From Promicromonospora umidemergens (GTDB lineage: Bacteria > Actinomycetota > Actinomycetes > Actinomycetales > Cellulomonadaceae), in the NCBI RefSeq assembly GCF_024171995.1, contig NZ_JAMTCT010000001.1, positions 62,001-126,000 of the forward strand: a stretch of 64,000 nucleotides of DNA, in the 5' to 3' direction. Below, in pieces: positions 1 to 64,000 of this stretch (positions are counted from its first letter, which is position 1; every line of letters starts with the position of its first letter). Below the pieces are notes generated by a model. It saw only the letters and a list, made by a program, of their open reading frames with translations. It ran no database searches and was not told where the DNA came from. The position numbers and the translations under genes were made by a program.

Positions 1-1097
1 TCCGCCGCCTTCGAGGCGTAGGCGACGGCCTGCGGCTCCTGTCCTGTCTCGATGGTGTCGACTACCTGATGGGTGGCGGTGTCGATGACGTCGATGCCGT
101 CGGACTTCTCCAGGCCGACGTACATGCGGGTGCTGTCACCGCTGGGCCACGCCCCGTGCGGGGCGTGCCCGCTGTTCTTGATCCTGGTGACGAGCTCGGG
201 CTCCGCACCGCCGCGGCTGTAGACCCAGGTCTCGTCGAGGCCGCCCATGGTCAGGTAGACGTAGCTGCCGTCGGTGGTGTCGACGAACTGCGGGTGGTTG
301 GTGTCGGGACCGGTCTCGAGGACGGTGGTGACTTCCCTCTGCGCCAGGTCCACGACGGAGACCTTGCCGACGCGCTTGTGCGCCGCCCACAGCTCGGTGC
401 CGTCCGGCGAGATCGACTGGTCGGAGGAGAACGAGTCGCCGAGGCCGGTGATGCGATCCTTGACCTTGCGGGAGTGCACGTTGATCACGGCGATCTCCGA
501 CATGGTGGTGAAGTTGACGTACGCCCATCGGCCGTCCGGGCTCATCAGCACCTTCGACGGGCCGTCGCCGACCCGCACCCGGCCGACGACGCCGCCGTGC
601 ACCGCATCGACGATCGTCACCGTGTCCCGGCCCCGGTCCGCGACCCAGAACTCCTTGCCGTCGGTGGTGAAGCTGCCCTCGTGCGCGGCGCGGCCGACGT
701 CCGTGGTGCTGAGCACCTCGTTGGTCGCCGTGTCGACGATGTGGACGGTGTTGCTGGACACGGCGACGACAGCAAGCCGGTTGCCGTCCGGCGAGGTCGC
801 CAGGCCGTGCACCCCCGCGTCGCCGAGGTACTGCGGGCTCATCGTGCTGCCGAGCCGCTGGTCACCGAGCGCGATCGTGCCCAGCGTGGTGTTGGTGGAC
901 GGGTCCGCCACGGTGACCGTGTTGGACGTCTGATCGGCGGTATAGAGGCGGTCCTCGCCCGAGATCGGGATCGGCTCCTGCGGCGACGCGGGCGGCGGTG
1001 CCTGCTCCACGCCGGCGGCACCGAACGGCGCGGTCAGCACAGCCCCCGACCCCAGGGCGGCCGCAACGAGCCACGTGGCGATGCGTACTGACAACAT
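1..1097 (-). CDS. Secreted YVTN/YncE-type beta-propeller protein (C-terminus cut by window edge)
   Basis: The frame stays open from an ATG at 1097 to the left edge, giving about 365 residues with no stop. The first ~30 residues form a signal peptide (WLVAAALGSGAVLTAPFGAA core). The rest is a run of ~40-residue blades with repeated TSPDGN, SPDG, VDTATNEV and VYVGL-like motifs, typical of YVTN/YncE propellers that are exported and bind surface ligands or partners. AAAGGAG lies 6-7 nt before the ATG. It is the third gene of an apparent minus-strand operon behind the ECF sigma and anti-sigma genes, so it may be a target or partner of that sigma system (inference). Ligand and exact function are not readable from sequence. 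Confidence 0.85.
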   Translation of the reverse strand, partial: MLSVRIATWLVAAALGSGAVLTAPFGAAGVEQAPPPASPQEPIPISGEDRLYTADQTSNTVTVADPSTNTTLGTIALGDQRLGSTMSPQYLGDAGVHGLATSPDGNRLAVVAVSSNTVHIVDTATNEVLSTTDVGRAAHEGSFTTDGKEFWVADRGRDTVTIVDAVHGGVVGRVRVGDGPSKVLMSPDGRWAYVNFTTMSEIAVINVHSRKVKDRITGLGDSFSSDQSISPDGTELWAAHKRVGKVSVVDLAQREVTTVLETGPDTNHPQFVDTTDGSYVYLTMGGLDETWVYSRGGAEPELVTRIKNSGHAPHGAWPSGDSTRMYVGLEKSDGIDVIDTATHQVVDTIETGQEPQAVAYASKAA

Positions 1098-1249
1098 GCT
1101 CTCTCCTTTGTTCTGACGGTCCTGCTCTGACAGGTCTTGCTCCAGCAGGTCTTGAGCGGCGCCGGATCTGGGCACGCCGGATCTGGGCATGCCGGTTCAG
1201 GGCATGCGGTATCGAGGCAGGTCGGATCGGGTTACGACGGCAGAGGGCG

Positions 1250-1909
1250 TCAGGTCGCCCGGAGCGGCTCCACAGGGACGTGCAGCACGGCGCGCCCCTC
1301 GTCGTCCTCGACAACCAGGGCGGTGATCGTGTCCCGGGGCATGGCGGTGGTCATCCGGGCGGAGACCGGCGCGTCGTCCGGCGCGCGCACGCTGCCGCCT
1401 GGCGCCTGGACGCCGTCGGCGTTGACCGCCATCAGGTGGTACGTCCGGCCGGGCACGAGCCCCGAGAGGGACACGGGGATCTCGGTCCCCCACGGGTGGC
1501 TGACCATGGGGTCGTCACGCACCAGCGCGACGGCCGAGACGGGCGGTGGTGCCTGGTAGGTGGCGAGAGGGACGGCCACGGCGACGGACGCGGCGACGGC
1601 GGCTGCGGTCAGCGCGGCGGCGATCCGACGCCGGCGCCGTGGGCGTGCGGCCTCCTGGGCAGGGACCACGGCCCGGCGGATCCGATCACCGAGCTCGGCC
1701 GGAGGCCGTTCGGTCATCGCGTCCGGTGCCGGACGGGTCCACGCCGGTTCGGCTCTGCGCAGCGTCCGGACGACGTCGCCGAGCTCGGCCGCCTCGCGGG
1801 CACAGTCCTGGCATCGTTCGAGGTGCCGGGACAGGCCCTCCGGCATCGGTATCCCCAGCGACAGGCACTCGGCGAGTACCGGGCGCAGGCGTGCGCAGTC
1901 TTCGTTCAT
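1250..1909 (-). CDS. Zinc-type anti-sigma factor, single-pass membrane protein
   Basis: 219 residues. The N-terminus carries the ZAS-type zinc motif H-x3-C-x2-C (SRHLERCQDC, about residues 24-33), which in this family holds the cognate ECF sigma factor at the membrane. An RRRRR stop and a hydrophobic helix (IAAALTAAAVAASVAVAVPL) follow near residue 98. The extracytoplasmic C-terminal half resembles the usual anti-sigma C-terminal domain (SLSGLVPGRTYHLMAV). The ATG at 1909 overlaps the sigma stop codon as ATGA, implying translational coupling. A 152-bp gap with short tandem repeats of CGCCGGATCTGGGCA follows before the propeller gene. The inducing signal is unknown. Confidence 0.88.
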   Translation of the reverse strand: MNEDCARLRPVLAECLSLGIPMPEGLSRHLERCQDCAREAAELGDVVRTLRRAEPAWTRPAPDAMTERPPAELGDRIRRAVVPAQEAARPRRRRRIAAALTAAAVAASVAVAVPLATYQAPPPVSAVALVRDDPMVSHPWGTEIPVSLSGLVPGRTYHLMAVNADGVQAPGGSVRAPDDAPVSARMTTAMPRDTITALVVEDDEGRAVLHVPVEPLRAT

Positions 1910-2493
1910 GAGGCCAGCCACCCGTTCTCCTCGAGGACCATCCGCAGCGTCCGCATGCCGTAGTACAGCCGGCTGCGCATGGTGGATGCCGGCACTCCCA
2001 GCTCGTGCGCCAGCTCGGCGCAGGTGCGGCCGCCGTAGTGCACCCCGACCACCGCCTCGCGGTGGTCCGGGCTCAGCCGCCGTAACGCCTCCGCGAGCTG
2101 GATCTGCTCGAGCAGCTGGTCGACGGGGTCGAGCACCGCGGGCGGCTCGGACAGGTCGTCCCACGACGAGCCGCCCGGCCCCCAGCGCACCCGCCGTCGC
2201 CGGAGCGCGTCGACGATCCCGTTCCGCGTGATGGCGAACAGCCAGGTGCGCAGGCTGCCCCGGTGTGCCTCGAAGCCGCGCGGCGACCGCCACGCACTGA
2301 CGAACGCCTCTTGCACCACGTCCTCGGCGAGCTGTCGGTCGTCCAGCGCTCTGGACGCGAACCCGAGCAGCTCCCCGCCGTACAGGTCGTAGGCGGCCTG
2401 GACCTCCCGCTCGGTCCGCAGCCCGGCGGGCTCCGAACCGTCCGGCGCGGGCCGTCGGCCCGATCGCCGCAGACGGCCACCGTGCACAGCCAC
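1906..2493 (-). CDS. ECF-family RNA polymerase sigma factor
   Basis: About 195 residues with the two ECF regions. Region 2 spans roughly residues 30-95 (YDLYGGELLGFASRAL, AEDVVQEAFVSAWRS). Region 4 spans roughly 130-180 (LSPDHREAVVGVHYGGRT, LGVPASTMRSRLYYGMRTLR), a helix-turn-helix for the -35 element. The frame also opens at a GTG at 2499. GGGAGG at 2503-2508 lies only 3 nt from that codon but 9 nt from the GTG at 2493, so 2493 is preferred. It overlaps the zinc anti-sigma gene by 4 bp, the standard arrangement for a sigma and its inhibitor. Such sigmas usually autoregulate, but I could not define the promoter. Confidence 0.9.
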   Translation of the reverse strand: MAVHGGRLRRSGRRPAPDGSEPAGLRTEREVQAAYDLYGGELLGFASRALDDRQLAEDVVQEAFVSAWRSPRGFEAHRGSLRTWLFAITRNGIVDALRRRRVRWGPGGSSWDDLSEPPAVLDPVDQLLEQIQLAEALRRLSPDHREAVVGVHYGGRTCAELAHELGVPASTMRSRLYYGMRTLRMVLEENGWLAS

Positions 2494-2647
2494 GGTCACT
2501 CACCTCCCGTTCCGAGTCGCACTGCTGCTCCCGCTCCTGGAGAGGCTCCAGGAGGCGATGTGCTCATCAGGGGATACGCGGCGGACACCTGGTGTGTTGA
2601 ACGGTGTGACCTGGTTCACAGCGAGCGGGCGGCTGCCCGCCCAGGCG

Positions 2648-3625
2648 CTACCGCGATGCCACGTTGCGCAGCTCACCGCCGTCGCGCCAGGCCGTGAGCT
2701 GCTCGGCCAGGAAGCGGGCCGCGCCCCGCGGCCGCCCGCCCGCCACGTGCGGCGTCAGGATCAGGTTCGGGACGTCCCACAGCGGGGAGTCCGCAGGCAA
2801 GGGCTCGGTCTCCATCACGTCGAGCGCCGCACCCGCGAGCCGTCCGGACCGCAGCGCGTCCGCGAGAGCGACCTCGTCGACGGTCGCTCCCCGGCCGACG
2901 TTGACGAACCGCGCCGTCGGCGGCAGCAGGCCCAGCAGGCGGTCGCCGAGCACGTGCCGGGTGGCGGGACCGGCGGGCAGCAGCGAGATGAGCAGGTCGG
3001 TCTCGGTCAGCAGCGCATCCAGACCGTCGGGCGCCACCACCGGGTACCCGGAGCGCTGACCCGCGCGCGAGGCGACGCCCGTGACCTGCGCACCGAGCGC
3101 GGTCAGCAGCGGTGCCAGCCGCAGGGCGATCGACCCGAAGCCCCAGATGGTCACGCGCGCCCCGTCGAGCGTGTACTCGCGGCCGGTGACCGGGTCGGCC
3201 TGCGCGAACGCGATCTCCTTTGCCCAGTGGTGCTCCCGCTGCGCGGCCAGCGTCGCGTCGATTCGCCGGACCGACGCGAGGATCAGCGCGAGAGCGTGCT
3301 CGGTGACGGTGTCGTCGTGCAGGGACTGGCCGGACGAGATGACGACGTCGGGGCCGAACCCGGAGCGCAGCGCGACGTCCGGGCCGGCCGAGAGGGTCTG
3401 CACCCAGCGCAGGCCGGTCAGCCGGCGGGCGGTGTCGGAGAGCACCCTTGGCGGGTTGGACCAGGTGACCAGCACCTCGGCGTCGGCGTGCTCCTCGGGG
3501 ATCGGGTCGTTCATCGCGTACGTGACGACGACGTCGGTGCCGCCGGGAGCGAAGGAGGCTCCGGCGTCGGGCAGGAGGGACGGGAAGTCGAGGTCGAAGG
3601 GCACGTCCGGTACGAGGATCTTCAC
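2648..3625 (-). CDS. D-isomer-specific 2-hydroxyacid dehydrogenase family protein
   Basis: 325 residues. Members reduce 2-oxoacids or oxidise D-2-hydroxyacids with NAD(P)H in the cytosol. The nucleotide-binding motif is at about residues 160-175 (VTIWGFGSIALRLAPLL), with the third glycine replaced by alanine (GxGxxA), as in several members. Catalytic landmarks are in order: FVNVGRGATVDE (Arg), ALDVMETEPLP (Glu) and LTPHVAGG (His). The start is GTG at 3625, since no other in-frame start gives a complete N-terminal lobe. It stands alone, separated by a strong hairpin from the NlpC/P60 gene. Substrate cannot be assigned; ghrA/serA-type names would be guesses. Confidence 0.88.
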   Translation of the reverse strand: MKILVPDVPFDLDFPSLLPDAGASFAPGGTDVVVTYAMNDPIPEEHADAEVLVTWSNPPRVLSDTARRLTGLRWVQTLSAGPDVALRSGFGPDVVISSGQSLHDDTVTEHALALILASVRRIDATLAAQREHHWAKEIAFAQADPVTGREYTLDGARVTIWGFGSIALRLAPLLTALGAQVTGVASRAGQRSGYPVVAPDGLDALLTETDLLISLLPAGPATRHVLGDRLLGLLPPTARFVNVGRGATVDEVALADALRSGRLAGAALDVMETEPLPADSPLWDVPNLILTPHVAGGRPRGAARFLAEQLTAWRDGGELRNVASR

Positions 3626-3657
3626 GCCCGGGACGTTACCGGACCGGCCCGACGGAC

Positions 3658-3707
3658 GAGCACGGGGTGTGCCGCGCCGGAAGTCCGGCGGGACACACCC
3701 CGTGCTC
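3658..3707 (-). terminator. Strong hairpin downstream of NlpC/P60 gene
   Basis: Perfect 14-bp arms GAGCACGGGGTGTG (3658-3671) and CACACCCCGTGCTC (3694-3707). The 22-nt spacer holds a second hairpin, CGCCGG-AAGT-CCGGCG. It sits 26 bp after the stop of the minus-strand NlpC/P60 gene. There is no long T-run, as is common in high-GC actinobacteria. Confidence 0.7.
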
Positions 3708-3733
3708 GATCTGGAGGGTGACGCGAGGAGCGG

Positions 3734-4642
3734 TCAGCCCGTCACGCGGATGAACACCGCGTTGTTCTGCCACATCTCGCCGTACTGCACGGGAGTGCCC
3801 TGCTGCTGGGCCTCCACGACCATGCCGTTGCCCGCGTAGAGGGCGACGTGGCCCGACGTCCACACGATGTCGCCCGGCTGGGCCTCGGCGGCGGAGACCT
3901 GGTACCCGACGGTCGACATCGCGCTCGAGCTGTGCGGGAGGCTGACCCCGAGCTGACCGTAGACGTACTGGATGAGCCCGGAGCAGTCGAAGCCGCTGGG
4001 GGAGGCTCCGCCCCACACGTAGGGCACGCCCACGTACTCGAGGGCAAGGTTGACGGCCTGCTGGCCGAGGCCGGACGCGTCGGCGACGGTCTCGACGACG
4101 GCTTCCGCCTCGGCCGCTACGGCCTCCTCCGCTTCCGCGGCGGCGGCGGCCTCTGCTGCGGCGGCCGCCTCAGCCTCTGCCTTCGCCTCGGCCTCGGCCT
4201 TGGCGCGCGCCTCGGCCTCTGCCTTCTCCTTGGCCTCGGCGATGCCGGCCTCGGTCTCGGCGTACGGCGTCACGGACACGCGCCCGCGCTCGGCCCAGAA
4301 GTCGGCGTCCTGCGTGACCTTGACCTTGGTGACGAGGTTCTCGGTGAAGCCGGCCCGAGTCGTGGAGTCGACGGTGTTGCTGACCGGCGTCGCGCCGGCG
4401 AGCGTGGTCTGGGTGTGCGTCTCGGCGGGCGCGGTGTGGGCGGTCTGGGTGAAGACCGACGCCAGCATGCCGGACGTGACGACCGCGATGGCGCCGGTTC
4501 GCGCGGCGTTCTCTGCGGCGGTCTGGGTCAGTGCGGTGAAGGGGGTGAGTGCGGGGCCGTCGGCGCGGTGCCTGCCCCGGCTGCTGGAACGGTTTGCCTG
4601 GTCGTCCGCCCAGTCATGGGTACGGTCGGTGAGTACGGTCAC
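3734..4642 (-). CDS. Secreted NlpC/P60 peptidoglycan hydrolase
   Basis: 302 residues. The C-terminal ~110 residues are an NlpC/P60 domain: ALEYVGVPYVWGGASP, catalytic Cys in FDCSGLIQYVY, catalytic His in SGHVALYAGNG, and a Glu (MVVEA) where the third polar residue is expected. It should cut peptide stems in peptidoglycan outside the membrane. The N-terminus is long and polar before a weak hydrophobic stretch (TGAIAVVTSGMLASVF), an atypical export signal. Residues ~135-185 are an Ala/Glu/Lys-rich coiled-coil-like linker. The GTG start at 4642 has AGGAG 7 nt upstream. A c-di-AMP riboswitch fills the leader and its closing stem touches the Shine-Dalgarno sequence, as seen for cell-wall hydrolases in actinobacteria. 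Confidence 0.92.
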   Translation of the reverse strand: MTVLTDRTHDWADDQANRSSSRGRHRADGPALTPFTALTQTAAENAARTGAIAVVTSGMLASVFTQTAHTAPAETHTQTTLAGATPVSNTVDSTTRAGFTENLVTKVKVTQDADFWAERGRVSVTPYAETEAGIAEAKEKAEAEARAKAEAEAKAEAEAAAAAEAAAAAEAEEAVAAEAEAVVETVADASGLGQQAVNLALEYVGVPYVWGGASPSGFDCSGLIQYVYGQLGVSLPHSSSAMSTVGYQVSAAEAQPGDIVWTSGHVALYAGNGMVVEAQQQGTPVQYGEMWQNNAVFIRVTG

Positions 4643-4654
4643 CAGTGATCTCCT

Positions 4655-4815
4655 CGGACGCCTACGAAGTGAGCTGTCGGGTTCGGATGGGGAGAGCGAT
4701 CACCCGGCCTCACAAGAAGGCTTCACCCCAAGGACACTCACGTGCCCGCTTACTTGGTTCCCCCGCCCCTGTCACGTTCTAGCTGCTCAGATCCGGTGAC
4801 AGGGTTCGGCGTCCG
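4655..4815 (-). ncRNA. c-di-AMP (ydaO/yuaA) riboswitch
   Basis: Reading the minus strand, the closing stem is CGGACGCC/GGCGTCCG formed by 4808-4815 and 4655-4662, a perfect 8 bp. Inside are the conserved ydaO blocks: GCCGAACCCTG, GGGGCGGGGGAACCAAG, CTTGGGGTGAAGCC, and near the 3' side CCGAACCCGACAGCTCAC then TTCGTAGGCG. The Shine-Dalgarno GAGGAG (4650-4655) begins at the last base of the closing stem, so ligand-dependent folding could mask the ribosome site. The family senses c-di-AMP and normally shuts off cell-wall or osmotic genes when it is abundant. The actual mode of control is inference. Confidence 0.92.
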
Positions 4816-4949
4816 GGCCTGGACCTCCCCGTTGCTGGAGCGGCGAGATTGACCGTACCTGCCCGTCGAGCAATTGTCACGATTAGGTCACATACCAACT
4901 TGTGATGGAACCTCCCTGGTAATCAGTGCCCCATGGGACTATGACGTGC

Positions 4950-6515
4950 ATGCCTGATTCCACGCGTTCCCGGTACGACGTCGTCGTCGTCGGCGGAGGT
5001 CACAACGGCCTCACCGCGGCGGCCTACGCGGCCCGCGGCGGCCGCTCCGTCCTGGTCCTCGAACGAGCGGACCACGTGGGCGGCGCCGCCGTCTCGGCCC
5101 GGCCGTTCGCCGGCGTGGACGCGCGGCTGTCGCGCTACTCCTACCTCGTCTCGCTCCTGCCGCGCCGGGTGGTCGAGGAGCTCGGCCTCCCCATCACCCT
5201 CAAGCGCCGGCGCTGGTCCTCCTACACGCCGGTTGGCGAGGGCGGCCTCCTCGTCGACAGCCAGGACGCCGCCGCTACGCGCACCGCGTTCCGCCGCCTG
5301 ACGGGCTCGGACGCCGACTTCGAGGCGTGGGGGCGCTTCTACGCCATGACCGCGGAGGTGGCCCGCCGGCTGGCGCCGACGCTCACCGAGCCGCTGCTCC
5401 CACGCTCGGAGGTCCGGGACCGGGTGGTCGACGGCGTGGGGGAGGACGCCTGGCGCGCCCTCTTCGAGGAGCCCCTCGGCGACGTGCTGCGCCGAACCTT
5501 CGCCGACGACGTCGTGCGCGGCGTCGCGGCCACCGACGGCCTGATCGGCACGTTCGCCGACGTCGACGAGCCGTCCCTGCGGCAGAACCGCTGCTTCCTC
5601 TACCACGTCATCGGCAACGGGACCGGCGACTGGGACGTCCCGGTGGGTGGCATGGGCGCCGTCTCGGGCGCCCTGCACGACGCCGCCGTGGCCGCCGGCG
5701 CGACGATCGTCACCTCGGCGACCGTCACCGCCGTCGACCCCGGGTCCTCGGGCGCGGAGGTCGCCTGGACCGACGCCGACGGGCGCGCCAGGGGCGTAGC
5801 GGCCGGGCACGTGCTCGCCGGGTGCGCCCCGGCCGAGCTGGAGCGGCTGCTCGGCGGCGAGCCCCCGGCGCCCGGCCCCGAGGGCGCGCAGCTCAAGGTG
5901 AACATGCTGCTCACGCGCCTGCCCCGGCTGCGCGACGACGTCGACCCCGTCGCCGCGTTCAGCGGGACCCTGCACGTCAACGAGTCCCTGACCCAGCTCG
6001 AGGACGCGCACGCGCAGGCCGCCGCCGGGCGCATCCCCGACCTGCCGCCGAGCGAGATCTACTGCCACACCCTGACCGACCGGACGATCCTCGGCCCGGC
6101 CCTCGCAGGGACCGACGCGCAGACCATCACGCTGTTCGGGCTGCACATGCCGGCGCGGCTCTTCCGTACGGATCCCGACGGCGCTCGCGACCGGGCGCTC
6201 CGAGCCACGCTCGCGTCGCTGGACTCCGTGCTGGCGGAGCCCATCGAGGACGTGCTCGCGCTCGACGCCGACGGTGCCCCCTGCCTCGAGGTGCGCACCC
6301 CGGTCGACCTGGAGGGCGACGTGGGGCTGCCGGGCGGGCACATCTTCCACCGTGACCTCAGCTGGCCCTTCGCCGAGTCCGACGCCGACGCCGGGCGCTG
6401 GGGCGTCGAGACCGAGCACCCGCGTGTCCTGCTGGCAGGAGCTGGCGCGCGCCGCGGCGGGGGCGTCAGCGGCATCCCGGGCCGGGCGGCGGCCATGGCT
6501 GTGCTGTCGGCCTAG
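4950..6515 (+). CDS. FAD-dependent oxidoreductase, phytoene-dehydrogenase/PYROXD2-like
   Basis: About 521 residues. The N-terminus has the dinucleotide-binding fold YDVVVVGGGHNGLTAAAYAA, then the second FAD motif VLERADHVGGAA. The C-terminus has the second FAD-contact segment RVLLAGAGARRGGGVSGIPG. This layout is that of the carotenoid dehydrogenase/PYROXD2-like amine oxidase superfamily (COG1233). No other carotenoid gene is nearby, so a pigment role is not supported. Candidate starts are GTG 4926, ATG 4941 and ATG 4950. The last puts the FAD motif ~9 residues from the start and could be leaderless from TATGAC at 4940. The gene is divergent from the riboswitch-controlled hydrolase. Confidence 0.85.
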   Translation: MPDSTRSRYDVVVVGGGHNGLTAAAYAARGGRSVLVLERADHVGGAAVSARPFAGVDARLSRYSYLVSLLPRRVVEELGLPITLKRRRWSSYTPVGEGGLLVDSQDAAATRTAFRRLTGSDADFEAWGRFYAMTAEVARRLAPTLTEPLLPRSEVRDRVVDGVGEDAWRALFEEPLGDVLRRTFADDVVRGVAATDGLIGTFADVDEPSLRQNRCFLYHVIGNGTGDWDVPVGGMGAVSGALHDAAVAAGATIVTSATVTAVDPGSSGAEVAWTDADGRARGVAAGHVLAGCAPAELERLLGGEPPAPGPEGAQLKVNMLLTRLPRLRDDVDPVAAFSGTLHVNESLTQLEDAHAQAAAGRIPDLPPSEIYCHTLTDRTILGPALAGTDAQTITLFGLHMPARLFRTDPDGARDRALRATLASLDSVLAEPIEDVLALDADGAPCLEVRTPVDLEGDVGLPGGHIFHRDLSWPFAESDADAGRWGVETEHPRVLLAGAGARRGGGVSGIPGRAAAMAVLSA

Positions 6516-6524
6516 GGCCGGCGG

Positions 6525-6581
6525 ACGAGAACGGGGTTGTGTTCGTCATCGGCGCCTGGAGGAACACAACCCCGTTCTCGT
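6525..6581. terminator. Bidirectional hairpin between convergent genes
   Basis: A perfect 20-bp inverted repeat: arm ACGAGAACGGGGTTGTGTTC at 6525-6544 and its complement at 6562-6581, loop 17 nt. It starts 9 bp after the oxidoreductase stop and ends 4 bp before the cydC stop on the other strand, so it can end both transcripts. Confidence 0.75.
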
Positions 6582-6585
6582 TCGG

Positions 6586-8529
6586 TCAGCGTTCCTGCGA
6601 GGTCGACCAGGCGTACGTCGCGTCGGTGGTGCGGAGGTGCTCGTGCCTGCCCCGGGCCGTGACCGTGGCCGGGACGCCGTGCGCGGCGCCGGCATCGTGC
6701 CCCAGCACCACCACCTCGTCGACCGCAGCCAGCGGTGTGAGGCGGTGCGTCGCCAGCAGCACCGCCCGGCCGGTCGCGCGCGCGTGCGCCGCCAGCGTGC
6801 GCACCAGAGCATCCGCGGTAGCGCCGTCCAGGTGCTCGGCGGGCTCGTCCACGAGCAGGACCTGTGCGGGGCTCAGCAGCGCGCGAGCGACCAGCAGACG
6901 ACGACGCTCGCCGCCCGAGACCGCGGCTGCGTCCGTGCCCACCACCGTGTCGAGCCCCTCGGGAAGCGCGGCCAGCCACGCACCCAGCCCGACGGCGTCG
7001 AGCGCGGTCCGGGCCTCGGCGGCCGTGACGTCGCCGCGCGCCACCCGCAGGTTCTCCAGCACCGTGGTGTCGAACAGATGCCCGTCCTCGGCGACGAACA
7101 GCGTGGCCGAAGGGCTCGGCGTGGTCGGCAGAACGTCAGATGATCGGTAGCCCGGAATGCCGACCTCCTGACGTTCTGCCGACCACGCGGACACGGTTCC
7201 ACCTACTGGCGGGATCAGCCCGGCGGCGGTCATCAGCAGCGTCGTCTTCCCGGCGCCGGACGGCCCGGCCAGTGCCACGACCGAGCCCTGGCGCAGTGCG
7301 AGGGACACCCCCTCGACGGCGGTACGCGGCCAGCCGGCGGCGTCGGGCCAGCCGGCGGCGACGTGGTCGAGCACGAGCAGCGCGCCGCCCGCCTCCTGTG
7401 CTGTGCCGGACGCGCCGGTCCGGCAGGACGTGCCCTCCTCCCCGGACGGGTCAGGTGCGCCGGCCCGCTCCGCCGCACCCGGCACCCGCGCGACCCGCGC
7501 GACCCGCGCGACCCGCGCGACCCGCGCAGCCGACATCGGGTCGGACGCGGGCAGCAGCTCGAGCAGCCGCCGCGCCGCCTCCCTCGACCGCAGGAGCTGG
7601 ACCGCGGCGGCCGGGAGCCCAGCGGTCGCCTCGAACACCGCGAGCGGAGTCAGCACGACCACGGACAGCGCCTCCACGGACAGCGACCCCGACATGGCAA
7701 CCGGGATCCCGAGCGTGAGCGAGGCGAGCACCGCGAGACCCTGCGCCAGCGCCCCCAGCGCGGCGGCCAGGCCGGAGGTGCGGGCGCCGTCGTCGGCGAT
7801 GGCGGACAGGCGCGCGTCGGCCGCGTCAAGAGCCGCCAGCCGCGCGCCGAACCGGCCGGAGACCCGCAGCGGAGCCGACTCCTCGAGGACCTCGAGGGAC
7901 AGTGCTGTCACCTCGCCCCGGACCGCGGCACCCCGCGCCTCGGTTCGCGCCGCCGCCCGCGCCGCGAGCCACGGCGTCACGATCCCGGCGAGCACCAGGC
8001 ACAGCGCCAGCGCCACACCCGCCGCCGGCAGCAGCACGCCCAGCAGGATCACCGAACCGAGGGACGTCACCACCGCGACCCCCGCCGGTACGAGCGCGCG
8101 AACCACCACGTCGCCGACGTCGTCCACGTCCTGGCCGATCCGCGCCAGGAGCTCGCCGCGCCGCACGGTGACCGGGCGGTCGTCCGCGGCGAGGCGGTCG
8201 TACAGGTTGGCGCGGAGGGCGGCCATGCCACGCAGCGCGACGTCGTGGGAGGCGAGGCGCTCGCAGTAACGCAGCACACCGCGCCCGATCCCGAACGCCC
8301 GCACCGCCACCACGGCGACCGACAGGGTGAGCACCGGCGGCATCTGGTACGCCCGGGCGACGAGCCAGGCCGCCACGGCCGCGAGCCCGATCGCACAGGC
8401 CAGGGCCAGGACGCCGAACCCGATCGCCGCCGCTACCTTGACCGGCCGGACTTCCAGCAGCGGCAGGACGCGGCGCAACGGGTCGGAGCGCCCGCCCGCG
8501 GCCAGGTGCTGCGTCGAGGTGGTCATCAT
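6586..8529 (-). CDS. cydC: Thiol reductant ABC exporter subunit CydC
   Basis: 647 residues with an N-terminal membrane domain (about 1-300) and a C-terminal ATPase. Motifs: Walker A GPSGAGKTTL, E-loop FVAEDGHLFDTTVLENLRVARGD, signature VSGGERRRLLVARALL, Walker B VLLVDEPAEHLD and H-loop LLATHRLTPL. CydDC exports cysteine and glutathione and is needed to assemble cytochrome bd. The start at 8529 overlaps the cydD stop as ATGA. Two oddities: a 9-bp tandem repeat at 7484-7528 encoding ARV units (residues ~333-349), and a 66-bp palindromic repeat at 7121-7186, read in frame as residues ~448-470 between Walker A and the E-loop. All ATPase motifs remain, so the protein may still work. Confidence 0.93.
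   Translation of the reverse strand: MMTTSTQHLAAGGRSDPLRRVLPLLEVRPVKVAAAIGFGVLALACAIGLAAVAAWLVARAYQMPPVLTLSVAVVAVRAFGIGRGVLRYCERLASHDVALRGMAALRANLYDRLAADDRPVTVRRGELLARIGQDVDDVGDVVVRALVPAGVAVVTSLGSVILLGVLLPAAGVALALCLVLAGIVTPWLAARAAARTEARGAAVRGEVTALSLEVLEESAPLRVSGRFGARLAALDAADARLSAIADDGARTSGLAAALGALAQGLAVLASLTLGIPVAMSGSLSVEALSVVVLTPLAVFEATAGLPAAAVQLLRSREAARRLLELLPASDPMSAARVARVARVARVARVPGAAERAGAPDPSGEEGTSCRTGASGTAQEAGGALLVLDHVAAGWPDAAGWPRTAVEGVSLALRQGSVVALAGPSGAGKTTLLMTAAGLIPPVGGTVSAWSAERQEVGIPGYRSSDVLPTTPSPSATLFVAEDGHLFDTTVLENLRVARGDVTAAEARTALDAVGLGAWLAALPEGLDTVVGTDAAAVSGGERRRLLVARALLSPAQVLLVDEPAEHLDGATADALVRTLAAHARATGRAVLLATHRLTPLAAVDEVVVLGHDAGAAHGVPATVTARGRHEHLRTTDATYAWSTSQER
7121..7186. repeat. 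66-bp palindromic repeat element inside cydC (copy A)
   Basis: Perfect 19-bp terminal inverted arms (GTGGTCGGCAGAACGTCAG at 7121-7139 and its complement at 7168-7186) flank a 28-bp partly palindromic centre. A second 66-bp copy lies at 19888-19953; the two agree at 55 of 66 positions by my count. In cydC it is read as 22 codons without a stop. Confidence 0.85.
7484..7528 (-). repeat. Five 9-bp tandem units in cydC
   Basis: Unit ACCCGCGCG on the plus strand, repeated four times with a fifth copy ending in A. It encodes a repeating Ala-Arg-Val linker between the membrane and ATPase domains of CydC. Because the unit is 9 bp, copy-number change would keep the frame. Confidence 0.85.
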
Positions 8530-10379
8530 GCCTCCCGGTTCGTCGTGGAACGCCCAGCGGGTGCCGGCTCGGGGCAGCTCCCGGGGCCCGTCGCAGGTTC
8601 CGGCGCCGAGCGGACGTCGATGACCTGGTCCGCGAGCCCCAGCAGCGACGCCCGGTGCGCGACGACGAGCACGGTGCGACCGGAGTCCCGCCAGGCGCGA
8701 ACGGTGTCGAGCACGCCCTGCTCGCCGCGCGCGTCGAGGTGCGCCGTCGGCTCGTCGAGGATCACCAGTGGCTTGGTCGCGGCGTCGTCGAGCAGGGCTG
8801 ACGTGAGCGCCACGCGCTGCCGCTGCCCCACGGACAGCCCCACGCCGCCGAGCCCGACGTGCGTGTCCCAGCCGTCGGGCAGGGCGCCGACGACGGAATC
8901 GAGCCCGGTCAGCCGGGCGGCCTCGGCGAGGCTTCGTGCGGCACCGGGAGACGCACCGTCCAGGACGACCTCGCGCAGCCGCCCGGGCGGGAGAGCGGGC
9001 CGCTGCGGAACCCAGGTCAGCGCCGCCCACCACGCGTCCCGCTCGTCGGCCGACAGGTCGGCGAGGTCACGGAGCGCACCGCCGGCCGGCACCAGCCCGA
9101 CCCGCCCGGCGTCCGGCGTCAGCAGCCCTAGAGCCACGAGCACGGCCGTCGACTTGCCGGACCCGCTCGGCCCGCGCAGCGCGACGACCCGCCCACTCCC
9201 GGCCCCGAGCGGAATCCGCGCGGTCAGCCCAGCGGGAGCGACAACCCCACGCCCGACGGCCCGCACGGAAACCCCCTCCAGCACAAGCTCCCCACTCGTG
9301 ACCCTCCCACCCAGGCCCTCTGCGGATGCGGGGACGTCCTCATCCTCCGACCGGACGGAAGGAAGGAGCGCGAACGCCCGCGACGCGGCAGCAACCCCGT
9401 CCACCGAGGCATGGAACTCCGCCCCCACCCTGCGCAGCGGCAGGTACACCTCGGGGGCGAGCACGAGCACCGCGATCGCGGGCTGCAGCTCCATGGCGCC
9501 CTCGACGAGCCGCAGCCCTACCCCGACCGCGATGATCGCCACCGACAGCGTCGTGAGCAGCTCGAGGACCATCGAGGAGAGGAACGCGACCCGCAGCGTC
9601 CCCATGGTCGCCCTGCGGGAGGCGTCACCGAGCGCGCGCACCCGCTCGCCCGGGCCGAACGACCGCCCGAAGGCCCGCAGCGTCGGCAGCCCGGCGACCA
9701 GGTCGAGCACCTGGGTGCCCAGCCGTTCCACCGTGGCGAGGCGCCGCTCGGACGTCCCTGCCGTCAGCCGCCCGACGAGCACCATGAACACGGGCACGAG
9801 CGGCAGGGTCACGATCAGGATCACCGCCGAGACCCAGTCCAGCCCCAGCACGACGACGACCAGCGCGGGCGTGAGCAGCGCCGTCAGCACGAGCTGCGGC
9901 ACGTAGCGCACGAGGTACGGCTCGAGCGCGTCGAGCCCGCGAGTCGCGAGGGTCGCGACCTCGGCCTCCGGGCTCGCGCCGTTCCCGCCGCCCGACGCCG
10001 GAGCGCCGGCCGGGGGACCGCCCTCCGCAGCTTCGACGGCCGTCGTCCCGGCCGCCCGCGGGCCGCGCAGCGCCCAGGCCTCGACCACCGCGCGGCGGAG
10101 CTCGGCGATCGTCCGGGCGGCGGCCCGCAGCGCGTACCGTTCCTGCGCCCACGCGATACCCGCCCGCCCGGCGATCACGAGCGCCAGCCCCGCGAAGGGC
10201 CAGGCCAGCGCCGGCCCGGACGTGGCGTCTCCGCGCACCACCGGCGCCAGCAGGGCCGCGATCAGCAGGGCCTGCGCCACGATGAGCGCGGCGGCGGCTA
10301 CCCCCAGCCCTACCGTCAGTGCCACGTACCAGCGGGCCGCGCGGACCTGCTGCAGCAGCCGTGGGTCGATGGGCTTCAT
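8526..10379 (-). CDS. cydD: Thiol reductant ABC exporter subunit CydD
   Basis: 617 residues, partner of CydC in the inner-membrane heterodimer that exports cysteine/glutathione for cytochrome bd maturation. The membrane domain (residues ~1-320) includes WYVALTVGLGVAAAALIVAQ and AWPFAGLALVIAGRAGIAW. A Gly/Ala/Pro-rich stretch near residues 115-145 is an unusual low-complexity insertion. The ATPase has Walker A GPSGSGKST, signature LSVGQRQRVALTSALL and Walker B VILDEPTAHLD. ATG 10379 is preceded by AGGA at a good distance. It follows cydB by 22 bp and overlaps cydC by 4 bp, so cydA-B-D-C is one transcription unit. Confidence 0.93.
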   Translation of the reverse strand: MKPIDPRLLQQVRAARWYVALTVGLGVAAAALIVAQALLIAALLAPVVRGDATSGPALAWPFAGLALVIAGRAGIAWAQERYALRAAARTIAELRRAVVEAWALRGPRAAGTTAVEAAEGGPPAGAPASGGGNGASPEAEVATLATRGLDALEPYLVRYVPQLVLTALLTPALVVVVLGLDWVSAVILIVTLPLVPVFMVLVGRLTAGTSERRLATVERLGTQVLDLVAGLPTLRAFGRSFGPGERVRALGDASRRATMGTLRVAFLSSMVLELLTTLSVAIIAVGVGLRLVEGAMELQPAIAVLVLAPEVYLPLRRVGAEFHASVDGVAAASRAFALLPSVRSEDEDVPASAEGLGGRVTSGELVLEGVSVRAVGRGVVAPAGLTARIPLGAGSGRVVALRGPSGSGKSTAVLVALGLLTPDAGRVGLVPAGGALRDLADLSADERDAWWAALTWVPQRPALPPGRLREVVLDGASPGAARSLAEAARLTGLDSVVGALPDGWDTHVGLGGVGLSVGQRQRVALTSALLDDAATKPLVILDEPTAHLDARGEQGVLDTVRAWRDSGRTVLVVAHRASLLGLADQVIDVRSAPEPATGPGSCPEPAPAGRSTTNREA

Positions 10380-10401
10380 CCGTTCCTGCTCCCGTTGTCC
10401 T

Positions 10402-11451
10402 TCAGAACGCCGCGTCCTTGATCTTCTTCCAGGTCAGCCCGGCCGGTGCGGGAATGTGGTCCACGGTCAGCCGGCGCCGGAAGACCCAGTACGTCCACCC
10501 CTGGTACAGGATCACCATGGGAGTAAGCGCCACGGCGACCCACGTCAGGACGGTCAGTGTGTACGGCGTCGAGGACGCCTCGGCGATGCTGAGCGAGCTG
10601 CCCCCGCCCAGACCCGGCAGCACGTCCGGGAACATGGACCCGAAGATCAGCACCATCGCGGCGATGATCGTCGCCGCGGAGAGCCCGAACGCGTAGCCCT
10701 CGCGTCCGGCACGGTTGGTCCGCAGGACGCCGACCAGGGCAAGGGCGCCGGCGATCACGACCACCCAGGTCCAGGCGGGCGAGAACGCGACCTGCGTCCA
10801 GACCGCCCAGACCCCGGCAACGGCCAGGGCGGCGAGCGTCAGCACCCCGGCGAACCGGCGAGCCCGCACCCGGATCGCGCCGTCGGTCTTGAGGGCCACG
10901 AACACTGTGCCGTGCAGCAGGAAGAGCACGAGCGTCGACAGGCCCCCGAGCAGCGCGAACGGGTTGAAGAGCGCCGCGAGCCCGCCCACGTACTGGTGTG
11001 CGTCGTCGAGCTGGACGCCGCGGACCAGGTTCGCGAACATGACGCCCCACAGGATGGCTGGTACCCAGGAACCGACCTGGATCGCGACGTCACAGCGGCG
11101 CGCCCAGACGGCGTCGGAGATCTTGCCGCGGTACTCGAAGGCGACGCCGCGCACGATGAGCGCCACCAGGATGGCGAGCAGCGGCAGGTAGAAGCCGGAG
11201 AACAGGGTGGCGTACCACTCGGGGAACGCCGCGAAGGTGGCGCCTGCCGCCGTGATCAGCCACACCTCGTTGCCGTCCCAGACCGGGCCGATGCTGTTCA
11301 CCAGCACCCGTCGCTCCTTCTCCCGGTGCGCGGCGTCCCCGCGGGGCAGCAGCGACATCAGCATCCCGACGCCGAAGTCGAAGCCCTCGAGCACGAAGTA
11401 CCCGGTCCACAGAACCGCGATGATGACGAACCACACGATGGCGAGGTCCAC
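10402..11451 (-). CDS. cydB: Cytochrome bd ubiquinol oxidase subunit II
   Basis: 349 residues, multi-pass. The start reads DLAIVWFVIIAVLWTGYFVL followed by EGFDFGVG, the conserved CydB opening, with later segments such as PVWDGNEVWL and GWTYWVFRRR. It is the membrane partner of CydA in the high-affinity terminal oxidase that reduces O2 to water. GTG 11451 is chosen over GTG 11457 because AAGGA lies 7 nt upstream of the former and only 1 nt from the latter. A 59-bp gap separates it from cydA and contains no strong terminator. Confidence 0.95.
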   Translation of the reverse strand: MDLAIVWFVIIAVLWTGYFVLEGFDFGVGMLMSLLPRGDAAHREKERRVLVNSIGPVWDGNEVWLITAAGATFAAFPEWYATLFSGFYLPLLAILVALIVRGVAFEYRGKISDAVWARRCDVAIQVGSWVPAILWGVMFANLVRGVQLDDAHQYVGGLAALFNPFALLGGLSTLVLFLLHGTVFVALKTDGAIRVRARRFAGVLTLAALAVAGVWAVWTQVAFSPAWTWVVVIAGALALVGVLRTNRAGREGYAFGLSAATIIAAMVLIFGSMFPDVLPGLGGGSSLSIAEASSTPYTLTVLTWVAVALTPMVILYQGWTYWVFRRRLTVDHIPAPAGLTWKKIKDAAF

Positions 11452-11510
11452 GGTCACGTCCTTATCTCTGGCAGGTCGGTCAGGTCTGGTGGGGGGGAGG
11501 TCGGCTGTGC

Positions 11511-13007
11511 TCAGTAGGCGAAGGAGAGCGGGCGGTCGGTCTCGTCGTCGGCGGCCTCCGGCGACTCGTCGCGCACCGTCGAGGGCACGCCCTCGACCGC
11601 GTACCGGTGGATGAGCCGGTACCAGATCACGCCGAGCACGCCGTAGAGCAGGGTGAACACGATCATCGACGTGAGGATCATGCCGGGGCTGACGACGGTG
11701 GAGACGCCCTGCGTCGTGAGCAGCCGGATCTGGTCGATCCCCGTGGGGTTCGGGGCGACCACCCAGGGCTGGCGGCCCACCTCCGTGAAGATCCAGCCGA
11801 ACGACGAGGCGAGGAACGGTGTGGGGATCGCGGCGATCGCTATGCGGGCGAACCAGGGGTTGTCGCTGACGCGGCCGCCACGGGTGAACCACAGGGCGGC
11901 CAGCGCGAGCAGCGCGGATCCGGCGGCGAACCCGATCATGAGCCGGAAGCTCCAGTACGTGACGGCGAGGTTGGGCGTGTACGAGATCGGGTTCCCGGCC
12001 TCGTCCGTCTCGCCGAACCGCTCGGAGTACTCCTTCTGCACGTCGTCGACACCGGGCAGGTAGCTGTCCTCGCCCGAGAACTTGCCGGTGCCGAGGTAGC
12101 TCGACAGGCCAGGCACCTCGAGGATGTGCCGCACGCCTTCGCACGAGTTGGACAGGTCACCGATGGTGAGGATCGAGAACGGGGCCGCCTCCTCGCCCGT
12201 GCACAGCGCCTCGGCCGATGCCATCTTCCCGGGCTGCTGCTCGAACATCAGCTTTCCCTGGACGTCGCCCGTCAGCGCGACGCCGGCGCCGGAGACCAGC
12301 ATGACCATGGTGCCGAGGACCACGGCGGGGCGGTAGACGTTCCGGGCGAGCTCGACGGACTCGGGCCGCCTGGTCCGGACCAGGCGCACCATCCACCAGG
12401 CGGCGATCCCCGCCACGAAGGTCCCGGCCGTCAGGAAGGCAGCGGCCACCGCGTGCGGGAAGGCCGCCCACAGGGTGTTGTTGCCGAGGATCGCCCAGAT
12501 CGACTCCATCTCGGCGCGGCCGGTCTCCGGGTTGTACCGGGCGCCCACGGGGTGCTGCATCCACGAGTTGGCGGCCAGGATGAAGAACGCCGACAGGTTC
12601 ACCGCGACGGCGACGGCCCAGATGGACGCCAGGTGGACCCGCTTGCTCAGCCGGTCCCAGCCGAAGATCCACAGGCCGAGGAAGACCGACTCGATGAAGA
12701 ACGCGGCGAGGGCCTCCATCGCGAGCGGTGCGCCGAACACGTCGCCGACGAACCGGGAGTACTCGCTCCAGTTCATCCCGAACTGGAACTCCTGCACGAT
12801 GCCGGTGACGACGCCGAGCGCGAAGTTGATCAGGAAGAGCTTGCCGAAGAACTTGGTGAGCCTGAGCCACCGTTCGTTCCCTGTGCGGACCCAGGCGGTC
12901 TGCATCACGGCCACCAGGGGTGCGAGGCCGATCGTGAGCGGCACGAAGATGAAGTGATAGACGGTAGTGATGCCGAACTGCCAGCGTGCCAGGTCGAGAG
13001 CTTCCAC
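11511..13007 (-). CDS. cydA: Cytochrome bd ubiquinol oxidase subunit I
   Basis: 498 residues. Heme-bearing subunit of cytochrome bd in the cytoplasmic membrane. His18 in TTVYHFIFVPLTIGL matches the heme b595-side ligand; FPHAVAAAF and GRQPWVV (the invariant loop before the C-terminal helices) are also present. The Q-loop region is short, as in non-proteobacterial bd enzymes. GTG 13007 has AGGAG 6 nt upstream. It is the first gene of cydA-B-D-C and lies behind a perfect Rex operator at 13100-13119, so expression should rise when NADH/NAD+ is high under low oxygen (family knowledge). Confidence 0.96.
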   Translation of the reverse strand: MEALDLARWQFGITTVYHFIFVPLTIGLAPLVAVMQTAWVRTGNERWLRLTKFFGKLFLINFALGVVTGIVQEFQFGMNWSEYSRFVGDVFGAPLAMEALAAFFIESVFLGLWIFGWDRLSKRVHLASIWAVAVAVNLSAFFILAANSWMQHPVGARYNPETGRAEMESIWAILGNNTLWAAFPHAVAAAFLTAGTFVAGIAAWWMVRLVRTRRPESVELARNVYRPAVVLGTMVMLVSGAGVALTGDVQGKLMFEQQPGKMASAEALCTGEEAAPFSILTIGDLSNSCEGVRHILEVPGLSSYLGTGKFSGEDSYLPGVDDVQKEYSERFGETDEAGNPISYTPNLAVTYWSFRLMIGFAAGSALLALAALWFTRGGRVSDNPWFARIAIAAIPTPFLASSFGWIFTEVGRQPWVVAPNPTGIDQIRLLTTQGVSTVVSPGMILTSMIVFTLLYGVLGVIWYRLIHRYAVEGVPSTVRDESPEAADDETDRPLSFAY

Positions 13008-13099
13008 TCCGGGCTCCTGAGGTCTCTCCGAACGGCTCCGCCCTCGGGGCGCGAGACCTGATCCAGCAGGTCGCGTGCTGCCGCGGGGCTCGCCCGTCG

Positions 13100-13119
13100 C
13101 TTGTGAATGTCTTCACAAG
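13100..13119 (-). promoter_or_regulatory. Rex operator upstream of cydABDC
   Basis: A perfect palindrome, TTGTGAA-TGTC-TTCACAA, at 13101-13118 (flanking C/G also pair). It matches the Rex consensus TTGTGAA-N4-TTCACAA. It lies ~93 bp upstream of cydA, just downstream of a TACAGT -10-like hexamer on the minus strand, a position that would block initiation. Rex itself is not in the window. Confidence 0.88.
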
Positions 13120-13418
13120 CTACTGTACACGGCGTCAGGCGCTCGCAGAGCAGGCCTCGTCTCTTGTGCGATACTGGACGAACCCGCGTGGGCCCACATC
13201 CCCTGCGCGGCCTGCAGAGTCCAACACTGCCCGCGATCCGCACGCGGTGCCGCTGTCACGACAGAACGTGGCCGCAGGCGTCCGCGAAGACCGTGGGAAC
13301 AGGGCCGCAGCCGAGACTTCCGCCCGGTGTATCGCTTCGCCGCGATGCATAGCCGGACGACCGACCGCCTGGTGGTCCGCATGGTGTGGAGCGGACTCCG
13401 GCTACAGGAGCACCTCAC

Positions 13419-16400
13419 GTGACGCCTTCCAGCACCACCGGTTCGACCATCGGGTCACAGGATGATCACGACGCACCTGAGGCGAACGCCCAGGTCACCA
13501 CTGGTGGGGAGGCTCCGGCAGATCCGACGCCGGCCAAGCGTCCGCGTCGTCGGGCCACCAGGGCCGTCGTCTCGACGGCCAGCGTCGAGCCCATCGTCGT
13601 CGGGTCGTCCGACGTGTCCGAGACCCCGGCCGATGCCCACCCCGTGACCACGGGCGGCACCGCCGTCGTGGCGACCTCCGCGACCGCCGAGCCGGCCGCC
13701 AAGCGCCCCCGTCGCCGGGCCGTACGTGGCGTCTCCTCGCCCACGGCGCCGGCTCCCGCCCCGGCCGAGCCGACGGCGGCCGAGCCGGTCGTCGCCGAGC
13801 CCGCCGCGGAGGCCGAGCCGGTCCCGAACGAGACGGAGATCACTGCCGAGACCGCACCGGTCGCCGAGCCCGAGACGCCCGAGACTGCCGTGGCCCCCGA
13901 GCCCGAGGCTGCCGTCGTGCAGCCTGTCGAGGAGCTCGCGCCGACCGGCATCGTGCTGCCGGAACCCGTGGCGACGCCCGCTGACGCACCGGCTCACGAG
14001 ATCGCGAGCCTCGACGACATCGTCCTGCCCGGCGGCCCGGCCACGGAGCCCGAGAAGACCGCTCCGAAGCGTCGTAGCCGCAAGAAGGTGGAGCCGGTCG
14101 CCGAGCCCGTCGCGGAGACGGCTCCCAAGCGCGCCCGGTCGCGGCGCAAGCCCGTCGCGGACGAGCCGGTCGGCGAGCCGATGGCCGGGACCGTGCCGGT
14201 CGAGGACGCCCCCGTCGCAGAGGCTCCCGTCGAGCAGGCGCCGGCTGCCGAGGCTCCGGTCGAGTCCGCCCCGAGGGCCCGGGCACGTCGCAGCCGGCGT
14301 CCCGCGTCGGAGCCGAACCCGGCACCCGCTGCCGAGGTGCCTGCGGTGCAGACGCCCGCTGTCCCGGCACCCGCTGCCGAGGCGCCCGCTGTCCAGACGC
14401 CCGCCGCCGAGGCACCGGCACAGCCGGTGGTGTCGCCCGTGGGAACCGCGTCGGGTACGCGTGCTCCGCGCCTTGCCACGACGGCGCTGCTCTTCCAGGC
14501 GCCGGACGAGTCGGCGGCCCGCCGCTCGCGGCGCGCGCAGGCTCCTGCCGGACCGCCGCGTGCGCAGGACCTGACGCCGCAGTTCGCCCGTCCGGTCGCT
14601 CGCCCCGTCGAGTCGGCGCCCGAGGCGCCCGCGCCGCGCGCGGCCGAGCCCGTCGCGGAGCGGCCGGCCGAGGCAAGGACGGAGGCCGCGACCGAGTCGA
14701 GGCCGGAGCCCCAGGCCGAGGCCGAGGCCCCGGCCGAACCGAGGGCGCGCCGGTCCGGATCTCGCCGGGCAGTACGCCGTACGGGACCGAGTGCCGAGCC
14801 GGCCGTCCGGCTCGAGGCCCAGGACGTCACGCAGAGCGCGCAGGCCGAGCCGGCGCCGGACGCTGCAGCGGAGACGCCCGTGCGTGCGGAGAGCGCGGCG
14901 GAGTTCGTCGCGGCCGAGCTGAGCGAGGACGACGCCGCCGCCGTGGACGAGGTCGGCGCCATCGAGGAGGAGCTGGCTGCTGAGGGCGTAGCGCTCGAAG
15001 AGCTCGCTCCGGCGGACTTCGAGGAGTACGACGACGATGACGAGGTGCGCCCGTCGCGCCGCCGTCGTCGTCGGGGTGGCCGGGGTCGCCGTGGCGGTCG
15101 CGCGAACCGCTCGGACGACGGGGACGACTCGGCGGACGAGGAGCAGGACGACGACGCCGAGGATGACGCACAGTCGTCCGCCGAGGACGAGAACGACCAG
15201 GACTCGGCGCAGGACACCGGTGACGGTGACGGTGAGGACGAGGGTGGCAGCCGCCGTCGTCGCCGTCGGCGCCGGGGTACGCGTGGGGAGCGCGCCGAGG
15301 CGGCCGCCGGCCGCTCGGGCCGTTCCGACGAGGTCACCGCGCTCAAGGGGTCGACGCGCCTCGAGGCGAAGCGTCAGCGCCGCCGCGAGGGCCGCGACCA
15401 CGGCCGTCGTCGCCAGATCATCACCGAGGCCGAGTTCCTGGCCCGCCGCGAGTCCGTGCAGCGGTCGATGATCGTGCGCGAGAAGGACGGCCGCACGCAG
15501 ATCGCGGTGCTGGAGGACGGCGTGCTCGTCGAGCACTACGTCTCGCAGCAGTCGCAGGCGTCGATGGCCGGCAACGTCTACCTTGGCCGGGTCCAGAACG
15601 TGCTGCCCTCCATGGAGGCCGCGTTCATCGACGTCGGCAAGGGCCGCAATGCCGTGCTGTACGCCGGTGAGGTCAACTGGGACGCCGCGGGGCTCGAGGG
15701 CCAGCCGCGCCGGATCGAGCAGGCGCTGAAGTCGGGCGACTCGGTCCTGGTGCAGGTCACGAAGGACCCGATCGGTCACAAGGGCGCCCGGCTCACGAGC
15801 CAGGTCACGCTCGCCGGCCGGTACCTGGTGTTCGTGCCGGGCGGGGGCATGACCGGGATCAGCCGCAAGCTGCCCGACACGGAGCGGTCGCGCCTCAAGA
15901 AGATCCTCCGCGAGGTCGTGCCCGAGGGCGCAGGCGTCATCGTGCGTACCGCCGCCGAGGGGGCGAGCGAGGACGAGCTGCGCGCCGACGTCGACCGCCT
16001 GCAGGGGCAGTGGGAAGCCATCCAGGTCAAGTCGAAGAAGGCCTCCGCGCCCGCCCTGCTGCAGGGTGAGCCGGACATGGCGATCCGCGTGGTCCGCGAC
16101 ATCTTCAACGACGACTTCTCGTCGCTCGTGGTGCAGGGCTCCGGTGCGTGGGACGAGATCGCTGCCTACGTCGAGGAGCTCGCGCCCGACCTGCGCGAGC
16201 GCGTGTCCAAGTGGGCCGAGAACACCGACGTGTTCCACGTGCACCGTGTGGACGAGCAGCTCGCCAAGGGCATGGACCGCAAGGTCTGGCTGCCCTCCGG
16301 CGGCTCGCTGGTCATCGACCGCACCGAGGCGATGACCGTCGTGGACGTCAACACCGGCAAGTTCACCGGCGTCGGCGGAACGCTCGAGGAGACCGTGACG

Positions 16401-17135
16401 CGGAACAACCTCGAGGCGGCCGAGGAGATCGTGCGGCAGCTCCGCCTGCGCGACATCGGCGGCATCATCGTCATCGACTTCATCGACATGGTGCTCGAGT
16501 CCAACCGTGACCTGGTGCTGCGCCGTCTGGTCGAGTGCCTCGGCCGGGACCGCACCAAGCACCAGGTGGCGGAGGTGACGTCGCTCGGTCTGGTCCAGAT
16601 GACGCGCAAGCGTGTCGGCCAGGGCCTCGTCGAGGCGTTCTCCGAGACGTGCGAGCACTGCAAGGGCCGCGGGTTCATCGTGCACGAGGAGCCCATCGAG
16701 AAGTCGGGCAACGGCACGGCCTCCGCCGCTGCGGCGGCGTCGTCCGACGAGGGCGCGCGCTCCGCACGGTCGCGCCGCAAGCGCGGCAAGGACAAGGTGG
16801 CTCCGGTGGCGGAGCAGGCAGCGCCGATCGCCAGCCTGCCAGAGGAGCGGTCCGAGGCCCGCGAGGCCGTCAAGGCCACGCTCGCAACGATCGCCGCTGC
16901 CGCACAGCACGCGCACGAGCCGAAGGACCCCTCCCAGGAGGGGCCGGTCACGCTGGACCAGATCCAGCTCCCGACCGCAGGCCTGGCCTCCTCGTCGACG
17001 TCGGTGAGCTCCAGCTCACCCGACTCGCCCGACTCGCCCGCGTACGCCGCGCAGGCGGCGAGCGAGACGCCGGAGGGGGGCTCCGGCACTGGGCAGCCGG
17101 AGCCGCCCAAAGGAGCCGGCGACGAGGTCGCCTGA
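13419..17135 (+). CDS. rne: Ribonuclease E/G
   Basis: 1238 residues. The first ~650 residues are disordered, rich in Pro/Ala/Glu with KRPRRR and RRRRRRGGRG basic patches and acidic runs, as in actinobacterial RNase E. The catalytic core follows: S1 domain (NVYLGRVQNVLPSMEAAFID), RNase H-like and DNase I-like parts with acidic metal residues (MTVVDVNTGKF, IIVIDFIDMV), and the zinc-link CEHC. It cuts single-stranded RNA in mRNA decay and rRNA/tRNA processing. GTG 13419 has AGGAG 8 nt upstream; an in-frame start at 13386 lacks one. The tail EQKKGFWARLFGL is encoded in the next frame directly at the stop (17134-17175). Upstream, 13120-13418 holds only the leader. Confidence 0.93.
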   Translation: MTPSSTTGSTIGSQDDHDAPEANAQVTTGGEAPADPTPAKRPRRRATRAVVSTASVEPIVVGSSDVSETPADAHPVTTGGTAVVATSATAEPAAKRPRRRAVRGVSSPTAPAPAPAEPTAAEPVVAEPAAEAEPVPNETEITAETAPVAEPETPETAVAPEPEAAVVQPVEELAPTGIVLPEPVATPADAPAHEIASLDDIVLPGGPATEPEKTAPKRRSRKKVEPVAEPVAETAPKRARSRRKPVADEPVGEPMAGTVPVEDAPVAEAPVEQAPAAEAPVESAPRARARRSRRPASEPNPAPAAEVPAVQTPAVPAPAAEAPAVQTPAAEAPAQPVVSPVGTASGTRAPRLATTALLFQAPDESAARRSRRAQAPAGPPRAQDLTPQFARPVARPVESAPEAPAPRAAEPVAERPAEARTEAATESRPEPQAEAEAPAEPRARRSGSRRAVRRTGPSAEPAVRLEAQDVTQSAQAEPAPDAAAETPVRAESAAEFVAAELSEDDAAAVDEVGAIEEELAAEGVALEELAPADFEEYDDDDEVRPSRRRRRRGGRGRRGGRANRSDDGDDSADEEQDDDAEDDAQSSAEDENDQDSAQDTGDGDGEDEGGSRRRRRRRRGTRGERAEAAAGRSGRSDEVTALKGSTRLEAKRQRRREGRDHGRRRQIITEAEFLARRESVQRSMIVREKDGRTQIAVLEDGVLVEHYVSQQSQASMAGNVYLGRVQNVLPSMEAAFIDVGKGRNAVLYAGEVNWDAAGLEGQPRRIEQALKSGDSVLVQVTKDPIGHKGARLTSQVTLAGRYLVFVPGGGMTGISRKLPDTERSRLKKILREVVPEGAGVIVRTAAEGASEDELRADVDRLQGQWEAIQVKSKKASAPALLQGEPDMAIRVVRDIFNDDFSSLVVQGSGAWDEIAAYVEELAPDLRERVSKWAENTDVFHVHRVDEQLAKGMDRKVWLPSGGSLVIDRTEAMTVVDVNTGKFTGVGGTLEETVTRNNLEAAEEIVRQLRLRDIGGIIVIDFIDMVLESNRDLVLRRLVECLGRDRTKHQVAEVTSLGLVQMTRKRVGQGLVEAFSETCEHCKGRGFIVHEEPIEKSGNGTASAAAAASSDEGARSARSRRKRGKDKVAPVAEQAAPIASLPEERSEAREAVKATLATIAAAAQHAHEPKDPSQEGPVTLDQIQLPTAGLASSSTSVSSSSPDSPDSPAYAAQAASETPEGGSGTGQPEPPKGAGDEVA

Positions 17136-17187
17136 GCAGAAGAAGGGATTCTGGGCGAGGCTGTTCGGCCTCTGACCTGATCCGCAC

Positions 17188-17224
17188 GAGGGTCGCCACC
17201 GCAAGGTGGCGGCCCTCGTTTTTC
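17188..17224 (+). terminator. Intrinsic terminator after rne
   Basis: 13-bp stem GAGGGTCGCCACC (17188-17200) / GGTGGCGGCCCTC (17205-17217), one G-U pair, GCAA tetraloop, then GTTTTTC. A classical rho-independent terminator. Confidence 0.9.
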
Positions 17225-17276
17225 GTGCCCGGACGTCTTGGCCGGGAATCTCCCTTGCGGCTCGGCCATGTTCTGT

Positions 17277-17300
17277 GGTTCATTAGTGGAGTGATGAACC
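17277..17300 (+). promoter_or_regulatory. Operator-like palindrome before acyltransferase gene
   Basis: Arms GGTTCAT (17277-17283) and ATGAACC (17294-17300), with further partial symmetry inside (TAGT/AGTG). It lies ~36 bp upstream of the chosen start. A GntR- or MarR-type site is possible; no matching regulator is nearby. Confidence 0.45.
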
Positions 17301-17335
17301 GACGAAGCAACGAACCGCAAGACCTGGAGACCGAG

Positions 17336-18484
17336 ATGACTACGACCGTCGCACGGCCGGCCGCGATCCGGCTGGGGTACGTCGACAACCTGCGGGTCCT
17401 GCTGACCGTGCTGGTCCTGGCCCACCACAGCGCCCTGACCTACGGAGCGCTCCCGCTCTGGTACTGGACCGAGCCGAGCACCAGCCCCTCCGGCGTCGCG
17501 CTGATGCTGCTGGTGGTCGCGAACCAGCTCTATTTCATGGGCTTCTTCTTCATGCTCTCCGGTCTCTTCGTGCCGGGGTCCGTGGACCGCAAGGGCCCAG
17601 GCGCCTTCGCTCGGGACCGCTTGTTCCGGCTCGGGGTTCCGCTGGCGGCGTTCTGGCTGGTGGCGCGGCCGGTGCTGCACCTGCCGGAGTGGCCGGCGCG
17701 CAGCGCCGAGGGGGAGTCCCTGCTGCACTTCTGGTTCACCGTCGGCGACCCCGGACCGCTCTGGTTCGTCGAGGTGCTCCTGGTGATGTCGCTCGCGTAC
17801 GCCGCCTTCCGTGCCCTGCGCGCCCGGCTCGCCGCCCGCTCCGGCGTGGTCGACGCCGGGCAGCCGGTGGCAGCCGACGTCCGGCCCCGTCCGGTCCGCT
17901 TCCGGGCGATCGCGGGGCTCGTGGCCCTGCTGACGGTCGCGACGTTCCTCTGGCGGTTCCTGGTGCCGGCCGGGACCTACTGGCAGCTCGTCGGCCTGCC
18001 CTCCCCGGCGTACCTGCCGCAGTACGCGATCTTCTTCGTGGTCGCGCTGCTGGCCGCGCGCCGGGGGTGGCTCGCCGCGCTCACCGTGCGACAGGGCAGG
18101 GTTTCGCTGGTCGTGGCGCTCGTCGGCCTGGTCCTGGCGCTCGGCACCAGCGCACTCGCGACCGCGCCGGGGGCCGGCGTCCTTGCCCAGCTGGTCGCTT
18201 CCCTCGCCGAGAACGTCTTCGCCGTGAGCATGGTCCTGACGCTGCTGGTGCTGTTCCGGGAGCGGTTCGCCGGGCAGCCCGCGTGGGCGCGGACGGCCGC
18301 ACGAAACTCGTTCGCGGTGTACGTGATCCACCCGCTGGTGCTCGTCGGGGTCGCGATGCTGCTCGCGCCGCTGGTCGCACCGGCGGGCGTGAAGTTCCTG
18401 ATCCTGCTCACGCTCTCGGTGCCGCTGTGCTGGGGGTTCGCCCACCTGCTGCGGCGGATCCCAGGAGTGTCGCGGGTGCTGTAG
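17336..18484 (+). CDS. Acyltransferase 3 family membrane protein
   Basis: 382 residues with about ten membrane segments. The opening VDNLRVLLTVLVLAHHSALT carries the family-typical R-x(n)-H near the first helix. Later landmarks are FMGFFFMLSGLFVP and the C-terminal NSFAVYVIHPLVLVG. Members move acyl groups across the membrane onto sugars, lipids or cell-wall material; substrate is unknown. ATG 17336 is preferred because GGAG lies 6 nt before it; an earlier ATG at 17294 overlaps the palindrome and lacks a ribosome site. It is a single-gene unit between the rne terminator and a hairpin at 18490. Confidence 0.85.
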   Translation: MTTTVARPAAIRLGYVDNLRVLLTVLVLAHHSALTYGALPLWYWTEPSTSPSGVALMLLVVANQLYFMGFFFMLSGLFVPGSVDRKGPGAFARDRLFRLGVPLAAFWLVARPVLHLPEWPARSAEGESLLHFWFTVGDPGPLWFVEVLLVMSLAYAAFRALRARLAARSGVVDAGQPVAADVRPRPVRFRAIAGLVALLTVATFLWRFLVPAGTYWQLVGLPSPAYLPQYAIFFVVALLAARRGWLAALTVRQGRVSLVVALVGLVLALGTSALATAPGAGVLAQLVASLAENVFAVSMVLTLLVLFRERFAGQPAWARTAARNSFAVYVIHPLVLVGVAMLLAPLVAPAGVKFLILLTLSVPLCWGFAHLLRRIPGVSRVL

Positions 18485-18489
18485 GCGTC

Positions 18490-18518
18490 CGGCGCGCTCC
18501 GCTCCACGGAGCGCGCCG
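18490..18518. terminator. Hairpin between convergent genes
   Basis: Perfect 12-bp stem CGGCGCGCTCCG (18490-18501) / CGGAGCGCGCCG (18507-18518), 5-nt loop, located between the acyltransferase stop and the stop of the minus-strand hydrolase. Confidence 0.7.
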
Positions 18519-18539
18519 CCGCCCGGAGCGGGGCGGGTG

Positions 18540-19202
18540 TCAGCCTTGCGGGGAGAGCCGCGTGTAGAAGTTTCCGATGGTCCGCGAGAAGAGCTCCGGG
18601 AACTGCTGGTTCCACGGGTGCCCGGCGCGCGGGACGATGCGCAGCTCGGCGTTCGGCACAGCAGCGGCGATCTCGCGCGCCGCCGGGATGTTGGCCACGT
18701 CGCGGCTGCCGCACAGGACGAGGGTCGGTGCCGCGATGCTCGCGAGCCGTCCCCGGAAGTTCGCGTCCGCGACCACCTGGAGGGCGCCGAGCCACTGCGC
18801 CTTGGTCATGGCCATCCCCTGGGCGGTGCGCTCCGGGAGCATCCGGACCATCGTCCGTTGCACCGCCATGAGAGCGGGGTGCGGACGTACCTGGCTGCCC
18901 GAGAGCACCAGCGAGGCGACCCGGTCGGGAGCGTCGAGAGCGATCTGGGTGGCCGTCATGGCACCGAGCGAGAGGCCGCACACGTGCACTCGCTCGAGGC
19001 CGCGCTCGTCGAGCAGGTCGCGAAGCGCGTCGGCCGCACCCTCGATCGTGAACTCACCCGGCGTGGCCGCCCGGTCGAGACCGGGGATCTCGGGGGCCAG
19101 GCCGACGAACCCGGCCGGCAGTGCGCGCAGCTGCGCGTCCCACGGGTCGACGCCGGCACCCAGCCCGGGGAGGAAGAGCACTGTCTCGGCGTTGGTGGCC
19201 AT
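18540..19202 (-). CDS. Alpha/beta-fold hydrolase
   Basis: 220 residues. The oxyanion-hole region is VLFLPGLGAGVDPW. The nucleophile elbow is CGLSLGAMTA (Ser). The acid is likely Asp in CGSRDVANIP and the base His in RAGHPWNQQ. It resembles small esterases/3-oxoadipate enol-lactonase-like hydrolases, but no pathway gene is adjacent. ATG 19202 (MATNAET) is preferred to TTG 19211. It is divergent from tdk with 35 bp between the starts, so the two promoters must overlap. Confidence 0.82.
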   Translation of the reverse strand: MATNAETVLFLPGLGAGVDPWDAQLRALPAGFVGLAPEIPGLDRAATPGEFTIEGAADALRDLLDERGLERVHVCGLSLGAMTATQIALDAPDRVASLVLSGSQVRPHPALMAVQRTMVRMLPERTAQGMAMTKAQWLGALQVVADANFRGRLASIAAPTLVLCGSRDVANIPAAREIAAAVPNAELRIVPRAGHPWNQQFPELFSRTIGNFYTRLSPQG

Positions 19203-19237
19203 GTGCGGCAACCTAACGGAATGCTTGACTGGCAGCC

Positions 19238-19891
19238 ATGAAAGCCGGTCTGGGCGCTGGGCGCCTCGAAGTCATCGCAGGCCCCATGTTCGCGGGCAAG
19301 TCCGAGGAGCTGCTGCGGCGGGTGCGGCGCGCCAGGGTCGCCGGGCGCGGGGTGCTGGTGGTGAGCCACGCGCTGGACGCCCGGCGGGGCGTCGGCCGGG
19401 TGAGCTCGCACTCGGGGCAGGGCGTGCCGTCGCAGACGGTGTCGGACGCCGCAGACATCCCCGCCCTGCTCGAACCCGGCACGGGAGCCGGTCGGGGCGC
19501 CGGCGGGGGCACCAGCAGGGACGCCGGTGCCGGGACAGAGCTCGTCGCCATCGACGAGGCGCAGTTCTTCGGCGCCGGTCTCGTCCCCGTGGTCTCGGAC
19601 CTCGCGGGCCGCGGCCTCGTGGTGATCGTGGCGGGGCTGTCGGTCACGTTCGACGCGCAGCCCTTCGCGCCGCTGCCCGAGCTGATGGCACTCGCGGAGT
19701 CGGTGGAGAAGCTCACGGCCGTGTGCTCCGTGTGCGGAGCGGACGCCGCGTTCCACGTCCGGGTCGCCGGGGCGCCACCGGTGCCCGACGCCGGTGGTGC
19801 CGGTCCGGGTGGCGCGCTCGTCCCGGTCGCCGCACACGTGGGCGGGTCGGAGTCGTACGAGGCGCGCTGCCGGAGGCACAAGGACGCGTGA
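19238..19891 (+). CDS. tdk: Thymidine kinase
   Basis: 217 residues. Phosphorylates thymidine with ATP in nucleotide salvage. P-loop GPMFAGKSEELLRR is at residues ~15-28, Walker B AIDEAQFF at ~104-111, and the lasso/zinc region has CSVCG and the final CRRH (Cys-x2-Cys and Cys-x2-His). Two Gly/Ala-rich insertions distinguish it from typical TK1 proteins: residues ~80-100 (GTGAGRGAGGGTSRDAGAG) and ~180-195. The stop codon TGA lies inside the first bases of the 66-bp repeat at 19888, so the last codon context was set by that element. No clear Shine-Dalgarno. Confidence 0.92.
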   Translation: MKAGLGAGRLEVIAGPMFAGKSEELLRRVRRARVAGRGVLVVSHALDARRGVGRVSSHSGQGVPSQTVSDAADIPALLEPGTGAGRGAGGGTSRDAGAGTELVAIDEAQFFGAGLVPVVSDLAGRGLVVIVAGLSVTFDAQPFAPLPELMALAESVEKLTAVCSVCGADAAFHVRVAGAPPVPDAGGAGPGGALVPVAAHVGGSESYEARCRRHKDA

Positions 19892-19953
19892 TCGGCAAGA
19901 CGTCAGGTGATCGGCAACCCGGGCTGCCGATCACCTGACGTTCTACCGACCAC
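19888..19953. repeat. 66-bp palindromic repeat element (copy B)
   Basis: Same length and layout as the element inside cydC (7121-7186). The inner arms here are perfect over 17 bp (ACGTCAGGTGATCGGCA and its complement). The outer arm GTGATCGGCAAGACGTCAG pairs imperfectly with CTGACGTTCTACCGACCAC. It overlaps the tdk stop codon and could act as the tdk terminator. Confidence 0.85.
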
Positions 19954-19985
19954 CCAGGCCCCCTGCCCGCGACCTCGCCACGGGG

Positions 19986-21095
19986 TCAGACGTTGCGGAG
20001 CGACTTGTACTGCGGGCAGTCGAACGGGTCGCGTGCCGCGAGCCCCACCCGGTTCAGGTACTCGACGACGATCATGTACGACTGCGCCAGGCTCGTCTCG
20101 GTGTAGGGGATGTCGAGGTTCGCGCAGTGCTCCCGGACGATGGCGGCGGTCCGGATGAGGTGCGGCCGCGGCATGCTCGGGAACAGGTGGTGCTCGATCT
20201 GGAAGTTGAGCCCACCCATGAGGATGTTCATGAACCATCCGCCGCGGATGTTGCGTGAGGTCAGCACCTGCTTCGAGAGGAAGTCGAGCTTGCTGTCCGC
20301 TGGGATGATCGCCATGCCCTTGTGGTTCGGGGCGAACGACGCGCCCATGTAGACGCCGAAGACGGCCATCTGGACACCGAGGAACGCGAAGGCCATCCCG
20401 AGCGGCAGCACCATGAACAGGATCGCGATGTAGACGCTGAGGCGGACCGTGATGAGCACCAGCTCACGCACGCGGGCCCGCAGGGTCTCGGGCGTTCCCC
20501 GGAAGAGCGACTGGACCGACGTGATGTGCAGGTTCAGGCCCTCGAGCGTGAGCAGCGGGAAGAACAGCCAGCCCTGGTAGCGGTTGATCCACCGCTTGAG
20601 TCCGCGGTGCTGGCGGACGCCGTCCTCGGTGAACGCGATCGTGTCGTTCGCGATGTCCGGGTCCTTGTCGACCTTGTTCGGGTTCGCGTGGTGCCGGGTG
20701 TGCTTGTTCATCCACCACGAGTAGCTGATGCCGACCACCACGTTGGCGAGGAGGCGCCCCACGCGGTCGTTGCGGGGGCCGGACTCGAAGACCTGGCGGT
20801 GCGACGCCTCGTGAGCGACAAAGGCGAACTGCGTCAGCACCAGGCCGAGTGCGCCTGCCATGAGGAGCTGGAACCACGAGTCGCCCAGCAGGACGAACCC
20901 GGTGATGATCCCGCCGAGCGCGACGGTGAGCGCGGCGAGGGTCCAGGCGTAGTAGTGGTGAGCACGGTGGAGCAGGCCGGCGTCGCGCACGGTGCGTGCT
21001 AGCGACGAATAGGTGCTGGTCACCGGCTGCGCGTCGGGGTCGCGAGGTTTCGTCGGGCGGAAGCCTTCGCGGACGTTGGGGGCAGCTTGGGCCAT
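19986..21095 (-). CDS. Membrane fatty acid desaturase
   Basis: 369 residues. Three histidine boxes bind the di-iron centre: HEASHR, HTRHH and the third box QIEHHLFP, whose leading Gln is typical of front-end (delta-6/linoleoyl-type) desaturases. Two hydrophobic pairs (TLAALTVALGGIITGFVLLG; AILFMVLPLGMAFAFLGVQM) place it in the membrane. It introduces a double bond into acyl chains using O2 and reductase-supplied electrons; position of the bond is not predictable here. ATG 21095 has GAGG at good spacing; GTG 21107 does not. Two overlapping palindromes at 21172-21194 suggest repressor control. Confidence 0.93.
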   Translation of the reverse strand: MAQAAPNVREGFRPTKPRDPDAQPVTSTYSSLARTVRDAGLLHRAHHYYAWTLAALTVALGGIITGFVLLGDSWFQLLMAGALGLVLTQFAFVAHEASHRQVFESGPRNDRVGRLLANVVVGISYSWWMNKHTRHHANPNKVDKDPDIANDTIAFTEDGVRQHRGLKRWINRYQGWLFFPLLTLEGLNLHITSVQSLFRGTPETLRARVRELVLITVRLSVYIAILFMVLPLGMAFAFLGVQMAVFGVYMGASFAPNHKGMAIIPADSKLDFLSKQVLTSRNIRGGWFMNILMGGLNFQIEHHLFPSMPRPHLIRTAAIVREHCANLDIPYTETSLAQSYMIVVEYLNRVGLAARDPFDCPQYKSLRNV

Positions 21096-21171
21096 GGTGG
21101 TCCTCACATGCTCGGTTTCGACTTCTCAGCCGCGGATCGGACGATTTCGTCCATGGTGCAGATACCCCGAG

Positions 21172-21194
21172 CCTACGGGACCGTAGGTTACGGT
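21172..21194 (-). promoter_or_regulatory. Overlapping operator palindromes upstream of desaturase
   Basis: CCTACGG-GA-CCGTAGG (21172-21187) and ACCGTA-GGT-TACGGT (21180-21194) share their central half. On the minus strand the site covers TAACCT and TAGGCT, both usable -10 hexamers, ~80-100 bp before the start codon. The look is that of a TetR-family operator. Confidence 0.6.
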
Positions 21195-21259
21195 CGCGCG
21201 GGGCACATGTGGACGCCTCGCGAAGGGTTCTAGACGGTGCTTTGACCTGTTCTTGTCGT

Positions 21260-21859
21260 TCACTCCGCGACGTCTTCGATGAGCGGGACGAACCGGTACC
21301 CGCCGTGGTCGGTCGCGCGGGTCCTTCCGTCCGGCAGGCGCTCGATGAGCAGCAGCGTCGTCCGGATCGGGATGACCATGCGGCCGCCGTACCCGACCTG
21401 CTCCACCAGTGCGCGAGGGAGCGCGGGGGCCGCCGCCGACACGAGGATCCGGTCCCAGCCGTTCGGCCGAGGGTGACCGAGCACACCGGGCGTCGCCTGC
21501 TCGACGCTCGCCCACTGCATGCCGGTACGTCCGACGTTGGCAGCTCCCCAGCCGGCGAGCCGGTCGTCCCGCTCCACGCCCAGCACCGAACCGTGCGGTC
21601 CGACCAGGTAGGCGAGCAGTGCGGTGGTCCAGCCGGAGCCCGCGCCGACGTCGAGCACGCGCGCACCCAGCGGCACGCGCAGCAGGCGGAGCATGGCGGC
21701 TACCGTCGCGGGCTGCGACGACGTCTGCCCACGCCCGATCGGCAGCGGCCGGTCCTGGCGCGCGAGCGGCCGCTGCGACCGCGGCAGGAACTCACGACGG
21801 GGGACCGCGCGCATGGCACGTGCGATGTCGTCGTGCTCGGCTGCCAGATCAAAGACCAT
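21260..21859 (-). CDS. Protein-L-isoaspartate O-methyltransferase family protein
   Basis: About 199 residues. It has the PIMT signature PIGRGQTSSQPATVAAM, SAM motif I ARVLDVGAGSGWTTALLA, and a post-I acidic residue in VLGVERDD. Family members use SAM to methylate isoaspartyl residues so that aged proteins can be repaired. Motif II here reads GWDRILVSAAAP, where canonical PIMT has PYDRI; the C-terminal portion is short. So a true PIMT or a diverged relative remain options. ATG 21859 is preferred over GTG 21886, which lacks a ribosome site. Confidence 0.82.
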   Translation of the reverse strand: MVFDLAAEHDDIARAMRAVPRREFLPRSQRPLARQDRPLPIGRGQTSSQPATVAAMLRLLRVPLGARVLDVGAGSGWTTALLAYLVGPHGSVLGVERDDRLAGWGAANVGRTGMQWASVEQATPGVLGHPRPNGWDRILVSAAAPALPRALVEQVGYGGRMVIPIRTTLLLIERLPDGRTRATDHGGYRFVPLIEDVAE

Positions 21860-21877
21860 CGGATCACCCGGTTCCAG

Positions 21878-21915
21878 GGTAGGCACAGGCGTATCCAGGT
21901 CGCCAGGTGCCTACC
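21878..21915 (-). terminator. Hairpin downstream of BCCT transporter gene
   Basis: Arms GGTAGGCAC (21878-21886) and GTGCCTACC (21907-21915), with additional inner pairing GGCG/CGCC. It lies 28 bp beyond the BCCT stop codon on the minus strand and upstream of the PIMT start. Confidence 0.6.
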
Positions 21916-21942
21916 CCGGGCTCTCGTTCCGGGTGGGTCGGC

Positions 21943-23784
21943 TCAGCGGGAGCCGACGGGCTCCGGCTCCCCGGCGTCCGCCCCGGCGTCCGCCGTCGGG
22001 TCTGCCGGCCCGTTGGTGGGCACCTCGGCCTGCTCCGGCCGGTACCACTCGGTCAGCGCAGGGTCCTCGGAGTCCAGCCACGCGCCCGCGCCCTTGTCGG
22101 CGCCCTCGGTGCGCACGACGCCGACCACGAAGTCGTCGCCGTGCTCCTGGATGCCCGTCCGCACGCCCTGCACGATCGCCTCGCGGGCGTAGCGGCGGCG
22201 TAGCGTCAGCGGGTCGCGGGCCAGATCCTTTGCCCACGCGAACATCACGAGGATCACGATGAACGCGAACGGCAGCGCGGTGATGATGACGAGGCTCTGC
22301 AGGCCGTTCAGGGCGAGCGAGCCACCACCCACGAGCAGCACGCCCGCGATCGCGGCCAGCGCGAGGCCCCACACGACGGTGACCCAGGGGCTCGGCGTCG
22401 GGTTGCCGCGCTGGGACAGGCTCGCCATGACGATGGCCCCTGAGTCGGCGCTGGTCACGAAGAAGATGACGATGGAGATCATCGCGATCACCGACGTGAA
22501 CGTGCCGAACGGCAGCTCCCGCAGCAGGGCGAAGAGCATGTCCTGCGGTGACTCGGCGGAGCTGAGCGCTCCGTTCGCCTGCTCCACCCACATGGACGTG
22601 CCGCCAAGGACGGTGAACCACACGAGGCAGACGAGGCTCGGCGCCACGATGACGGTGGTGACGAACTCGCGCAGCGTGCGGCCACGGCTGATCTTGGCGA
22701 TGAACAAGCCGACGAACGGGGTCCAGGACACCCACCACGCCCAGTAGTACGTGGTCCACGAGTCCATGAACGGCTGGGCGTCCGGAGTGGTCACGGCGGT
22801 CTGCGCCATGAGGCGGAACGAGTCGCCGACGAACTCCATCAGCGTGCCCTGGAAGAGGTTGAGCAGGAACGCCGTGGGGCCGGCCACGAACACGAAGACG
22901 CCGAGCAGCGCGGCCACGACCATGTTGATGTTCGACAGGGCGCGGATCCCGCGTTTCACACCGGAGACGGCCGACACGATGAACGCCATGGACAGGATCG
23001 CGATGATCACGATGATCGCGCCGTTGCCGAGCGGGCCGATGCCGGAGACGATCTCCACGCCACGGCCGATCTGCAGCGCGCCGATGCCGAGTGTCACGGC
23101 GACGCCGAACAGCGTCACGATGATCGCGAAGGTGTCGATGACGGAGCCGACCCAACCCTTGGTCCGCTCGCCGAAGATCGGCTCGAGCAGTGAGGAGATC
23201 AGGGCGGGGCGACCCTTGCGGAACGACGCGTAGGCCACCGCGCCGCCGACCAGGGCGTAGTAGGCCCAGGCCATGGGGCCCCAGTGGAAGACGGTCTGCA
23301 CGATCGCGGCGTGCATCGCCTGGTTGGTGCCGGGTGCGAGGCCCTCGTAGGCGGGCGGCAGGTCCAGGAAGTACGTCATGGGTTCGTACGGGCCGAAGAA
23401 GAGCAGTCCCACGCCGATCCCGGCGGAGAACATCATCGCGAGCCACGAGCCGGTGCTGAACTCGGGCTTCTCGTTGTCCTGCCCGAGCCGGATGCCGCGG
23501 TAGCGCCCGTAGCCGAGCCACATCATGAAGATGAAGACGGTGATCGTGAGCAGACCGAACAGCCAGCCGAAGGACCCGGAGACCCAGCTCAGGCCCGCTG
23601 CCGAGGCCGAGGCCAGGCTCTCGGGCCACACGACACCCCAGGCGATGACGCCGGCGACGAGAACCGCGGCGAACACGAACACGCCCCAGTTGGTGCCGAA
23701 GTTGCTGCCGGTGCGTTCGACCCCCAGGCCGGGCAGCAGTGCGGGATGGTCGGTGGGTTTGCCGTTGTTCTTGCGGCTCGCCAT
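21943..23784 (-). CDS. BCCT-family transporter (betaine/choline/carnitine)
   Basis: 613 residues with twelve predicted membrane helices. Family motifs: MFSAGIGVGLLFFGPYEPM and the signature WTTYYWAWWVSWTPFVGLF followed by IAKISRGRT. It imports quaternary amines with Na+ or H+, usually for osmoprotection. The C-terminal ~90 residues are hydrophilic and acidic (WLDSEDPALTEWY, then Ala/Asp/Pro-rich), comparable to the regulatory tail of BetP. ATG 23784 follows AGAGGAA; longer N-terminal extensions lack one. Substrate choice (glycine betaine versus choline) cannot be read from the sequence. Confidence 0.93.
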   Translation of the reverse strand: MASRKNNGKPTDHPALLPGLGVERTGSNFGTNWGVFVFAAVLVAGVIAWGVVWPESLASASAAGLSWVSGSFGWLFGLLTITVFIFMMWLGYGRYRGIRLGQDNEKPEFSTGSWLAMMFSAGIGVGLLFFGPYEPMTYFLDLPPAYEGLAPGTNQAMHAAIVQTVFHWGPMAWAYYALVGGAVAYASFRKGRPALISSLLEPIFGERTKGWVGSVIDTFAIIVTLFGVAVTLGIGALQIGRGVEIVSGIGPLGNGAIIVIIAILSMAFIVSAVSGVKRGIRALSNINMVVAALLGVFVFVAGPTAFLLNLFQGTLMEFVGDSFRLMAQTAVTTPDAQPFMDSWTTYYWAWWVSWTPFVGLFIAKISRGRTLREFVTTVIVAPSLVCLVWFTVLGGTSMWVEQANGALSSAESPQDMLFALLRELPFGTFTSVIAMISIVIFFVTSADSGAIVMASLSQRGNPTPSPWVTVVWGLALAAIAGVLLVGGGSLALNGLQSLVIITALPFAFIVILVMFAWAKDLARDPLTLRRRYAREAIVQGVRTGIQEHGDDFVVGVVRTEGADKGAGAWLDSEDPALTEWYRPEQAEVPTNGPADPTADAGADAGEPEPVGSR

Positions 23785-24184
23785 CGGAGGTTCCTCTCGG
23801 TGCGGCGAAGAATTCTCGGTCAAAAAACAGTCACGGACGTTACCAGGTGACGTGGTCAAAACTTTGTCCCGTCGCTATCTAATGAGCGATTCGGTATGTT
23901 TACGGTCGGAGAATTGGCTGCCTGACTGGGATGCAAGATCATTTCGAGGCGATCTGTGCGACCGGACACACGGGTGAGCGCGCAGCGAGGGTGGGCAAGG
24001 CCACGTGGCTACCGGTTTGAACCCGTCAGGTGCGTCGCGTAACCTAGTGCTTCGGTGTGCTGTCTGCGCACCCGTCCTGCGTGCCCATGGCGCATCGCAC
24101 TCGACCGCCGCGGCGGAGCGAGTCACAGCAAAGCCGGTGGATTCCGTCGTGCGCGCACGCCAAGACTAGAGAGATGAGCTGAAC
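23785..24184. other. Intergenic region between BCCT gene and rplU
   Basis: 400 bp without a gene. It holds the leaders of two divergent transcription units and the rplU promoter. I see no ORF with coding character. Confidence 0.6.
24017..24045 (+). promoter_or_regulatory. Sigma-70-type promoter for rplU-rpmA
   Basis: TTGAAC (24017-24022), 17-bp spacer, TAACCT (24040-24045). The predicted start is near 24052, leaving a ~130-nt leader before rplU. Confidence 0.7.
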
Positions 24185-24493
24185 GTGGTGTACGCGATCG
24201 TCAAGGCCGGTGGCCGTCAGGAGAAGGTGTCCGTCGGGAGCATCGTCGTCATGGACCGTGTCCAGGCGACCCCCGGTGAGATTCTCGAGCTCCCGGCACT
24301 CCTGCTCGTGGATGGGGAGAAGGTGACCACCGACGCGGCGAAGCTGGCGAAGGTCAAGGTCACCGCAGAGGTCGTTCGGGACGAGAAGGGTCCGAAGATC
24401 GTGATCCTCAAGTTCAAGAACAAGACCGGCTACCGCAAGCGTCAGGGTCACCGTCAGTCGCTGACCCGGCTCAAGGTCACCGGCATCAAGTGA
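24185..24493 (+). CDS. rplU: 50S ribosomal protein L21
   Basis: 102 residues. Opening [18 protein letters not shown] and closing [20 protein letters not shown] are the L21 signature at full length. It binds 23S rRNA in the large subunit. Two adjacent GTG codons (24185, 24188) can start it; the first is used here. It is followed by rpmA after 102 bp, the conserved pair, with a promoter ~130 bp upstream. Confidence 0.98.
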
Positions 24494-24595
24494 CTTCCGC
24501 TGAGGGCCTCCTCCGATGAGTCTCCTCTGATGAGAGCCCGCGCGTGATCCAGATACTTCTTCTTCTCCTTCGTCCCGAAAGAACAGGTCCAGCAG

Positions 24596-24853
24596 ATGGC
24601 ACACAAGAAGGGCGCGAGCTCCTCGCGCAACGGTCGTGACTCCAATGCCCAGCGCCTCGGCGTGAAGCGCTTCGGTGGCCAGGTCGTGAAGGCCGGCGAG
24701 ATCATCGTCCGCCAGCGCGGCACCCACTTTCACCCGGGCGTCAACGTGGGTCGCGGCAAGGACGACACCCTGTTCGCCCTGACCCCCGGCGCCGTGCAGT
24801 TCGGTGCCCGTCGTGGCCGCAAGGTCATCGACATCGTCACCGCCGACGCCTGA
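24596..24853 (+). CDS. rpmA: 50S ribosomal protein L27
   Basis: 85 residues. [20 protein letters not shown], then LGVKRFGGQ and GTHFHPG, is diagnostic for L27, whose N-terminus reaches the peptidyl-transferase centre. No N-terminal extension needing protease processing (a Firmicute trait) is present. It is followed by a strong terminator before obgE. Confidence 0.98.
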
Positions 24854-24915
24854 GCTCGTAGCGCAACCGCAGACTCCGGCGTAGCCGGAGCTGCCCGAGC
24901 CTCGGCATTCGCGTG

Positions 24916-24955
24916 AGGGAGCGCACCGGTGACGGTGCGCTCCCTTCGCATTTTC
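24916..24955 (+). terminator. Intrinsic terminator after rpmA
   Basis: 13-bp perfect stem AGGGAGCGCACCG (24916-24928) / CGGTGCGCTCCCT (24933-24945), GTGA tetraloop, then TCGCATTTT. Confidence 0.88.
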
Positions 24956-25010
24956 GCGAGCGGCCCGTCCCGGGCGGCTCCACCTGAGCAGTACTTGAGA
25001 GGATCGAGAC

Positions 25011-26531
25011 ATGGCCAGCTTCGTAGACCGGGTGGTGCTTCACGCCGCCGGGGGTAACGGCGGGAACGGCTGCGCCTCGATCCGCCGCGAAAAGTTCAAG
25101 CCCCTCGCAGGGCCCGACGGCGGTAACGGTGGCGACGGCGGCACCGTCAAGCTGCTCGTCGACGCGAGCACCACCACCCTCCTCGAGTACCACCACTCGC
25201 CGCACCGGCGAGCGACGTCGGGCACGCAGGGGCAGGGCGGCGACAAGGACGGTAGCAAGGGCGGCGACCTGGTACTGCGCGTGCCGGACGGCACCGTCGT
25301 GAAGGACCTGGACGGCAACGTCCTGGCGGACCTCGTGGGCGACGGCGCCGAGTACGTCGTCGCGGCGGGCGGCAAGGGCGGCCTGGGCAACCGGGCGCTG
25401 TCGTCGCAGACGCGCAAGGCCCCCGGCTTCGCGCTGCTCGGTGAGGAGGGCGATGCGGCCGACATCGAGCTCGAGGTCAAGACGATCGCCGACGTGGCGC
25501 TCGTGGGCTTCCCGAGCGCGGGCAAGTCGTCGCTGATCGCCGCCATCTCCGCGGCACGGCCCAAGATCGCGGACTACCCGTTCACGACCCTGGTGCCGAA
25601 CCTCGGCGTCGTGCAGGCAGACCAGTCGCGGTTCACCGTCGCGGACGTGCCGGGCCTGATCCCTGGTGCGAGCGAGGGCAAGGGCCTGGGTCTGGAGTTC
25701 CTGCGGCACATCGAGCGCACGGCGATGATCGTCCACGTGCTCGACTGCGCCACGCTGGAGCCCGGTCGCGACCCGATCAGCGACCTCGACGTGATCGAGG
25801 CAGAGCTCGCCGCCTACGCGGGCGACATCGGCATCGAGGGCGGCCGCGTGCCGCTCACCGAGCGCCCCCGGCTCGTGGTGCTCAACAAGATCGACGTGCC
25901 AGAGGCCCGCGAGCTCGCGGAGTTCGTGAAGTCCGACCTCGAGGCGCGCGGGCTGCGGGTCTTCGAGATCTCCACCGCCAGCCACGAGGGTCTGCGCGAG
26001 CTGAAGTTCGCCCTGGCGGAGATCGTGGAGAAGGCCCGAGCGGCCGCGCCCGCGCCGGAGCCCGCTCCGGTGGTGCTGCGCCCGCGCGCCGTTGACGAGT
26101 CGCGGTTCACCGTGCGCCGCCTCGGTGGCGACGAGACCGGCTACTGGTTCGAGGTGCGCGGCACCAAGCCCGAGCGCTGGGTGAAGCAGACCGACTTCAA
26201 CAACGACGAGGCAGTCGGCTTCCTCGCCGACCGGCTGGCGAAGATCGGCATCGAGGACGGTCTGTTCAAGGCCGGCGCCGTCGCCGGCGACGAGGTGCGC
26301 ATCGGCAACCCGAGCAACGCCGTCGTCTTCGACTGGGAGCCCACGCTGCAGACCGGTCCGGAGCTGCTCGGCGGCCGCGGTACCGACCTCCGGCTCGAGC
26401 AGAGCGAGCGGCCGACGCGCGGCGACAAGCGCCGGGAGTTCAACGAGCGCATGGACGCCAAGACCGAGGCCCGGCGCGAGCTGTGGACCGAGCGCGAGGC
26501 CGGCGTCTGGACGGACCCGGACGAGAGCTGA
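25011..26531 (+). CDS. obgE: GTPase Obg
   Basis: 506 residues. N-terminal glycine-rich Obg fold (residues ~1-158: [20 protein letters not shown]). G domain: G1 [11 protein letters not shown]2 [11 protein letters not shown]3 [11 protein letters not shown]4 NKID. Then a C-terminal OCT-type domain (~residues 360-440) and a charged tail. A ribosome-associated GTPase involved in 50S assembly and stress response. ATG 25011 has AGAGGA upstream. The tail beyond the OCT domain is typical of actinobacterial Obg. Conserved rplU-rpmA-obgE-proB-proA order supports it. Confidence 0.97.
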
Positions 26532-26547
26532 CGCCCCGCCCCGACGT

Positions 26548-26574
26548 GTCGGACGTAGGACCTGTACGTCTGAC
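26548..26574. terminator. Weak hairpin after obgE
   Basis: 10-bp stem GTCGGACGTA (26548-26557) / TACGTCTGAC (26565-26574) with one G-U pair and a 7-nt loop; no T-run. It could partly separate obgE from proB. Confidence 0.4.
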
Positions 26575-26617
26575 GCGTCCGGGCGGGCTCTGACCCGTCG
26601 GCTGCCCGGACCGTGGA

Positions 26618-27832
26618 ATGACCGCGCGCCCGAGGGCACGCTCCGGTGAAGATGTGGGCGTGAACCCCCTCGGCCCTTCGGGCGAAACCCAGGACGCTCG
26701 GCTCGAGCAGAGCGCCCGGTCCGCCGTCGCCGACGCCCGGCGCGTGGTGGTGAAGATCGGCTCGTCGTCGCTGACCGGCCCGGACGGGCACCTCGACGTC
26801 GGGGCGCTGCGCGGGGTCGTCGAGGTCCTCGCGGCCCGGCAGGCCGGCGGCACCCAGATCGTGCTCGTCACCTCGGGCGCCATCTCGGCAGGGATCGGCC
26901 CCCTCGGGCTCGGGACGAGGCCCCGCGACCTCGCCACGATGCAGGCGGCCGCGTCGGTGGGCCAGGGCCAGCTCGCCGGCCGGTACCAGGAGGAGTTCGC
27001 GGCGTTCGGGATCCAGATCGGCCAGATCCTGCTGACCGCTGAGGACACCGTTCGTCGCGCCCGCTACCGCAACGCGCAGCGTGCGCTGGAGCGGCTGCTC
27101 GCCCTCGGTGTCGTGCCGGTCATCAACGAGAACGACGCCGTGACCACCGACGAGCTGAAGTTCGGCGACAACGACCGCCTCGCGGCGCTCGTGTCGCACC
27201 TCGTGCGGGCCGATGCCCTGCTGCTCCTGACCGACGTCGATGGCCTGCACGACGCGCCGCCGTCGCGCCCCGGTGCCCGCCGGATCCCGCTGGTCGGCGA
27301 CCTCGCCGAGATCGCCGGCGTCGAGGTGACCGCGCGCGGCAGCGCCGTCGGTACTGGCGGCATGGTCACCAAGCTGGAGTCGGTGCGGATCGCCACCGGC
27401 GCGGGCGTCCCCACCGTCCTCACGCTCGCCGGCAACGCGGCCGCCGCGCTCGCCGGGGACGACGTCGGCACGTTCTTCACCGCCACCGGACGCCGCACGT
27501 CCGCACGCCGCCTGTGGATTGCGCACGCCGCCCGTACGGAGGGCCGCCTCCACCTGGACGACGGCGCCGCGCGTGCCGTCCTCGGGGGCCGCGCCTCGCT
27601 GCTGCCCGCCGGGATCACCCGGGCCGAGGGCCAGTTCGACGCCGGTGACCCGGTGGAGCTCGTCGCTCCCGACGGCACGGTCGTCGCTCGGGGGCTCGTC
27701 GCCTTCGACGCGAGCGACCTCCCTGCCCTGCTCGGCCGCTCCACCTATGCGCTGCGCGAGGAGCTGGGGGAGGGCTACGACCGCGTCGTCGTGCACAGGG
27801 ACGACCTCGTGCTCGACCGGCCGACGGGCTGA
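26618..27832 (+). CDS. proB: Glutamate 5-kinase
   Basis: 404 residues as drawn from ATG 26618; GTG 26660 (MNPLGPSG) is an alternative giving 390. First step of proline synthesis: ATP-dependent phosphorylation of glutamate. The amino-acid kinase domain has [49 protein letters not shown] and [14 protein letters not shown]-terminal PUA domain (about residues 300-385) is present. A small hairpin (27836-27854) follows, then proA 116 bp downstream. Confidence 0.96.
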
Positions 27833-27948
27833 CCGGACCGGTTCGAGACCGGTCGGTTGCACTGATCCGTCGTCGACCTCGGTCTGGTGAGTGTCCGCAC
27901 CACGGATTCGCCCTCGGCATCCGGGCCCGCCCGACGTACTCTCGACGC

Positions 27949-29373
27949 ATGACGACAGTGAGCCAGGACGAGGCGGCCCGTACCGGAGGCGACACTCCCG
28001 GAGCAGCCACACCGCCGCCGCCCTCGCCCCACGAAGCCCTTGCTCCGCGGCGGGACTTCGCGGGCACCCCGGGTGCGGCTGCGCCGTCGGACACGGCGGA
28101 CGTCACCGCGGACGTCACCGCCACGGTGCGCGACGTCGCCCGGCGCGCCAAGGTCGCCGCGCGCACCCTGGCCACGGCGAACCGCATGACGAAGGACGCC
28201 GCGCTCGGGGCGGTCTCGGACGCGCTGGTCACCGCGGCGGACCGGATCGTGGCCGCGAACGCCGAGGACGTGGAGCGCGGACGTGCCAACGGGATGTCCG
28301 ACGGCCTCCTGGACCGGCTCGCCCTCACCCCGGAGCGGATCGCGCAGATCGCTGACGCGCTGCGCGACGTCTCGGGCCTGCCCGATCCCGTCGGCGAGGT
28401 GGTGCGCGGGCAGACCCTGCCCAACGGCCTGCGCCTGCGTCAGATCCGGGTGCCCATGGGCGTGGTCGGCATGATCTACGAGGCCCGTCCCAACGTCACG
28501 GTCGACGCCGCCGGCCTGGCGTGGAAGTCCGGCAACGCGGTGATCCTGCGCGGGGGGAGCGCGGCGGCGTCGTCGAACGCGGTGATCGTCGCGGTGATGC
28601 GGGACGCTCTCGAGGCCCACGGCCTCCCGGCCGACCTGGTCCAGTCGATCGACGCGTACGGCCGGGCGGGCGGCGTGGCGCTCATGCGCGCCCGCGGCCT
28701 CGTGGACGTGCTGATCCCGCGGGGTGGTGCCGACCTCATCCAGACGGTGGTCCGCGAGTCCCTCGTGCCCGTCATCGAGACGGGGGTCGGGAACGTGCAC
28801 GTCTACGTGGACGCGACGGCCGACGTCGCCATGGCCGTCGCGATAGTGCTGAACGCGAAGACCCAGCGGGTCGGTGTGTGCAACGCCGCCGAGACGCTGC
28901 TCGTGCACGAGGACGCCGCGGCCTCGTTCCTGCCGGTCGCGCTCGCCGCGCTGGCCGACGCCGGCGTGGTGCTGCACGGTGACCCGGGAGCCATGTCCTT
29001 TGCCCCCGGCGGTGCCGACATGGTTCCCGCGACGGACGAGGACTGGGCAACGGAGTACCTGGCCCTGGAGCTCGGCGTGCGGGTGGTGCCGTCTCTGGAC
29101 GCGGCGATCGAGCACATCCGCACCTGGTCCTCCGGGCACACGGAGGCGATCGTCACGAAGGACATCGCTGCGGCGGACCGGTTCGTCGCGGAGGTCGACT
29201 CCGCCGCGGTGATGGTGAACGCGTCGACCCGGTTCACCGACGGTGGCGAGCTCGGCCTCGGTGCGGAGATCGGCATCTCCACGCAAAAGCTGCATGCGCG
29301 TGGTCCCATGGGACTGACCGAGCTCACCACCACCAAGTGGGTGGTCACCGGCGACGGGCACGTCAAGCCTTGA
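27949..29373 (+). CDS. proA: Gamma-glutamyl phosphate reductase
   Basis: 474 residues. NADPH-dependent second step of proline synthesis. The catalytic Cys lies in [15 protein letters not shown]; other landmarks are [27 protein letters not shown] and [13 protein letters not shown]. About 50 residues at the N-terminus ([18 protein letters not shown]...) precede the conserved start near [16 protein letters not shown] and are extra relative to the ~415-residue family length. ATG 27949 lies 7 nt after TACTCT (27937-27942), so the message may be leaderless; no internal start with a ribosome site is obvious. Confidence 0.95.
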
Positions 29374-29499
29374 GGGTTTGCGGGCGTTCTGGAGACCTCC
29401 CCAGGATCTCCTTGCGACCCGGTGCCGCTATGTTCCTGCCGCAATTCGTCCGTGAGAGACTAAAGGCCATCTGAGCACGTCCAACTAGGAGGAACACCC

Positions 29500-29652
29500 G
29501 TGCTGCACAACGCTGTCCTGGCCGCTGAGGCTGCCGCGGAGCACGCCGACGAGCCGATCGCTCCGATCGTCCTCGGCCTGATCGCTTTTGGCGCGCTCCT
29601 GGTCGCCCTGCTCGTCACGTTCGCGTTCCGCAACGTCGGCAACCGGCACTGA
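29500..29652 (+). CDS. Small single-pass membrane protein, unknown function
   Basis: 50 residues starting at a GTG with AGGAGG 7 nt upstream, one of the best ribosome sites in the window. Layout: short acidic/His N-terminus (AAEAAAEHADEPIAP), one membrane helix (IVLGLIAFGALLVALLVTFA), then a basic tail FRNVGNRH, predicting N-out/C-in. Small membrane proteins of this kind are often found between proA and nadD in actinobacteria. Function is unknown. The stop is 45 bp before nadD. Confidence 0.8.
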   Translation: MLHNAVLAAEAAAEHADEPIAPIVLGLIAFGALLVALLVTFAFRNVGNRH

Positions 29653-29696
29653 TCCGCCAGACGGGAGCCTGACGACCAGATGAGCGCACCCACCGT

Positions 29697-30311
29697 ATGA
29701 GTGCCCCCACTGGGACCAGGCCGCGCATCGGGGTGATGGGCGGCACGTTCGATCCCATCCACCACGGACACCTCGTGGCCGCGAGCGAAGCGGTCGCCCA
29801 CCTGGGGCTGGACGAAGTCGTCTTTGTCCCCACGGGCCGGCCGGGGTTCAAGCAGGAGCAGCGAGTCACCCCGGCGGAGCACCGCTATCTCATGACGGTG
29901 ATCGCCACGGCGTCGAACCCGCGCTTCACCGTGAGCCGCGTCGACATCGACCGAGCGGGCCTCACCTACACGGTGGACACCCTCCGAGATCTCCGTGACC
30001 AGCGCCCGGAGGCGGACCTCTATTTCATCTCGGGTGCGGACGCCATCCAGCAGATTCTTCGGTGGAAGGATGCCGAGAAGCTGTGGGACATGGCACACTT
30101 CGTCGCTGTCACACGGCCAGGGCACATGCTCTCCGTGGACGGGCTGCCTCGGGACGGTGTGACGACGCTCGAGGTTCCCGCGCTAGCTATCTCCTCGACC
30201 GACTGTCGTCGTCGGGCCGAGGAGGGGTTGCCGGTCTGGTATCTGGTGCCTGACGGCGTGGTCCAGTACATCGCCAAGCACGGACTGTATCGAGGTCTTC
30301 ACGATGAGTGA
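29697..30311 (+). CDS. nadD: Nicotinate-nucleotide adenylyltransferase
   Basis: 204 residues. Transfers AMP from ATP to nicotinate mononucleotide to make NaAD in NAD synthesis. Motifs: [19 protein letters not shown] at the N-terminus and [13 protein letters not shown] near the C-terminus, where most relatives have ISST-x-IR; the Ile to Cys change is visible. ATG 29697 overlaps (ATGA) the stop of a six-codon mini-ORF beginning ATG 29680 that encodes MSAPTV, nearly the same as the first residues of NadD (MSAPTG). The gene overlaps the next by 8 bp. Confidence 0.95.
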
Positions 30312-31566
30312 CAACAAGGGTCGTCCCATGACGCGCCGCGAGATTCGCGAGCGTGAGGCTGCCGCCGCGGCCGCCGCTGGTGGTGCCGGTAGCGCCGGTG
30401 GTGCTTACCCGCCGCAGGGCGGGCAGCAGGAGCCGCACCGTGGCGCGCCCGCGCCTGAGGGAGGTTGGTCGCCGCAGAACCCGCCGGTGGCTCGGCCGCC
30501 GCAGGCGACGGGTGGCTCGCGCGGTGTGGACGCGACCGGTCGTCTGACGCCCGTGCAGCAGCCCGGTGGCAACCCTCCGCCGCCGTACGGTTCCGGGGGG
30601 CCCGGTCAGGGCCGGCCCGGCGCGGCGCCGTCCGGCACGGCGGGCCACGGTGCCCCGCCGTCCGGTCCTGGTAATCGTGCTCCTGGGCCGGGTGGCCAGG
30701 GGCCTGGTGCTCCTGGTCAGCGTCCCGGCCCGGGTGGACCGGGCCAGCAGGGTCCAGGCTCGCAGGGCGGTCAGGGGCCGCAGGGTGGCCCGCCGCCCAG
30801 CCCGTTCGGCTCCCGTCCGTCCGCAGCTCCCGTGCCGCCCGCCCCCCAGCAGGGTCGGTCCGGCCGGTTCGGTGGACAGAATGCTCCCCAGGGCCCCGGT
30901 CCTGGCGGGCCAGGCGCTCCCGGCAGGTCCGGTGACCCCGGCCAGACGACGCAGTGGGGTGCCGCTCCGCCTGCGCCGACGCAGCCGCCGTCGGGCCCGC
31001 CGTCACCGTTCGGTACCCGATCCGGTGCCCCGGGCGCGCCCGGAGCACCGGCCGGTCTCGGTCAGCAGCGCCCTGGCGGACCCGGACAGCCGGCCGGCGT
31101 TCCGCCCAGCGGGATGTCGGGCGGCGGCGCCGCTCCCGCCCTTCCCTGGGAGGCCGGCGCGCAGGCGGCTCCGCAGTCGCTGCCGCCGGGTGGCGGTCCC
31201 GCCGCCCCGGCTTCCCCGTTCCCCGGGCGCCCTGGCGCCGGTGGCCCTGCCGCCGGCCAGCTGGGCGGTCCGGGACAGCAGCAGCCTGGCGGTCCCGGTG
31301 GCCAGTTCGGACCCGGTCCGGTCGCTCCGTCCCGATCTTCCCGCCGCGACGCGGACGAGGAGTGGGCCGAGGAGGAGGACGAGGGACCGCAGTACACCTG
31401 GCTCCACTACATCATCCTGGTGGTCGTCGCGTTCGTGCTGGGCCTCCTGATCTGGAAGCTCGTGCTCGAGGGCGACAGCGCCATCCCGCAGGACCAGGCC
31501 GCGGCCCTGCTGGGCACCCTCCCGGGTGGGTTACCCGGCGCTTTCACAGGAGGTGGTGCGGCATGA
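30304..31566 (+). CDS. Gly/Pro/Gln-rich protein with C-terminal membrane anchor
   Basis: 420 residues. The N-terminus is [20 protein letters not shown]. Residues ~30-340 are low complexity, rich in Gly, Pro and Gln, without repeats of fixed length. Then an acidic patch ([10 protein letters not shown]), one membrane helix ([20 protein letters not shown]) and a ~35-residue tail. Most of the protein should be cytoplasmic and disordered if the positive-inside rule holds. It overlaps nadD by 8 bp and rsfS by 4 bp, so it is co-translated with both. A protein of this position and type occurs in related actinobacteria; no function is known to me. Confidence 0.75.
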
Positions 31567-32000
31567 CCGCGACAGACCGGGCTACAGAGCTTGCGATCCT
31601 TGCCGCGCGAGCGGCGAGCAGCGTCAAGGCGCAGGAGATCATCGCGCTCGACGTGAGCGAGCAGCTGGTGCTGACCGACGTGTTCCTTATCGCGTCCGGC
31701 GCCAGCGAACGACAGGTCTCGGCGATCGTCGACGCCGTCGAGGAGTCGCTCTTCAAGGAGGGCGTCAAGCCGATCCGGCGGGAGGGCAAGTCCCAGGCCC
31801 GTTGGGTGCTGATCGACTTCGGCGACGTCGTCGTGCACGTGCAGCACGCCGAGGACCGCACGTACTACGCACTCGAGCGGCTCTGGAAGGACTGCCCGGC
31901 GATCCAGCTCCCCGAGGACGCGCAGGGTGGCGGTGACACCGGCGAGTACAGCGACCCCGACGACGGCGCGATCCACCTGGCCGGGGACGCACGCCGGTGA
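31563..32000 (+). CDS. rsfS: Ribosomal silencing factor RsfS
   Basis: 145 residues. RsfS binds L14 and prevents subunit joining when nutrients are short. Conserved features: DVSEQLVLTDVFLIASGASE, RQVSAIVDAVEE and QARWVLIDFGDVVVHVQ. The C-terminal 30 residues are acidic and not conserved. ATG 31563 overlaps the upstream stop as ATGA. The nadD - membrane protein - rsfS - histidine phosphatase chain is tightly overlapping. Confidence 0.95.
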   Translation: MTATDRATELAILAARAASSVKAQEIIALDVSEQLVLTDVFLIASGASERQVSAIVDAVEESLFKEGVKPIRREGKSQARWVLIDFGDVVVHVQHAEDRTYYALERLWKDCPAIQLPEDAQGGGDTGEYSDPDDGAIHLAGDARR

Positions 32001-32662
32001 CGGCGGGCACGATCGTGCTGCTGCGCCATGCGCGCACGGCATACAACGCGGGACTGCGCCTGCAGGGCCAGATCGACATCCCCCTCGACGAGGTCGGACG
32101 CTGGCAGGCGGAGCAGGGCGCTACGGCGCTGGCGGCATCGCACAAGGGCTCCCTCGTGGTGGCCAGCGACCTGCAGCGGGCACGGGACACGGCCGTCGCC
32201 TACGCGCGGCACGTGGGCCTGGAGGTCGTGGCCGACGCAGGGCTCCGTGAGCGCTCGTTCGGTATCTGGGAGGGCATGACCGACACCGAGATCGTCGAGC
32301 GCTGGCCGGACGAGCACGCGGTCTGGCGAAGCGGTGGCGAGCCCCCGGTCGAGGGCGTCGAGCCAAAGGACGCCGTCGCCCGACGCATGGAGGAGGCAGT
32401 GCTGCGGCACGCCGAAGCGCTGAGTGCGGGTGAGACGCTCGTCGTCGTGTCGCACGGGTCGGCGATCACGCAGGCGATCACCCGGCTGCTGGGCCTCGAC
32501 CCGGCGACGTGGCGCGGGCTGCACGGCCTGCACAACGTGCACTGGTCGCACCTGCGTGCCTCTGGGCCGGGTGCGACGCCGGCGTGGCGGCTCCTCGCGC
32601 ACAACGTGGGCGCCGGATATCCGCTCGATACCTGGCAGTCCGGGCCGGAAGCGCGGCAGTGA
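31997..32662 (+). CDS. Histidine phosphatase family protein
   Basis: 221 residues. RHG-type motif IVLLRHARTAYNAGLRLQGQ near residue 6 supplies the phospho-accepting His. The second half has GLRERSFGIWEGMTD and VVVSHGSAITQAI, the other family signature. It probably dephosphorylates small metabolites or sugar phosphates; members next to rsfS are often annotated as phosphoglycerate mutase-like, which is not proven. GTG 31997 overlaps the rsfS stop as GTGA. Hairpin CCGGCGCC/GGCGCCGG (32667-32688) follows. Confidence 0.9.
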   Translation: MTAGTIVLLRHARTAYNAGLRLQGQIDIPLDEVGRWQAEQGATALAASHKGSLVVASDLQRARDTAVAYARHVGLEVVADAGLRERSFGIWEGMTDTEIVERWPDEHAVWRSGGEPPVEGVEPKDAVARRMEEAVLRHAEALSAGETLVVVSHGSAITQAITRLLGLDPATWRGLHGLHNVHWSHLRASGPGATPAWRLLAHNVGAGYPLDTWQSGPEARQ

Positions 32663-32718
32663 CGAGCCGGCGCCGGGCAGGGCGCCGGACCGCGTGACAG
32701 AACGCACGGGGTTTTGAT

Positions 32719-32747
32719 TTGGTCCCTGGCGTCGGTCTGCATAGACT
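32719..32747 (+). promoter_or_regulatory. Promoter of tRNA-Ala copy 1
   Basis: TTGGTC (32719-32724), 17-bp spacer, TAGACT (32742-32747). Copy 2 has the same two hexamers with an 18-bp spacer. Confidence 0.7.
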
Positions 32748-32788
32748 AACGACGCTCGCCCGGCCGGAATGGCTGGGAGAGACCAATC

Positions 32789-32861
32789 GGGGCTGTGGCG
32801 CAGCTGGTAGCGCACCTGCATGGCATGCAGGGGGTCGGGGGTTCGAGTCCCCCCAGCTCCA
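32789..32861 (+). tRNA. tRNA-Ala (anticodon GGC), copy 1
   Basis: 73 nt. Acceptor GGGGCTG/CAGCTCC, D arm GCGC-AGCTGGTA-GCGC, anticodon stem CCTGC/GCAGG with loop ATGGCAT (anticodon GGC, reads GCC/GCU), T arm GGGGG-TTCGAGT-CCCCC, discriminator A. CCA is not encoded (CCG follows). Identical to the copy at 36147. Confidence 0.96.
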
Positions 32862-32884
32862 CCGATCGTGATGACGCGGGACAT
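32789..32884 (+). repeat. 96-nt direct repeat including tRNA-Ala, left copy
   Basis: Identical over 96 nt to 36147-36242: the tRNA plus CCGATCGTGATGACGCGGGA and the bases CAT that follow. The flanking promoter and terminator sequences are similar but diverged. Confidence 0.9.
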
Positions 32885-32907
32885 CGTAGGTTGATGTCCC
32901 GCGTCAT
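32871..32907 (+). terminator. Terminator of tRNA-Ala copy 1
   Basis: 14-bp stem ATGACGCGGGACAT (32871-32884) / ATGTCCCGCGTCAT (32894-32907), followed by TTCTGTTT. Confidence 0.85.
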
Positions 32908-32999
32908 TTCTGTTTCCGGGAGCCCGGGGCGCACGAGCCGATGATTTCCCGTGCGTTCGGGAGTCGGTCGTATGACCGCTCCGAGGAAAGGGACCCACG

Positions 33000-33386
33000 A
33001 TGATCACCACGCTCCGCAGCTTCAGCGGCCTCTCGGTGGACGACGCCGAAGCCGCCCTCCGCTTCTATCGCGACACGCTTGGCCTGCCCGCGCGCGAGAA
33101 CGCCATGGGCGGTCTCGACATCGACCTCACCGACGGCTCGACGGTGTTCGTCTACCCGAAGGGGGAGGCGCACGCGCCGGCGTCGTACACCGTGCTCAAC
33201 CTCGTGGTGCCAGACATCGACGAGGCGGTGACGGAGCTGGAAGCCGCGGGGGTGAGCCTGATCCGGTACCCCGGGTTCGACCAGGACGAGCGCGGCGTAT
33301 CGCGCAGCACCGACCCGAGCAAGGGGCCGACGATCGGCTGGATCGCCGACCCGGCGGGCAACGTCATCGCGCTCATCCAGGACTGA
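33000..33386 (+). CDS. VOC (glyoxalase/bleomycin resistance) family protein
   Basis: 128 residues, a single VOC domain of two beta-alpha-beta-beta-beta units: FSGLSVDDAEAALRFYRDTL, then VLNLVVPDIDEAVTELEAAG, and a final GWIADPAGNVIALIQD with the usual metal-site Glu position replaced by Ala-Leu-Ile. Because that acidic residue is missing it may not bind metal. The family spans dioxygenases, lyases and resistance proteins, and no substrate can be inferred. It is the first gene inside the tRNA-flanked cassette. AGGAAAGGGACCC precedes the ATG. Confidence 0.85.
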   Translation: MITTLRSFSGLSVDDAEAALRFYRDTLGLPARENAMGGLDIDLTDGSTVFVYPKGEAHAPASYTVLNLVVPDIDEAVTELEAAGVSLIRYPGFDQDERGVSRSTDPSKGPTIGWIADPAGNVIALIQD

Positions 33387-33504
33387 GTCGGCGCTGGTCC
33401 AGCAGCTCGGGCCGGTCGAGCCGTTCGCGGGGCGTCGATCCCGTGCCGGTTGACCGGTGCGACCCGCCGTGCCTATCGTCCACAGCGGACGAGGGGAGAA
33501 GGCC

Positions 33505-33876
33505 GTGGACGTCGACGAGCTGCTGGACCTTGAGCACCAGGGGTGGAAGTCCCTGTGCGACAGCACGGGTGCGGACTTCTACGGGTCGGTCATGACAGAG
33601 GACGGAGTCATGGTCCTGGCCAACGGTGTGGTCCTCGACCGGCCGGCGGTCGTGGCATCCCTGGGCGCCGCACCGCCCTGGCGCACCTACCGGATCTCGG
33701 ACGAGCGGCTGATCCGGCTCGGGGACCGCGACGCGATCCTCGTCTACACGGGCCGTGCCTACCGCGACGGCGCCGAGCCGGCGTTCGTGGCGCTGATGTC
33801 GAGCGTCTACACCCGGCAGGACGACGCGTGGCGGCTCGCGCTCTACCAGCAGACGCCGGTGCCGCAGACCGGCTGA
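33505..33876 (+). CDS. DUF4440/SnoaL-like (NTF2-fold) protein
   Basis: 123 residues. Pattern typical of the cone-shaped NTF2 fold: N-terminal helix DELLDLEHQGWKSLCD, EDGVMVLANGVVLDRPAVVA, TYRISDERLIRLGDRDAILV and C-terminal strands SVYTRQDDAWRLALYQQTPV. These proteins bind or isomerise small hydrophobic ligands; no catalytic residues can be assigned. GTG 33505 is chosen over the upstream start at 33457 because a purine-rich site (GGGGAGAAGG) precedes it. Second gene in the cassette. Confidence 0.75.
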   Translation: MDVDELLDLEHQGWKSLCDSTGADFYGSVMTEDGVMVLANGVVLDRPAVVASLGAAPPWRTYRISDERLIRLGDRDAILVYTGRAYRDGAEPAFVALMSSVYTRQDDAWRLALYQQTPVPQTG

Positions 33877-33899
33877 GCGGCAGTGCGCTCGCCCCGGTC

Positions 33900-34253
33900 T
33901 CAGCCCACGGGCCGCGGGTACGCGTCGCCCCAGGCGTCGAGCCACCCGACCACCTGGTCGAGGGACCTGCCGAGGTCGGTGAGGGAGTACTCGACCTTGG
34001 GCGGCACCTCCGCATAGACGGTGCGGACGACGATGCCGTCGGCCTCCAGGTCGCGGAGCACGCGCGTCAGGGTGCGCGGCGTCACCGTTCCGAGGCGCCG
34101 CTGCAGCTCGCCGAAGCGGTGCGTGCGTTCGAGCAGGTACTTGACGGCACTCAGCTTCCAGGCACCGCCGAGCACCGCCATCGACACCTCGACGGGGCAG
34201 ACCTCGACGGCTCGCTGGACGGAGGGTCGCATGGTCTCGGCGGCTGTGGTCAT
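33900..34253 (-). CDS. HxlR-family transcriptional regulator
   Basis: 117 residues, winged helix. The conserved Cys19 lies in CPVEVSMAVLGGAWK; the remainder follows the family pattern (HRFGELQRRLGTVTPRTLTR, then RDLEADGIVVRTV and VEYSLTDLG). HxlR proteins with this Cys often sense quinones, aldehydes or oxidants. It is transcribed away from the flavin oxidoreductase, the classic regulator/target pair. ATG 34253. Confidence 0.92.
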   Translation of the reverse strand: MTTAAETMRPSVQRAVEVCPVEVSMAVLGGAWKLSAVKYLLERTHRFGELQRRLGTVTPRTLTRVLRDLEADGIVVRTVYAEVPPKVEYSLTDLGRSLDQVVGWLDAWGDAYPRPVG

Positions 34254-34296
34254 GATCCGACAGTATCCAAACCGTCAGTATGTGTCAGTGATGTGC

Positions 34297-34329
34297 GTAC
34301 TTGTGGAGACCGTACCGAGTTCATAGCGT
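34297..34329 (+). promoter_or_regulatory. Promoter and HxlR operator candidate
   Basis: TTGTGG (34301-34306), 17-bp spacer, TAGCGT (34324-34329) for the oxidoreductase gene. GTAC repeats at 34297-34300 and 34312-34315 flank the -35. Three CAGT/CAGTAT direct repeats occur just upstream (34261-34290). Confidence 0.55.
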
Positions 34330-34364
34330 GAGGCAGGTACCGCTCGCCGTCGAAGGAGAAGCAC

Positions 34365-35201
34365 ATGCACGCGCTGGTCGTCACCGCACATCCCAGCCCG
34401 CGCTCGCTGACCGCCGAGCTGGCCCGCGTGGCCGGCTCGGCGCTGAAGGGCTCCGGCAGCTCCGTTGAGGTGTCCGACCTCTATGCCATGGGCTGGGATC
34501 CGGCGGTCCGCCTGGAGGACTACCGCGACGTCGACGGCGGGGCCGAGACCGTCTCGGCGCGGTCGAGGCACGCGTACGGCGCCGGGACGCTCGCCCCCGA
34601 GATCCTGGCCGAGCAGGACAAGCTGCGCCGGGCCGACCTGGTGGTGCTGGTGTTCCCGATGTGGTGGCACGGCATGCCCGCCATCCTCAAGGGCTGGTTC
34701 GACCGGGTGTTCGTCAACGGCTTCGCGTTCGGCCTCCAGGACGACGCCGGCCTGCCGCGCAAGTACGGCGACGGCGGCCTGGCCGGGCGGCGGGTGCTCG
34801 CGGTCGTCGCGGCGGGGGACCGGGCCGAGTCGTTCGAGCCGCGGGGGCTGAACGGCGACCTTGACGAGCTGTTCTTCCCGTTCCTGCACGGGATCGCCTG
34901 GTACACGGGCATGGAGCCGCTCCGGCCGCACCTGGTCGCCGGCGTCGACCGGCCGGGTTGGGACCGGTTCGACCGGGAGGTGGAGCGTCTGCGTGAGCGG
35001 ATCGCCGGCCTCGGCGCCGAGGAGCCGGTCCGGTACCGCGCGCTGGCCGACGGCGACTACGGGCGGGACCGGAAGTTGCGAGTCGATGTGCTGCCGGGAG
35101 AGCGTGGAGTAAGGATCCACGAACGCCGCGTCGGCGAGCAAGAGCTCGGCGAGCAAGGTCCGGCCGGGCACTGTGTCGACGATCACCGTCTCGCCTCGTG
35201 A
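34365..35201 (+). CDS. NAD(P)H oxidoreductase, NQO1/KefF-like flavodoxin fold
   Basis: 278 residues. Flavodoxin-like fold: HALVVTAHPSPRSLTAEL (FMN phosphate site), VVLVFPMWWHGMPAILKGWF (diagnostic for NQO1/MdaB/KefF-type enzymes), and HGIAWYTGMEPLRP. It reduces quinones or other electrophiles by two electrons, which fits control by the divergent HxlR regulator. GAAGGAG lies 7 nt before ATG 34365. The last ~35 residues (ERGVRIHERRVGEQELGEQG...) exceed the domain, and the GAGCAAG repeat there suggests a lost stop codon and read-through extension. Confidence 0.9.
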   Translation: MHALVVTAHPSPRSLTAELARVAGSALKGSGSSVEVSDLYAMGWDPAVRLEDYRDVDGGAETVSARSRHAYGAGTLAPEILAEQDKLRRADLVVLVFPMWWHGMPAILKGWFDRVFVNGFAFGLQDDAGLPRKYGDGGLAGRRVLAVVAAGDRAESFEPRGLNGDLDELFFPFLHGIAWYTGMEPLRPHLVAGVDRPGWDRFDREVERLRERIAGLGAEEPVRYRALADGDYGRDRKLRVDVLPGERGVRIHERRVGEQELGEQGPAGHCVDDHRLAS

Positions 35202-35207
35202 CGTTCG

Positions 35208-35238
35208 TTGACCTCAACTGAGGTTGAGGTTCTAGCGT
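35208..35238 (+). promoter_or_regulatory. SoxR/MerR-type promoter for superoxide dismutase
   Basis: TTGACC (35208-35213) and TAGCGT (35233-35238) are 19 bp apart, the over-long spacing that MerR-family activators require. The spacer region carries ACCTCAA-CTGAGG-TTGAGGT (35211-35230), whose outer halves match the SoxR box. No soxR gene is in the window. Confidence 0.75.
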
Positions 35239-35265
35239 CGGAAGCATTCGATGAGAGGACGACCA

Positions 35266-35892
35266 ATGCCCGTCTACACCCTGCCTGAACTGCCCTACGA
35301 CTACGCGGCGCTCGAGCCGCACATCAGCGGGCGGATCATGGAGCTGCACCACGACAAGCACCACGCCACGTACGTGGCCGGCGCCAACGCCGCGCTCGAC
35401 GCGCTGGCCGCGGCCCGCGAGAGCGGCGACCTCGCCGCGGTGAACCTGCACGAGAAGAACCTCGCGTTCAACCTGGGCGGGCACACCAACCACACGGTCT
35501 TCTGGCACAACCTCTCGCCCGACGGCGGCGGCGAGCCGGACGGCGAGCTCGCGGCCGCGATCGCCGACCAGTTCGGCGGGTTCGCGGCGTTCAAGGCGCA
35601 CTTCGCCGCCGTGGCGACCGGCATCCAGGGGTCCGGCTGGGCGGTGCTCGGCTGGGACAGCATCGGTCAGCGCCTGCTGGTGTTCCAGCTGTTCGACCAG
35701 CAGGCGAACGTGCCGCTCGGCGTCACCCCGCTGCTGATGCTGGACATGTGGGAGCACGCGTTCTACCTGGACTACCTCAACGTCAAGGCCGACTACATCA
35801 AGGCGTTCTGGAACCTCGCCAGCTGGTCCGACGTCGCGGGCCGGCTCGGGCGGGCGCGTTCCGCCACCGGGGGCCTCGTCACGGCGGTGTGA
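35266..35892 (+). CDS. sodA: Fe/Mn superoxide dismutase
   Basis: 208 residues. Metal ligands are visible: His28 in [13 protein letters not shown], His in [13 protein letters not shown], and Asp and His in [12 protein letters not shown]. Converts superoxide to O2 and H2O2. Whether it uses Mn or Fe is not certain; [10 protein letters not shown] and QQANVPLG favour the Mn-type. ATG 35266 has AGAGGA upstream. The promoter is of the SoxR type. Last gene of the tRNA-flanked cassette. Confidence 0.95.
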
Positions 35893-35923
35893 CGGCCGAC
35901 GGCGCCGCGGCGCCACCTCACCT

Positions 35924-36043
35924 GCCGAGTGCAGACATGGTTGCGGCCCCCAACGCCGAGTGCAGAGTTGGTTGCGGATATGAGCCCTGTATCCGCAACC
36001 AACTCTGCACTCGGCTGAAGGCACGGCAACCAAGTCTGCACTC
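35924..36043. repeat. Nested palindromic repeat between sodA and tRNA copy 2
   Basis: The inner element is a perfect 26-bp inverted repeat (35955-35980 and 35990-36015; arm begins GCCGAGTGCAGAGTTGGTTG) with a 9-nt loop. It is enclosed by a second, imperfect pair built from the same sequence (GAGTGCAGACATGGTTGC near 35927 and GCAACCAAGTCTGCACTC at 36026-36043). Tandem CGACGCT repeats follow at 36043-36060. Confidence 0.85.
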
Positions 36044-36085
36044 GACGCTCGACGCTCGATGCCGGAAGGGAGGCTGCCGGCCGCT

Positions 36086-36115
36086 TTGGTCCAGCGGCCC
36101 CAATCGGTCTAGACT
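36086..36115 (+). promoter_or_regulatory. Promoter of tRNA-Ala copy 2
   Basis: TTGGTC (36086-36091), 18-bp spacer, TAGACT (36110-36115), then GACGACGCTCGCCC as in copy 1. Confidence 0.7.
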
Positions 36116-36146
36116 GACGACGCTCGCCCTGATGGGCGGACATTTT

Positions 36147-36219
36147 GGGGCTGTGGCGCAGCTGGTAGCGCACCTGCATGGCATGCAGGGGGTCGGGGGT
36201 TCGAGTCCCCCCAGCTCCA
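36147..36219 (+). tRNA. tRNA-Ala (anticodon GGC), copy 2
   Basis: 73 nt, identical in sequence to the copy at 32789-32861, including discriminator A and the absence of an encoded CCA. Confidence 0.96.
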
Positions 36220-36242
36220 CCGATCGTGATGACGCGGGACAT
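36147..36242 (+). repeat. 96-nt direct repeat including tRNA-Ala, right copy
   Basis: Identical to 32789-32884. The two copies are 3358 bp apart and bracket five genes. Confidence 0.9.
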
Positions 36243-36266
36243 TGTTCGTAGGTGTCCCGCGTCATC
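36228..36266 (+). terminator. Terminator of tRNA-Ala copy 2
   Basis: 14-bp stem GATGACGCGGGACA (36228-36241) / TGTCCCGCGTCATC (36253-36266), followed by GTTTGTTT. Confidence 0.85.
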
Positions 36267-36580
36267 GTTTGTTTCCGAGAGCCTGGCCATCGGCCGGGCT
36301 CTCGTCCGTTGTTGCCAGCAGCTGCGGTCGGCGCCGGCCGGTCCGCTTCGACCATGCGATCTGGCATGCTCCAGGGCGCTGGACCATGCCCAACTGCATT
36401 CTGGAACAGGACCTTCGCGCGGGTGCCGGATGTGACCCGGGCACGGCCCGACCGAGCCCCGCCGCCGCGGCGGCGCCGTCGGATGCGCCCGCCCCGCGCT
36501 CTACCGGATGGTTCACCAGGTGTCCGCTGAAGCTCTGGAGACTGAAAGGTCGTGGCCCGCCGGTCGGGTCCAGGTGACGA
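36267..36580. other. Intergenic region after tRNA copy 2
   Basis: About 310 bp. A short inverted repeat GAGAGCC/GGGCTCTC lies at its start. No convincing gene is seen; short ORFs here have no family features or ribosome sites. Confidence 0.5.
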
Positions 36581-37213
36581 ATGTCTGAGAAGGCTGACTT
36601 CAAGAAGAGCCTCGACGCCTATCGCGCGAAGCGTGGCGAGCTCCGCATCCTCGACGTGCCTGACCTGCAGTACCTCATGATCGACGGCCACGGGGACCCG
36701 AACACCTCGCCGGTCTTCACCGAGGCGGTCGAGACGCTCTATCCGCTGGCGTACACCCTTAAGTTCGCGGGCAAGCGGGAGCTCGGCCGCGACTTCGTCG
36801 TCATGCCGCTGGAAGGGCAGTGGTGGGCGGAGGACATGGACTCGTTCACCGCCGAGCGGGACAAGTCGCGGTGGAGCTGGACCCTGATGATCATGCAGCC
36901 GGACTGGATCGACCAGGACCTGTACGCAGCCGCCGTCGACCAGGTCCGGGCGAAGAGCAGCCCCGCCCGGCTCGACGACGTCCGTCTCGAGCCGCTCTCC
37001 GAAGGGCGCTGCGTGCAGACGCTGCACGTCGGCACGTTCGACGACGAGGCCGACGTGCTCGCGCGGATGCATGACGAGTTCATCCCGGGCAACGGCCTCC
37101 GGATGGTCGGCAGGCACCACGAGATCTACCTCAGCGACCTCCGCCGGGTCGCGCCCGAGAAGCAGCGGACGATCCTCCGGCAGCCCGTCCGGAGCGACCT
37201 GGACGTCCCGTGA
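36581..37213 (+). CDS. GyrI-like small-molecule-binding domain protein
   Basis: 210 residues. The sequence follows the stand-alone GyrI-like pattern: LDAYRAKRGELRILDVPDLQ, YLMIDGHGDPNTSP, VVMPLEGQWWAED, LMIMQPDWI and a closing HHEIYLSDLRRVAPEK. These proteins share the SHV fold of AraC/BmrR effector domains and can bind or hydrolyse hydrophobic compounds. There is no DNA-binding domain. AGGTGA precedes the ATG. The gene stands alone, convergent with the response-regulator operon. Confidence 0.85.
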   Translation: MSEKADFKKSLDAYRAKRGELRILDVPDLQYLMIDGHGDPNTSPVFTEAVETLYPLAYTLKFAGKRELGRDFVVMPLEGQWWAEDMDSFTAERDKSRWSWTLMIMQPDWIDQDLYAAAVDQVRAKSSPARLDDVRLEPLSEGRCVQTLHVGTFDDEADVLARMHDEFIPGNGLRMVGRHHEIYLSDLRRVAPEKQRTILRQPVRSDLDVP

Positions 37214-37276
37214 GCTCTCCCGTCGGACGTACCTGATCCGCGAGCTCCCGAGAAGCACCACCGGCAGACGCCGGTG

Positions 37277-37981
37277 CTACGCCTCCGGTGAGACGAGGCC
37301 TACCCGGTAGGCGAGCACCACGGCCTGCACCCGGTCGCGCAGGCCGAGCTTGGCCAGGATCCGGGACACGTAGGTCTTCACGGTCTCCGGGGTGATGACG
37401 AGCTCCCCGGCGATCTCCGCGTTGGACAGCCCGGCGGCGAGCTGTCCGAGCACCTCGAGCTCGCGCGCGGTCAGGCTGCGCACGATCTCGTCCCTGGCGG
37501 GCCGGGACGTGTCGGTCGGGCGCAGCCGCTCGGCGAAGCGGCCGATGAGGGCGCGCGTGACGGTGGGGGCGAGCAGGGACTCACCCTGAGCGATCGTCCG
37601 GACGGCGCCCACCAGCTCGGCCGGGGGAGAGTCCTTGAGGAGGAACCCGCTGGCCCCGGCGCGGAGCGCCTGGTAGACGTACTCGTCGACGTTGAAGGTG
37701 GTCACCATCAGCACCCTGGCCGGCGTCTCGGCGTCGGGGCCCGCGATCTGCCGGGTCGCCTCGATGCCGTCCAGCACGGGCATCCGGATGTCCATGACCA
37801 CGACGTCGGGGCGCAGCCGGAGCGCCGCCTCGACGGCCGAGCGCCCGTCCGCCGCCTCGCCGACGACCTCCATGTCGGGCTGCGCGGAGAAGATGGTGAC
37901 GTAGCCGACCCGGACCAGCTCCTGGTCCTCGCAGACCAGCACGCGGATCGGGGGTCGTGCGTCCGTAGGGGAGACGGTCAT
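37277..37981 (-). CDS. NarL/LuxR-type response regulator
   Basis: 234 residues. Receiver domain: acidic pocket VLVCEDQE, phospho-acceptor Asp64 in VVVMDIRMPVLDG, Thr/Lys switch in VLMVTTFN and GFLLKDSPP. Output: LuxR helix-turn-helix SLTARELEVLGQLAAGLSNA followed by ITPETVKTYVSRILAKLGL. ATG 37981 overlaps the histidine kinase stop as ATGA, so the pair is co-translated. Target genes unknown; the CPBP protease upstream in the same operon is the obvious candidate partner. Confidence 0.94.
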   Translation of the reverse strand: MTVSPTDARPPIRVLVCEDQELVRVGYVTIFSAQPDMEVVGEAADGRSAVEAALRLRPDVVVMDIRMPVLDGIEATRQIAGPDAETPARVLMVTTFNVDEYVYQALRAGASGFLLKDSPPAELVGAVRTIAQGESLLAPTVTRALIGRFAERLRPTDTSRPARDEIVRSLTARELEVLGQLAAGLSNAEIAGELVITPETVKTYVSRILAKLGLRDRVQAVVLAYRVGLVSPEA

Positions 37982-39312
37982 GAGCTGCTCCTGGCAAGGT
38001 TGGAAGGGATCACGGCGCGCACGCTGAACCCGCCGCCGGGCAGCGGGCCGGCCTCCAGGTCGCCGTCGAGCACCCGGACACGTTCCCGGAGCCCGGTGAG
38101 ACCGCGGCCCCCGGGCGGCGCGACCGCCGGTACCGGCGCGACCGGCGGGACCTCTGGGACCGGCGCGACCGGCGGGACCTCTGGGACCGGCGCGACCGGC
38201 GCGACCGGCGTGGCGGCCGCGGCAGCCGGCGCACCGGCGGGCGTGGCGACGGGCACCGAGGCCGGCACAGCGGGCCCCTCCGTGGTCACCTCGATCTCGA
38301 GGTGCTCGTCGGCATGCCGCACCCGGACGGCGGTCGGCCGCCCCGCCGCGTACTTGAGCGCGTTGGTGAGGGACTCCTGCACCACCCGGTAGGCGGCCAG
38401 CTCGACGGCGTCGGGCCGGGGCCGTTGTTCGCCGTCCTCGGTCCACTCCACCGGCTGGCCGGCCTGGCGGGCCTGCTCGACGAGGTCGCTCACCCGGCCG
38501 AGGGCCGGCGCCCGGTCCGTCGGCGCCGACTCACCGGTCGCCTCGAGCACCCCCAGCAGGTACCGCAGCTCGGTCAGGGCACGGCGGCCGGTGCCGCTGA
38601 TGGCGGTGAGGCCCTCGCCCACCCGGTCCGGTGTCGTGGGCAGGAGGTACTGCGCGGCGTCGGCCTGGACCACCATCGCCGTCACGTGGTGGGTCACCAC
38701 GTCGTGCAGCTCCCTGGCGATCCTGGCTCGTTCGTCCGACGTCGCCACGGCGGCTGCCAGACGCCGGTGCTCGACCTCCTCGGCCCGCCAGCGGCGCATT
38801 CCTGTGCCGGCCATCCAGATCACCACCAGTACGAGGTAGAAGGCGAGAAAGTCCGGGAGCCGGTTGGGCGATCCGAGACCGGACACCGTGGCCGCCAGGG
38901 CCAGGTAACCGACGGTCGCCAGGACGGCGACGACGCGGCGCCGTCGGGCCAGGTACGCCCCGGCGGCATACAGCGCGAGATAGAGGCCGACGCTCGCGAA
39001 CGTCGACGGGTAGGACAGCGCCTGGTCCAGAGCGAACGCGGTGCCGATGATCGCCAGGCAGACCAGCGGCCACCGGCGGCGGATCGCGAGGGGCACGCAC
39101 TGCGCGAGGAGCAGCGTCACGGCCAGCGCGTCCGCCGGCCGCTCGGGCAGGTCGCCGAGCTCGACGCCGATGGTCGACAGCGTCGGGACGAAGCCGAGCC
39201 CCGCGAGGACCGCCGCCAGCACACCGTCCCGGACGCTCGGGCGGCCGACACGCCACCGGCCGAGCATCGGGCGGAGACGCGGGACTCGGTCGGTGGCGAT
39301 GGTGGCAGGCAC
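37978..39312 (-). CDS. NarL-family sensor histidine kinase
   Basis: 444 residues. Four to six membrane helices in the first 170 residues with very little periplasmic sequence, so it probably senses the membrane itself. HisKA_3 motif ERARIARELHDVVTHHVTAM with His203. ATPase N-box VVQESLTNALKYA and final GGRGLTGLRERVRVLDG. The G1 position is degenerate (EVTTEGPAVP), and the lid region carries a Pro/Val/Ala-rich insertion encoded by a 27-bp tandem repeat (38132-38210). GTG start at 39312, 9 bp after the CPBP stop. The insertion makes its activity worth testing. Confidence 0.9.
   Translation of the reverse strand: MPATIATDRVPRLRPMLGRWRVGRPSVRDGVLAAVLAGLGFVPTLSTIGVELGDLPERPADALAVTLLLAQCVPLAIRRRWPLVCLAIIGTAFALDQALSYPSTFASVGLYLALYAAGAYLARRRRVVAVLATVGYLALAATVSGLGSPNRLPDFLAFYLVLVVIWMAGTGMRRWRAEEVEHRRLAAAVATSDERARIARELHDVVTHHVTAMVVQADAAQYLLPTTPDRVGEGLTAISGTGRRALTELRYLLGVLEATGESAPTDRAPALGRVSDLVEQARQAGQPVEWTEDGEQRPRPDAVELAAYRVVQESLTNALKYAAGRPTAVRVRHADEHLEIEVTTEGPAVPASVPVATPAGAPAAAAATPVAPVAPVPEVPPVAPVPEVPPVAPVPAVAPPGGRGLTGLRERVRVLDGDLEAGPLPGGGFSVRAVIPSNLARSSS
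38132..38210 (-). repeat. 27-bp tandem repeat inside histidine kinase
   Basis: Two complete 27-bp units (38132-38158 and 38159-38185; plus-strand core ACCGGCGGGACCTCTGGG) plus a partial third. They encode repeated PEVPPVAPV in the ATP lid. Unit length is a multiple of three. Confidence 0.85.
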
Positions 39313-39321
39313 CGCCGAAGC

Positions 39322-40191
39322 CTACGGGCGGCGGCGACGTCCCGGGACCAGCGTGCCGCGGCGTCGGGCCAGCAGCAGCATGGGGACGGAGAGCAGCAGA
39401 CTGAGCGTCACGGTCACCAGCGACCCCTCGATGCCGAAGGTGCCGCCCGTCAGCAGGGCCGGGCCGGTGACGTCGACGGCCAGCAGGCCCGCAGCCGCGT
39501 GGCCGGAGACCGGGATGCCGATCAGGGCGACGGTGGTGTTCCAGGCGAAGTGGAGCCCGATGGCGAACCACAGGTTGCGTCGCCAGAGGAACGCGGCACC
39601 GAGCAGGCCTCCGGCCTGGATCGCGATCGCCAGCGCGGTCCACAGGGTGGCGCCCGGGTTGAACGCGTGCGCCAGACCGAAGAACAGCGCAGTGAGGAGC
39701 AGGGCGACCCAGCTGCCGAGCATCCGTTCGAGGGCCTGCACCGCGAAGCCGCGGAACATGAGCTCCTCGGTGACCGCTGCGCCGCACGCGATGCCGAGCA
39801 CAGGTGCCATGACGGCCAGGACGTTGACGTCGGCCCAGGTGAACGAGTAGCCGCCGAGGGCGGTGATGATGGACGCCGAGACCGCGACGAAGCCCAGGCC
39901 GATGGCGGCGCCGAACAGGGCCTCGGGCGCGGCCCGGCGACCGGCGATCTCCGGTGTACGCCGTCGGGCGACGAAGCGCATCACCGCCCAGTAGACGACG
40001 ACCGCGAGCGCCGCGCCCAGCACCGGGATCACCGTGACCGGTTCGCGCTGTGCGGTCAGCCCGGACACGAGGCCGACCCCTACCAGGCCGATCAGCATCC
40101 AGGTCAGCGGAAACCGCAGGAAGCGGCCGATCGGGCCACCGCGGGCGTCGCCCACGGAGTCCGGTCGAGGTGTCGTGGCTGTCGTGCTCAT
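39322..40191 (-). CDS. CPBP family intramembrane metalloprotease
   Basis: 289 residues, about eight membrane helices. The three ABI/CPBP motifs are complete: VTEELMFRGFAVQALE (EE-x3-R), FFGLAHAFNP (F-x3-H) and IGLHFAWNTTV (H-x3-N). Members cleave membrane peptides or process prenylated or bacteriocin-type substrates. ATG 40191 has GGAGG at good spacing; the frame extends upstream without a site. First gene of the CPBP-kinase-regulator operon. Confidence 0.9.
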   Translation of the reverse strand: MSTTATTPRPDSVGDARGGPIGRFLRFPLTWMLIGLVGVGLVSGLTAQREPVTVIPVLGAALAVVVYWAVMRFVARRRTPEIAGRRAAPEALFGAAIGLGFVAVSASIITALGGYSFTWADVNVLAVMAPVLGIACGAAVTEELMFRGFAVQALERMLGSWVALLLTALFFGLAHAFNPGATLWTALAIAIQAGGLLGAAFLWRRNLWFAIGLHFAWNTTVALIGIPVSGHAAAGLLAVDVTGPALLTGGTFGIEGSLVTVTLSLLLSVPMLLLARRRGTLVPGRRRRP

Positions 40192-40425
40192 GAGGGCCTC
40201 CGTCGTTGTGCGGCCGCACGGCTCTGCGACCAGGAACAACGCTAGGAGCGCGAGCGTCCGGGCGAGTCACCCGCCGGCAAGCAGGTCGGGTAGCTCTCCC
40301 GGGGGATGGCCCGGTGGGCGAGCGGCCGCCCCTGAGGAACCAGCTGCCCGGAGTCCACCCTGGGGATGACGCGGTCCGACCATGGACCGATGCCCCGAGT
40401 GGTGCGGGGTCGTTACGTTCTTTGC

Positions 40426-41058
40426 ATGATCACGGCACCGGGCATCCAGACGTCGACCGTACCGACGGGCACCCTCCGCCTGGCGGTGCGCATCGGGGCC
40501 GTCGTGCTCCTGAGCATCCTGCTGGGTGGCGCGACCTCCTGGGCGCAGGGGGCCCTGCCGAGCGAGCTCAGGTCCTTCGCGAACTCGGCCAGCGGCTGGA
40601 CGGTGCTGACCGCGCTGCTCGTCTTCTGGTCGCGGGTGCGTACGGGCCCGGCCGCCCTGCTGGGCGCCGTCAGCTTCGTCCTGCTGGTGCTCGGCTACGC
40701 GGTGGCATCCCAGCTGCGAGGTCTCTGGTACGACCCGCTCCTGTTCTCCGCCGTGGGGCTCGCGGCCGGCCCGCTCGTGGGGGTCGCCGCGTCGTGGCTG
40801 CGCGCGACCGGTGTCCGGGCGGCCCTCGGCGCGGCGCTCCTCGCCGGGATCGGTGTCGGGGAAGCCGTCTACGGGCTCACGGTCGTGGGGGAGACGACGA
40901 GTCCCGTCTACTGGTCGGTGATCGGCGTGGCCGGCCTCGCGCTCCTGGCCGGCCTGCTCGTGCGCCGCATCCGGGGGGCGCTGCCGGTCGTGCTCGCGAT
41001 CGGCGGTACTGCGGTCGTCGCGACGGTGTTCGTCGTCGCCTACTCGAACCTGGGCTGA
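40426..41058 (+). CDS. Six-helix membrane protein, DUF6518-like
   Basis: 210 residues with six hydrophobic segments (VGAVVLL-type), no soluble domain. The segment GGATSWAQGALPSELRSFAN, then SASGWTVLTALLVFWSRV, resembles actinobacterial DUF6518 proteins as I remember them; the assignment is tentative. ATG 40426 lies 7 nt after TACGTT (40414-40419) with no ribosome site, so the transcript may be leaderless. Its stop codon abuts the stop of the convergent tetR gene. Confidence 0.65.
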   Translation: MITAPGIQTSTVPTGTLRLAVRIGAVVLLSILLGGATSWAQGALPSELRSFANSASGWTVLTALLVFWSRVRTGPAALLGAVSFVLLVLGYAVASQLRGLWYDPLLFSAVGLAAGPLVGVAASWLRATGVRAALGAALLAGIGVGEAVYGLTVVGETTSPVYWSVIGVAGLALLAGLLVRRIRGALPVVLAIGGTAVVATVFVVAYSNLG

Positions 41059-41685
41059 TCAGGCCTCGACCATCCGGTCGAGGAGCCGGTCGAGCAGCTC
41101 GCCCACGCGCTGCTCGGCGCCGTCGTCGACAAGGAGCGTCTGGGCCAGGCCGCCGGCGCCGGCCACGATCAGCTCGGCGTCCAGCTCGGCCGCCCGCCCG
41201 GCGGCCTGCTCGCTCGCCCGCCCGGCGGCCGGCGCCGCGTCCCCGCGGGCCCGCCGCAGCTGCTCCGCGATGGCCCGGGCGAGAAAGCGTGGCGCACCGA
41301 GCGTGTCCTCCGCGCCGACGTCGGTGCTGGTGAGCGCCGCGGCGTGGAACGTGTTGAGGACGATGGTGTCCCGCCGTCGGTCGGCGTCCGTCGGGAGCAG
41401 CTCCGTGAGGATCGCGCGGATCACCTCGCGAGGGGCCGGCTCGGCGCCGAGCGTGCTGAGGCGACGGGTGAACCGCGCGCCGGCGTCGGCCACCACCGCG
41501 TGGTGGGTGGCGAGCAGGAACTTCCGCTTGGTGCCGAAGTAGTACTGCACCAGCCGCACCGAGATGCCGGCCTCGGCCGCGACGGACTGGAAGGTGGCCG
41601 CTGCCAGGCCGTCCCTGGCGATGACCCGACGCGCGGCGCTCGTGATCTGCGTTCGCCGCTGATCGTGGTCGGCCAGCTTCGGCAT
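41059..41685 (-). CDS. TetR-family transcriptional repressor
   Basis: 208 residues. N-terminal helix-turn-helix RRTQITSAARRVIARDGLAA then AATFQSVAAEAGISVRLVQYYF; ligand domain below. It carries a low-complexity Ala/Gly/Arg stretch (residues ~150-170). Divergent from an alpha/beta hydrolase; the 20-bp palindrome at 41727-41746 sits between them and should be its operator. ATG 41685 (MPKLADHDQ) starts the conserved part; the frame opens further upstream across the operator and is not used. Confidence 0.93.
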   Translation of the reverse strand: MPKLADHDQRRTQITSAARRVIARDGLAAATFQSVAAEAGISVRLVQYYFGTKRKFLLATHHAVVADAGARFTRRLSTLGAEPAPREVIRAILTELLPTDADRRRDTIVLNTFHAAALTSTDVGAEDTLGAPRFLARAIAEQLRRARGDAAPAAGRASEQAAGRAAELDAELIVAGAGGLAQTLLVDDGAEQRVGELLDRLLDRMVEA

Positions 41686-41726
41686 GCGGTCCCGCTCTCT
41701 CGTGTGCGACCCGTCGGGGCCACCTT

Positions 41727-41746
41727 CATGGTACGTACGAACCATG
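41727..41746. promoter_or_regulatory. TetR operator candidate
   Basis: CATGGTACGTACGAACCATG: palindromic at 18 of 20 positions, between the divergent tetR and hydrolase starts. A looser partner ATGGTA/TACCAT extends toward 41767. Confidence 0.75.
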
Positions 41747-41789
41747 ATAGATGATATGTTCATACCATCAAAATGACGGAGGGAACGCC

Positions 41790-42674
41790 ATGGCCCGGAT
41801 CGGAAAGTTCAAGAGCGACGAGGCGCGGGAGGCCTACCTGCGCACGTACGAGGCGATGGCGGAGCTCTGGCCGGTGCCCGCGGAGCTGGCCGACGTGCCG
41901 ACCTCGTTCGGGCCCACGCACGTGCGCCGGTCCGGCTCCGGTGACGGGGTGCCGCTCGTGCTGCTGGCCGGTGTGCTCGGCAGCAGCCTGCACTGGCACG
42001 CCGTCGTCGAGGGGCTGGCGCAGGGCCGCACCGTCCATGCGTTCGACACGATCGGGGCGGCCGGGCGAAGCGTCCAGACCGCCCCGTTGGCCGGCGACGC
42101 CGACTACGGCGTCTGGTTCGCGGAGGTGCTGGACGGGCTCGGGCTCGACCGCGTCCACGTGCTGGGGGAGTCGTCGGGCGCCTGGCACGCGACGCTGGCG
42201 GGCCTGTACGCGGCCGACCGGGTGGCGAGCGTCACCCTGATCGAGCCCAACGGGGTGATCACCCGGATACCGTGGCGCGCGCTGCTGAAGGTGGTCCGCT
42301 TCGGCGGGGACACGACGGACGAGGGCTGGCGCAGGATGGGCGAGTGGCTGACGCCCGGCGTCACCATGACCGATGTCGAGCGCGCGACCGCCAAGGCGAG
42401 CCAGCGGTACCGGCTCGCGGCCGGCTGGGCGCGGCCGCTCAAAGATGCCGAGCTGGAGTCGTTCGCCCCGCCGCTCCTGGCGATCTACGGCGGCGAGTCG
42501 GTGGTGTCGGAGCCTGCCGCGGGGAAGCGGCGCCTCGCCGAGCGGCTGCCGAGTGCCGAGGTCGAGATCTACCCGGGCGGGCACGGCGTGCGCGGTCAGG
42601 TCCCGGACCAGGTCACGGCGCGGGTCGTGGACTTCCTGGCCCGGCACGACCCTGCGGTACGGCCCGGCCGTTAG
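41790..42674 (+). CDS. Alpha/beta hydrolase
   Basis: 294 residues. Oxyanion-hole segment VPLVLLAGVLGSSLHWH. Nucleophile Ser in HVLGESSGAWHA. Likely catalytic His in YPGGHGVRGQ; acid probably Asp or Glu near IYGGESVVSE. The sequence fits the esterase / carboxylesterase-like group. GGAGGG precedes the ATG 41790. The divergent TetR and shared operator suggest induction by the hydrolase substrate. Confidence 0.88.
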   Translation: MARIGKFKSDEAREAYLRTYEAMAELWPVPAELADVPTSFGPTHVRRSGSGDGVPLVLLAGVLGSSLHWHAVVEGLAQGRTVHAFDTIGAAGRSVQTAPLAGDADYGVWFAEVLDGLGLDRVHVLGESSGAWHATLAGLYAADRVASVTLIEPNGVITRIPWRALLKVVRFGGDTTDEGWRRMGEWLTPGVTMTDVERATAKASQRYRLAAGWARPLKDAELESFAPPLLAIYGGESVVSEPAAGKRRLAERLPSAEVEIYPGGHGVRGQVPDQVTARVVDFLARHDPAVRPGR

Positions 42675-42704
42675 GTCTTCGGGGCGACATCATCAGGCCA
42701 TGTT

Positions 42705-42719
42705 TGAGAATCGTTCTCA
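42705..42719 (+). promoter_or_regulatory. Zur-like box 1
   Basis: TGAGAATCGTTCTCA: perfect palindromic arms TGAGAA/TTCTCA. It fits the actinobacterial Zur pattern TGAnAATnnTTnTCA. It lies ~90 bp upstream of the zinc-protein start. Confidence 0.7.
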
Positions 42720-42744
42720 TCTCTGGTTCACTCTGTCTTGGTAA

Positions 42745-42759
42745 CGAGAATGATTGTCA
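42745..42759 (+). promoter_or_regulatory. Zur-like box 2
   Basis: CGAGAATGATTGTCA: one mismatch to the same Zur pattern. The two boxes are 40 bp apart centre to centre. Confidence 0.65.
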
Positions 42760-42769
42760 TTCTAGACGG

Positions 42770-42800
42770 AAGGAGCGGGCGGCCTCGACCAGGCCGCCCG
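42770..42800 (+). promoter_or_regulatory. Ribosome site followed by hairpin in the aztD-like leader
   Basis: AAGGAG at 42770-42775 is followed at once by a perfect 10-bp stem CGGGCGGCCT (42776-42785) / AGGCCGCCCG (42791-42800) with a 5-nt loop. ATG 42808 comes 7 nt after the stem. The only good ribosome site is thus 32 nt from the start in linear form but 7 nt if the hairpin is folded. Confidence 0.7.
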
Positions 42801-42807
42801 ACCAACG

Positions 42808-44130
42808 ATGAGAAATCACACCACGCGCACCGCGGCGGGCCTCGGTGCAGCACTCTCCCTGCTCCTCCTGAGCGCCTGCGCGGCCGACGACGGGACCGCC
42901 TCGGGCGCCGCCTCGGAGTCCGCCTCGGCCGGGACCGATGAGCAGGAGGCGCCGGAAGCCACCGAGGCCCAGGCGCGCACCCCGCGGGTCGCCGTCACCT
43001 ACCAGGGCGGTGTGCTCGTCCTCGACGCGATGAGCCTCGAGCCGGTCGGCGACATCGAGCTGGAGGGCTTCAACCGCCTCAGCCCCGCCGGCGACGAGCG
43101 CCACCTGATGGTCTCCACCGCGGGCGAGTTCCGCGCCCTCGACCTCGGCAGCTGGGCCGAGGCCCACGGCGACCACGCGCACTACTGGACCGCCGAGCCG
43201 ACGCTCACGGACGTGGCCTACGAGGCGGCCAAGCCCGGTCACGTCGTGGTCCACGAGGGACGCACCGCCCTGTTCGACGACGGCACCGGCCTGGTCCGCG
43301 TGGTCGACTCGGAGCACGTGGCCGACGCCGACGCAGCGGCTCGGGAGCACACGACACCGTCGGCCCACCACGGGGTGGCGGTCGAGCTGACCGACGACAC
43401 GCTGGTCGTCTCCGAGGGCACGGAGGAGGGTGCCAACGGCATCCGGGTGCTCGACGGCGACGGCAAGGAGATCGCCGCGTCCGACGAGTGCCCCGGGGTG
43501 CACGGCGAGGCCGTCGCTGCCGACGAGGCGGTGCTGATCGGCTGCCAGGACGGTGCGCTGCTCTACACGGACGGCAAGATCACCAAGGTGGACGCGCCGG
43601 ACAGCTACGGCCGCATCGGCAACCAGGCCGGCACCGAGGCGTCGCCGGTCGTCCTGGGCGACTACAAGACGGACAAGGACGCCGAGCTGGAGCGTCCCAC
43701 GCAGGTCTCGCTGATCGACACGCGCGACGGGAAGCTCGAGCTGGTCGAGCTGCCGTCGTCGTACACCTTCCGGTCGCTCGCGCGGGGTGACGACGGCGAG
43801 GCGCTGGTGCTCGGCACGGACGGCCAGGTGCACGTGATCGACCCCGAGAAGGCGGAGGTCACGAAGTCGATCCCGGTGATCGACGAGTGGGAGGAGCCCG
43901 TCGAGTGGCAGGAGCCGCGGCCCGCGATCCTCGCCCTGGACGGCTCCGTGTACGTCACGGACCCGGCGACCGACTCGATCCACGCGGTCGACGTCGAGTC
44001 CGGCGAGGTGTGGAAGACGGCCGAGCTCGGCGTTACGCCGAACGAGCTGAACGGCGTCACGGGCGGCGAGGCTCACGCCCACGAGGAGCACGAGGAGCAC
44101 GAGGACCACGAGGACCACGAGGACCACTGA
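42808..44130 (+). CDS. AztD-like zinc-binding lipoprotein/metallochaperone
   Basis: 440 residues. Lipobox LSAC (Cys24) after a signal peptide, then a long beta-propeller-like body. Zinc-binding features: HGDHAHYW (His120, His123, His125), DECPGVHGE with a later GCQDG Cys, and a C-terminal tail of 16 residues alternating His and Glu/Asp. These match AztD, which gives zinc to a periplasmic binding protein. The aztABC transporter genes are not in the window. Two Zur-like boxes upstream support zinc control. No alternative start exists: TAG at 42763 is in frame and no start codon lies between. Confidence 0.85.
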   Translation: MRNHTTRTAAGLGAALSLLLLSACAADDGTASGAASESASAGTDEQEAPEATEAQARTPRVAVTYQGGVLVLDAMSLEPVGDIELEGFNRLSPAGDERHLMVSTAGEFRALDLGSWAEAHGDHAHYWTAEPTLTDVAYEAAKPGHVVVHEGRTALFDDGTGLVRVVDSEHVADADAAAREHTTPSAHHGVAVELTDDTLVVSEGTEEGANGIRVLDGDGKEIAASDECPGVHGEAVAADEAVLIGCQDGALLYTDGKITKVDAPDSYGRIGNQAGTEASPVVLGDYKTDKDAELERPTQVSLIDTRDGKLELVELPSSYTFRSLARGDDGEALVLGTDGQVHVIDPEKAEVTKSIPVIDEWEEPVEWQEPRPAILALDGSVYVTDPATDSIHAVDVESGEVWKTAELGVTPNELNGVTGGEAHAHEEHEEHEDHEDHEDH

Positions 44131-44151
44131 CGCGCGAGCGCACGTGCCGGG

Positions 44152-44178
44152 CCCCCAGGCCGCCCGGCGGCCTGGGGG
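44152..44178. terminator. Bidirectional terminator
   Basis: Stem CCCCCAGGCCGC (44152-44163) / GCGGCCTGGGGG (44167-44178), perfect 12 bp with 3-nt loop, between convergent genes. Confidence 0.78.
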
Positions 44179-44202
44179 TCCGGCGGGTCCGTGCGGGGCG
44201 GC

Positions 44203-45369
44203 TCAGCGCACCGCGAAGAAGGTGCGCAGGTCCTGGACCACCAGCTCCGGCACCTCCATGGCCGCGAAGTGGCCGCCCTCCGGGTACTCCGCCCAGTGCT
44301 CGATGCGCGCGTTGTCACGCTCGGCCAGCGACCGGATGGTCTGGAAGTCGTCGGCGAAGACGGCGACGCCGATCCGGCCGGTGCTGACCACGGGCTCGGC
44401 GCCCGAGCGCTGCTCGGTGTAGTGGTAGCGCACCGCCGTGGCCGCGGTGTTGGTGAGCCAGTACAGGCTGGCCTGGGCGAGCACCTGGTCGCGGGAGACC
44501 AGGCTGGTGCCGTTGCCGAAGTTCTCGAACAGCTCGCTGTACGCGAGCTGTGCCACGGGCGAGTCGCTGAGCCCTGCGGCGATGGTCTGGGGCCGCGAGC
44601 CGTTCATCGCGTTGTACCCGCCCACGCTCTGGAACCACTGCATGTGCTCCAGAGCGGCGAACTCCTTGGGGCCGAACCCGTCCATCTCGCCCTCCGCGCC
44701 GGACGGGAACGAGAAGAGCTGGAGCACGTGCGAGCCGAGGAAACCCTCGGGATCGAGCACGGCCAGCTCGCGCCCGATCATGGCTCCGCCGTCGCTGCCG
44801 TGGGCGCCGTAGGAGTCGTAGCCGAGCTGCCGCATCAGCGTGTCGAAGGTGCGGGCGACGCGGGCCATGGTCCAGCTCCCGCCGTCGGCCGGCTCGCTCA
44901 GCGGGGTGCTGAAGCCGTAACCGGGGGTGGAGGGGACCACCACGTGGAACGCGTCCTCCGCCCGGCCGCCGTGCGCCACCGGGTCGGTGAGGGGCCCGAT
45001 CAGGTCGAGGAAGTCGAGGACCGAGCCCGGGTAGGTGTGGGAGAGGAGCAGGGCCTGCGCGCCGGGCTCTGCCGAGCGGACGTGGAGAAAGTGCACGCTC
45101 TGGCCGTCGACCTCGGTGACGAACTGCGGGAAGGAGTTGGCGCGCTCCTCGACCGCGCGCCAGTCGAACTCGGTGCGCCACTGCTCGACGGACTCGCGGA
45201 GGTAGGACTCGGGCGTCCCGTAGTCCCACGAGTCTCCGGGGGCGGCCGGGGCGAACCGGGTGCGGGCGAGGCGGTCCGCGAGGTCGTCGAGGTCGGCCTG
45301 CGGGATATCGATCCGGAAGGGGCGGATCTCGGCGGCGGTGATGTCCTGGGTGTTCTGCGTGGTCTCCAT
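44203..45369 (-). CDS. Epoxide hydrolase family protein (EHN domain)
   Basis: 388 residues. N-terminal epoxide-hydrolase domain (residues ~15-120: IRPFRIDIPQADLDDLADRL, FDWRAVEERANSFPQFVTEV). Oxyanion loop LLSHTYPGSVLDF replaces the usual HGWPGS with HTYPGS. Nucleophile Asp in GAHGSDGGAMIG; closing His in YPEGGHFAAMEVP. Two Tyr needed to open the ring are plausible in the cap (VRYHYTEQ). Likely converts epoxides to diols. It is divergent from a WYL-domain regulator; repeats in the shared promoter suggest the regulator acts here. Confidence 0.9.
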   Translation of the reverse strand: METTQNTQDITAAEIRPFRIDIPQADLDDLADRLARTRFAPAAPGDSWDYGTPESYLRESVEQWRTEFDWRAVEERANSFPQFVTEVDGQSVHFLHVRSAEPGAQALLLSHTYPGSVLDFLDLIGPLTDPVAHGGRAEDAFHVVVPSTPGYGFSTPLSEPADGGSWTMARVARTFDTLMRQLGYDSYGAHGSDGGAMIGRELAVLDPEGFLGSHVLQLFSFPSGAEGEMDGFGPKEFAALEHMQWFQSVGGYNAMNGSRPQTIAAGLSDSPVAQLAYSELFENFGNGTSLVSRDQVLAQASLYWLTNTAATAVRYHYTEQRSGAEPVVSTGRIGVAVFADDFQTIRSLAERDNARIEHWAEYPEGGHFAAMEVPELVVQDLRTFFAVR

Positions 45370-45389
45370 GTCTCAGACATTACGAGCAG

Positions 45390-45433
45390 TTCAGGAACGG
45401 TTCGTTCCTCTATCCTGAACGGGATTCAGGAAC
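45390..45433. promoter_or_regulatory. Operator region between epoxide hydrolase and WYL regulator
   Basis: TTCAGGAAC occurs twice (45390-45398 and 45425-45433). Between them lie AGGAAC-GGTTC-GTTCCT (45392-45408) and TCCTGAA-CGGGA-TTCAGGA (45413-45431). TATCCT at 45411 could be a -10 for the regulator. Confidence 0.6.
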
Positions 45434-45460
45434 TTTCCCGGTGCGCCGTGAGGAGCCACG

Positions 45461-46408
45461 ATGAGTACGACGGCGGGGCGTCTGCTCGCCCTCCTCGGCC
45501 TGCTGCAGTCGCGCGCCGAGTGGTCGGGGGCCGAGCTCGCGGACCGGCTCGACGTCACCGACCGCACGGTGCGCAACGACGTCGCACGCCTGCGTGACCT
45601 GGGCTATCCCGTCGACAGTGTCCGCGGGCCGGGCGGCCGCTACCGGCTGGGGGTGGGCGGCAAGCTGCCCCCGCTGGTGCTCGACGACGAGGAGGCGGTC
45701 GCCATAGCGGTAGGCCTGCGGTCCACCAGCGCTGTCGCAGGCATCGAGGAGAGCAGCGCCCGCGCGCTCGGCAAGCTGGAGCACGTGCTGCCCGACCGGC
45801 TGCGCCGTCAGGTCGCCGCGCTGCGCGACGCCACGAGTGCCGGCCCCGTCAATACCGACAGCAACGTCGAGGACCCCGCCGTCGACCCCGGGCTGCTCAC
45901 CGAGCTGGCCGCCGCGATCCGTGACCACCAGGGGTTGCGCTGCTGGTACCGCGAGGAACCGCGGGAGGTGGAGCCGGTCCGGCTCGTGGCCTGGCAGCGC
46001 CGGTGGTACCTGGTGGGGCGCGACGTCGGCTCGGGGGAGTGGCAGCCGTACCGCGTGGACTGGCTGGAGCTGCGCACACCGGGCGGACGGCGGTTCGTGC
46101 CCACCGACCCGCCCTTCGACCTGACCGAGCTCGTGGTGCGCGAGGTGGCCCGGACGGGCTGGGCGGTGCACGCCCGGATCCTGGTGCACGCGCCGGCCGA
46201 CGAGGTGCTCGCGCGCATCAACCCGGCGGTCGGCACGGTCGAACCGCGCGACGACGGGACGAGCATGCTGGTCACAGGCGGGGACAGTATCGAGACGGTG
46301 GCCGTGTGGATCGGGATGCTCGGGCTCGACTTCACCGTGCGGGAGCCGGAGGGCCTGGTCGACCACCTGGCGGTGCTGTCCCGGCGGTATGCGGCGGCGG
46401 TGCGCTGA
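45461..46408 (+). CDS. WYL-domain transcriptional regulator (DeoR-like HTH)
   Basis: 315 residues. N-terminal winged helix LLALLGLLQSRAEWSGAELA with VTDRTVRNDVARLRDLGYPV, typical of YafY/PafBC-type proteins. A WYL domain follows around residues 150-225 (LRCWYREEPREVEPVRLVAW, RRWYLVGRD), then the WCX extension. WYL domains bind nucleic-acid or small ligands. It is divergent from the epoxide hydrolase gene, with palindromic repeats between. ATG 45461 has GTGAGGAG upstream. Confidence 0.92.
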   Translation: MSTTAGRLLALLGLLQSRAEWSGAELADRLDVTDRTVRNDVARLRDLGYPVDSVRGPGGRYRLGVGGKLPPLVLDDEEAVAIAVGLRSTSAVAGIEESSARALGKLEHVLPDRLRRQVAALRDATSAGPVNTDSNVEDPAVDPGLLTELAAAIRDHQGLRCWYREEPREVEPVRLVAWQRRWYLVGRDVGSGEWQPYRVDWLELRTPGGRRFVPTDPPFDLTELVVREVARTGWAVHARILVHAPADEVLARINPAVGTVEPRDDGTSMLVTGGDSIETVAVWIGMLGLDFTVREPEGLVDHLAVLSRRYAAAVR

Positions 46409-46412
46409 CAGG

Positions 46413-46673
46413 TCAGGCCGGGGCGCGCTCCTCGCCGACCCGGCCCCGCAGCATCGAGCCGAGGATCGGGGCAAGTCGCGGTTCGACGTCGACCAGGGCG
46501 TGCGCGAGCCGGGGGTCGGACCGGTAGAGCGCCGCGACGTCTGGCCCCGGCGTTGCGATCTGATGAAAGGTGCCGGTCATCGCCGCCGCGACCAGGTCCA
46601 TGCCGTCCTGCTCCGTCAGGCCGGGCAGTGCCGTCCACACGCCCGGGACGATCTGGCCGAGCCCGTCGTAGGT
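46413..46673 (-). pseudogene. C-terminal remnant of a TetR-family regulator
   Basis: The reading frame ending at 46413 keeps VWTALPGLTEQDGMDLVAAA, FHQIATPGPDVAALY and DVEPRLAPILGSMLRGRVG, the look of a TetR ligand-domain C-terminus. Upstream of ~46673 the frame continues only as antisense of an SDR gene, so the helix-turn-helix half is gone. It faces a 5'-truncated SDR pseudogene head to head. Confidence 0.6.
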
Positions 46674-46677
46674 CGGC

Positions 46678-47374
46678 CCGACGGGACCGACCCCGACGCG
46701 GCCCGCGTGGCGTTCGCCGAGGCCTCGGCCCGGTTCGGGCGGATCGACGTGCTCGTCAACAATGTGGGCTACGCCAACGTGCCCCCGATCGAGACCGGCG
46801 ACGACGCCGACTTCCGCAGCCCAGTTCGAGACCAATTTCTGGGACGTCTGGAACGTCTCCAAGGAGGCGGTTCCGCTGCTCCGTGCGCAGGGCGGCGGAC
46901 TCGTGATCCAGTTCTCGTCGGTCGGTGGTCGTGTCGGCGGCTCGCCGGGCATTGCCTCCTACCGGGCGGCGAAGTTCGCCATCGACGGCTCCAGCCGTGT
47001 GCTCCACGTCGAGCCGGCGCCGTTCGGCGTCGAGGTGCTCGTCGTAGAGCCGAGCGGGTTCCGCACGGTCTGGGCCGGCTCCTCAATGACGTTCCGCGAG
47101 GCCCGCCGGATACGAGTCGACAGTGGGCGCCATGAACGCCCGGATGCGTCAGGTCGGCGAGGGCGCCGCGGGCGACCCGAACCGGTCCGCGCAGATTCTC
47201 ATCGCGCTCGCCAAGCGCGACGAGATCCCTGACAACCTGCCGTTGGGCGTGAACGCCACGGAGATGTCGGTGGCGCAGGACCGCTGCCTCCTGGAGGCGA
47301 ACCTCCGGTGGGGCGGCGTGAGTCGGTTGGCTGACTTCGGGGAGCCGTTCCCGGTGGAGTTTCCCCAGCTCTGA
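46678..47374 (+). pseudogene. SDR-family oxidoreductase pseudogene (5' truncated, frameshifted)
   Basis: Clear SDR pieces in three frames: FGRIDVLVNNVGYANVPPIE (frame a), FETNFWDVWNVSKEAVPLL then SYRAAKFAIDG with FSSVGGRVGG (frame b), and MNARMRQVGEGAAGDPNRSA to the end at 47374 (frame c). The Rossmann Gly-rich motif is absent. The first shift fits one extra A at 46818 (CGC-A-GCCCAG); the second lies at 47102-47114. The active-site Tyr-x3-Lys (SYRAAK) survives. Not expected to make a working enzyme. Confidence 0.8.
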
Positions 47375-47563
47375 CTGAAGTCGCGGGGCGGGACTGAGCG
47401 GCATCATCGGGTTCTCATCCCGCCGCGGGCGGTGCCCGGCCGGTCGGTGGCGCTCCGGCGGGCCGATAGGGCGCTGTTCCGGTGGTGGCTGGCGCCATGT
47501 CCTGGTGAAAATGGGATCGTTATGCCTGGGCGGGCCTACGAATGCTGGGTACGGGAGCATGTG

Positions 47564-48238
47564 ATGAGGCGATCTAGCGTCGTTGGTAGATGGCCCGATC
47601 GTTTGGGGTCGAGGGGTTGGCAAATTGGGACTACTGCCGTTCTTGTGATCCACCTGACGGGTACGAGTGCCTTTGCAGTGTCCGACACGGCACTTCCCGC
47701 GGCGGGCGAGATGGAGACGTTCTCCGTGATCGGTGAACTGCCACGGGGAGAGTTCGGTGTCAGCGCGTTGCAGAAGGTCGGCGTGACTGACGATGAGCTT
47801 GCACGGATGGAGCGAGGTGTCATTCGGGCCTCCCCCGCAGAGGACGCGACGATGGTGGACGACCCGAACGATCCGTATCAGATCATTGCAACGTGGAACG
47901 ACAACAGGGGCACGGCGTTGTCGATGAGGTGGGGGAACTCCAGCTGGGGCTGGCTCAAGGTCTCCAACAAGCACAACCTCACTACAGCCGCTGCGCGCAC
48001 GACCACGAAGTACCCGGAGTCGCGGGTAGTAGAGAGTGCGAGCGCGATCAGGTACCGAACTCCGGTTCACCGCGTCGAGTGCCGTTTCGGAGTCTGCCAG
48101 GTCGTGGAGACCAAGACTGTGCGAGTGATCGCGAACCCGATCCGACTGAGCGACGGAAAGGCCAAGGGCGTGATCACAGCCTATTGCGAAGGGGTGGTCT
48201 GGTGTCCGGACTGGGTCAAGAACGCAATCAATACCTGA
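47564..48238 (+). CDS. Secreted hypothetical protein with four cysteines
   Basis: 224 residues. Signal peptide: basic start MRRSSVVGRW, hydrophobic TTAVLVIHLTGTSAFA, likely cleavage after AFA. The mature protein has no family I can name. Visible features are WNDNRGTALSMRWGNSSWGW, CRFGVCQ and a C-terminal VITAYCEGVVWCPDWVKNA, so two Cys pairs that could form disulfides. Base composition is lower in GC than the neighbours. ATG 47564 is chosen for GGGAG 6 nt upstream; the frame extends to 47432. A 189-bp gap separates it from the SDR pseudogene. Confidence 0.7.
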   Translation: MRRSSVVGRWPDRLGSRGWQIGTTAVLVIHLTGTSAFAVSDTALPAAGEMETFSVIGELPRGEFGVSALQKVGVTDDELARMERGVIRASPAEDATMVDDPNDPYQIIATWNDNRGTALSMRWGNSSWGWLKVSNKHNLTTAAARTTTKYPESRVVESASAIRYRTPVHRVECRFGVCQVVETKTVRVIANPIRLSDGKAKGVITAYCEGVVWCPDWVKNAINT

Positions 48239-48266
48239 CCGGACCGACCGGACCTGGACGGCTGCC

Positions 48267-48614
48267 ATGATCGCAGATGCTTCGACGTTGCTCGACGAAG
48301 TCCGCAGAGTCTTCGCCACCACTTCCTCGGGCCGTGAACTGGGTCTGCTCGATGCGAGAGTCAATGACTCCACACTTGAGGTGATCTTCGCGGGTGGGTC
48401 GAGTGATGCCGACGGTCCCTATGGTGCGCGGATCCCCGTTCCCCGCGACACCGACGATCCGCTCTGGACGGTCTGGGACCCGACGACCGGGCTTGAGGAG
48501 TGGATCATGTACGCGGTCGTACAGAAGATCGCCGAGGAGTACCTGACTGCTGGAGCCGACCTCGGCGCGCGAACGCCGGGCAACCGTGTGATCTGGCTCA
48601 TGCTCGACGAGTAG
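48267..48614 (+). CDS. Small acidic hypothetical protein
   Basis: 115 residues, acidic (many Asp/Glu), no signal peptide, probably cytoplasmic alpha/beta. Segments: STLLDEVRRVFATTSSGREL, ARVNDSTLEVIFAGG, and a helix LEEWIMYAVVQKIAEEYLTA. No family recognised. It lies 28 bp after the secreted protein and ends before a 21-bp hairpin, so the two form a likely operon. A secreted protein plus a small acidic cytoplasmic one recalls effector/immunity pairs, but nothing in the sequence proves that. Confidence 0.65.
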   Translation: MIADASTLLDEVRRVFATTSSGRELGLLDARVNDSTLEVIFAGGSSDADGPYGARIPVPRDTDDPLWTVWDPTTGLEEWIMYAVVQKIAEEYLTAGADLGARTPGNRVIWLMLDE

Positions 48615-48628
48615 CCGATCCCATCCCG

Positions 48629-48673
48629 ACATCGTGAGGCCGTGACCAGGTACTGGTCATGGCCTCACGATGT
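48629..48673. terminator. 21-bp hairpin after orphan gene pair
   Basis: Arms 48629-48649 (begins ACATCGTGAGGCC) and 48653-48673 pair over 21 bp with one G-U and a 3-nt loop. Only 14 bp after the small gene stop. Confidence 0.75.
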
Positions 48674-48718
48674 TGCGCGCCCATCGCCCGTACGGCTTCC
48701 GAGCTTGCGCCGGGTACC

Positions 48719-48750
48719 GCTCATCTGTGACCGCTGCCGTGCTCATCTGT
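48719..48750 (+). promoter_or_regulatory. Direct repeats, candidate SorC operators
   Basis: GCTCATCTGT at 48719-48728 and again at 48741-48750, 22 bp apart (two helical turns), 50-80 bp before the polyol dehydrogenase. The inverted form GCAGATGAGC occurs at 51342-51351 in front of the ABC operon. Confidence 0.65.
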
Positions 48751-48799
48751 TAATCTGGCGCTCGGATCAACGGAGTCTGAAGGGCGGCGGAGGAGCACG

Positions 48800-50296
48800 A
48801 TGACGGCACTCGACGATGCGACCGTGGGCAGGCTGGTGGCGTCCGCGCCGAACGGTGCGGAGCTGACGGTGCCCACCTACGACCGCGCCCGGCTGACCAC
48901 CGGGATCGTTCATCTGGGGGTGGGCGGCTTTCACCGGGCGCACCAGGCGATGTACCTCGACCGGCTCATGGCCGAGGGCAAGGCCATGGACTGGGCGATC
49001 TGCGGCGTCGGCGTGCTCCCCGGCGACGCCCGGATGCGCGACGCGCTCGCGGCGCAGGACGGCCTCTACACCATGGTGCTCAAGCACCCGGACGGGCGCC
49101 TGGAGGCGCGCGTGATCGGGTCGATCAAGGAGTACCTGCTGGCGCCCGACGATCCGGAGGCGGTGCTCGAGAAGATGGCCTCGCCCGAGGTCCGCATCGT
49201 GTCGCTGACGGTCACCGAGGGCGGGTACAACATCCACCACGTCACGGCCGAGTTCGACCTGGACAACCCTGCGGTCAGTGCGGACCTGGCCGACGGCGCG
49301 GTCCCGACGACGACGTTCGGGCTGGTCACCGAGGCCCTGCGCCGCCGGAGGGAGCGGGGCGTGCCGCCGTTCACGGTGATGAGCTGCGACAACATCCAGG
49401 GCAACGGCGGGGTCGCGCGGCGCGCGTTCACCACGTTCGCCCGGGTCAAGGACGCGGAGCTCGCCGCCTGGATCGAGGACAACGTCGCGTTCCCGAGCTC
49501 CATGGTCGACCGGATCACGCCCGTCACCACGGACGCCGACCGCGCGATGGTGGCGACACGCTTCGGCATCGACGACGCCTGGCCCGTGGTGGCCGAGCCG
49601 TTCGAGCAGTGGGCGCTGGAGGACAGCTTCCCCACCGGCCGGCCCCCGTTCGAGGACGCAGGCGTGCAGGTGGTGGCCGACGTCGAGCCGTACGAGCTGA
49701 TGAAGCTGCGCCTGCTCAACGCGAGCCACCAGGCCCTGTGCTACGTGGGCTACCTGGCCGGCTACCGGTACGCGCACGAGGTGGCCGAGCGAGACGTGTT
49801 CGCCCGGTTCCTGCTCGGCTACATGGACGCAGAGGGCACGCCCACGCTGGAGCCGGTGCCCGGTATCGACCTGGACCTGTACAAGCGCACGCTGATCGAG
49901 CGGTTCGCGAACCCGCACGTGGCCGACACCCTGGCGCGCCTGTGCGCCGAGTCGTCCGACCGCATCCCGAAGTGGCTGCTCCCGGTGGTCCGGCACCACC
50001 TGGCTACCGGCGGGCCGATCGAGCACGCCGCGCTCGTCGTCGCGTCCTGGGCCCGCTACGACGAGGGTGTCGACGAGGCCGGCGAGCCCATCGAGATCGT
50101 CGACCGGCTCGCGGACCGGCTGCACCAGGCGGCGCTCGCGCAGCGGACCGACCCGCTGGCCTTCCTGCGCGACCGCGAGCTGTTCGGTGACCTGGTCGAC
50201 GACGAGCGGTTCACCGCCGCGTACACGGCGGCGCTCGCGTCCCTGCACGAGAAGGGCGCTCTTGCGACGGTAGAGGCCCTGGTCGCCCGCTCCTGA
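48800..50296 (+). CDS. Mannitol/polyol 2-dehydrogenase family protein
   Basis: 498 residues, long-chain polyol dehydrogenase. N-terminal NAD-binding part: IVHLGVGGFHRAHQAMYLD. The catalytic signature K-x-R-x3-N-x2-H is present as LMKLRLLNASHQALCYVG. Oxidises D-mannitol or another hexitol (or hexuronate) with NAD+ to the ketose in the cytosol. GGAGGAG precedes ATG 48800. It converges with the sorC-type regulator (4 bp between stops) and shares a repeated motif with the ABC operon, so the three units form one polyol regulon (inference). Confidence 0.93.
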   Translation: MTALDDATVGRLVASAPNGAELTVPTYDRARLTTGIVHLGVGGFHRAHQAMYLDRLMAEGKAMDWAICGVGVLPGDARMRDALAAQDGLYTMVLKHPDGRLEARVIGSIKEYLLAPDDPEAVLEKMASPEVRIVSLTVTEGGYNIHHVTAEFDLDNPAVSADLADGAVPTTTFGLVTEALRRRRERGVPPFTVMSCDNIQGNGGVARRAFTTFARVKDAELAAWIEDNVAFPSSMVDRITPVTTDADRAMVATRFGIDDAWPVVAEPFEQWALEDSFPTGRPPFEDAGVQVVADVEPYELMKLRLLNASHQALCYVGYLAGYRYAHEVAERDVFARFLLGYMDAEGTPTLEPVPGIDLDLYKRTLIERFANPHVADTLARLCAESSDRIPKWLLPVVRHHLATGGPIEHAALVVASWARYDEGVDEAGEPIEIVDRLADRLHQAALAQRTDPLAFLRDRELFGDLVDDERFTAAYTAALASLHEKGALATVEALVARS

Positions 50297-50300
50297 CGGG

Positions 50301-51245
50301 TCAGTCCAGGAGGAGGGTCTCCAGGGCGGTCGCCGCGGCGTCGTCGACCACGAGGGTGTTGGCGACGCCGCCGCGTACCGCGGCCATCAGGCCCGGCGCG
50401 ACGGCGGCGCCGTAGCCGATGACGATGACCTGGGGCGTCGCGGCGAGCTGTTCGAGCGTCACGCCCACCACCCGCTCGTCGAGACTGGTCCGGACGGGGC
50501 GGCCCTCGGCGTCGAACAGGCGGCCCGAGCACTCGGCGATGGCGCCCGCATCGGTCGCCGCCTGCTGCTCCTCGGTGCTGATCTGCGGGAACACCGTGGA
50601 GGTGCGTTCGGACCAGTGCCCGACGGCGACGACGGCGACGTCCAGGTGGTCGGCCCGGGCGAGCGCGTCGGCGATCTCCGGCTGGCGGCGCATGCCCGCG
50701 GCGGTGGCGGCGTCGGCCACCAGCAGCGGCGACCAGACCGGCCACGTACGCACGCCCGGCATCTGCTCGAACGTGTTGATCAGCGCCAGGGAGTTGCCGC
50801 TGCCCTCGACGGGCAGCGCCCCGACGAGCTGGACGACGTCGCACTGCGGGAGCCGGCCGATGTGCCGCACCGCTGCCTCGACCGTGCGCGACCACGACAC
50901 ACCGGCGGTCGCGCCCTCGGTGATGTGCGCGCGCGCCGCGTGGGCGAGCTCGACGGCGACGTTCTCCCGGGTGGCGTGCGTGTCCTCGCCGCTGGCGGCG
51001 ATGAGGATCTCGCCCACGCCGAGCCGGGCGGCGAGCCGGGCGCCGCGCTCGCCGTCGACCCGCGGCGGCGTGATCTCGATACGGACCACGCCCTGGTCGC
51101 GCGCCTGTGCGAGCAGGCGGGCCACCTGGAAGCGGGAGATGCCACGGTCCCGGGCGATCTCGACCTTCGACTTGCCGTCGAGGTAGTAGTCGGTGCTCAC
51201 CTCGACCAGGAGGTTCGAGATGAGGTTCGAATCGGGATGGGTCAC
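50301..51245 (-). CDS. SorC-family sugar-binding transcriptional regulator
   Basis: 314 residues from GTG 51245, preceded by GAGGACGCAG; the frame opens further to GTG 51314 without a ribosome site. N-terminal HTH: YYLDGKSKVEIARDRGISRF then QVARLLAQARDQGVVRI. C-terminal sugar-phosphate-binding domain: ATAGVSWSRTVEAAVRHIG, VVQLVGALPVEG, DVAVVAVGHWSERTSTVFP and VIVIGYGAAVAPGLMAAVRG. It probably senses a phosphorylated sugar or polyol and controls the adjoining dehydrogenase and importer. Confidence 0.92.
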   Translation of the reverse strand: MTHPDSNLISNLLVEVSTDYYLDGKSKVEIARDRGISRFQVARLLAQARDQGVVRIEITPPRVDGERGARLAARLGVGEILIAASGEDTHATRENVAVELAHAARAHITEGATAGVSWSRTVEAAVRHIGRLPQCDVVQLVGALPVEGSGNSLALINTFEQMPGVRTWPVWSPLLVADAATAAGMRRQPEIADALARADHLDVAVVAVGHWSERTSTVFPQISTEEQQAATDAGAIAECSGRLFDAEGRPVRTSLDERVVGVTLEQLAATPQVIVIGYGAAVAPGLMAAVRGGVANTLVVDDAAATALETLLLD

Positions 51246-51308
51246 CTGCGTCCTCACTCCCGCAGGCGATAGCGGGAACGGTTGAGCGACTATTGAGCGG
51301 GGGGTCTT

Positions 51309-51370
51309 GCTCACCTGAGCATACCCAACTACTCTGCGGTTGCAGATGAGCAGTTGAAATTCTCAAATGA
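51309..51370. promoter_or_regulatory. SorC operator candidates before ABC operon
   Basis: GCAGATGAGC (51342-51351, inverse of GCTCATCTGC) plus looser relatives GCTCACCTGA (51309) and CAAATGAGCG (51364). They lie between the regulator and the binding-protein gene. Confidence 0.5.
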
Positions 51371-51406
51371 GCGCGGCGCAGACGCTGCGCCGAGGAGAGG
51401 ACGAGG

Positions 51407-52783
51407 ATGTTCCGACCTCCGAGGGGTACTTCGGTGAGGACGACGCTGGCGGCCGCGACGGCCGCCGTCGCGCTGGCCCTGACCGGCTGTGCCGGGGCGG
51501 GAGCCGTGGGCGGCGGCGACGGCGAACGGATAGTGGTGGCCATCGTGTCCAACCCGCAGATGCAGGACGCGATCTCGCTGCAGGACGAGTTCCGTGCGGC
51601 CCACCCCGGTGTGGACGTGCAGTTCGTGTCGCTGCCGGAGAACGAGGCCCGAGCGAAGATCACGGCGTCCGTCGCCACCGGCGGCGGCGAGTTCGACGTC
51701 GTCATGATCTCCAACTACGAGACGCCCATGTGGGCAGAGAACGGCTGGATCGAGAACCTGCAGCCGTACATCGAGCGCACCGACGGGTACGACGCGGAGG
51801 ACTTCGTCCCGAGCGTCCGGGAGGCGCTCTCGAGCGACGGCGACATGTACTCCGTGCCGTTCTACGGGGAGTCGTCGTTCCTCGCCTACCGCACCGACCT
51901 GTTCGAGCAGGCGGGGCTCGAGATGCCCGCCAAGCCGACCTGGGACGAGGTGCAGGACCTGGCCGCCGAGCTGGACGCGCCGGAGGAGGACTTCTCCGGC
52001 ATCTGCCTGCGCGGTCTGGCCGGCTGGGGCGAGGTGATGGCCCCGATGACCGCCGCGATGAACACGTTCGGTGGCGGCTGGTTCGACGAGGACTGGAACG
52101 CCACGGTCGACTCGCCGGAGAGCCGCAAGGGCATCGAGGCGTACATCGAGACCTTGCGTTCCTCCGGGCAGCCGGGCGCCGCGACGTCAGGCTTCGGCGA
52201 CTGCCTCACCCGCTTCGCCCAGGGCCAGTCGGCCATGTGGTACGACGCGACCTCCATGGTCTCCGCGGTCGAGGACCCCTCGTCGTCGACCGTAGCCGGC
52301 AAGGTGGGCTACGTCCCCGCGCCCGTCGCCGAGACCGAGTCGGCGGGCTGGCTCTACAGCTGGTCGCTGGCGATCCCGTCCACGAGCGAGCACAAGGACG
52401 CCGCCTGGGACTTCGTGTCCTGGATGACGGACAAGGAGTACATCAAGCTGGTCGGCGAGGAGATCGGCTGGGAGCGGGTGCCTCCGGGCAGCAGGCTGTC
52501 CACCTACGAGATCCCGGAGTACGCAAAGGTCTCCGAGGCCTACGCGGACGAGACGCTCGACGCGATGAACGGGGCGACGCAGGAGTCCGCGATGGCCAAG
52601 CCGGTGCCGTACCCGGGGCTCCAGTTCGTCGGGATACCCGAGTTCCAGGATCTCGGCACCCGGGTGGGCCAGCAGATGTCCGCGGCGATCGCCGGGCAGA
52701 TCACCGTCGACGAGGCCATCGCACAGTCTCAGCGCTATGCCGAGACCGTGTCTGAGACCTACCGGAATGAGGAGGGGCAATGA
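51407..52783 (+). CDS. ABC sugar/polyol-binding lipoprotein
   Basis: 458 residues. Lipobox ALTGC (Cys28) and the usual extracellular solute-binding family 1 layout: IVVAIVSNPQMQDAISLQDE at the start, EFDVVMISNYETPMWAENGW, MYSVPFYGESSFLAYRTDLF, and KDAAWDFVSWMTDKEYIKLV. The SmoE-type (sorbitol/mannitol) importers have this organisation. GAGGAG lies upstream of ATG 51407. It overlaps the first permease by 4 bp. A polyol ligand is inferred from the dehydrogenase next door. Confidence 0.93.
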   Translation: MFRPPRGTSVRTTLAAATAAVALALTGCAGAGAVGGGDGERIVVAIVSNPQMQDAISLQDEFRAAHPGVDVQFVSLPENEARAKITASVATGGGEFDVVMISNYETPMWAENGWIENLQPYIERTDGYDAEDFVPSVREALSSDGDMYSVPFYGESSFLAYRTDLFEQAGLEMPAKPTWDEVQDLAAELDAPEEDFSGICLRGLAGWGEVMAPMTAAMNTFGGGWFDEDWNATVDSPESRKGIEAYIETLRSSGQPGAATSGFGDCLTRFAQGQSAMWYDATSMVSAVEDPSSSTVAGKVGYVPAPVAETESAGWLYSWSLAIPSTSEHKDAAWDFVSWMTDKEYIKLVGEEIGWERVPPGSRLSTYEIPEYAKVSEAYADETLDAMNGATQESAMAKPVPYPGLQFVGIPEFQDLGTRVGQQMSAAIAGQITVDEAIAQSQRYAETVSETYRNEEGQ

Positions 52784-53727
52784 GCACCTCGACCGTCGAC
52801 CGGCTCGAAGGCAAGCGCCGGGACGCTCGCAGCGAGGCGTCCGCGCGACCGATCAGCCGCGCGGAGGGCTGGCGCCGTCGTGGTCCGCTGCTGCCCGCGC
52901 TGATCTTCACCGTCATCGTCACGCAGCTGCCGTTCCTCCTGACCATCTGGTACTCGCTGCACTCGCGGAACCTGCTGCGGCCCGAGTCCGACCTGTTCGT
53001 CGGCCTGCGGAACTACCTCGACATCGCGCGGGACTCCACGTTCCGGCAGACCGCGCTGAACTCCGTGGTCATCACCCTCGGCTGCGTGCTCGTGGCGATG
53101 ATCCTCGGGATCGTGCTCGCGCTGCTGCTCGACCGCCCGTTCTTCGGGCGCAGCGTGGCGCGCACCATGCTCATCACGCCGTTCCTCGTGATGCCGGTCG
53201 CGACGTCCGTGCTGTGGTCGATCGCCCTGCTCAACCCGACGTACGGCCTGTTCAACTGGGTGCTCGGGGTGTTCGGGCTCGAAGCGGTCGACTGGACGTC
53301 CACCTACCCGCTGATCGCCATCCTGATGGCGCTGGTGTGGCAGTGGACGCCGTTCATGATGCTCCTCGTGCTCGCCGGCCTGCAGGCTCAGCCGAAGGAC
53401 GTGCTCGAGGCGGCCTCCGTCGACGGCGCGGGCACCTGGCTCACGTTCCGGCTGATCACGCTGCCGCACCTGCGCAGGTACATCGAGCTGGGCGTGCTGC
53501 TGGGGATCATCTACGTGGTCAACACCTTCGACCAGATCTACCTGATGACGGCGGGCGGGCCCGGTACGGCCAGCGCCAACCTGCCGTTCTACATCTACCA
53601 GCGGGCGTTCCTCGGGTTCGACATCGGGCAGGCCGCCGCCATGGGTGTCGTCGTCGTGATCGCCACGATCATCGTGGCCTCCGCAGCGCTGCGCCTGATC
53701 TTCCGTAGCTTCGAAGTGAAGGAGTGA
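52780..53727 (+). CDS. ABC transporter permease (MalF/SmoF-like)
   Basis: 315 residues, six membrane helices. The ATPase-contact EAA loop reads VLEAASVDGAGTWLTFRLIT then LPHLRRYI. Start ATG overlaps the binding-protein stop (ATGA). The helices include LPALIFTVIVTQLPFLLTIW and IATIIVASAALRLIF. Membrane part of the polyol importer together with the next gene. Confidence 0.94.
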   Translation: MSTSTVDRLEGKRRDARSEASARPISRAEGWRRRGPLLPALIFTVIVTQLPFLLTIWYSLHSRNLLRPESDLFVGLRNYLDIARDSTFRQTALNSVVITLGCVLVAMILGIVLALLLDRPFFGRSVARTMLITPFLVMPVATSVLWSIALLNPTYGLFNWVLGVFGLEAVDWTSTYPLIAILMALVWQWTPFMMLLVLAGLQAQPKDVLEAASVDGAGTWLTFRLITLPHLRRYIELGVLLGIIYVVNTFDQIYLMTAGGPGTASANLPFYIYQRAFLGFDIGQAAAMGVVVVIATIIVASAALRLIFRSFEVKE

Positions 53728-53729
53728 CC

Positions 53730-54599
53730 ATGTCTGTCGCTGCCCCCGTGGTTGCTCCCAACGTGGCCGATGCTCGGCGGGAGACGAACCGACGCTTCTC
53801 CGGTGGTCTGCTGACCACTCTCACCTGGCTGCTGGCCATCGGGTTCTTCTTCCCGGTCGCCTGGATGGCCCTCACGGCGTTCAAGCAGGAGAACCAGGCG
53901 GCCTCCGACCCGCCGACGTGGTTCTTCACGCCGACGCTCGACCAGTTCCGCGCCGTCCTCGAGGGCGGGTCGATGGTCTACGTCGGCAACTCGGTGATCG
54001 CCACCGGCGTCTCGACGGTCCTCGTGCTCCTGCTCGGCGTCCCCGCCGCGTACGCGCTGTCGATCCGGCCGGTGAAGAAGGTCAGCGACGTGCTGTTCTT
54101 CTTCATCTCCACCAAGATGCTGCCGGTCGTCGCGGTGATCGTGCCGATCTACGTGATCGCCGGACAGCTCAAGGTGCTCGACAACATCTGGACCCTCGTG
54201 ATCCTGTACACCGCGATGAACCTGCCGATCGCGGTGTGGATGATGCGGTCGTTCTTCATCGAGGTGCCCGGCGAGGTGCTGGAGGCCGCGTCGATCGACG
54301 GTGCAGGCCTGATGCGCACCATGCGGTCCGTGCTGCTGCCCATGGTGGCGCCCGGTATCGCGGCGACGGCGCTCATCTGCGTGATCTTCGCGTGGAACGA
54401 GTTCTTCTTCGCGCTCAACCTGACGGCGTCCCAGGCGGCGACCGTTCCGGTGCTCATCGTGTCGACCATGACGAGCGAGGGCCTGTTCCTCGCCCGGCTC
54501 TGTGCGGCGGCGCTGCTGGCGTCGCTCCCCGTGATCCTCGCGGGCTGGATCGCGCAGAAGCAGCTGGTCCGCGGCCTCTCGATGGGCGCGATCAAGTAG
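53730..54599 (+). CDS. ABC transporter permease (MalG/SmoG-like)
   Basis: 289 residues, six helices. EAA loop VLEAASIDGAGLMRTMRSVL then LPMVAPGIAATAL. ATG 53730 has AAGGAG 5 nt upstream; a GTG at 53724 overlapping the previous stop is less favoured. No ATP-binding gene follows, so a shared MsiK-type ATPase encoded elsewhere must energise it (common in actinobacteria). A 26-bp hairpin ends the operon. Confidence 0.94.
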   Translation: MSVAAPVVAPNVADARRETNRRFSGGLLTTLTWLLAIGFFFPVAWMALTAFKQENQAASDPPTWFFTPTLDQFRAVLEGGSMVYVGNSVIATGVSTVLVLLLGVPAAYALSIRPVKKVSDVLFFFISTKMLPVVAVIVPIYVIAGQLKVLDNIWTLVILYTAMNLPIAVWMMRSFFIEVPGEVLEAASIDGAGLMRTMRSVLLPMVAPGIAATALICVIFAWNEFFFALNLTASQAATVPVLIVSTMTSEGLFLARLCAAALLASLPVILAGWIAQKQLVRGLSMGAIK

Positions 54600-54638
54600 G
54601 TCCGGGCCGGAGCTCGCGCTGGCTCCCGCCGGCCCCGC

Positions 54639-54694
54639 CAGCCCAGCGATCTGGCCCGGAACTCAGATGAGTTTCGGGCCAGATCGCTGGGCTG
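54639..54694. terminator. Long perfect hairpin after polyol importer
   Basis: Arms 54639-54665 and 54668-54694 pair over 26-27 bp with one G-U. The first 20 bp (CAGCCCAGCGATCTGGCCCG) are perfect. 2-nt loop. Confidence 0.8.
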
Positions 54695-54980
54695 CGGCGT
54701 GTGCGGTGCCGAACCGCAAGTTGGTCGTGGGCCCGGTCGGCGCCTGGTCGCCGAACCGCAAGCTGAGTACGGCCGAACGGCGTCCCTGGACATTCATGGT
54801 CCGGAGTCGGCGGCGAGTATGACTGATTCGTGTTCAGTAGGCGCCAGGCGGCCGCTATCCGACGCTGAGTGGTCCCCTGGAGCCTGCTGAACCTCGATCA
54901 GGAGTGGTTCGGGGGCGGCGGTCCGGGGCCGGGGGGCGGAGGTGGTGCCACGGGTGGGTGGCGGGTGGGTTTCCGATGTT
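54695..54980. other. Non-coding stretch before GH43 gene
   Basis: No supported gene. It contains the direct repeat GCCGAACCGCAAG (54708-54720 and 54750-54762, 42 bp apart). GTTCAGTAGGC and GCCTGCTGAAC (54833 and ~54887) form an imperfect long-range inverted repeat. A G-rich run lies near 54905-54975. Confidence 0.5.
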
Positions 54981-55016
54981 TTTTGTCGGGTAGTTGCCGG
55001 AAGAACTCAGGGCTCC
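54981..55016 (+). promoter_or_regulatory. Element shared with ROK promoter (copy A)
   Basis: 36 bp beginning TTTTGTCGGGTAGTTGCCGG. It matches 57705-57740 at 28 of 36 positions by my count. It lies ~95 bp upstream of the GH43 start. A common binding site for the ROK regulator is the simplest reading. Confidence 0.6.
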
Positions 55017-55111
55017 TTCGATGAGGAGCGGAGCCTGGGCGTCCTGTCACGGGGCGCCGGCCCGCCGTCGCGCGACTGCTCGGCGGCACCGTTCGAGAGG
55101 AGCCTGCCCTC

Positions 55112-57610
55112 ATGCGTTTGGGATCAGATCAATGGAGATCAGATCGATGGAGCTCAGGTCGACCCAGCACGGCGCGACGTCGCCCCCGCGGACCGGTCCG
55201 GACCGGCTGGGTCGCGGCGGTCGCGGCGGCGGTCCTGGCGTCGGGGATGGTCCCCGCCCAGGGCGTAGGCGCTGACGCCCCGCCCGCCGACGCCGCTGCC
55301 GCTGCCCCGGCCGACGCCGCTGCCGCAGCCCTGCCCGCCACCGCCACGCCAGCCCCCACCTCGCCCGCCACCGCACCGAACATCGACGGCACCACCTACA
55401 CCAACCCGGTCTCCGCCGGAGTCACCGACACCTTCCCGGACCCCGCGGTGATCCGCGGCAAGGACGGCGCCTGGTACGCGTACGGCACGCAGAACCCCGT
55501 GTTCAACAGCCAGGGCGAGCCGGGAGAGCGGATCCTGCCGATCCTGCGCTCCGAGGACCTGGCGCACTGGGAGTACGTGGGCGAGGTGATCCAGCCGGAC
55601 GAGGTCCCGGGCACCTGGCGCGACAACTCTCGCGCCTGGGCACCGGACATCCGCTACGTCGACGGCGAGTACCTGCTGACGTACGGCCTGTCCACGGGCG
55701 GCCTCGCGGTGGCCACCGCGCCGACGCCGACCGGCCCGTGGGCGCACAGCGACGAGCTGCTGGTCCCGTCCGCACCCATCGAGGGCTGCCCGACCGGCAA
55801 CATCGACCAGGCCCTGTTCACCGACGACGACGGCACCCTCTACCTGTACTGGGGCAGCTACGACGTCGTCTGCGTCTCGGAGCTCACCCCCGGCGCGGAA
55901 GAGCTCACCGGACCGGTCACCCAGGTGGCGCAGGGCCGTCGGATGGAGGGGGCGCTCATGGTGCGGCACGACGACCTCTACTACCTGATGTACTCCGACG
56001 CGGGCTGCTGCGACGGTGCGTTCAGCGGGTACACCGTCAAGGTGGGCCGCGGCGAGAGCCCGCGCGGACCGTTCCTGGACGACGACGGCGTCGACCTCAT
56101 GGCCGAGTCGAGCAAGGGCGGCTACGTCCTGACGTCGAGCGGCAACGGGTTCGCCGGGCCTGGCCACCACTCGGTGCTGACCGACCTGGCGGGCCAGGAC
56201 TGGATGGCCTACCACGCCATCCCGACGGACGACCCCGACTTCCCGCCGGTCGACACCCGGAACGGCGTGCTCAACCTGTCGAAGCGGCCGCTCATGATCG
56301 ACCGGCTCGACTGGATCGACGGCTGGCCGGTCGTCAACGCGGGTGCCGGTCCGTCGTCGGGCCCGCAGCCTGCCCCCGTGACCTCCGGTGCGGTCGGCAC
56401 CACGTTCGCCGACGGCTCCCTCGACGGCTGGCGTGCCGGTCGCGACGTCGCCGTCGAGGAAGAGCCTGACGCGGGCCCGTACGTTCGCCTCGACGACTCG
56501 TCCGTCACCAGCAGGGACCGGGCCGACGGCGACCTGCGCGCCCAGGCCGACCTGCGCGTGACCGACGGCGCCGCCGGGCTGACCCTCGGGGAGGGCGTGC
56601 GCCGGGCTGTCGCCTGGGTCGATCGCGGCACGGGCGAGCTGCGGCTCGAGGCCGGGCGTGGTGACCGCACCGTGCGGACTGCCACCGGCTTGCCGGACGA
56701 CTTCCCGTACGGGGACTGGAACACCGTGACGCTCGACCGCGACGTCGAGTCCGGCACGCTGACCGCCACCGTCTCCGCCGACAACCTCAAGGAGCCGCTC
56801 GGCACGGCAACCCTGACGGCGTCCGCCCACCCGTCCAGTGGCAAGGGGCGCGCGACCGAGGCCTCCGTGGGCGTGACGGCCCGGGGCGGTGCCGACGCCG
56901 ACAACCTCAGCCTCGTCCCCGCGGCCAGGCCGGTGACCCAACGCGTTCCCGACCCCGAGCCAGGCGCACTGCTGCCCGGCAGCTCGGACGAGTTCGACGG
57001 CGTCGTGCCCGGCGAGGGCGGCTCGGGCTGGTCCTGGGTGCGGGGCCCGGCCGACGGTGTCCGCCTGGACGACGGCGCCCTCACCTGGCCGACCCAGCGG
57101 GCCGAGCTGTACCTCGGCACCAACTCGGCGTCCGTCCTGACCCGCGACGCGCCCGAGGGCGACTACCTGGTCGAGACCAGGCTGGAGCTGGACGGCGTCG
57201 GGGTGAACCGGCAGGCCGGCCTGGTCCTGTATGGAGGCGACGACCAGTTCGTGAAGCTGGTGCACTCCCAGCTCGGGCTCTCCCGCAAGCCGGGGAGCGT
57301 CTCGCAGCAGGTGGAGTTCACCAAGGAGGGCCCGCGTCCGACCACCACGCCGCCGACCGCGGTCGCCGCGGCGCCCATGTGGGGCGCGGCGCCGGGCGAG
57401 ACCACGTGGCTGCGGCTGTACGCGCACGAGGACGTCGCGAACGGTGAGCACGAGATCCGCATGGCGTCGAGCACGGACGGGGAGACGTGGCGGTGGGGCG
57501 GCGTCTGGACCCTGCCCAACGACCAGGACCTGCGGATCGGTCTGGTCGCGATGAACACGCCGGGCGCCACGGCCAGATTCGACTACGTCCGCACCTACGC
57601 CATGGACTGA
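55112..57610 (+). CDS. Secreted glycoside hydrolase family 43-like enzyme
   Basis: 832 residues. Signal segment TGWVAAVAAAVLASGMVPA (residues 31-49) and an Ala/Pro/Asp linker. The five-bladed GH43 domain (~95-400) has the three expected acids: Asp110 in TDTFPDPAVIRG (base), Asp232 in TGNIDQALF, and Glu279 in RMEGALMV (acid). Two C-terminal beta-sandwich regions follow: ~405-620 (FADGSLDGWRAGRD) and ~640-832 (LamG/DUF1349-like, GDYLVETRLELDGVG). It should attack arabinose- or xylose-containing side chains outside the cell; exact specificity is unknown. ATG 55112 has GAGAGGAG 9 nt upstream. Confidence 0.9.
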   Translation: MRLGSDQWRSDRWSSGRPSTARRRPRGPVRTGWVAAVAAAVLASGMVPAQGVGADAPPADAAAAAPADAAAAALPATATPAPTSPATAPNIDGTTYTNPVSAGVTDTFPDPAVIRGKDGAWYAYGTQNPVFNSQGEPGERILPILRSEDLAHWEYVGEVIQPDEVPGTWRDNSRAWAPDIRYVDGEYLLTYGLSTGGLAVATAPTPTGPWAHSDELLVPSAPIEGCPTGNIDQALFTDDDGTLYLYWGSYDVVCVSELTPGAEELTGPVTQVAQGRRMEGALMVRHDDLYYLMYSDAGCCDGAFSGYTVKVGRGESPRGPFLDDDGVDLMAESSKGGYVLTSSGNGFAGPGHHSVLTDLAGQDWMAYHAIPTDDPDFPPVDTRNGVLNLSKRPLMIDRLDWIDGWPVVNAGAGPSSGPQPAPVTSGAVGTTFADGSLDGWRAGRDVAVEEEPDAGPYVRLDDSSVTSRDRADGDLRAQADLRVTDGAAGLTLGEGVRRAVAWVDRGTGELRLEAGRGDRTVRTATGLPDDFPYGDWNTVTLDRDVESGTLTATVSADNLKEPLGTATLTASAHPSSGKGRATEASVGVTARGGADADNLSLVPAARPVTQRVPDPEPGALLPGSSDEFDGVVPGEGGSGWSWVRGPADGVRLDDGALTWPTQRAELYLGTNSASVLTRDAPEGDYLVETRLELDGVGVNRQAGLVLYGGDDQFVKLVHSQLGLSRKPGSVSQQVEFTKEGPRPTTTPPTAVAAAPMWGAAPGETTWLRLYAHEDVANGEHEIRMASSTDGETWRWGGVWTLPNDQDLRIGLVAMNTPGATARFDYVRTYAMD

Positions 57611-57619
57611 GGCCTCTCA

Positions 57620-57663
57620 CTGGTCGAGCTTGTCGAGACCCGGGTCTCGACAAGCTCGACCAG
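57620..57663. terminator. 44-bp perfect palindrome after GH43 gene
   Basis: CTGGTCGAGCTTGTCGAGAC plus CC, followed at once by its exact complement (57642-57663), with no loop. This sequence type (TGGTCGAGCTTGTCGAGACC) is a widely repeated intergenic palindrome in actinobacterial genomes. Confidence 0.8.
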
Positions 57664-57703
57664 CGAACGGGGTTTTGTTTGAGAGTTGGCAGATTGATGC
57701 GGC

Positions 57704-57747
57704 TTTCTGCCGGGTCGTTGACGGAAAAATTGAGGGGTCCCTATGGT
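57704..57747 (+). promoter_or_regulatory. ROK promoter with shared element (copy B)
   Basis: TTGACG (57718-57723), 18-bp spacer, TATGGT (57742-57747). The shared 36-bp element (57705-57740) covers -35 and spacer. Initiation would fall at ATG 57755, giving a leaderless transcript. Confidence 0.65.
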
Positions 57748-57754
57748 CGCTGGT

Positions 57755-59038
57755 ATGTCGACGACGACACCCGGTACCACCGCGAGGCGCGCCCATGAAG
57801 GCCGCGTCCTCGGTGCGCTGCGCGACGGACCGCTGAGCCGCGCCGAGCTCGCCCGGCGCGTAGGACTTTCCCGGACCACCCTCTCCGAGACCACCGCAGA
57901 GCTCCTGCGGCGCGGCGCCGTCGTGGTGCTCGACACCGACGCCGCCACCCGCAGGGGCAGCGGCCGGCCCGCCGAACGGCTGGCCCTCGACCCCGGGTCC
58001 GGCCAGTACCTCGGCGTCGACTTCGGCCACCGGCGTGTCCGTGCCGCGGTGGCCGACGCGACGCGCGAGACCGTCGCCTCCGGCGTCGAGCACTACGACG
58101 ACGACACCGTCGGGGCCGAACGTCTCGAGCTCGCCTTCGGGCTCATCGACCGGCTCGCCCGCGAGCACGGGCTGCACTTCGGCGAGCTCCAGGCGGTCGG
58201 CATCGGTGTCGCCGGACCGCACGGCGGCCGGCGCCCCGACAGCGAACAGGTGCCCTGGGTGCGTCGCACCGCGCCCGACGGCGTGCACGCCGCGTTCGCC
58301 GAACGGTTCGGCGCGCCCGTCGTCGTCGACAACAACACCCGCCTGGCGGCGCTCGCGGAGGCGGTGTCGCAGCCCGAGAGCGCGAGCGACCTGCTGTACG
58401 TGCGCCTGTCGGACGGCGTGGGCGGCGGGCTCGTCGTCGGCGGGCGGATCGGTACCGGGGCGCACGGGTACGCCGGCGAGCTCGGCCACGTCTCCGTCGA
58501 CCCGGCGGGCACCAGGTGCCGCTGCGGCAAGCGCGGCTGCCTCGAGACCGTCGCATCCGTCCATGCGGTCCTCGCCGCCTGCCGCGACAAGGGTGTGGAG
58601 GTGGAGTCCCTTGACGACCTCGCAGCGGCCGTCGCCACCAGCGACCCCGTGGTCGAGGGCGTGCTGCGCGACGTCGGCGCGACCGTGGGGCGCGTGCTCG
58701 GCATGGCCGCCCTGACCCTGGACCCGGACGAGATAGTGATCGGCGGCGAGATCACGCGCGTCGCGCCCGTGATCGTCGAGCAGGCCGCCGCCACCCTGCG
58801 CTACGAGCTGCACCCGCTGCCCACCGGCGACTCGCTGGTGGTGCGCGCCGGGCGGCTGCGCGACACCGACGGCGCGCTCGGCGCGCTCGCCGCCGCCTTC
58901 CACCTTTCCCCGCTGCTGGCCGGGTACCCCGAGCCGGAGACCACCCATGCCCCCGGAGAGCTGCGCAGGTCGTTACGCGGGCCACGGCCCGGGACCCCGC
59001 CCGAGACTCTGCACGCACGTATGAGGAGAGCCCTGTGA
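57755..59038 (+). CDS. ROK-family transcriptional regulator
   Basis: 427 residues. N-terminal winged helix ([20 protein letters not shown]). ROK sugar-kinase-like domain: [51 protein letters not shown] and the zinc motif [10 protein letters not shown] (Cys-x-Cys-x4-Cys) after GELGHVSV. It probably represses until a sugar binds. ATG 57755 sits 8 nt after TATGGT, so leaderless; ATG 57743 lies inside that -10. Its stop overlaps the permease start (GTGA), making it the first gene of the ROK-ssuCBA-sulfatase operon. Confidence 0.93.
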
Positions 59039-59847
59039 CAGCGTCGACCGTGTCGACTCCCACCCCGACCAAGAACGGGTCGCCACCCCGTCGCCGCCCT
59101 GGGAAGCGAACCACCCTGCTCCTCCTCAACACCGTCTCGGTGGTGGGCGGCATCGGGATCTGGTGGGTGCTGGCCCTCAGCGGGCTCCAGCTCCCGACGC
59201 CGCCCGAGGTGCTCGTCAAGGGCATCGAGCTGTGGAGCGACGGCACCCTGATGGAGGACCTGACGGCCAGCCTCGGCCGAGTCCTGGCCGGGTTCCTGCT
59301 CGGGTCGGCCGCCGCGGTCCCCGTCGGGTTCCTCATGGGCTGGTACACGCCCGCCCGTGGCCTGTTCGAGCCGTGGATCCAGTTCTTCCGCACCATCCCG
59401 CCGCTCGCGCTGCTGCCGCTGGTGCTGGTGCTGATGGGCATCGGCGAGCTGCCGAAGGTGTTCGTCATCTTCCTCGCGGCGTTCCTCGCGTGCGTCATCT
59501 CGACGTACCAGGGCGTGGTCAGCGTGGACCGGACGCTCATCAACGCGGCCCGGGTGCTCGGCGCGAAGGACGGCACGATCTTCCTGCGCGTCGTGGTGCC
59601 GGCGTCCTCGCCGTTCATCCTCGTCGGCATGCGCGTCGGCCTCGGCTCGGCGTGGGCCACCCTCGTGGCCGCCGAGCTGCTCGCCGCGCAGGCGGGCCTC
59701 GGGTTCCGCATGCAGCAGGCCCAGACCTACTACGACCTCGCGACGATCTTCGTCAGCATCGTCGTCATCGGCATCCTCGGCCTGGCGATGGACCGGCTGC
59801 TGCTGCTCGCGGAGACCAGGCTCACCGGATGGCAGGAGCGACGATGA
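59035..59847 (+). CDS. ABC transporter permease, SsuC/TauC type
   Basis: 270 residues, six helices. Family markers: [40 protein letters not shown] (EAA loop) and [19 protein letters not shown]. These permeases import sulfonates, sulfate esters, nitrate or pyrimidine precursors. GTG 59035 overlaps the ROK stop and the gene overlaps the ATPase start by 4 bp. A sulfated substrate is favoured by the sulfatase at the end of the operon. Confidence 0.93.
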
Positions 59848-60650
59848 CCACCACTCAGGACACCCCGAGGACCATGACCGACACCGCGAAGATCTCAGTC
59901 CGCGACACCCGTAAGACGTTCGCCCTGCAGGACGAGGAGTTCGTCGCGCTCGACGGCGTCTCCCTCGACGTCGCCGACAACGAGTTCGTGACCGTCGTCG
60001 GCCCGTCCGGCTGCGGCAAGTCCACCCTGATGAACATCGTCGCGGGCCTGGAGACGCCGACGTCCGGCGAGGTGCTCGTCGACGGCAAGGGCGTGACCGG
60101 CCCCGGGCCGGAGCGCGGCGTCATCTTCCAGCAGTACGCGCTGTTCCCGTGGCTGACCGTGCGCAAGAACGTCGAGTTCGGGCTCAAGGTGGCAGGCCTG
60201 CCTGCCGCCGAGCGCCGGGAGCGCGCCGAGCACTACGTACGCCTGGTCGGCCTGGAGCAGTTCGCGGACGCGCTGCCCAAGACGCTCTCCGGCGGCATGA
60301 AGCAGCGCTGCGCCATCGCCAGGGCCTACGCGGTGAACCCGTCGATCCTGCTCATGGACGAGCCGTTCGGTGCGCTCGACGCCCTGACGCGTGTGCGCCT
60401 GCAGGAGCAGCTCCTCGACACCTGGAGCACCGAGAAGCGCACGGTCCTGTTCATCACGCACGACGTCGACGAGGCGGTGTTCCTCGCCGGCCGCGTCGTG
60501 GTCATGGCCGCTCGCCCGGGCCGCATCCACGAGGTCATCGACGTCGACCTCCCGTACCCGCGCACCGAGGACGTGCGCCTCAGCCCTGCGTTCGGCGAGC
60601 TGCGCAACCGCGTGTGGCGCGCCGTCTACCACCAGACCGCCGACCACTAG
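59844..60650 (+). CDS. ABC transporter ATP-binding protein, SsuB/TauB type
   Basis: 268 residues. Walker [16 protein letters not shown]-loop [14 protein letters not shown], signature [18 protein letters not shown], Walker [13 protein letters not shown] and H-loop [15 protein letters not shown]. It drives the adjoining permease. ATG 59844 overlaps the permease stop as ATGA. Confidence 0.95.
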
Positions 60651-60731
60651 TCCGCGAGCCGGTCGCCGAAGCCAGACCTGTCCAGAACCCAGACCTGTCC
60701 AGAACTAAAGAACCAGCTCTAAGGATCCCCC

Positions 60732-61745
60732 ATGCGATTTTCCAGGACCTTCCCGCGTAGATCTCTCGGTGCGGCGCTCGCCGGCCTCGCCCTCGTGCTG
60801 TCCGTGGGCGCCTGCTCCTCCGGCGGTGCCGCCGGCGAAGACGGCGACACCATCGAGGTGACCTTCGGCTACATCCCCGACTTCAACGGCACCAGCCTGC
60901 TGGCGATCGCCGAGGACCAGGGGCTGTGGGACAAGCACGGCGTCGACGCCACCACGTCGTCGTTCACCAACGGGCCGCTGCAGATCCAGGCGCTCGGTAC
61001 CGGCGACCTCGACTTCGGGTACATCGGCCCCGGCGCGTTCTGGCTGCCGGCCTCCGGGCAGGCGAAGCTCGTCGCGATGAACACGCTCGGCCGGGCGGAC
61101 CGCGTCGTCGCGCAGCCCGGCATCGAGTCCGTCGAGGACCTCGCGGGCAAGACGGTCGCGGTGCCGGAGGGCACGTCGGGCGACATGATCCTGACGCTCG
61201 CCCTCGAGGAGGCGGGCATGACCAAGGAGGACGTCGAGCTCGTGCCGATGGAGCCGCCTGCCATCGTGGCCGCGCTGTCGTCCGGGCAGGTCGACGCCGC
61301 CGGCTTCTGGTACCCGTCGCTCGCGACGGTCAAGGAGCAGGTGCCCGACCTGGTCGAGCTCGCGGACAACACCGACTTCGAGGAGACGGTCGCCTTCCCG
61401 ACGGCGTTCGTGGCGGGCAACGACGTCGTGGCCGACGACGCCGAGAAGGTCGACGCCGTGCTCAAGGTGCTGCGCGAGGCCATCGCCTACCGGGCGGAGA
61501 ACATGGACGAGACCATCGAGCTGACCGCCGACTTCAACAACCTCGACGTGGCCGACGTCGAGGCGGACGCCGCGAACGTCGAGGTCCTCGACCTGGCGGA
61601 GCTCGACAAGATCACCGAGGACGGCACCGTCGACACGTGGCTGTCCGGCATGAACGAGTACTTCGTCCAGGCGGGCACGCTCGACGCGCCGGTCGACCCC
61701 GCCGAGTACTACACGGGCGACCTGTTCCTCAAGGCGGGTGAGTGA
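60732..61745 (+). CDS. ABC substrate-binding lipoprotein, SsuA/NrtA type
   Basis: 337 residues. Lipobox SVGAC (Cys28). Periplasmic-binding fold of the NMT1/SsuA type: VTFGYIPDFNGTSLLAIAED, IQALGTGDLDFGYIGPGAFW, KTVAVPEGTSGDMILTLAL and AALSSGQVDAAGFWYPSLAT. It should capture the substrate for the SsuBC-like transporter. An 81-bp gap with two CAGACCTGTCCAGAAC repeats (60674-60706) precedes it. It overlaps the sulfatase start by 8 bp. Confidence 0.92.
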   Translation: MRFSRTFPRRSLGAALAGLALVLSVGACSSGGAAGEDGDTIEVTFGYIPDFNGTSLLAIAEDQGLWDKHGVDATTSSFTNGPLQIQALGTGDLDFGYIGPGAFWLPASGQAKLVAMNTLGRADRVVAQPGIESVEDLAGKTVAVPEGTSGDMILTLALEEAGMTKEDVELVPMEPPAIVAALSSGQVDAAGFWYPSLATVKEQVPDLVELADNTDFEETVAFPTAFVAGNDVVADDAEKVDAVLKVLREAIAYRAENMDETIELTADFNNLDVADVEADAANVEVLDLAELDKITEDGTVDTWLSGMNEYFVQAGTLDAPVDPAEYYTGDLFLKAGE

Positions 61746-63252
61746 CCCGGTGGCAGCCGAACCGAAGAACGTCCTGTTCCTCATGACCGACCAGCACCGG
61801 GCGGACACGCTGGGCGCCTACGGCAACTCGCACGCGAGCACGCCGGTGCTGGACGAGCTGGCCCGCACGGGCACCCGGTTCGACCGGTGGTACACGCCGA
61901 CGGCGATCTGTACGCCGTCGCGGGCGAGCCTGCTCACCGGGCAGGCCCCGTTCCGGCACCAGGTGCTGGCCAACCACGAGCGCAACGTGGGCTACCAGGA
62001 GGACCTGGCCGACGGCACCTTCACCTATGTCGAGGCGCTGCGGGAGCACGGGTACAACACCGGGCTCGTGGGCAAGTGGCACGCCGGCACGGTGAAGAAC
62101 GCCGCGTACTTCGGGTTCGACGGGCCGGACCTGCCGGGGTGGCACAACCCGGTGGACAACGAGGACTACCTGGCGTACCTGAAGGCGGGCGGCCTGCCGC
62201 CGTACGAGATCAGCGACCGCGTGCGCGGCACGCTGCCCAACGGCGGGCCGGGCAACCTGCTGGCGGCGCGCCTGCACCAGCCCGTCGAGGCCACGTTCGA
62301 GCACTACCTGGCGACCCGCACCATCGAGCTGCTGGAGCGGTACGCCGACGACTACCGCAGCGGGGCACGGCCGTTCTTCCTGGAGCTCAGCTTCTTCGGG
62401 CCCCACCTGCCGTACATCGTGCCGGACGAGTACTTCGACATGTTCGACCCGGCCGACGTCGAGCTGCCCGCATCGATCGCCGAGACGTTCGAGGGCAAGC
62501 CGCCCGTCCAGGCCAACTACAGCGCGCACTGGACGTTCGACACGATGCCCATCGAGGTGACGCGCAAGCTGATCGCCGTCTACTGGGGCTACGTGACCCT
62601 CATCGACCAGCAGATCGGGCGCGTCATGGACGCGCTCGAACGGCTGGGCCTGGTGGACGACACGGCGGTCTTCTTCACGTGCGACCACGGCGAGTTCACC
62701 GGGGCGCACCGCCTGCACGACAAGGGACCGGCGATGTACGAGGACATCTACCGCACACCAGGCCTGCTGCGGGTCCCGGGCGGCCCGGCGGGCCAGGTGC
62801 GGACCGAGTTCGTGAGCCTGCTGGACTGCACGGCCACGATCCTCGAGCTGGCCGGGATCGACCCGGCGCCCGCCGTCGACTCGCGGAGCCTGCTGCCGCT
62901 GGCTCGCGGCGAGGAGGTGGAGTGGCAGGAGGACATCGTGTGCGAGTTCCACGGGCACCACTTCCCGTACCCGCAGCGCATGCTGCGGGAGGACCGGTAC
63001 AAGCTGGTGGTCAACCCTGACTCGGTGAACGAGCTGTACGACCTGCAGACCGATCCGCACGAGCTGACGAACGTCTACGACCGGCCCGCGACGGCGGACG
63101 TGCAGCGCCGCATGATGGGGCGGCTGTACCGGCTGCTCCGGGACCGCGGCGACAACTTCTACCACTGGATGACGACGATGTACGACGTCGGGGAGGTGGA
63201 CCACGACCCGACTCAGTCGGGCCTGGACGAGACGACGTACCGGCCGGTGTAG
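61738..63252 (+). CDS. Type I sulfatase
   Basis: 504 residues. Cys58 in the FGly signature CTPSRASLLTG must be converted to formylglycine. Metal and substrate residues appear in LFLMTDQHRADTLGAYGN, HEYNTGLVGKWH-like YNTGLVGKWHAG, and FFTCDHGEFTGAH. No signal peptide, so it acts in the cytosol after import. GTG 61738 overlaps the binding-protein gene by 8 bp. A formylglycine-generating enzyme must be encoded elsewhere. Substrate may be a sulfated sugar or other sulfate ester; choline sulfatase-like enzymes share the N-terminal layout. Confidence 0.93.
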   Translation: MSDPVAAEPKNVLFLMTDQHRADTLGAYGNSHASTPVLDELARTGTRFDRWYTPTAICTPSRASLLTGQAPFRHQVLANHERNVGYQEDLADGTFTYVEALREHGYNTGLVGKWHAGTVKNAAYFGFDGPDLPGWHNPVDNEDYLAYLKAGGLPPYEISDRVRGTLPNGGPGNLLAARLHQPVEATFEHYLATRTIELLERYADDYRSGARPFFLELSFFGPHLPYIVPDEYFDMFDPADVELPASIAETFEGKPPVQANYSAHWTFDTMPIEVTRKLIAVYWGYVTLIDQQIGRVMDALERLGLVDDTAVFFTCDHGEFTGAHRLHDKGPAMYEDIYRTPGLLRVPGGPAGQVRTEFVSLLDCTATILELAGIDPAPAVDSRSLLPLARGEEVEWQEDIVCEFHGHHFPYPQRMLREDRYKLVVNPDSVNELYDLQTDPHELTNVYDRPATADVQRRMMGRLYRLLRDRGDNFYHWMTTMYDVGEVDHDPTQSGLDETTYRPV

Positions 63253-63288
63253 CGGCGCGGTCGGTGGCCTGTGCGGTTGCCTCCGCGA

Positions 63289-63338
63289 CCCAGTGATTGT
63301 GCCCAGGATCCACCCGATTTCTGGGCACGATCACTGGG
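63289..63338. terminator. Hairpin after sulfatase operon
   Basis: 18-bp arms CCCAGTGATTGTGCCCAG (63289-63306) and CTGGGCACGATCACTGGG (63321-63338), one G-U pair, 14-nt loop. The stretch 63339-63488 holds the nuclease leader. Confidence 0.78.
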
Positions 63339-63488
63339 TGGCCGCGCAAGAGGGCGGGTGAATAGGGGAAAGTAGAGCAGATTTCACCCGGAATTAACCG
63401 AAGGCGGTATACCTCGCATCCTTCGCATGCCAGTGTGAACGACGCACCGTGGCCCGCAGGGGGCGGCGGGCCGACACGGAGGTCGACA

Positions 63489-64000
63489 ATGCGCACACGT
63501 CTCGGACGGGCTTGGGGGAGCGGGCTGTCGGCGCTCGTCATCGCTGCGGGGGTGCTGGCGGCGCCGGGCGCGGTCGCGCAGAGCGGCGCCGCGCGGACCG
63601 TCGCGGACGTCCCCGCCGGCTACTACGACAGCGCGGCGGGCCTGACGGGCGAGGCGCTCCAGGCCGAGCTGAACGACATCATCAGCGCGGGCGACCAGCT
63701 CTCGTACAGCGAGGTGTGGACGGGGCTCCAGGCATCGGACGAGGACCCCGCGAACCCGAATAACGTGGTCCTGCTGTACAGCGGTGAGTCGCGCTCCAAG
63801 AACCTCAACGGCGGCGACGTCGGCGACTGGAACCGGGAGCACGTCTGGGCCAAGTCGCACGGCGACTTCGGCACGGCGACCGGCCCGGGGACGGACCTGC
63901 ACCACCTGCGCCCCACGGACGTCCAGGTCAACAGCATCCGCGGCAACAAGGACTTCGACGACGGCGGCAGCCAGGTCAGCGGTGCACCGGGCAACTACAC
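63489..64000 (+). CDS. Secreted endonuclease I (NucM/EndA-type), truncated by window edge
   Basis: The first 170 residues are visible. Signal peptide MRTRLGRAWGSGLSALVIAA with cleavage likely after AVAQ. The beta-beta-alpha-metal core follows: NREHVWAKSHGDFG and TDLHHLRPTDVQVNSIRGNK, with the catalytic His in DLHHLRP. Endonuclease I degrades DNA outside the cell for phosphate or nucleotide scavenging. GGAGG lies 6 nt before ATG 63489. The C-terminus runs off the window. Confidence 0.93.
   Translation, partial: MRTRLGRAWGSGLSALVIAAGVLAAPGAVAQSGAARTVADVPAGYYDSAAGLTGEALQAELNDIISAGDQLSYSEVWTGLQASDEDPANPNNVVLLYSGESRSKNLNGGDVGDWNREHVWAKSHGDFGTATGPGTDLHHLRPTDVQVNSIRGNKDFDDGGSQVSGAPGNY

Follow-up and report, generated by a model that had tools for sequence, protein, structure and literature searches.

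How can a protein-coding gene hold a 66-bp palindrome without losing its reading frame, and what is such an element outside of genes? The question is raised by cydC of Promicromonospora umidemergens (genome G000), in a window of 64,000 nucleotides, i.e., the whole stretch of DNA that was analysed. The original prediction described in this gene a 66-bp element with perfect 19-bp terminal inverted arms and a second copy matching at 55 of 66 bases (83% over the full length). Upon re-reading of the sequence, the coordinates, the arms, and the second copy were all borne out (Table 1). The cydC copy is a near-palindrome, and the segment that encodes the peptide listed for it starts at the third position of codon 448 and stops at the second position of codon 470. 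The predicted addition of 22 codons with no stop also held, the frame reading through between Walker A and EDGHLF. The gene that ends inside the second copy is, from its motifs, presumably thymidine-kinase-like.

Table 1. Features of the window that bear on the 66-bp element
Feature	Position	Strand	Remarks
66-bp palindromic element in cydC	7121..7186		minus strand encodes WSAERQEVGIPGYRSSDVLPTT
Inverted repeat around the cydC copy, full extent 76 bp	7116..7191		palindrome scan
cydC, thiol reductant ABC exporter subunit	6586..8529	-	TIGR02868 above cut-off; the element does not break the frame
Second copy, between converging genes	19888..19953		the upstream gene stops at bases 2-4 (TGA) of the copy
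Gene upstream of the second copy, ending inside it	19238..19891	+	open reading frame
Other long palindrome	6522..6584		sits exactly in the gap where the upstream gene and cydC converge

Thirteen strong palindromes were found in the window and none in one first-order Markov shuffle of it, the RNA-fold z of the cydC copy is -9.7, and a covariance model finds matches throughout the genome (see below); together, these results place the palindromic element far beyond chance. The palindrome at 6522-6584 has no family link with the element by shared 11-mers. It is one of several long palindromes that lie 1-62 bp past a stop codon according to our own gene caller, the others being at 3657-3708, 26535-26587, 35955-36015, 44146-44184, 54639-54694, 57617-57666, and 63285-63342; those at 57617-57666 and 54639-54694 resemble, by eye, palindromes at other gene ends in congeners.

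The insert in cydC is variably present. Among 13 Promicromonospora genomes, the site is readable in 12, nine of which carry the insert and three of which (G004, P. citrea, and P. thailandica) do not. In other genera, 14 of 18 cydC loci were read, and none of the 14 holds an insert at that site (five were also scored with a base matrix, and the rest were judged by eye). The comparison of CydC with its relatives therefore bore out the original prediction: orthologues without the segment exist and so do many further copies of the element, and neither a segment common to all orthologues nor a similarity confined to chance was encountered. Judged from these alignments, the 22 codons are a true insertion. 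Carriers also differ among themselves: the AC04 (G002) insert is shortened in frame, and in P. panici one arm is partly duplicated, likewise in frame. In a tree built from cydA, cydB, cydD, and a portion of cydC (11 rows, 1786 columns; P. citrea and P. panici, whose cydC lies at contig ends, were left out, and cydC of G009 is unreadable), P. thailandica branches outside the carriers and G004, which lacks the insert, among them; the well-supported branches force at least two changes. The tree of CydC alone is poorly resolved and forces one change only. Most simply, the insert would have been gained once and then lost once in G004; alternatively, it may have been exchanged by recombination.

In the structure model of CydC, pLDDT falls below 50 at the N-terminus, at residues 342-379 (a linker), and at residues 452-473. 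The insert, at approx. residues 449-470, overlaps the last of these segments, a loop whose low pLDDT may partly reflect the small number of aligned sequences. Changes at the three codon positions number 136/107/99 in the insert (8 orthologues) and 67/76/336 in a flanking control of 60 cydC codons starting from EDGH (7 orthologues, G001 missing). Because there is no bias towards the third codon position and the loop is of low confidence, the CydC peptide resembles tolerated filler, with no visible selection on its amino acids; as a measure of neutrality the codon-position test is not clean, since the DNA motif itself constrains those codons. Just past residue ~333, before the ATPase part, the CydC linker holds a ARVARVARVARV run.

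CydC is not the only protein that contains such a segment. The element occurs in frame a second time in a gene with a LUD domain (PF02589), which we take to be lutC. The gene is present in 12 of 13 congeners, seven with the insert and five without, and the insert is absent from both outgroups read (G014 and G018). The third gene with an in-frame copy is mshB-like; the copy was seen in G000, G003, and G010 and, as judged by homology and an open peptide, in G012; the G010 protein matches TIGR03445 below the cut-off. In G000, the mshB-like gene (L027:2100-2837) shows an apparent frame break upstream of the element, which could be a sequencing error or decay. Moreover, cydC of Antribacter gilvus, from a sister genus, carries a copy in another frame, with one mispair by eye, in the linker that joins the membrane part to the ATPase part, a position that corresponds to the linker with the run mentioned above. 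Each of these copies adds 22 residues to its protein, and those in cydC, lutC, and the mshB-like gene of Promicromonospora are read in the same frame as (W/R)SA-like peptides. Changes per codon position are 72/24/39 in the lutC insert (7 orthologues) and 24/15/21 in the mshB-like insert (4 orthologues). It had been proposed that such insertions are harmless because their length is a multiple of three. That explanation is insufficient alone: among 64 copies in G000, one frame is open in 46 on the plus strand and one in 49 on the minus strand, whereas the other two frames are open in 6-20, and the three Promicromonospora genes all use the commonly open frame.

The 64 copies come from a genome-wide search, also proposed with the original prediction, in which at least 64 clear copies were found. 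The covariance model, built with its alignment from 39 of the first 40 copies (a 67-base copy was left out), gave 130 strand-matches in G000 at E <= 1, corresponding to 64 clear places and one weak fragment of 34 nt; the number is a lower bound, as 150 of 10,427 first-look candidates were scored. With the same model, the family is found at E <= 0.001 in 68 of 150 genomes of Cellulomonadaceae and in 15 of 25 genera. By plain DNA similarity it appears nearly restricted to the genus, being detected in 12 of 39 genomes, i.e., G000, 10 of 12 congeners, and one genome of a sister genus. To our knowledge, ordinary terminators do not form a single conserved sequence family across genera; unlike them, the element does. 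No Rfam family matched above its gathering score between positions 6000 and 21000 of the window, phage and plasmid searches with one copy as the query gave no match at E <= 0.001, and viral contigs contained no exact match to one 25-base pattern.

The main home of the element is the 3' ends of genes. According to our own codon-usage gene caller, 26 of the 64 copies lie between convergent genes, 30 between tandem genes, six between divergent genes, and two inside genes; once the mshB-like copy is moved from the convergent class, the numbers are 25, 30, 6, and 3. Element-free gaps of at least 40 bp, drawn from the window and from the loci around copies, are distributed differently (15 convergent, 109 tandem, 48 divergent; p = 9e-9 against 26/30/6, with the mshB-like copy counted as convergent). 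Of the 56 convergent or tandem copies, 48 lie within -15 to +35 bp of a stop codon. In tandem gaps, the median copy lies 16 bp from the stop codon and 89 bp from the start of the following gene; in convergent gaps, the median for the stop is 18 bp. In seven cases, including the copy at 19888, a TGA or TAG of the element itself ends the gene. In the broad sense of dispersed palindromes lying mostly downstream of genes, the family is REP-like. Its placement also resembles that of a terminator, though there is no T-run, and a function in termination would follow from position. A scan for hairpins with a T-run over positions 1-20000 of the window returned six sites (2.3 expected) and flagged neither element, and the six copies called divergent count against reading the element as a 3'-end hairpin. 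The idea that the element as a rule inserts into loops of pre-existing terminator hairpins was considered and rejected, the energy of the joined flanks being -19.3 versus -19.0 +/- 0.39 for shuffled partners. In a lone case, L039:2528-2617 (G000 C17:4539), a copy lies exactly between perfect inverted flanks of 12 bp, as if in a hairpin loop.

The pairing of the two arms is maintained while their sequence changes. In the 39 aligned copies, 17 of 31 pairs have changed on both sides and nine are invariable, as is TCG/GTC; 65 cells have both sides changed versus 30.1 in shuffles. The nine fixed pairs and the invariant TCG/GTC exceed the needs of a plain terminator and hint at a protein-binding or mobilising site. 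Among orthologous intergenic copies, 142 double changes were counted (47.5 when permuted), 111 of them from one pair to another; the corresponding values for genic copies, with the shortened G002 insert (12 bases shorter) left out here as in the mispair and codon counts, are 114, 50.6, and 45. Six of 53 orthologous copies, all intergenic, fit the reference better when flipped. The 111 pair-to-pair changes stand because a flip alters mispairs and not Watson-Crick pairs; it may add double changes only. Genic copies contain more mispairs than intergenic copies (mean 6.7, n = 19, versus 4.3, n = 56; p = 6e-5, a generous value since rows are related), which fits a relaxed constraint on the hairpin within genes. 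The contrast is not clean, as 42 of the 91 double changes in cydC are still pair-to-pair, compared with 0 of 17 in lutC and 3 of 6 in the mshB-like gene. In 32 copies, G-U and A-C pairs on the transcribed strand number 52 to 40 (p = 0.25), so RNA is not indicated as the selected form.

Both gain and loss of copies are apparent from comparisons of related genomes. Sixteen of the 64 copies served as queries, and 15 of them led to orthologous sites in five congeners; of the 68 matching places, 60 were read: 22 hold the element, 12 a different palindrome, and 26 neither (two of the latter contain runs of N). The threshold for a different palindrome was self-set, and two of the 22 element copies, which have indels, were reassigned by pattern. 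In G004, at L240 and L247, palindromes at the ends of orthologous genes are interrupted midway by runs of N, which suggests masking or assembly breaks at these hairpins. G003 and G012 form a close pair: each of the 10 G003 loci read has the element in G012 as well, and the element is present in G003 at 7 of the 10 G012 loci; at one of the remaining three, G003 keeps an arm relic only. By eye, 19-bp units have been gained or lost at several loci of this pair, and the one clear empty counterpart at L271 is a deletion derivative with an arm relic.

The original prediction of a small mobile or REP-like element therefore stands in so far as the repeat is dispersed and variably inserted; its mobile part fared less well. 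A linked transposase of the RAYT type was not found: Y1_Tnp has no match in G000 or any of the 13 Promicromonospora genomes and one match in the 150 genomes of the family, in searches whose controls matched in 10/14 and 5/14 genomes. Target-site duplications were likewise not seen (at k = 2, nine versus 5.2 shuffled, with a shuffled maximum of 11; none above chance at k >= 3). Given the missing Y1 transposase and target-site duplication, active transposition is not supported, and the sequences do not support a RAYT-type mode of spread. A MITE, i.e., a non-autonomous transposon mobilised in trans by a transposase, would also be dispersed, wholly inverted, and polymorphic in presence among congeners, but these same two negative results weigh against it, and no larger element bounded by such ends occurs among the listed arm matches with 0-1 mismatch, all but one of which lie inside element copies; we regard this origin as unlikely. 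The exception, at C29:59539 (L188 ~12640), is a solitary half copy that lacks the other arm.

Several known systems share features with the element. Rickettsia RPEs are described as palindromic repeats of ~150 bp that lie in frame inside unrelated protein genes and leave them unbroken (PMC10969869). Compared by description, the Promicromonospora element likewise sits in frame within unrelated genes with intact frames, and in cydC and lutC, as in the RPE definition, it is also missing from some orthologues, the mshB-like gene being an in-frame copy only. It differs in its 66-bp length, its actinobacterial host, and the location of nearly all copies outside genes. GTAG/CGTC REPs, according to the main text of Di Nocera 2013 (PMC3733652), are short palindromes just downstream of converging or co-directional genes; some are intragenic and encode 20 to 30 residues, and their termini sometimes supply a stop codon. 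The placement at gene ends, the intragenic copies, and the element-borne stop codons are all similar here. In contrast to those REPs, the whole unit is paired in the consensus, with GTAG-/CGTC-like letters within the stem and no unpaired end tag; the stem is ~31 bp, versus 8-9 bp in CGTC-type REPs, and, unlike that of the GTAG type, the host has no RAYT. Neither Actinobacteria nor Cellulomonas is matched in that main text. The enterobacterial repeat units RU-1/2/3, reported as open-frame intergenic repeats that are also fused into genes (PMC2759123), are 103-168 bp long, MITE-like, and found in other hosts. Intrinsic terminators without a U-tract are reported to have their hairpin mostly 20-50 bases from the stop codon (PMC8355165), and the hairpin of the element is similarly close; coding palindromes have been described in nematomorph mitochondria (PMC6649704). 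Titles and abstract openings in a literature with few subscription journals yielded no description of the 66-bp family. Taken together, the element appears to act at 3' ends as a REP does and within genes as an RPE does, but no end tag, RAYT, or target duplication was found.

We consider it probable that this is a REP/RPE-like palindromic family whose copies serve as 3'-end hairpins outside genes and, on rare occasions, are captured in frame inside them as tolerated hitch-hikers. Outside genes, the element would form a hairpin at the 3' end of RNA, acting as a terminator and/or a 3' stability element, and between converging genes it could be used from both strands. A copy inside a gene would persist if it chanced to offer an open frame and fell in a flexible loop of the protein, and the ribosomes translating it would prevent the hairpin from stopping transcription. 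Confidence in this reading is slightly lowered by the T-run scan that flagged neither element and by a weak palindrome-swap control: another palindrome occupies 12 of 38 element-free orthologous sites, versus 20 of the 124 element-free gaps of at least 40 bp, tandem or convergent, in G000 (odds ratio 2.4, p = 0.06). The same control lowers the odds of a more tentative idea, which has some modest chance of being right, namely that gene 3' ends in these bacteria carry interchangeable palindromes, with several unrelated hairpin families taking each other's place at orthologous gene ends by means other than a transposase, such as copying templated by the hairpin. The palindromes would then be swappable, semi-selfish terminators that are occasionally copied into open reading frames.

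It is improbable that the palindrome has no function and is kept near-perfect only by template switching during replication (quasi-palindrome correction), a mechanism outlined in PMC8794818. Such correction would account for the excess of double changes in cydC too (91 versus 39.4 permuted), but not for the contrast between no pair-to-pair change among 17 in lutC and 111 among 142 in intergenic copies, and it leaves the sequence-level invariance and the 3'-end position unexplained. Quite unlikely, in our view, is that the element is bound as DNA by a sequence-specific protein of the nucleoid or of replication, selection having placed it outside genes. A TCGGYA-like motif is repeated at 19-bp spacing in both arms and kept in Antribacter, and the gain or loss of 19-bp modules seen by eye would suit such a site; the tight placement at stop codons and the rarity in divergent gaps are better explained by a role in the transcript.

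With these findings, the Rickettsia type of palindrome within proteins extends to a high-GC actinobacterium; four separate in-frame landings are seen, two of them in cydC. The family poses the puzzle of how a hairpin conserved in sequence has spread across a bacterial family without a RAYT. It also provides a natural contrast, the same hairpin occurring under translation and at 3' ends, by which the role of compensatory changes, whether made by selection or by template-switch repair, may be tested.
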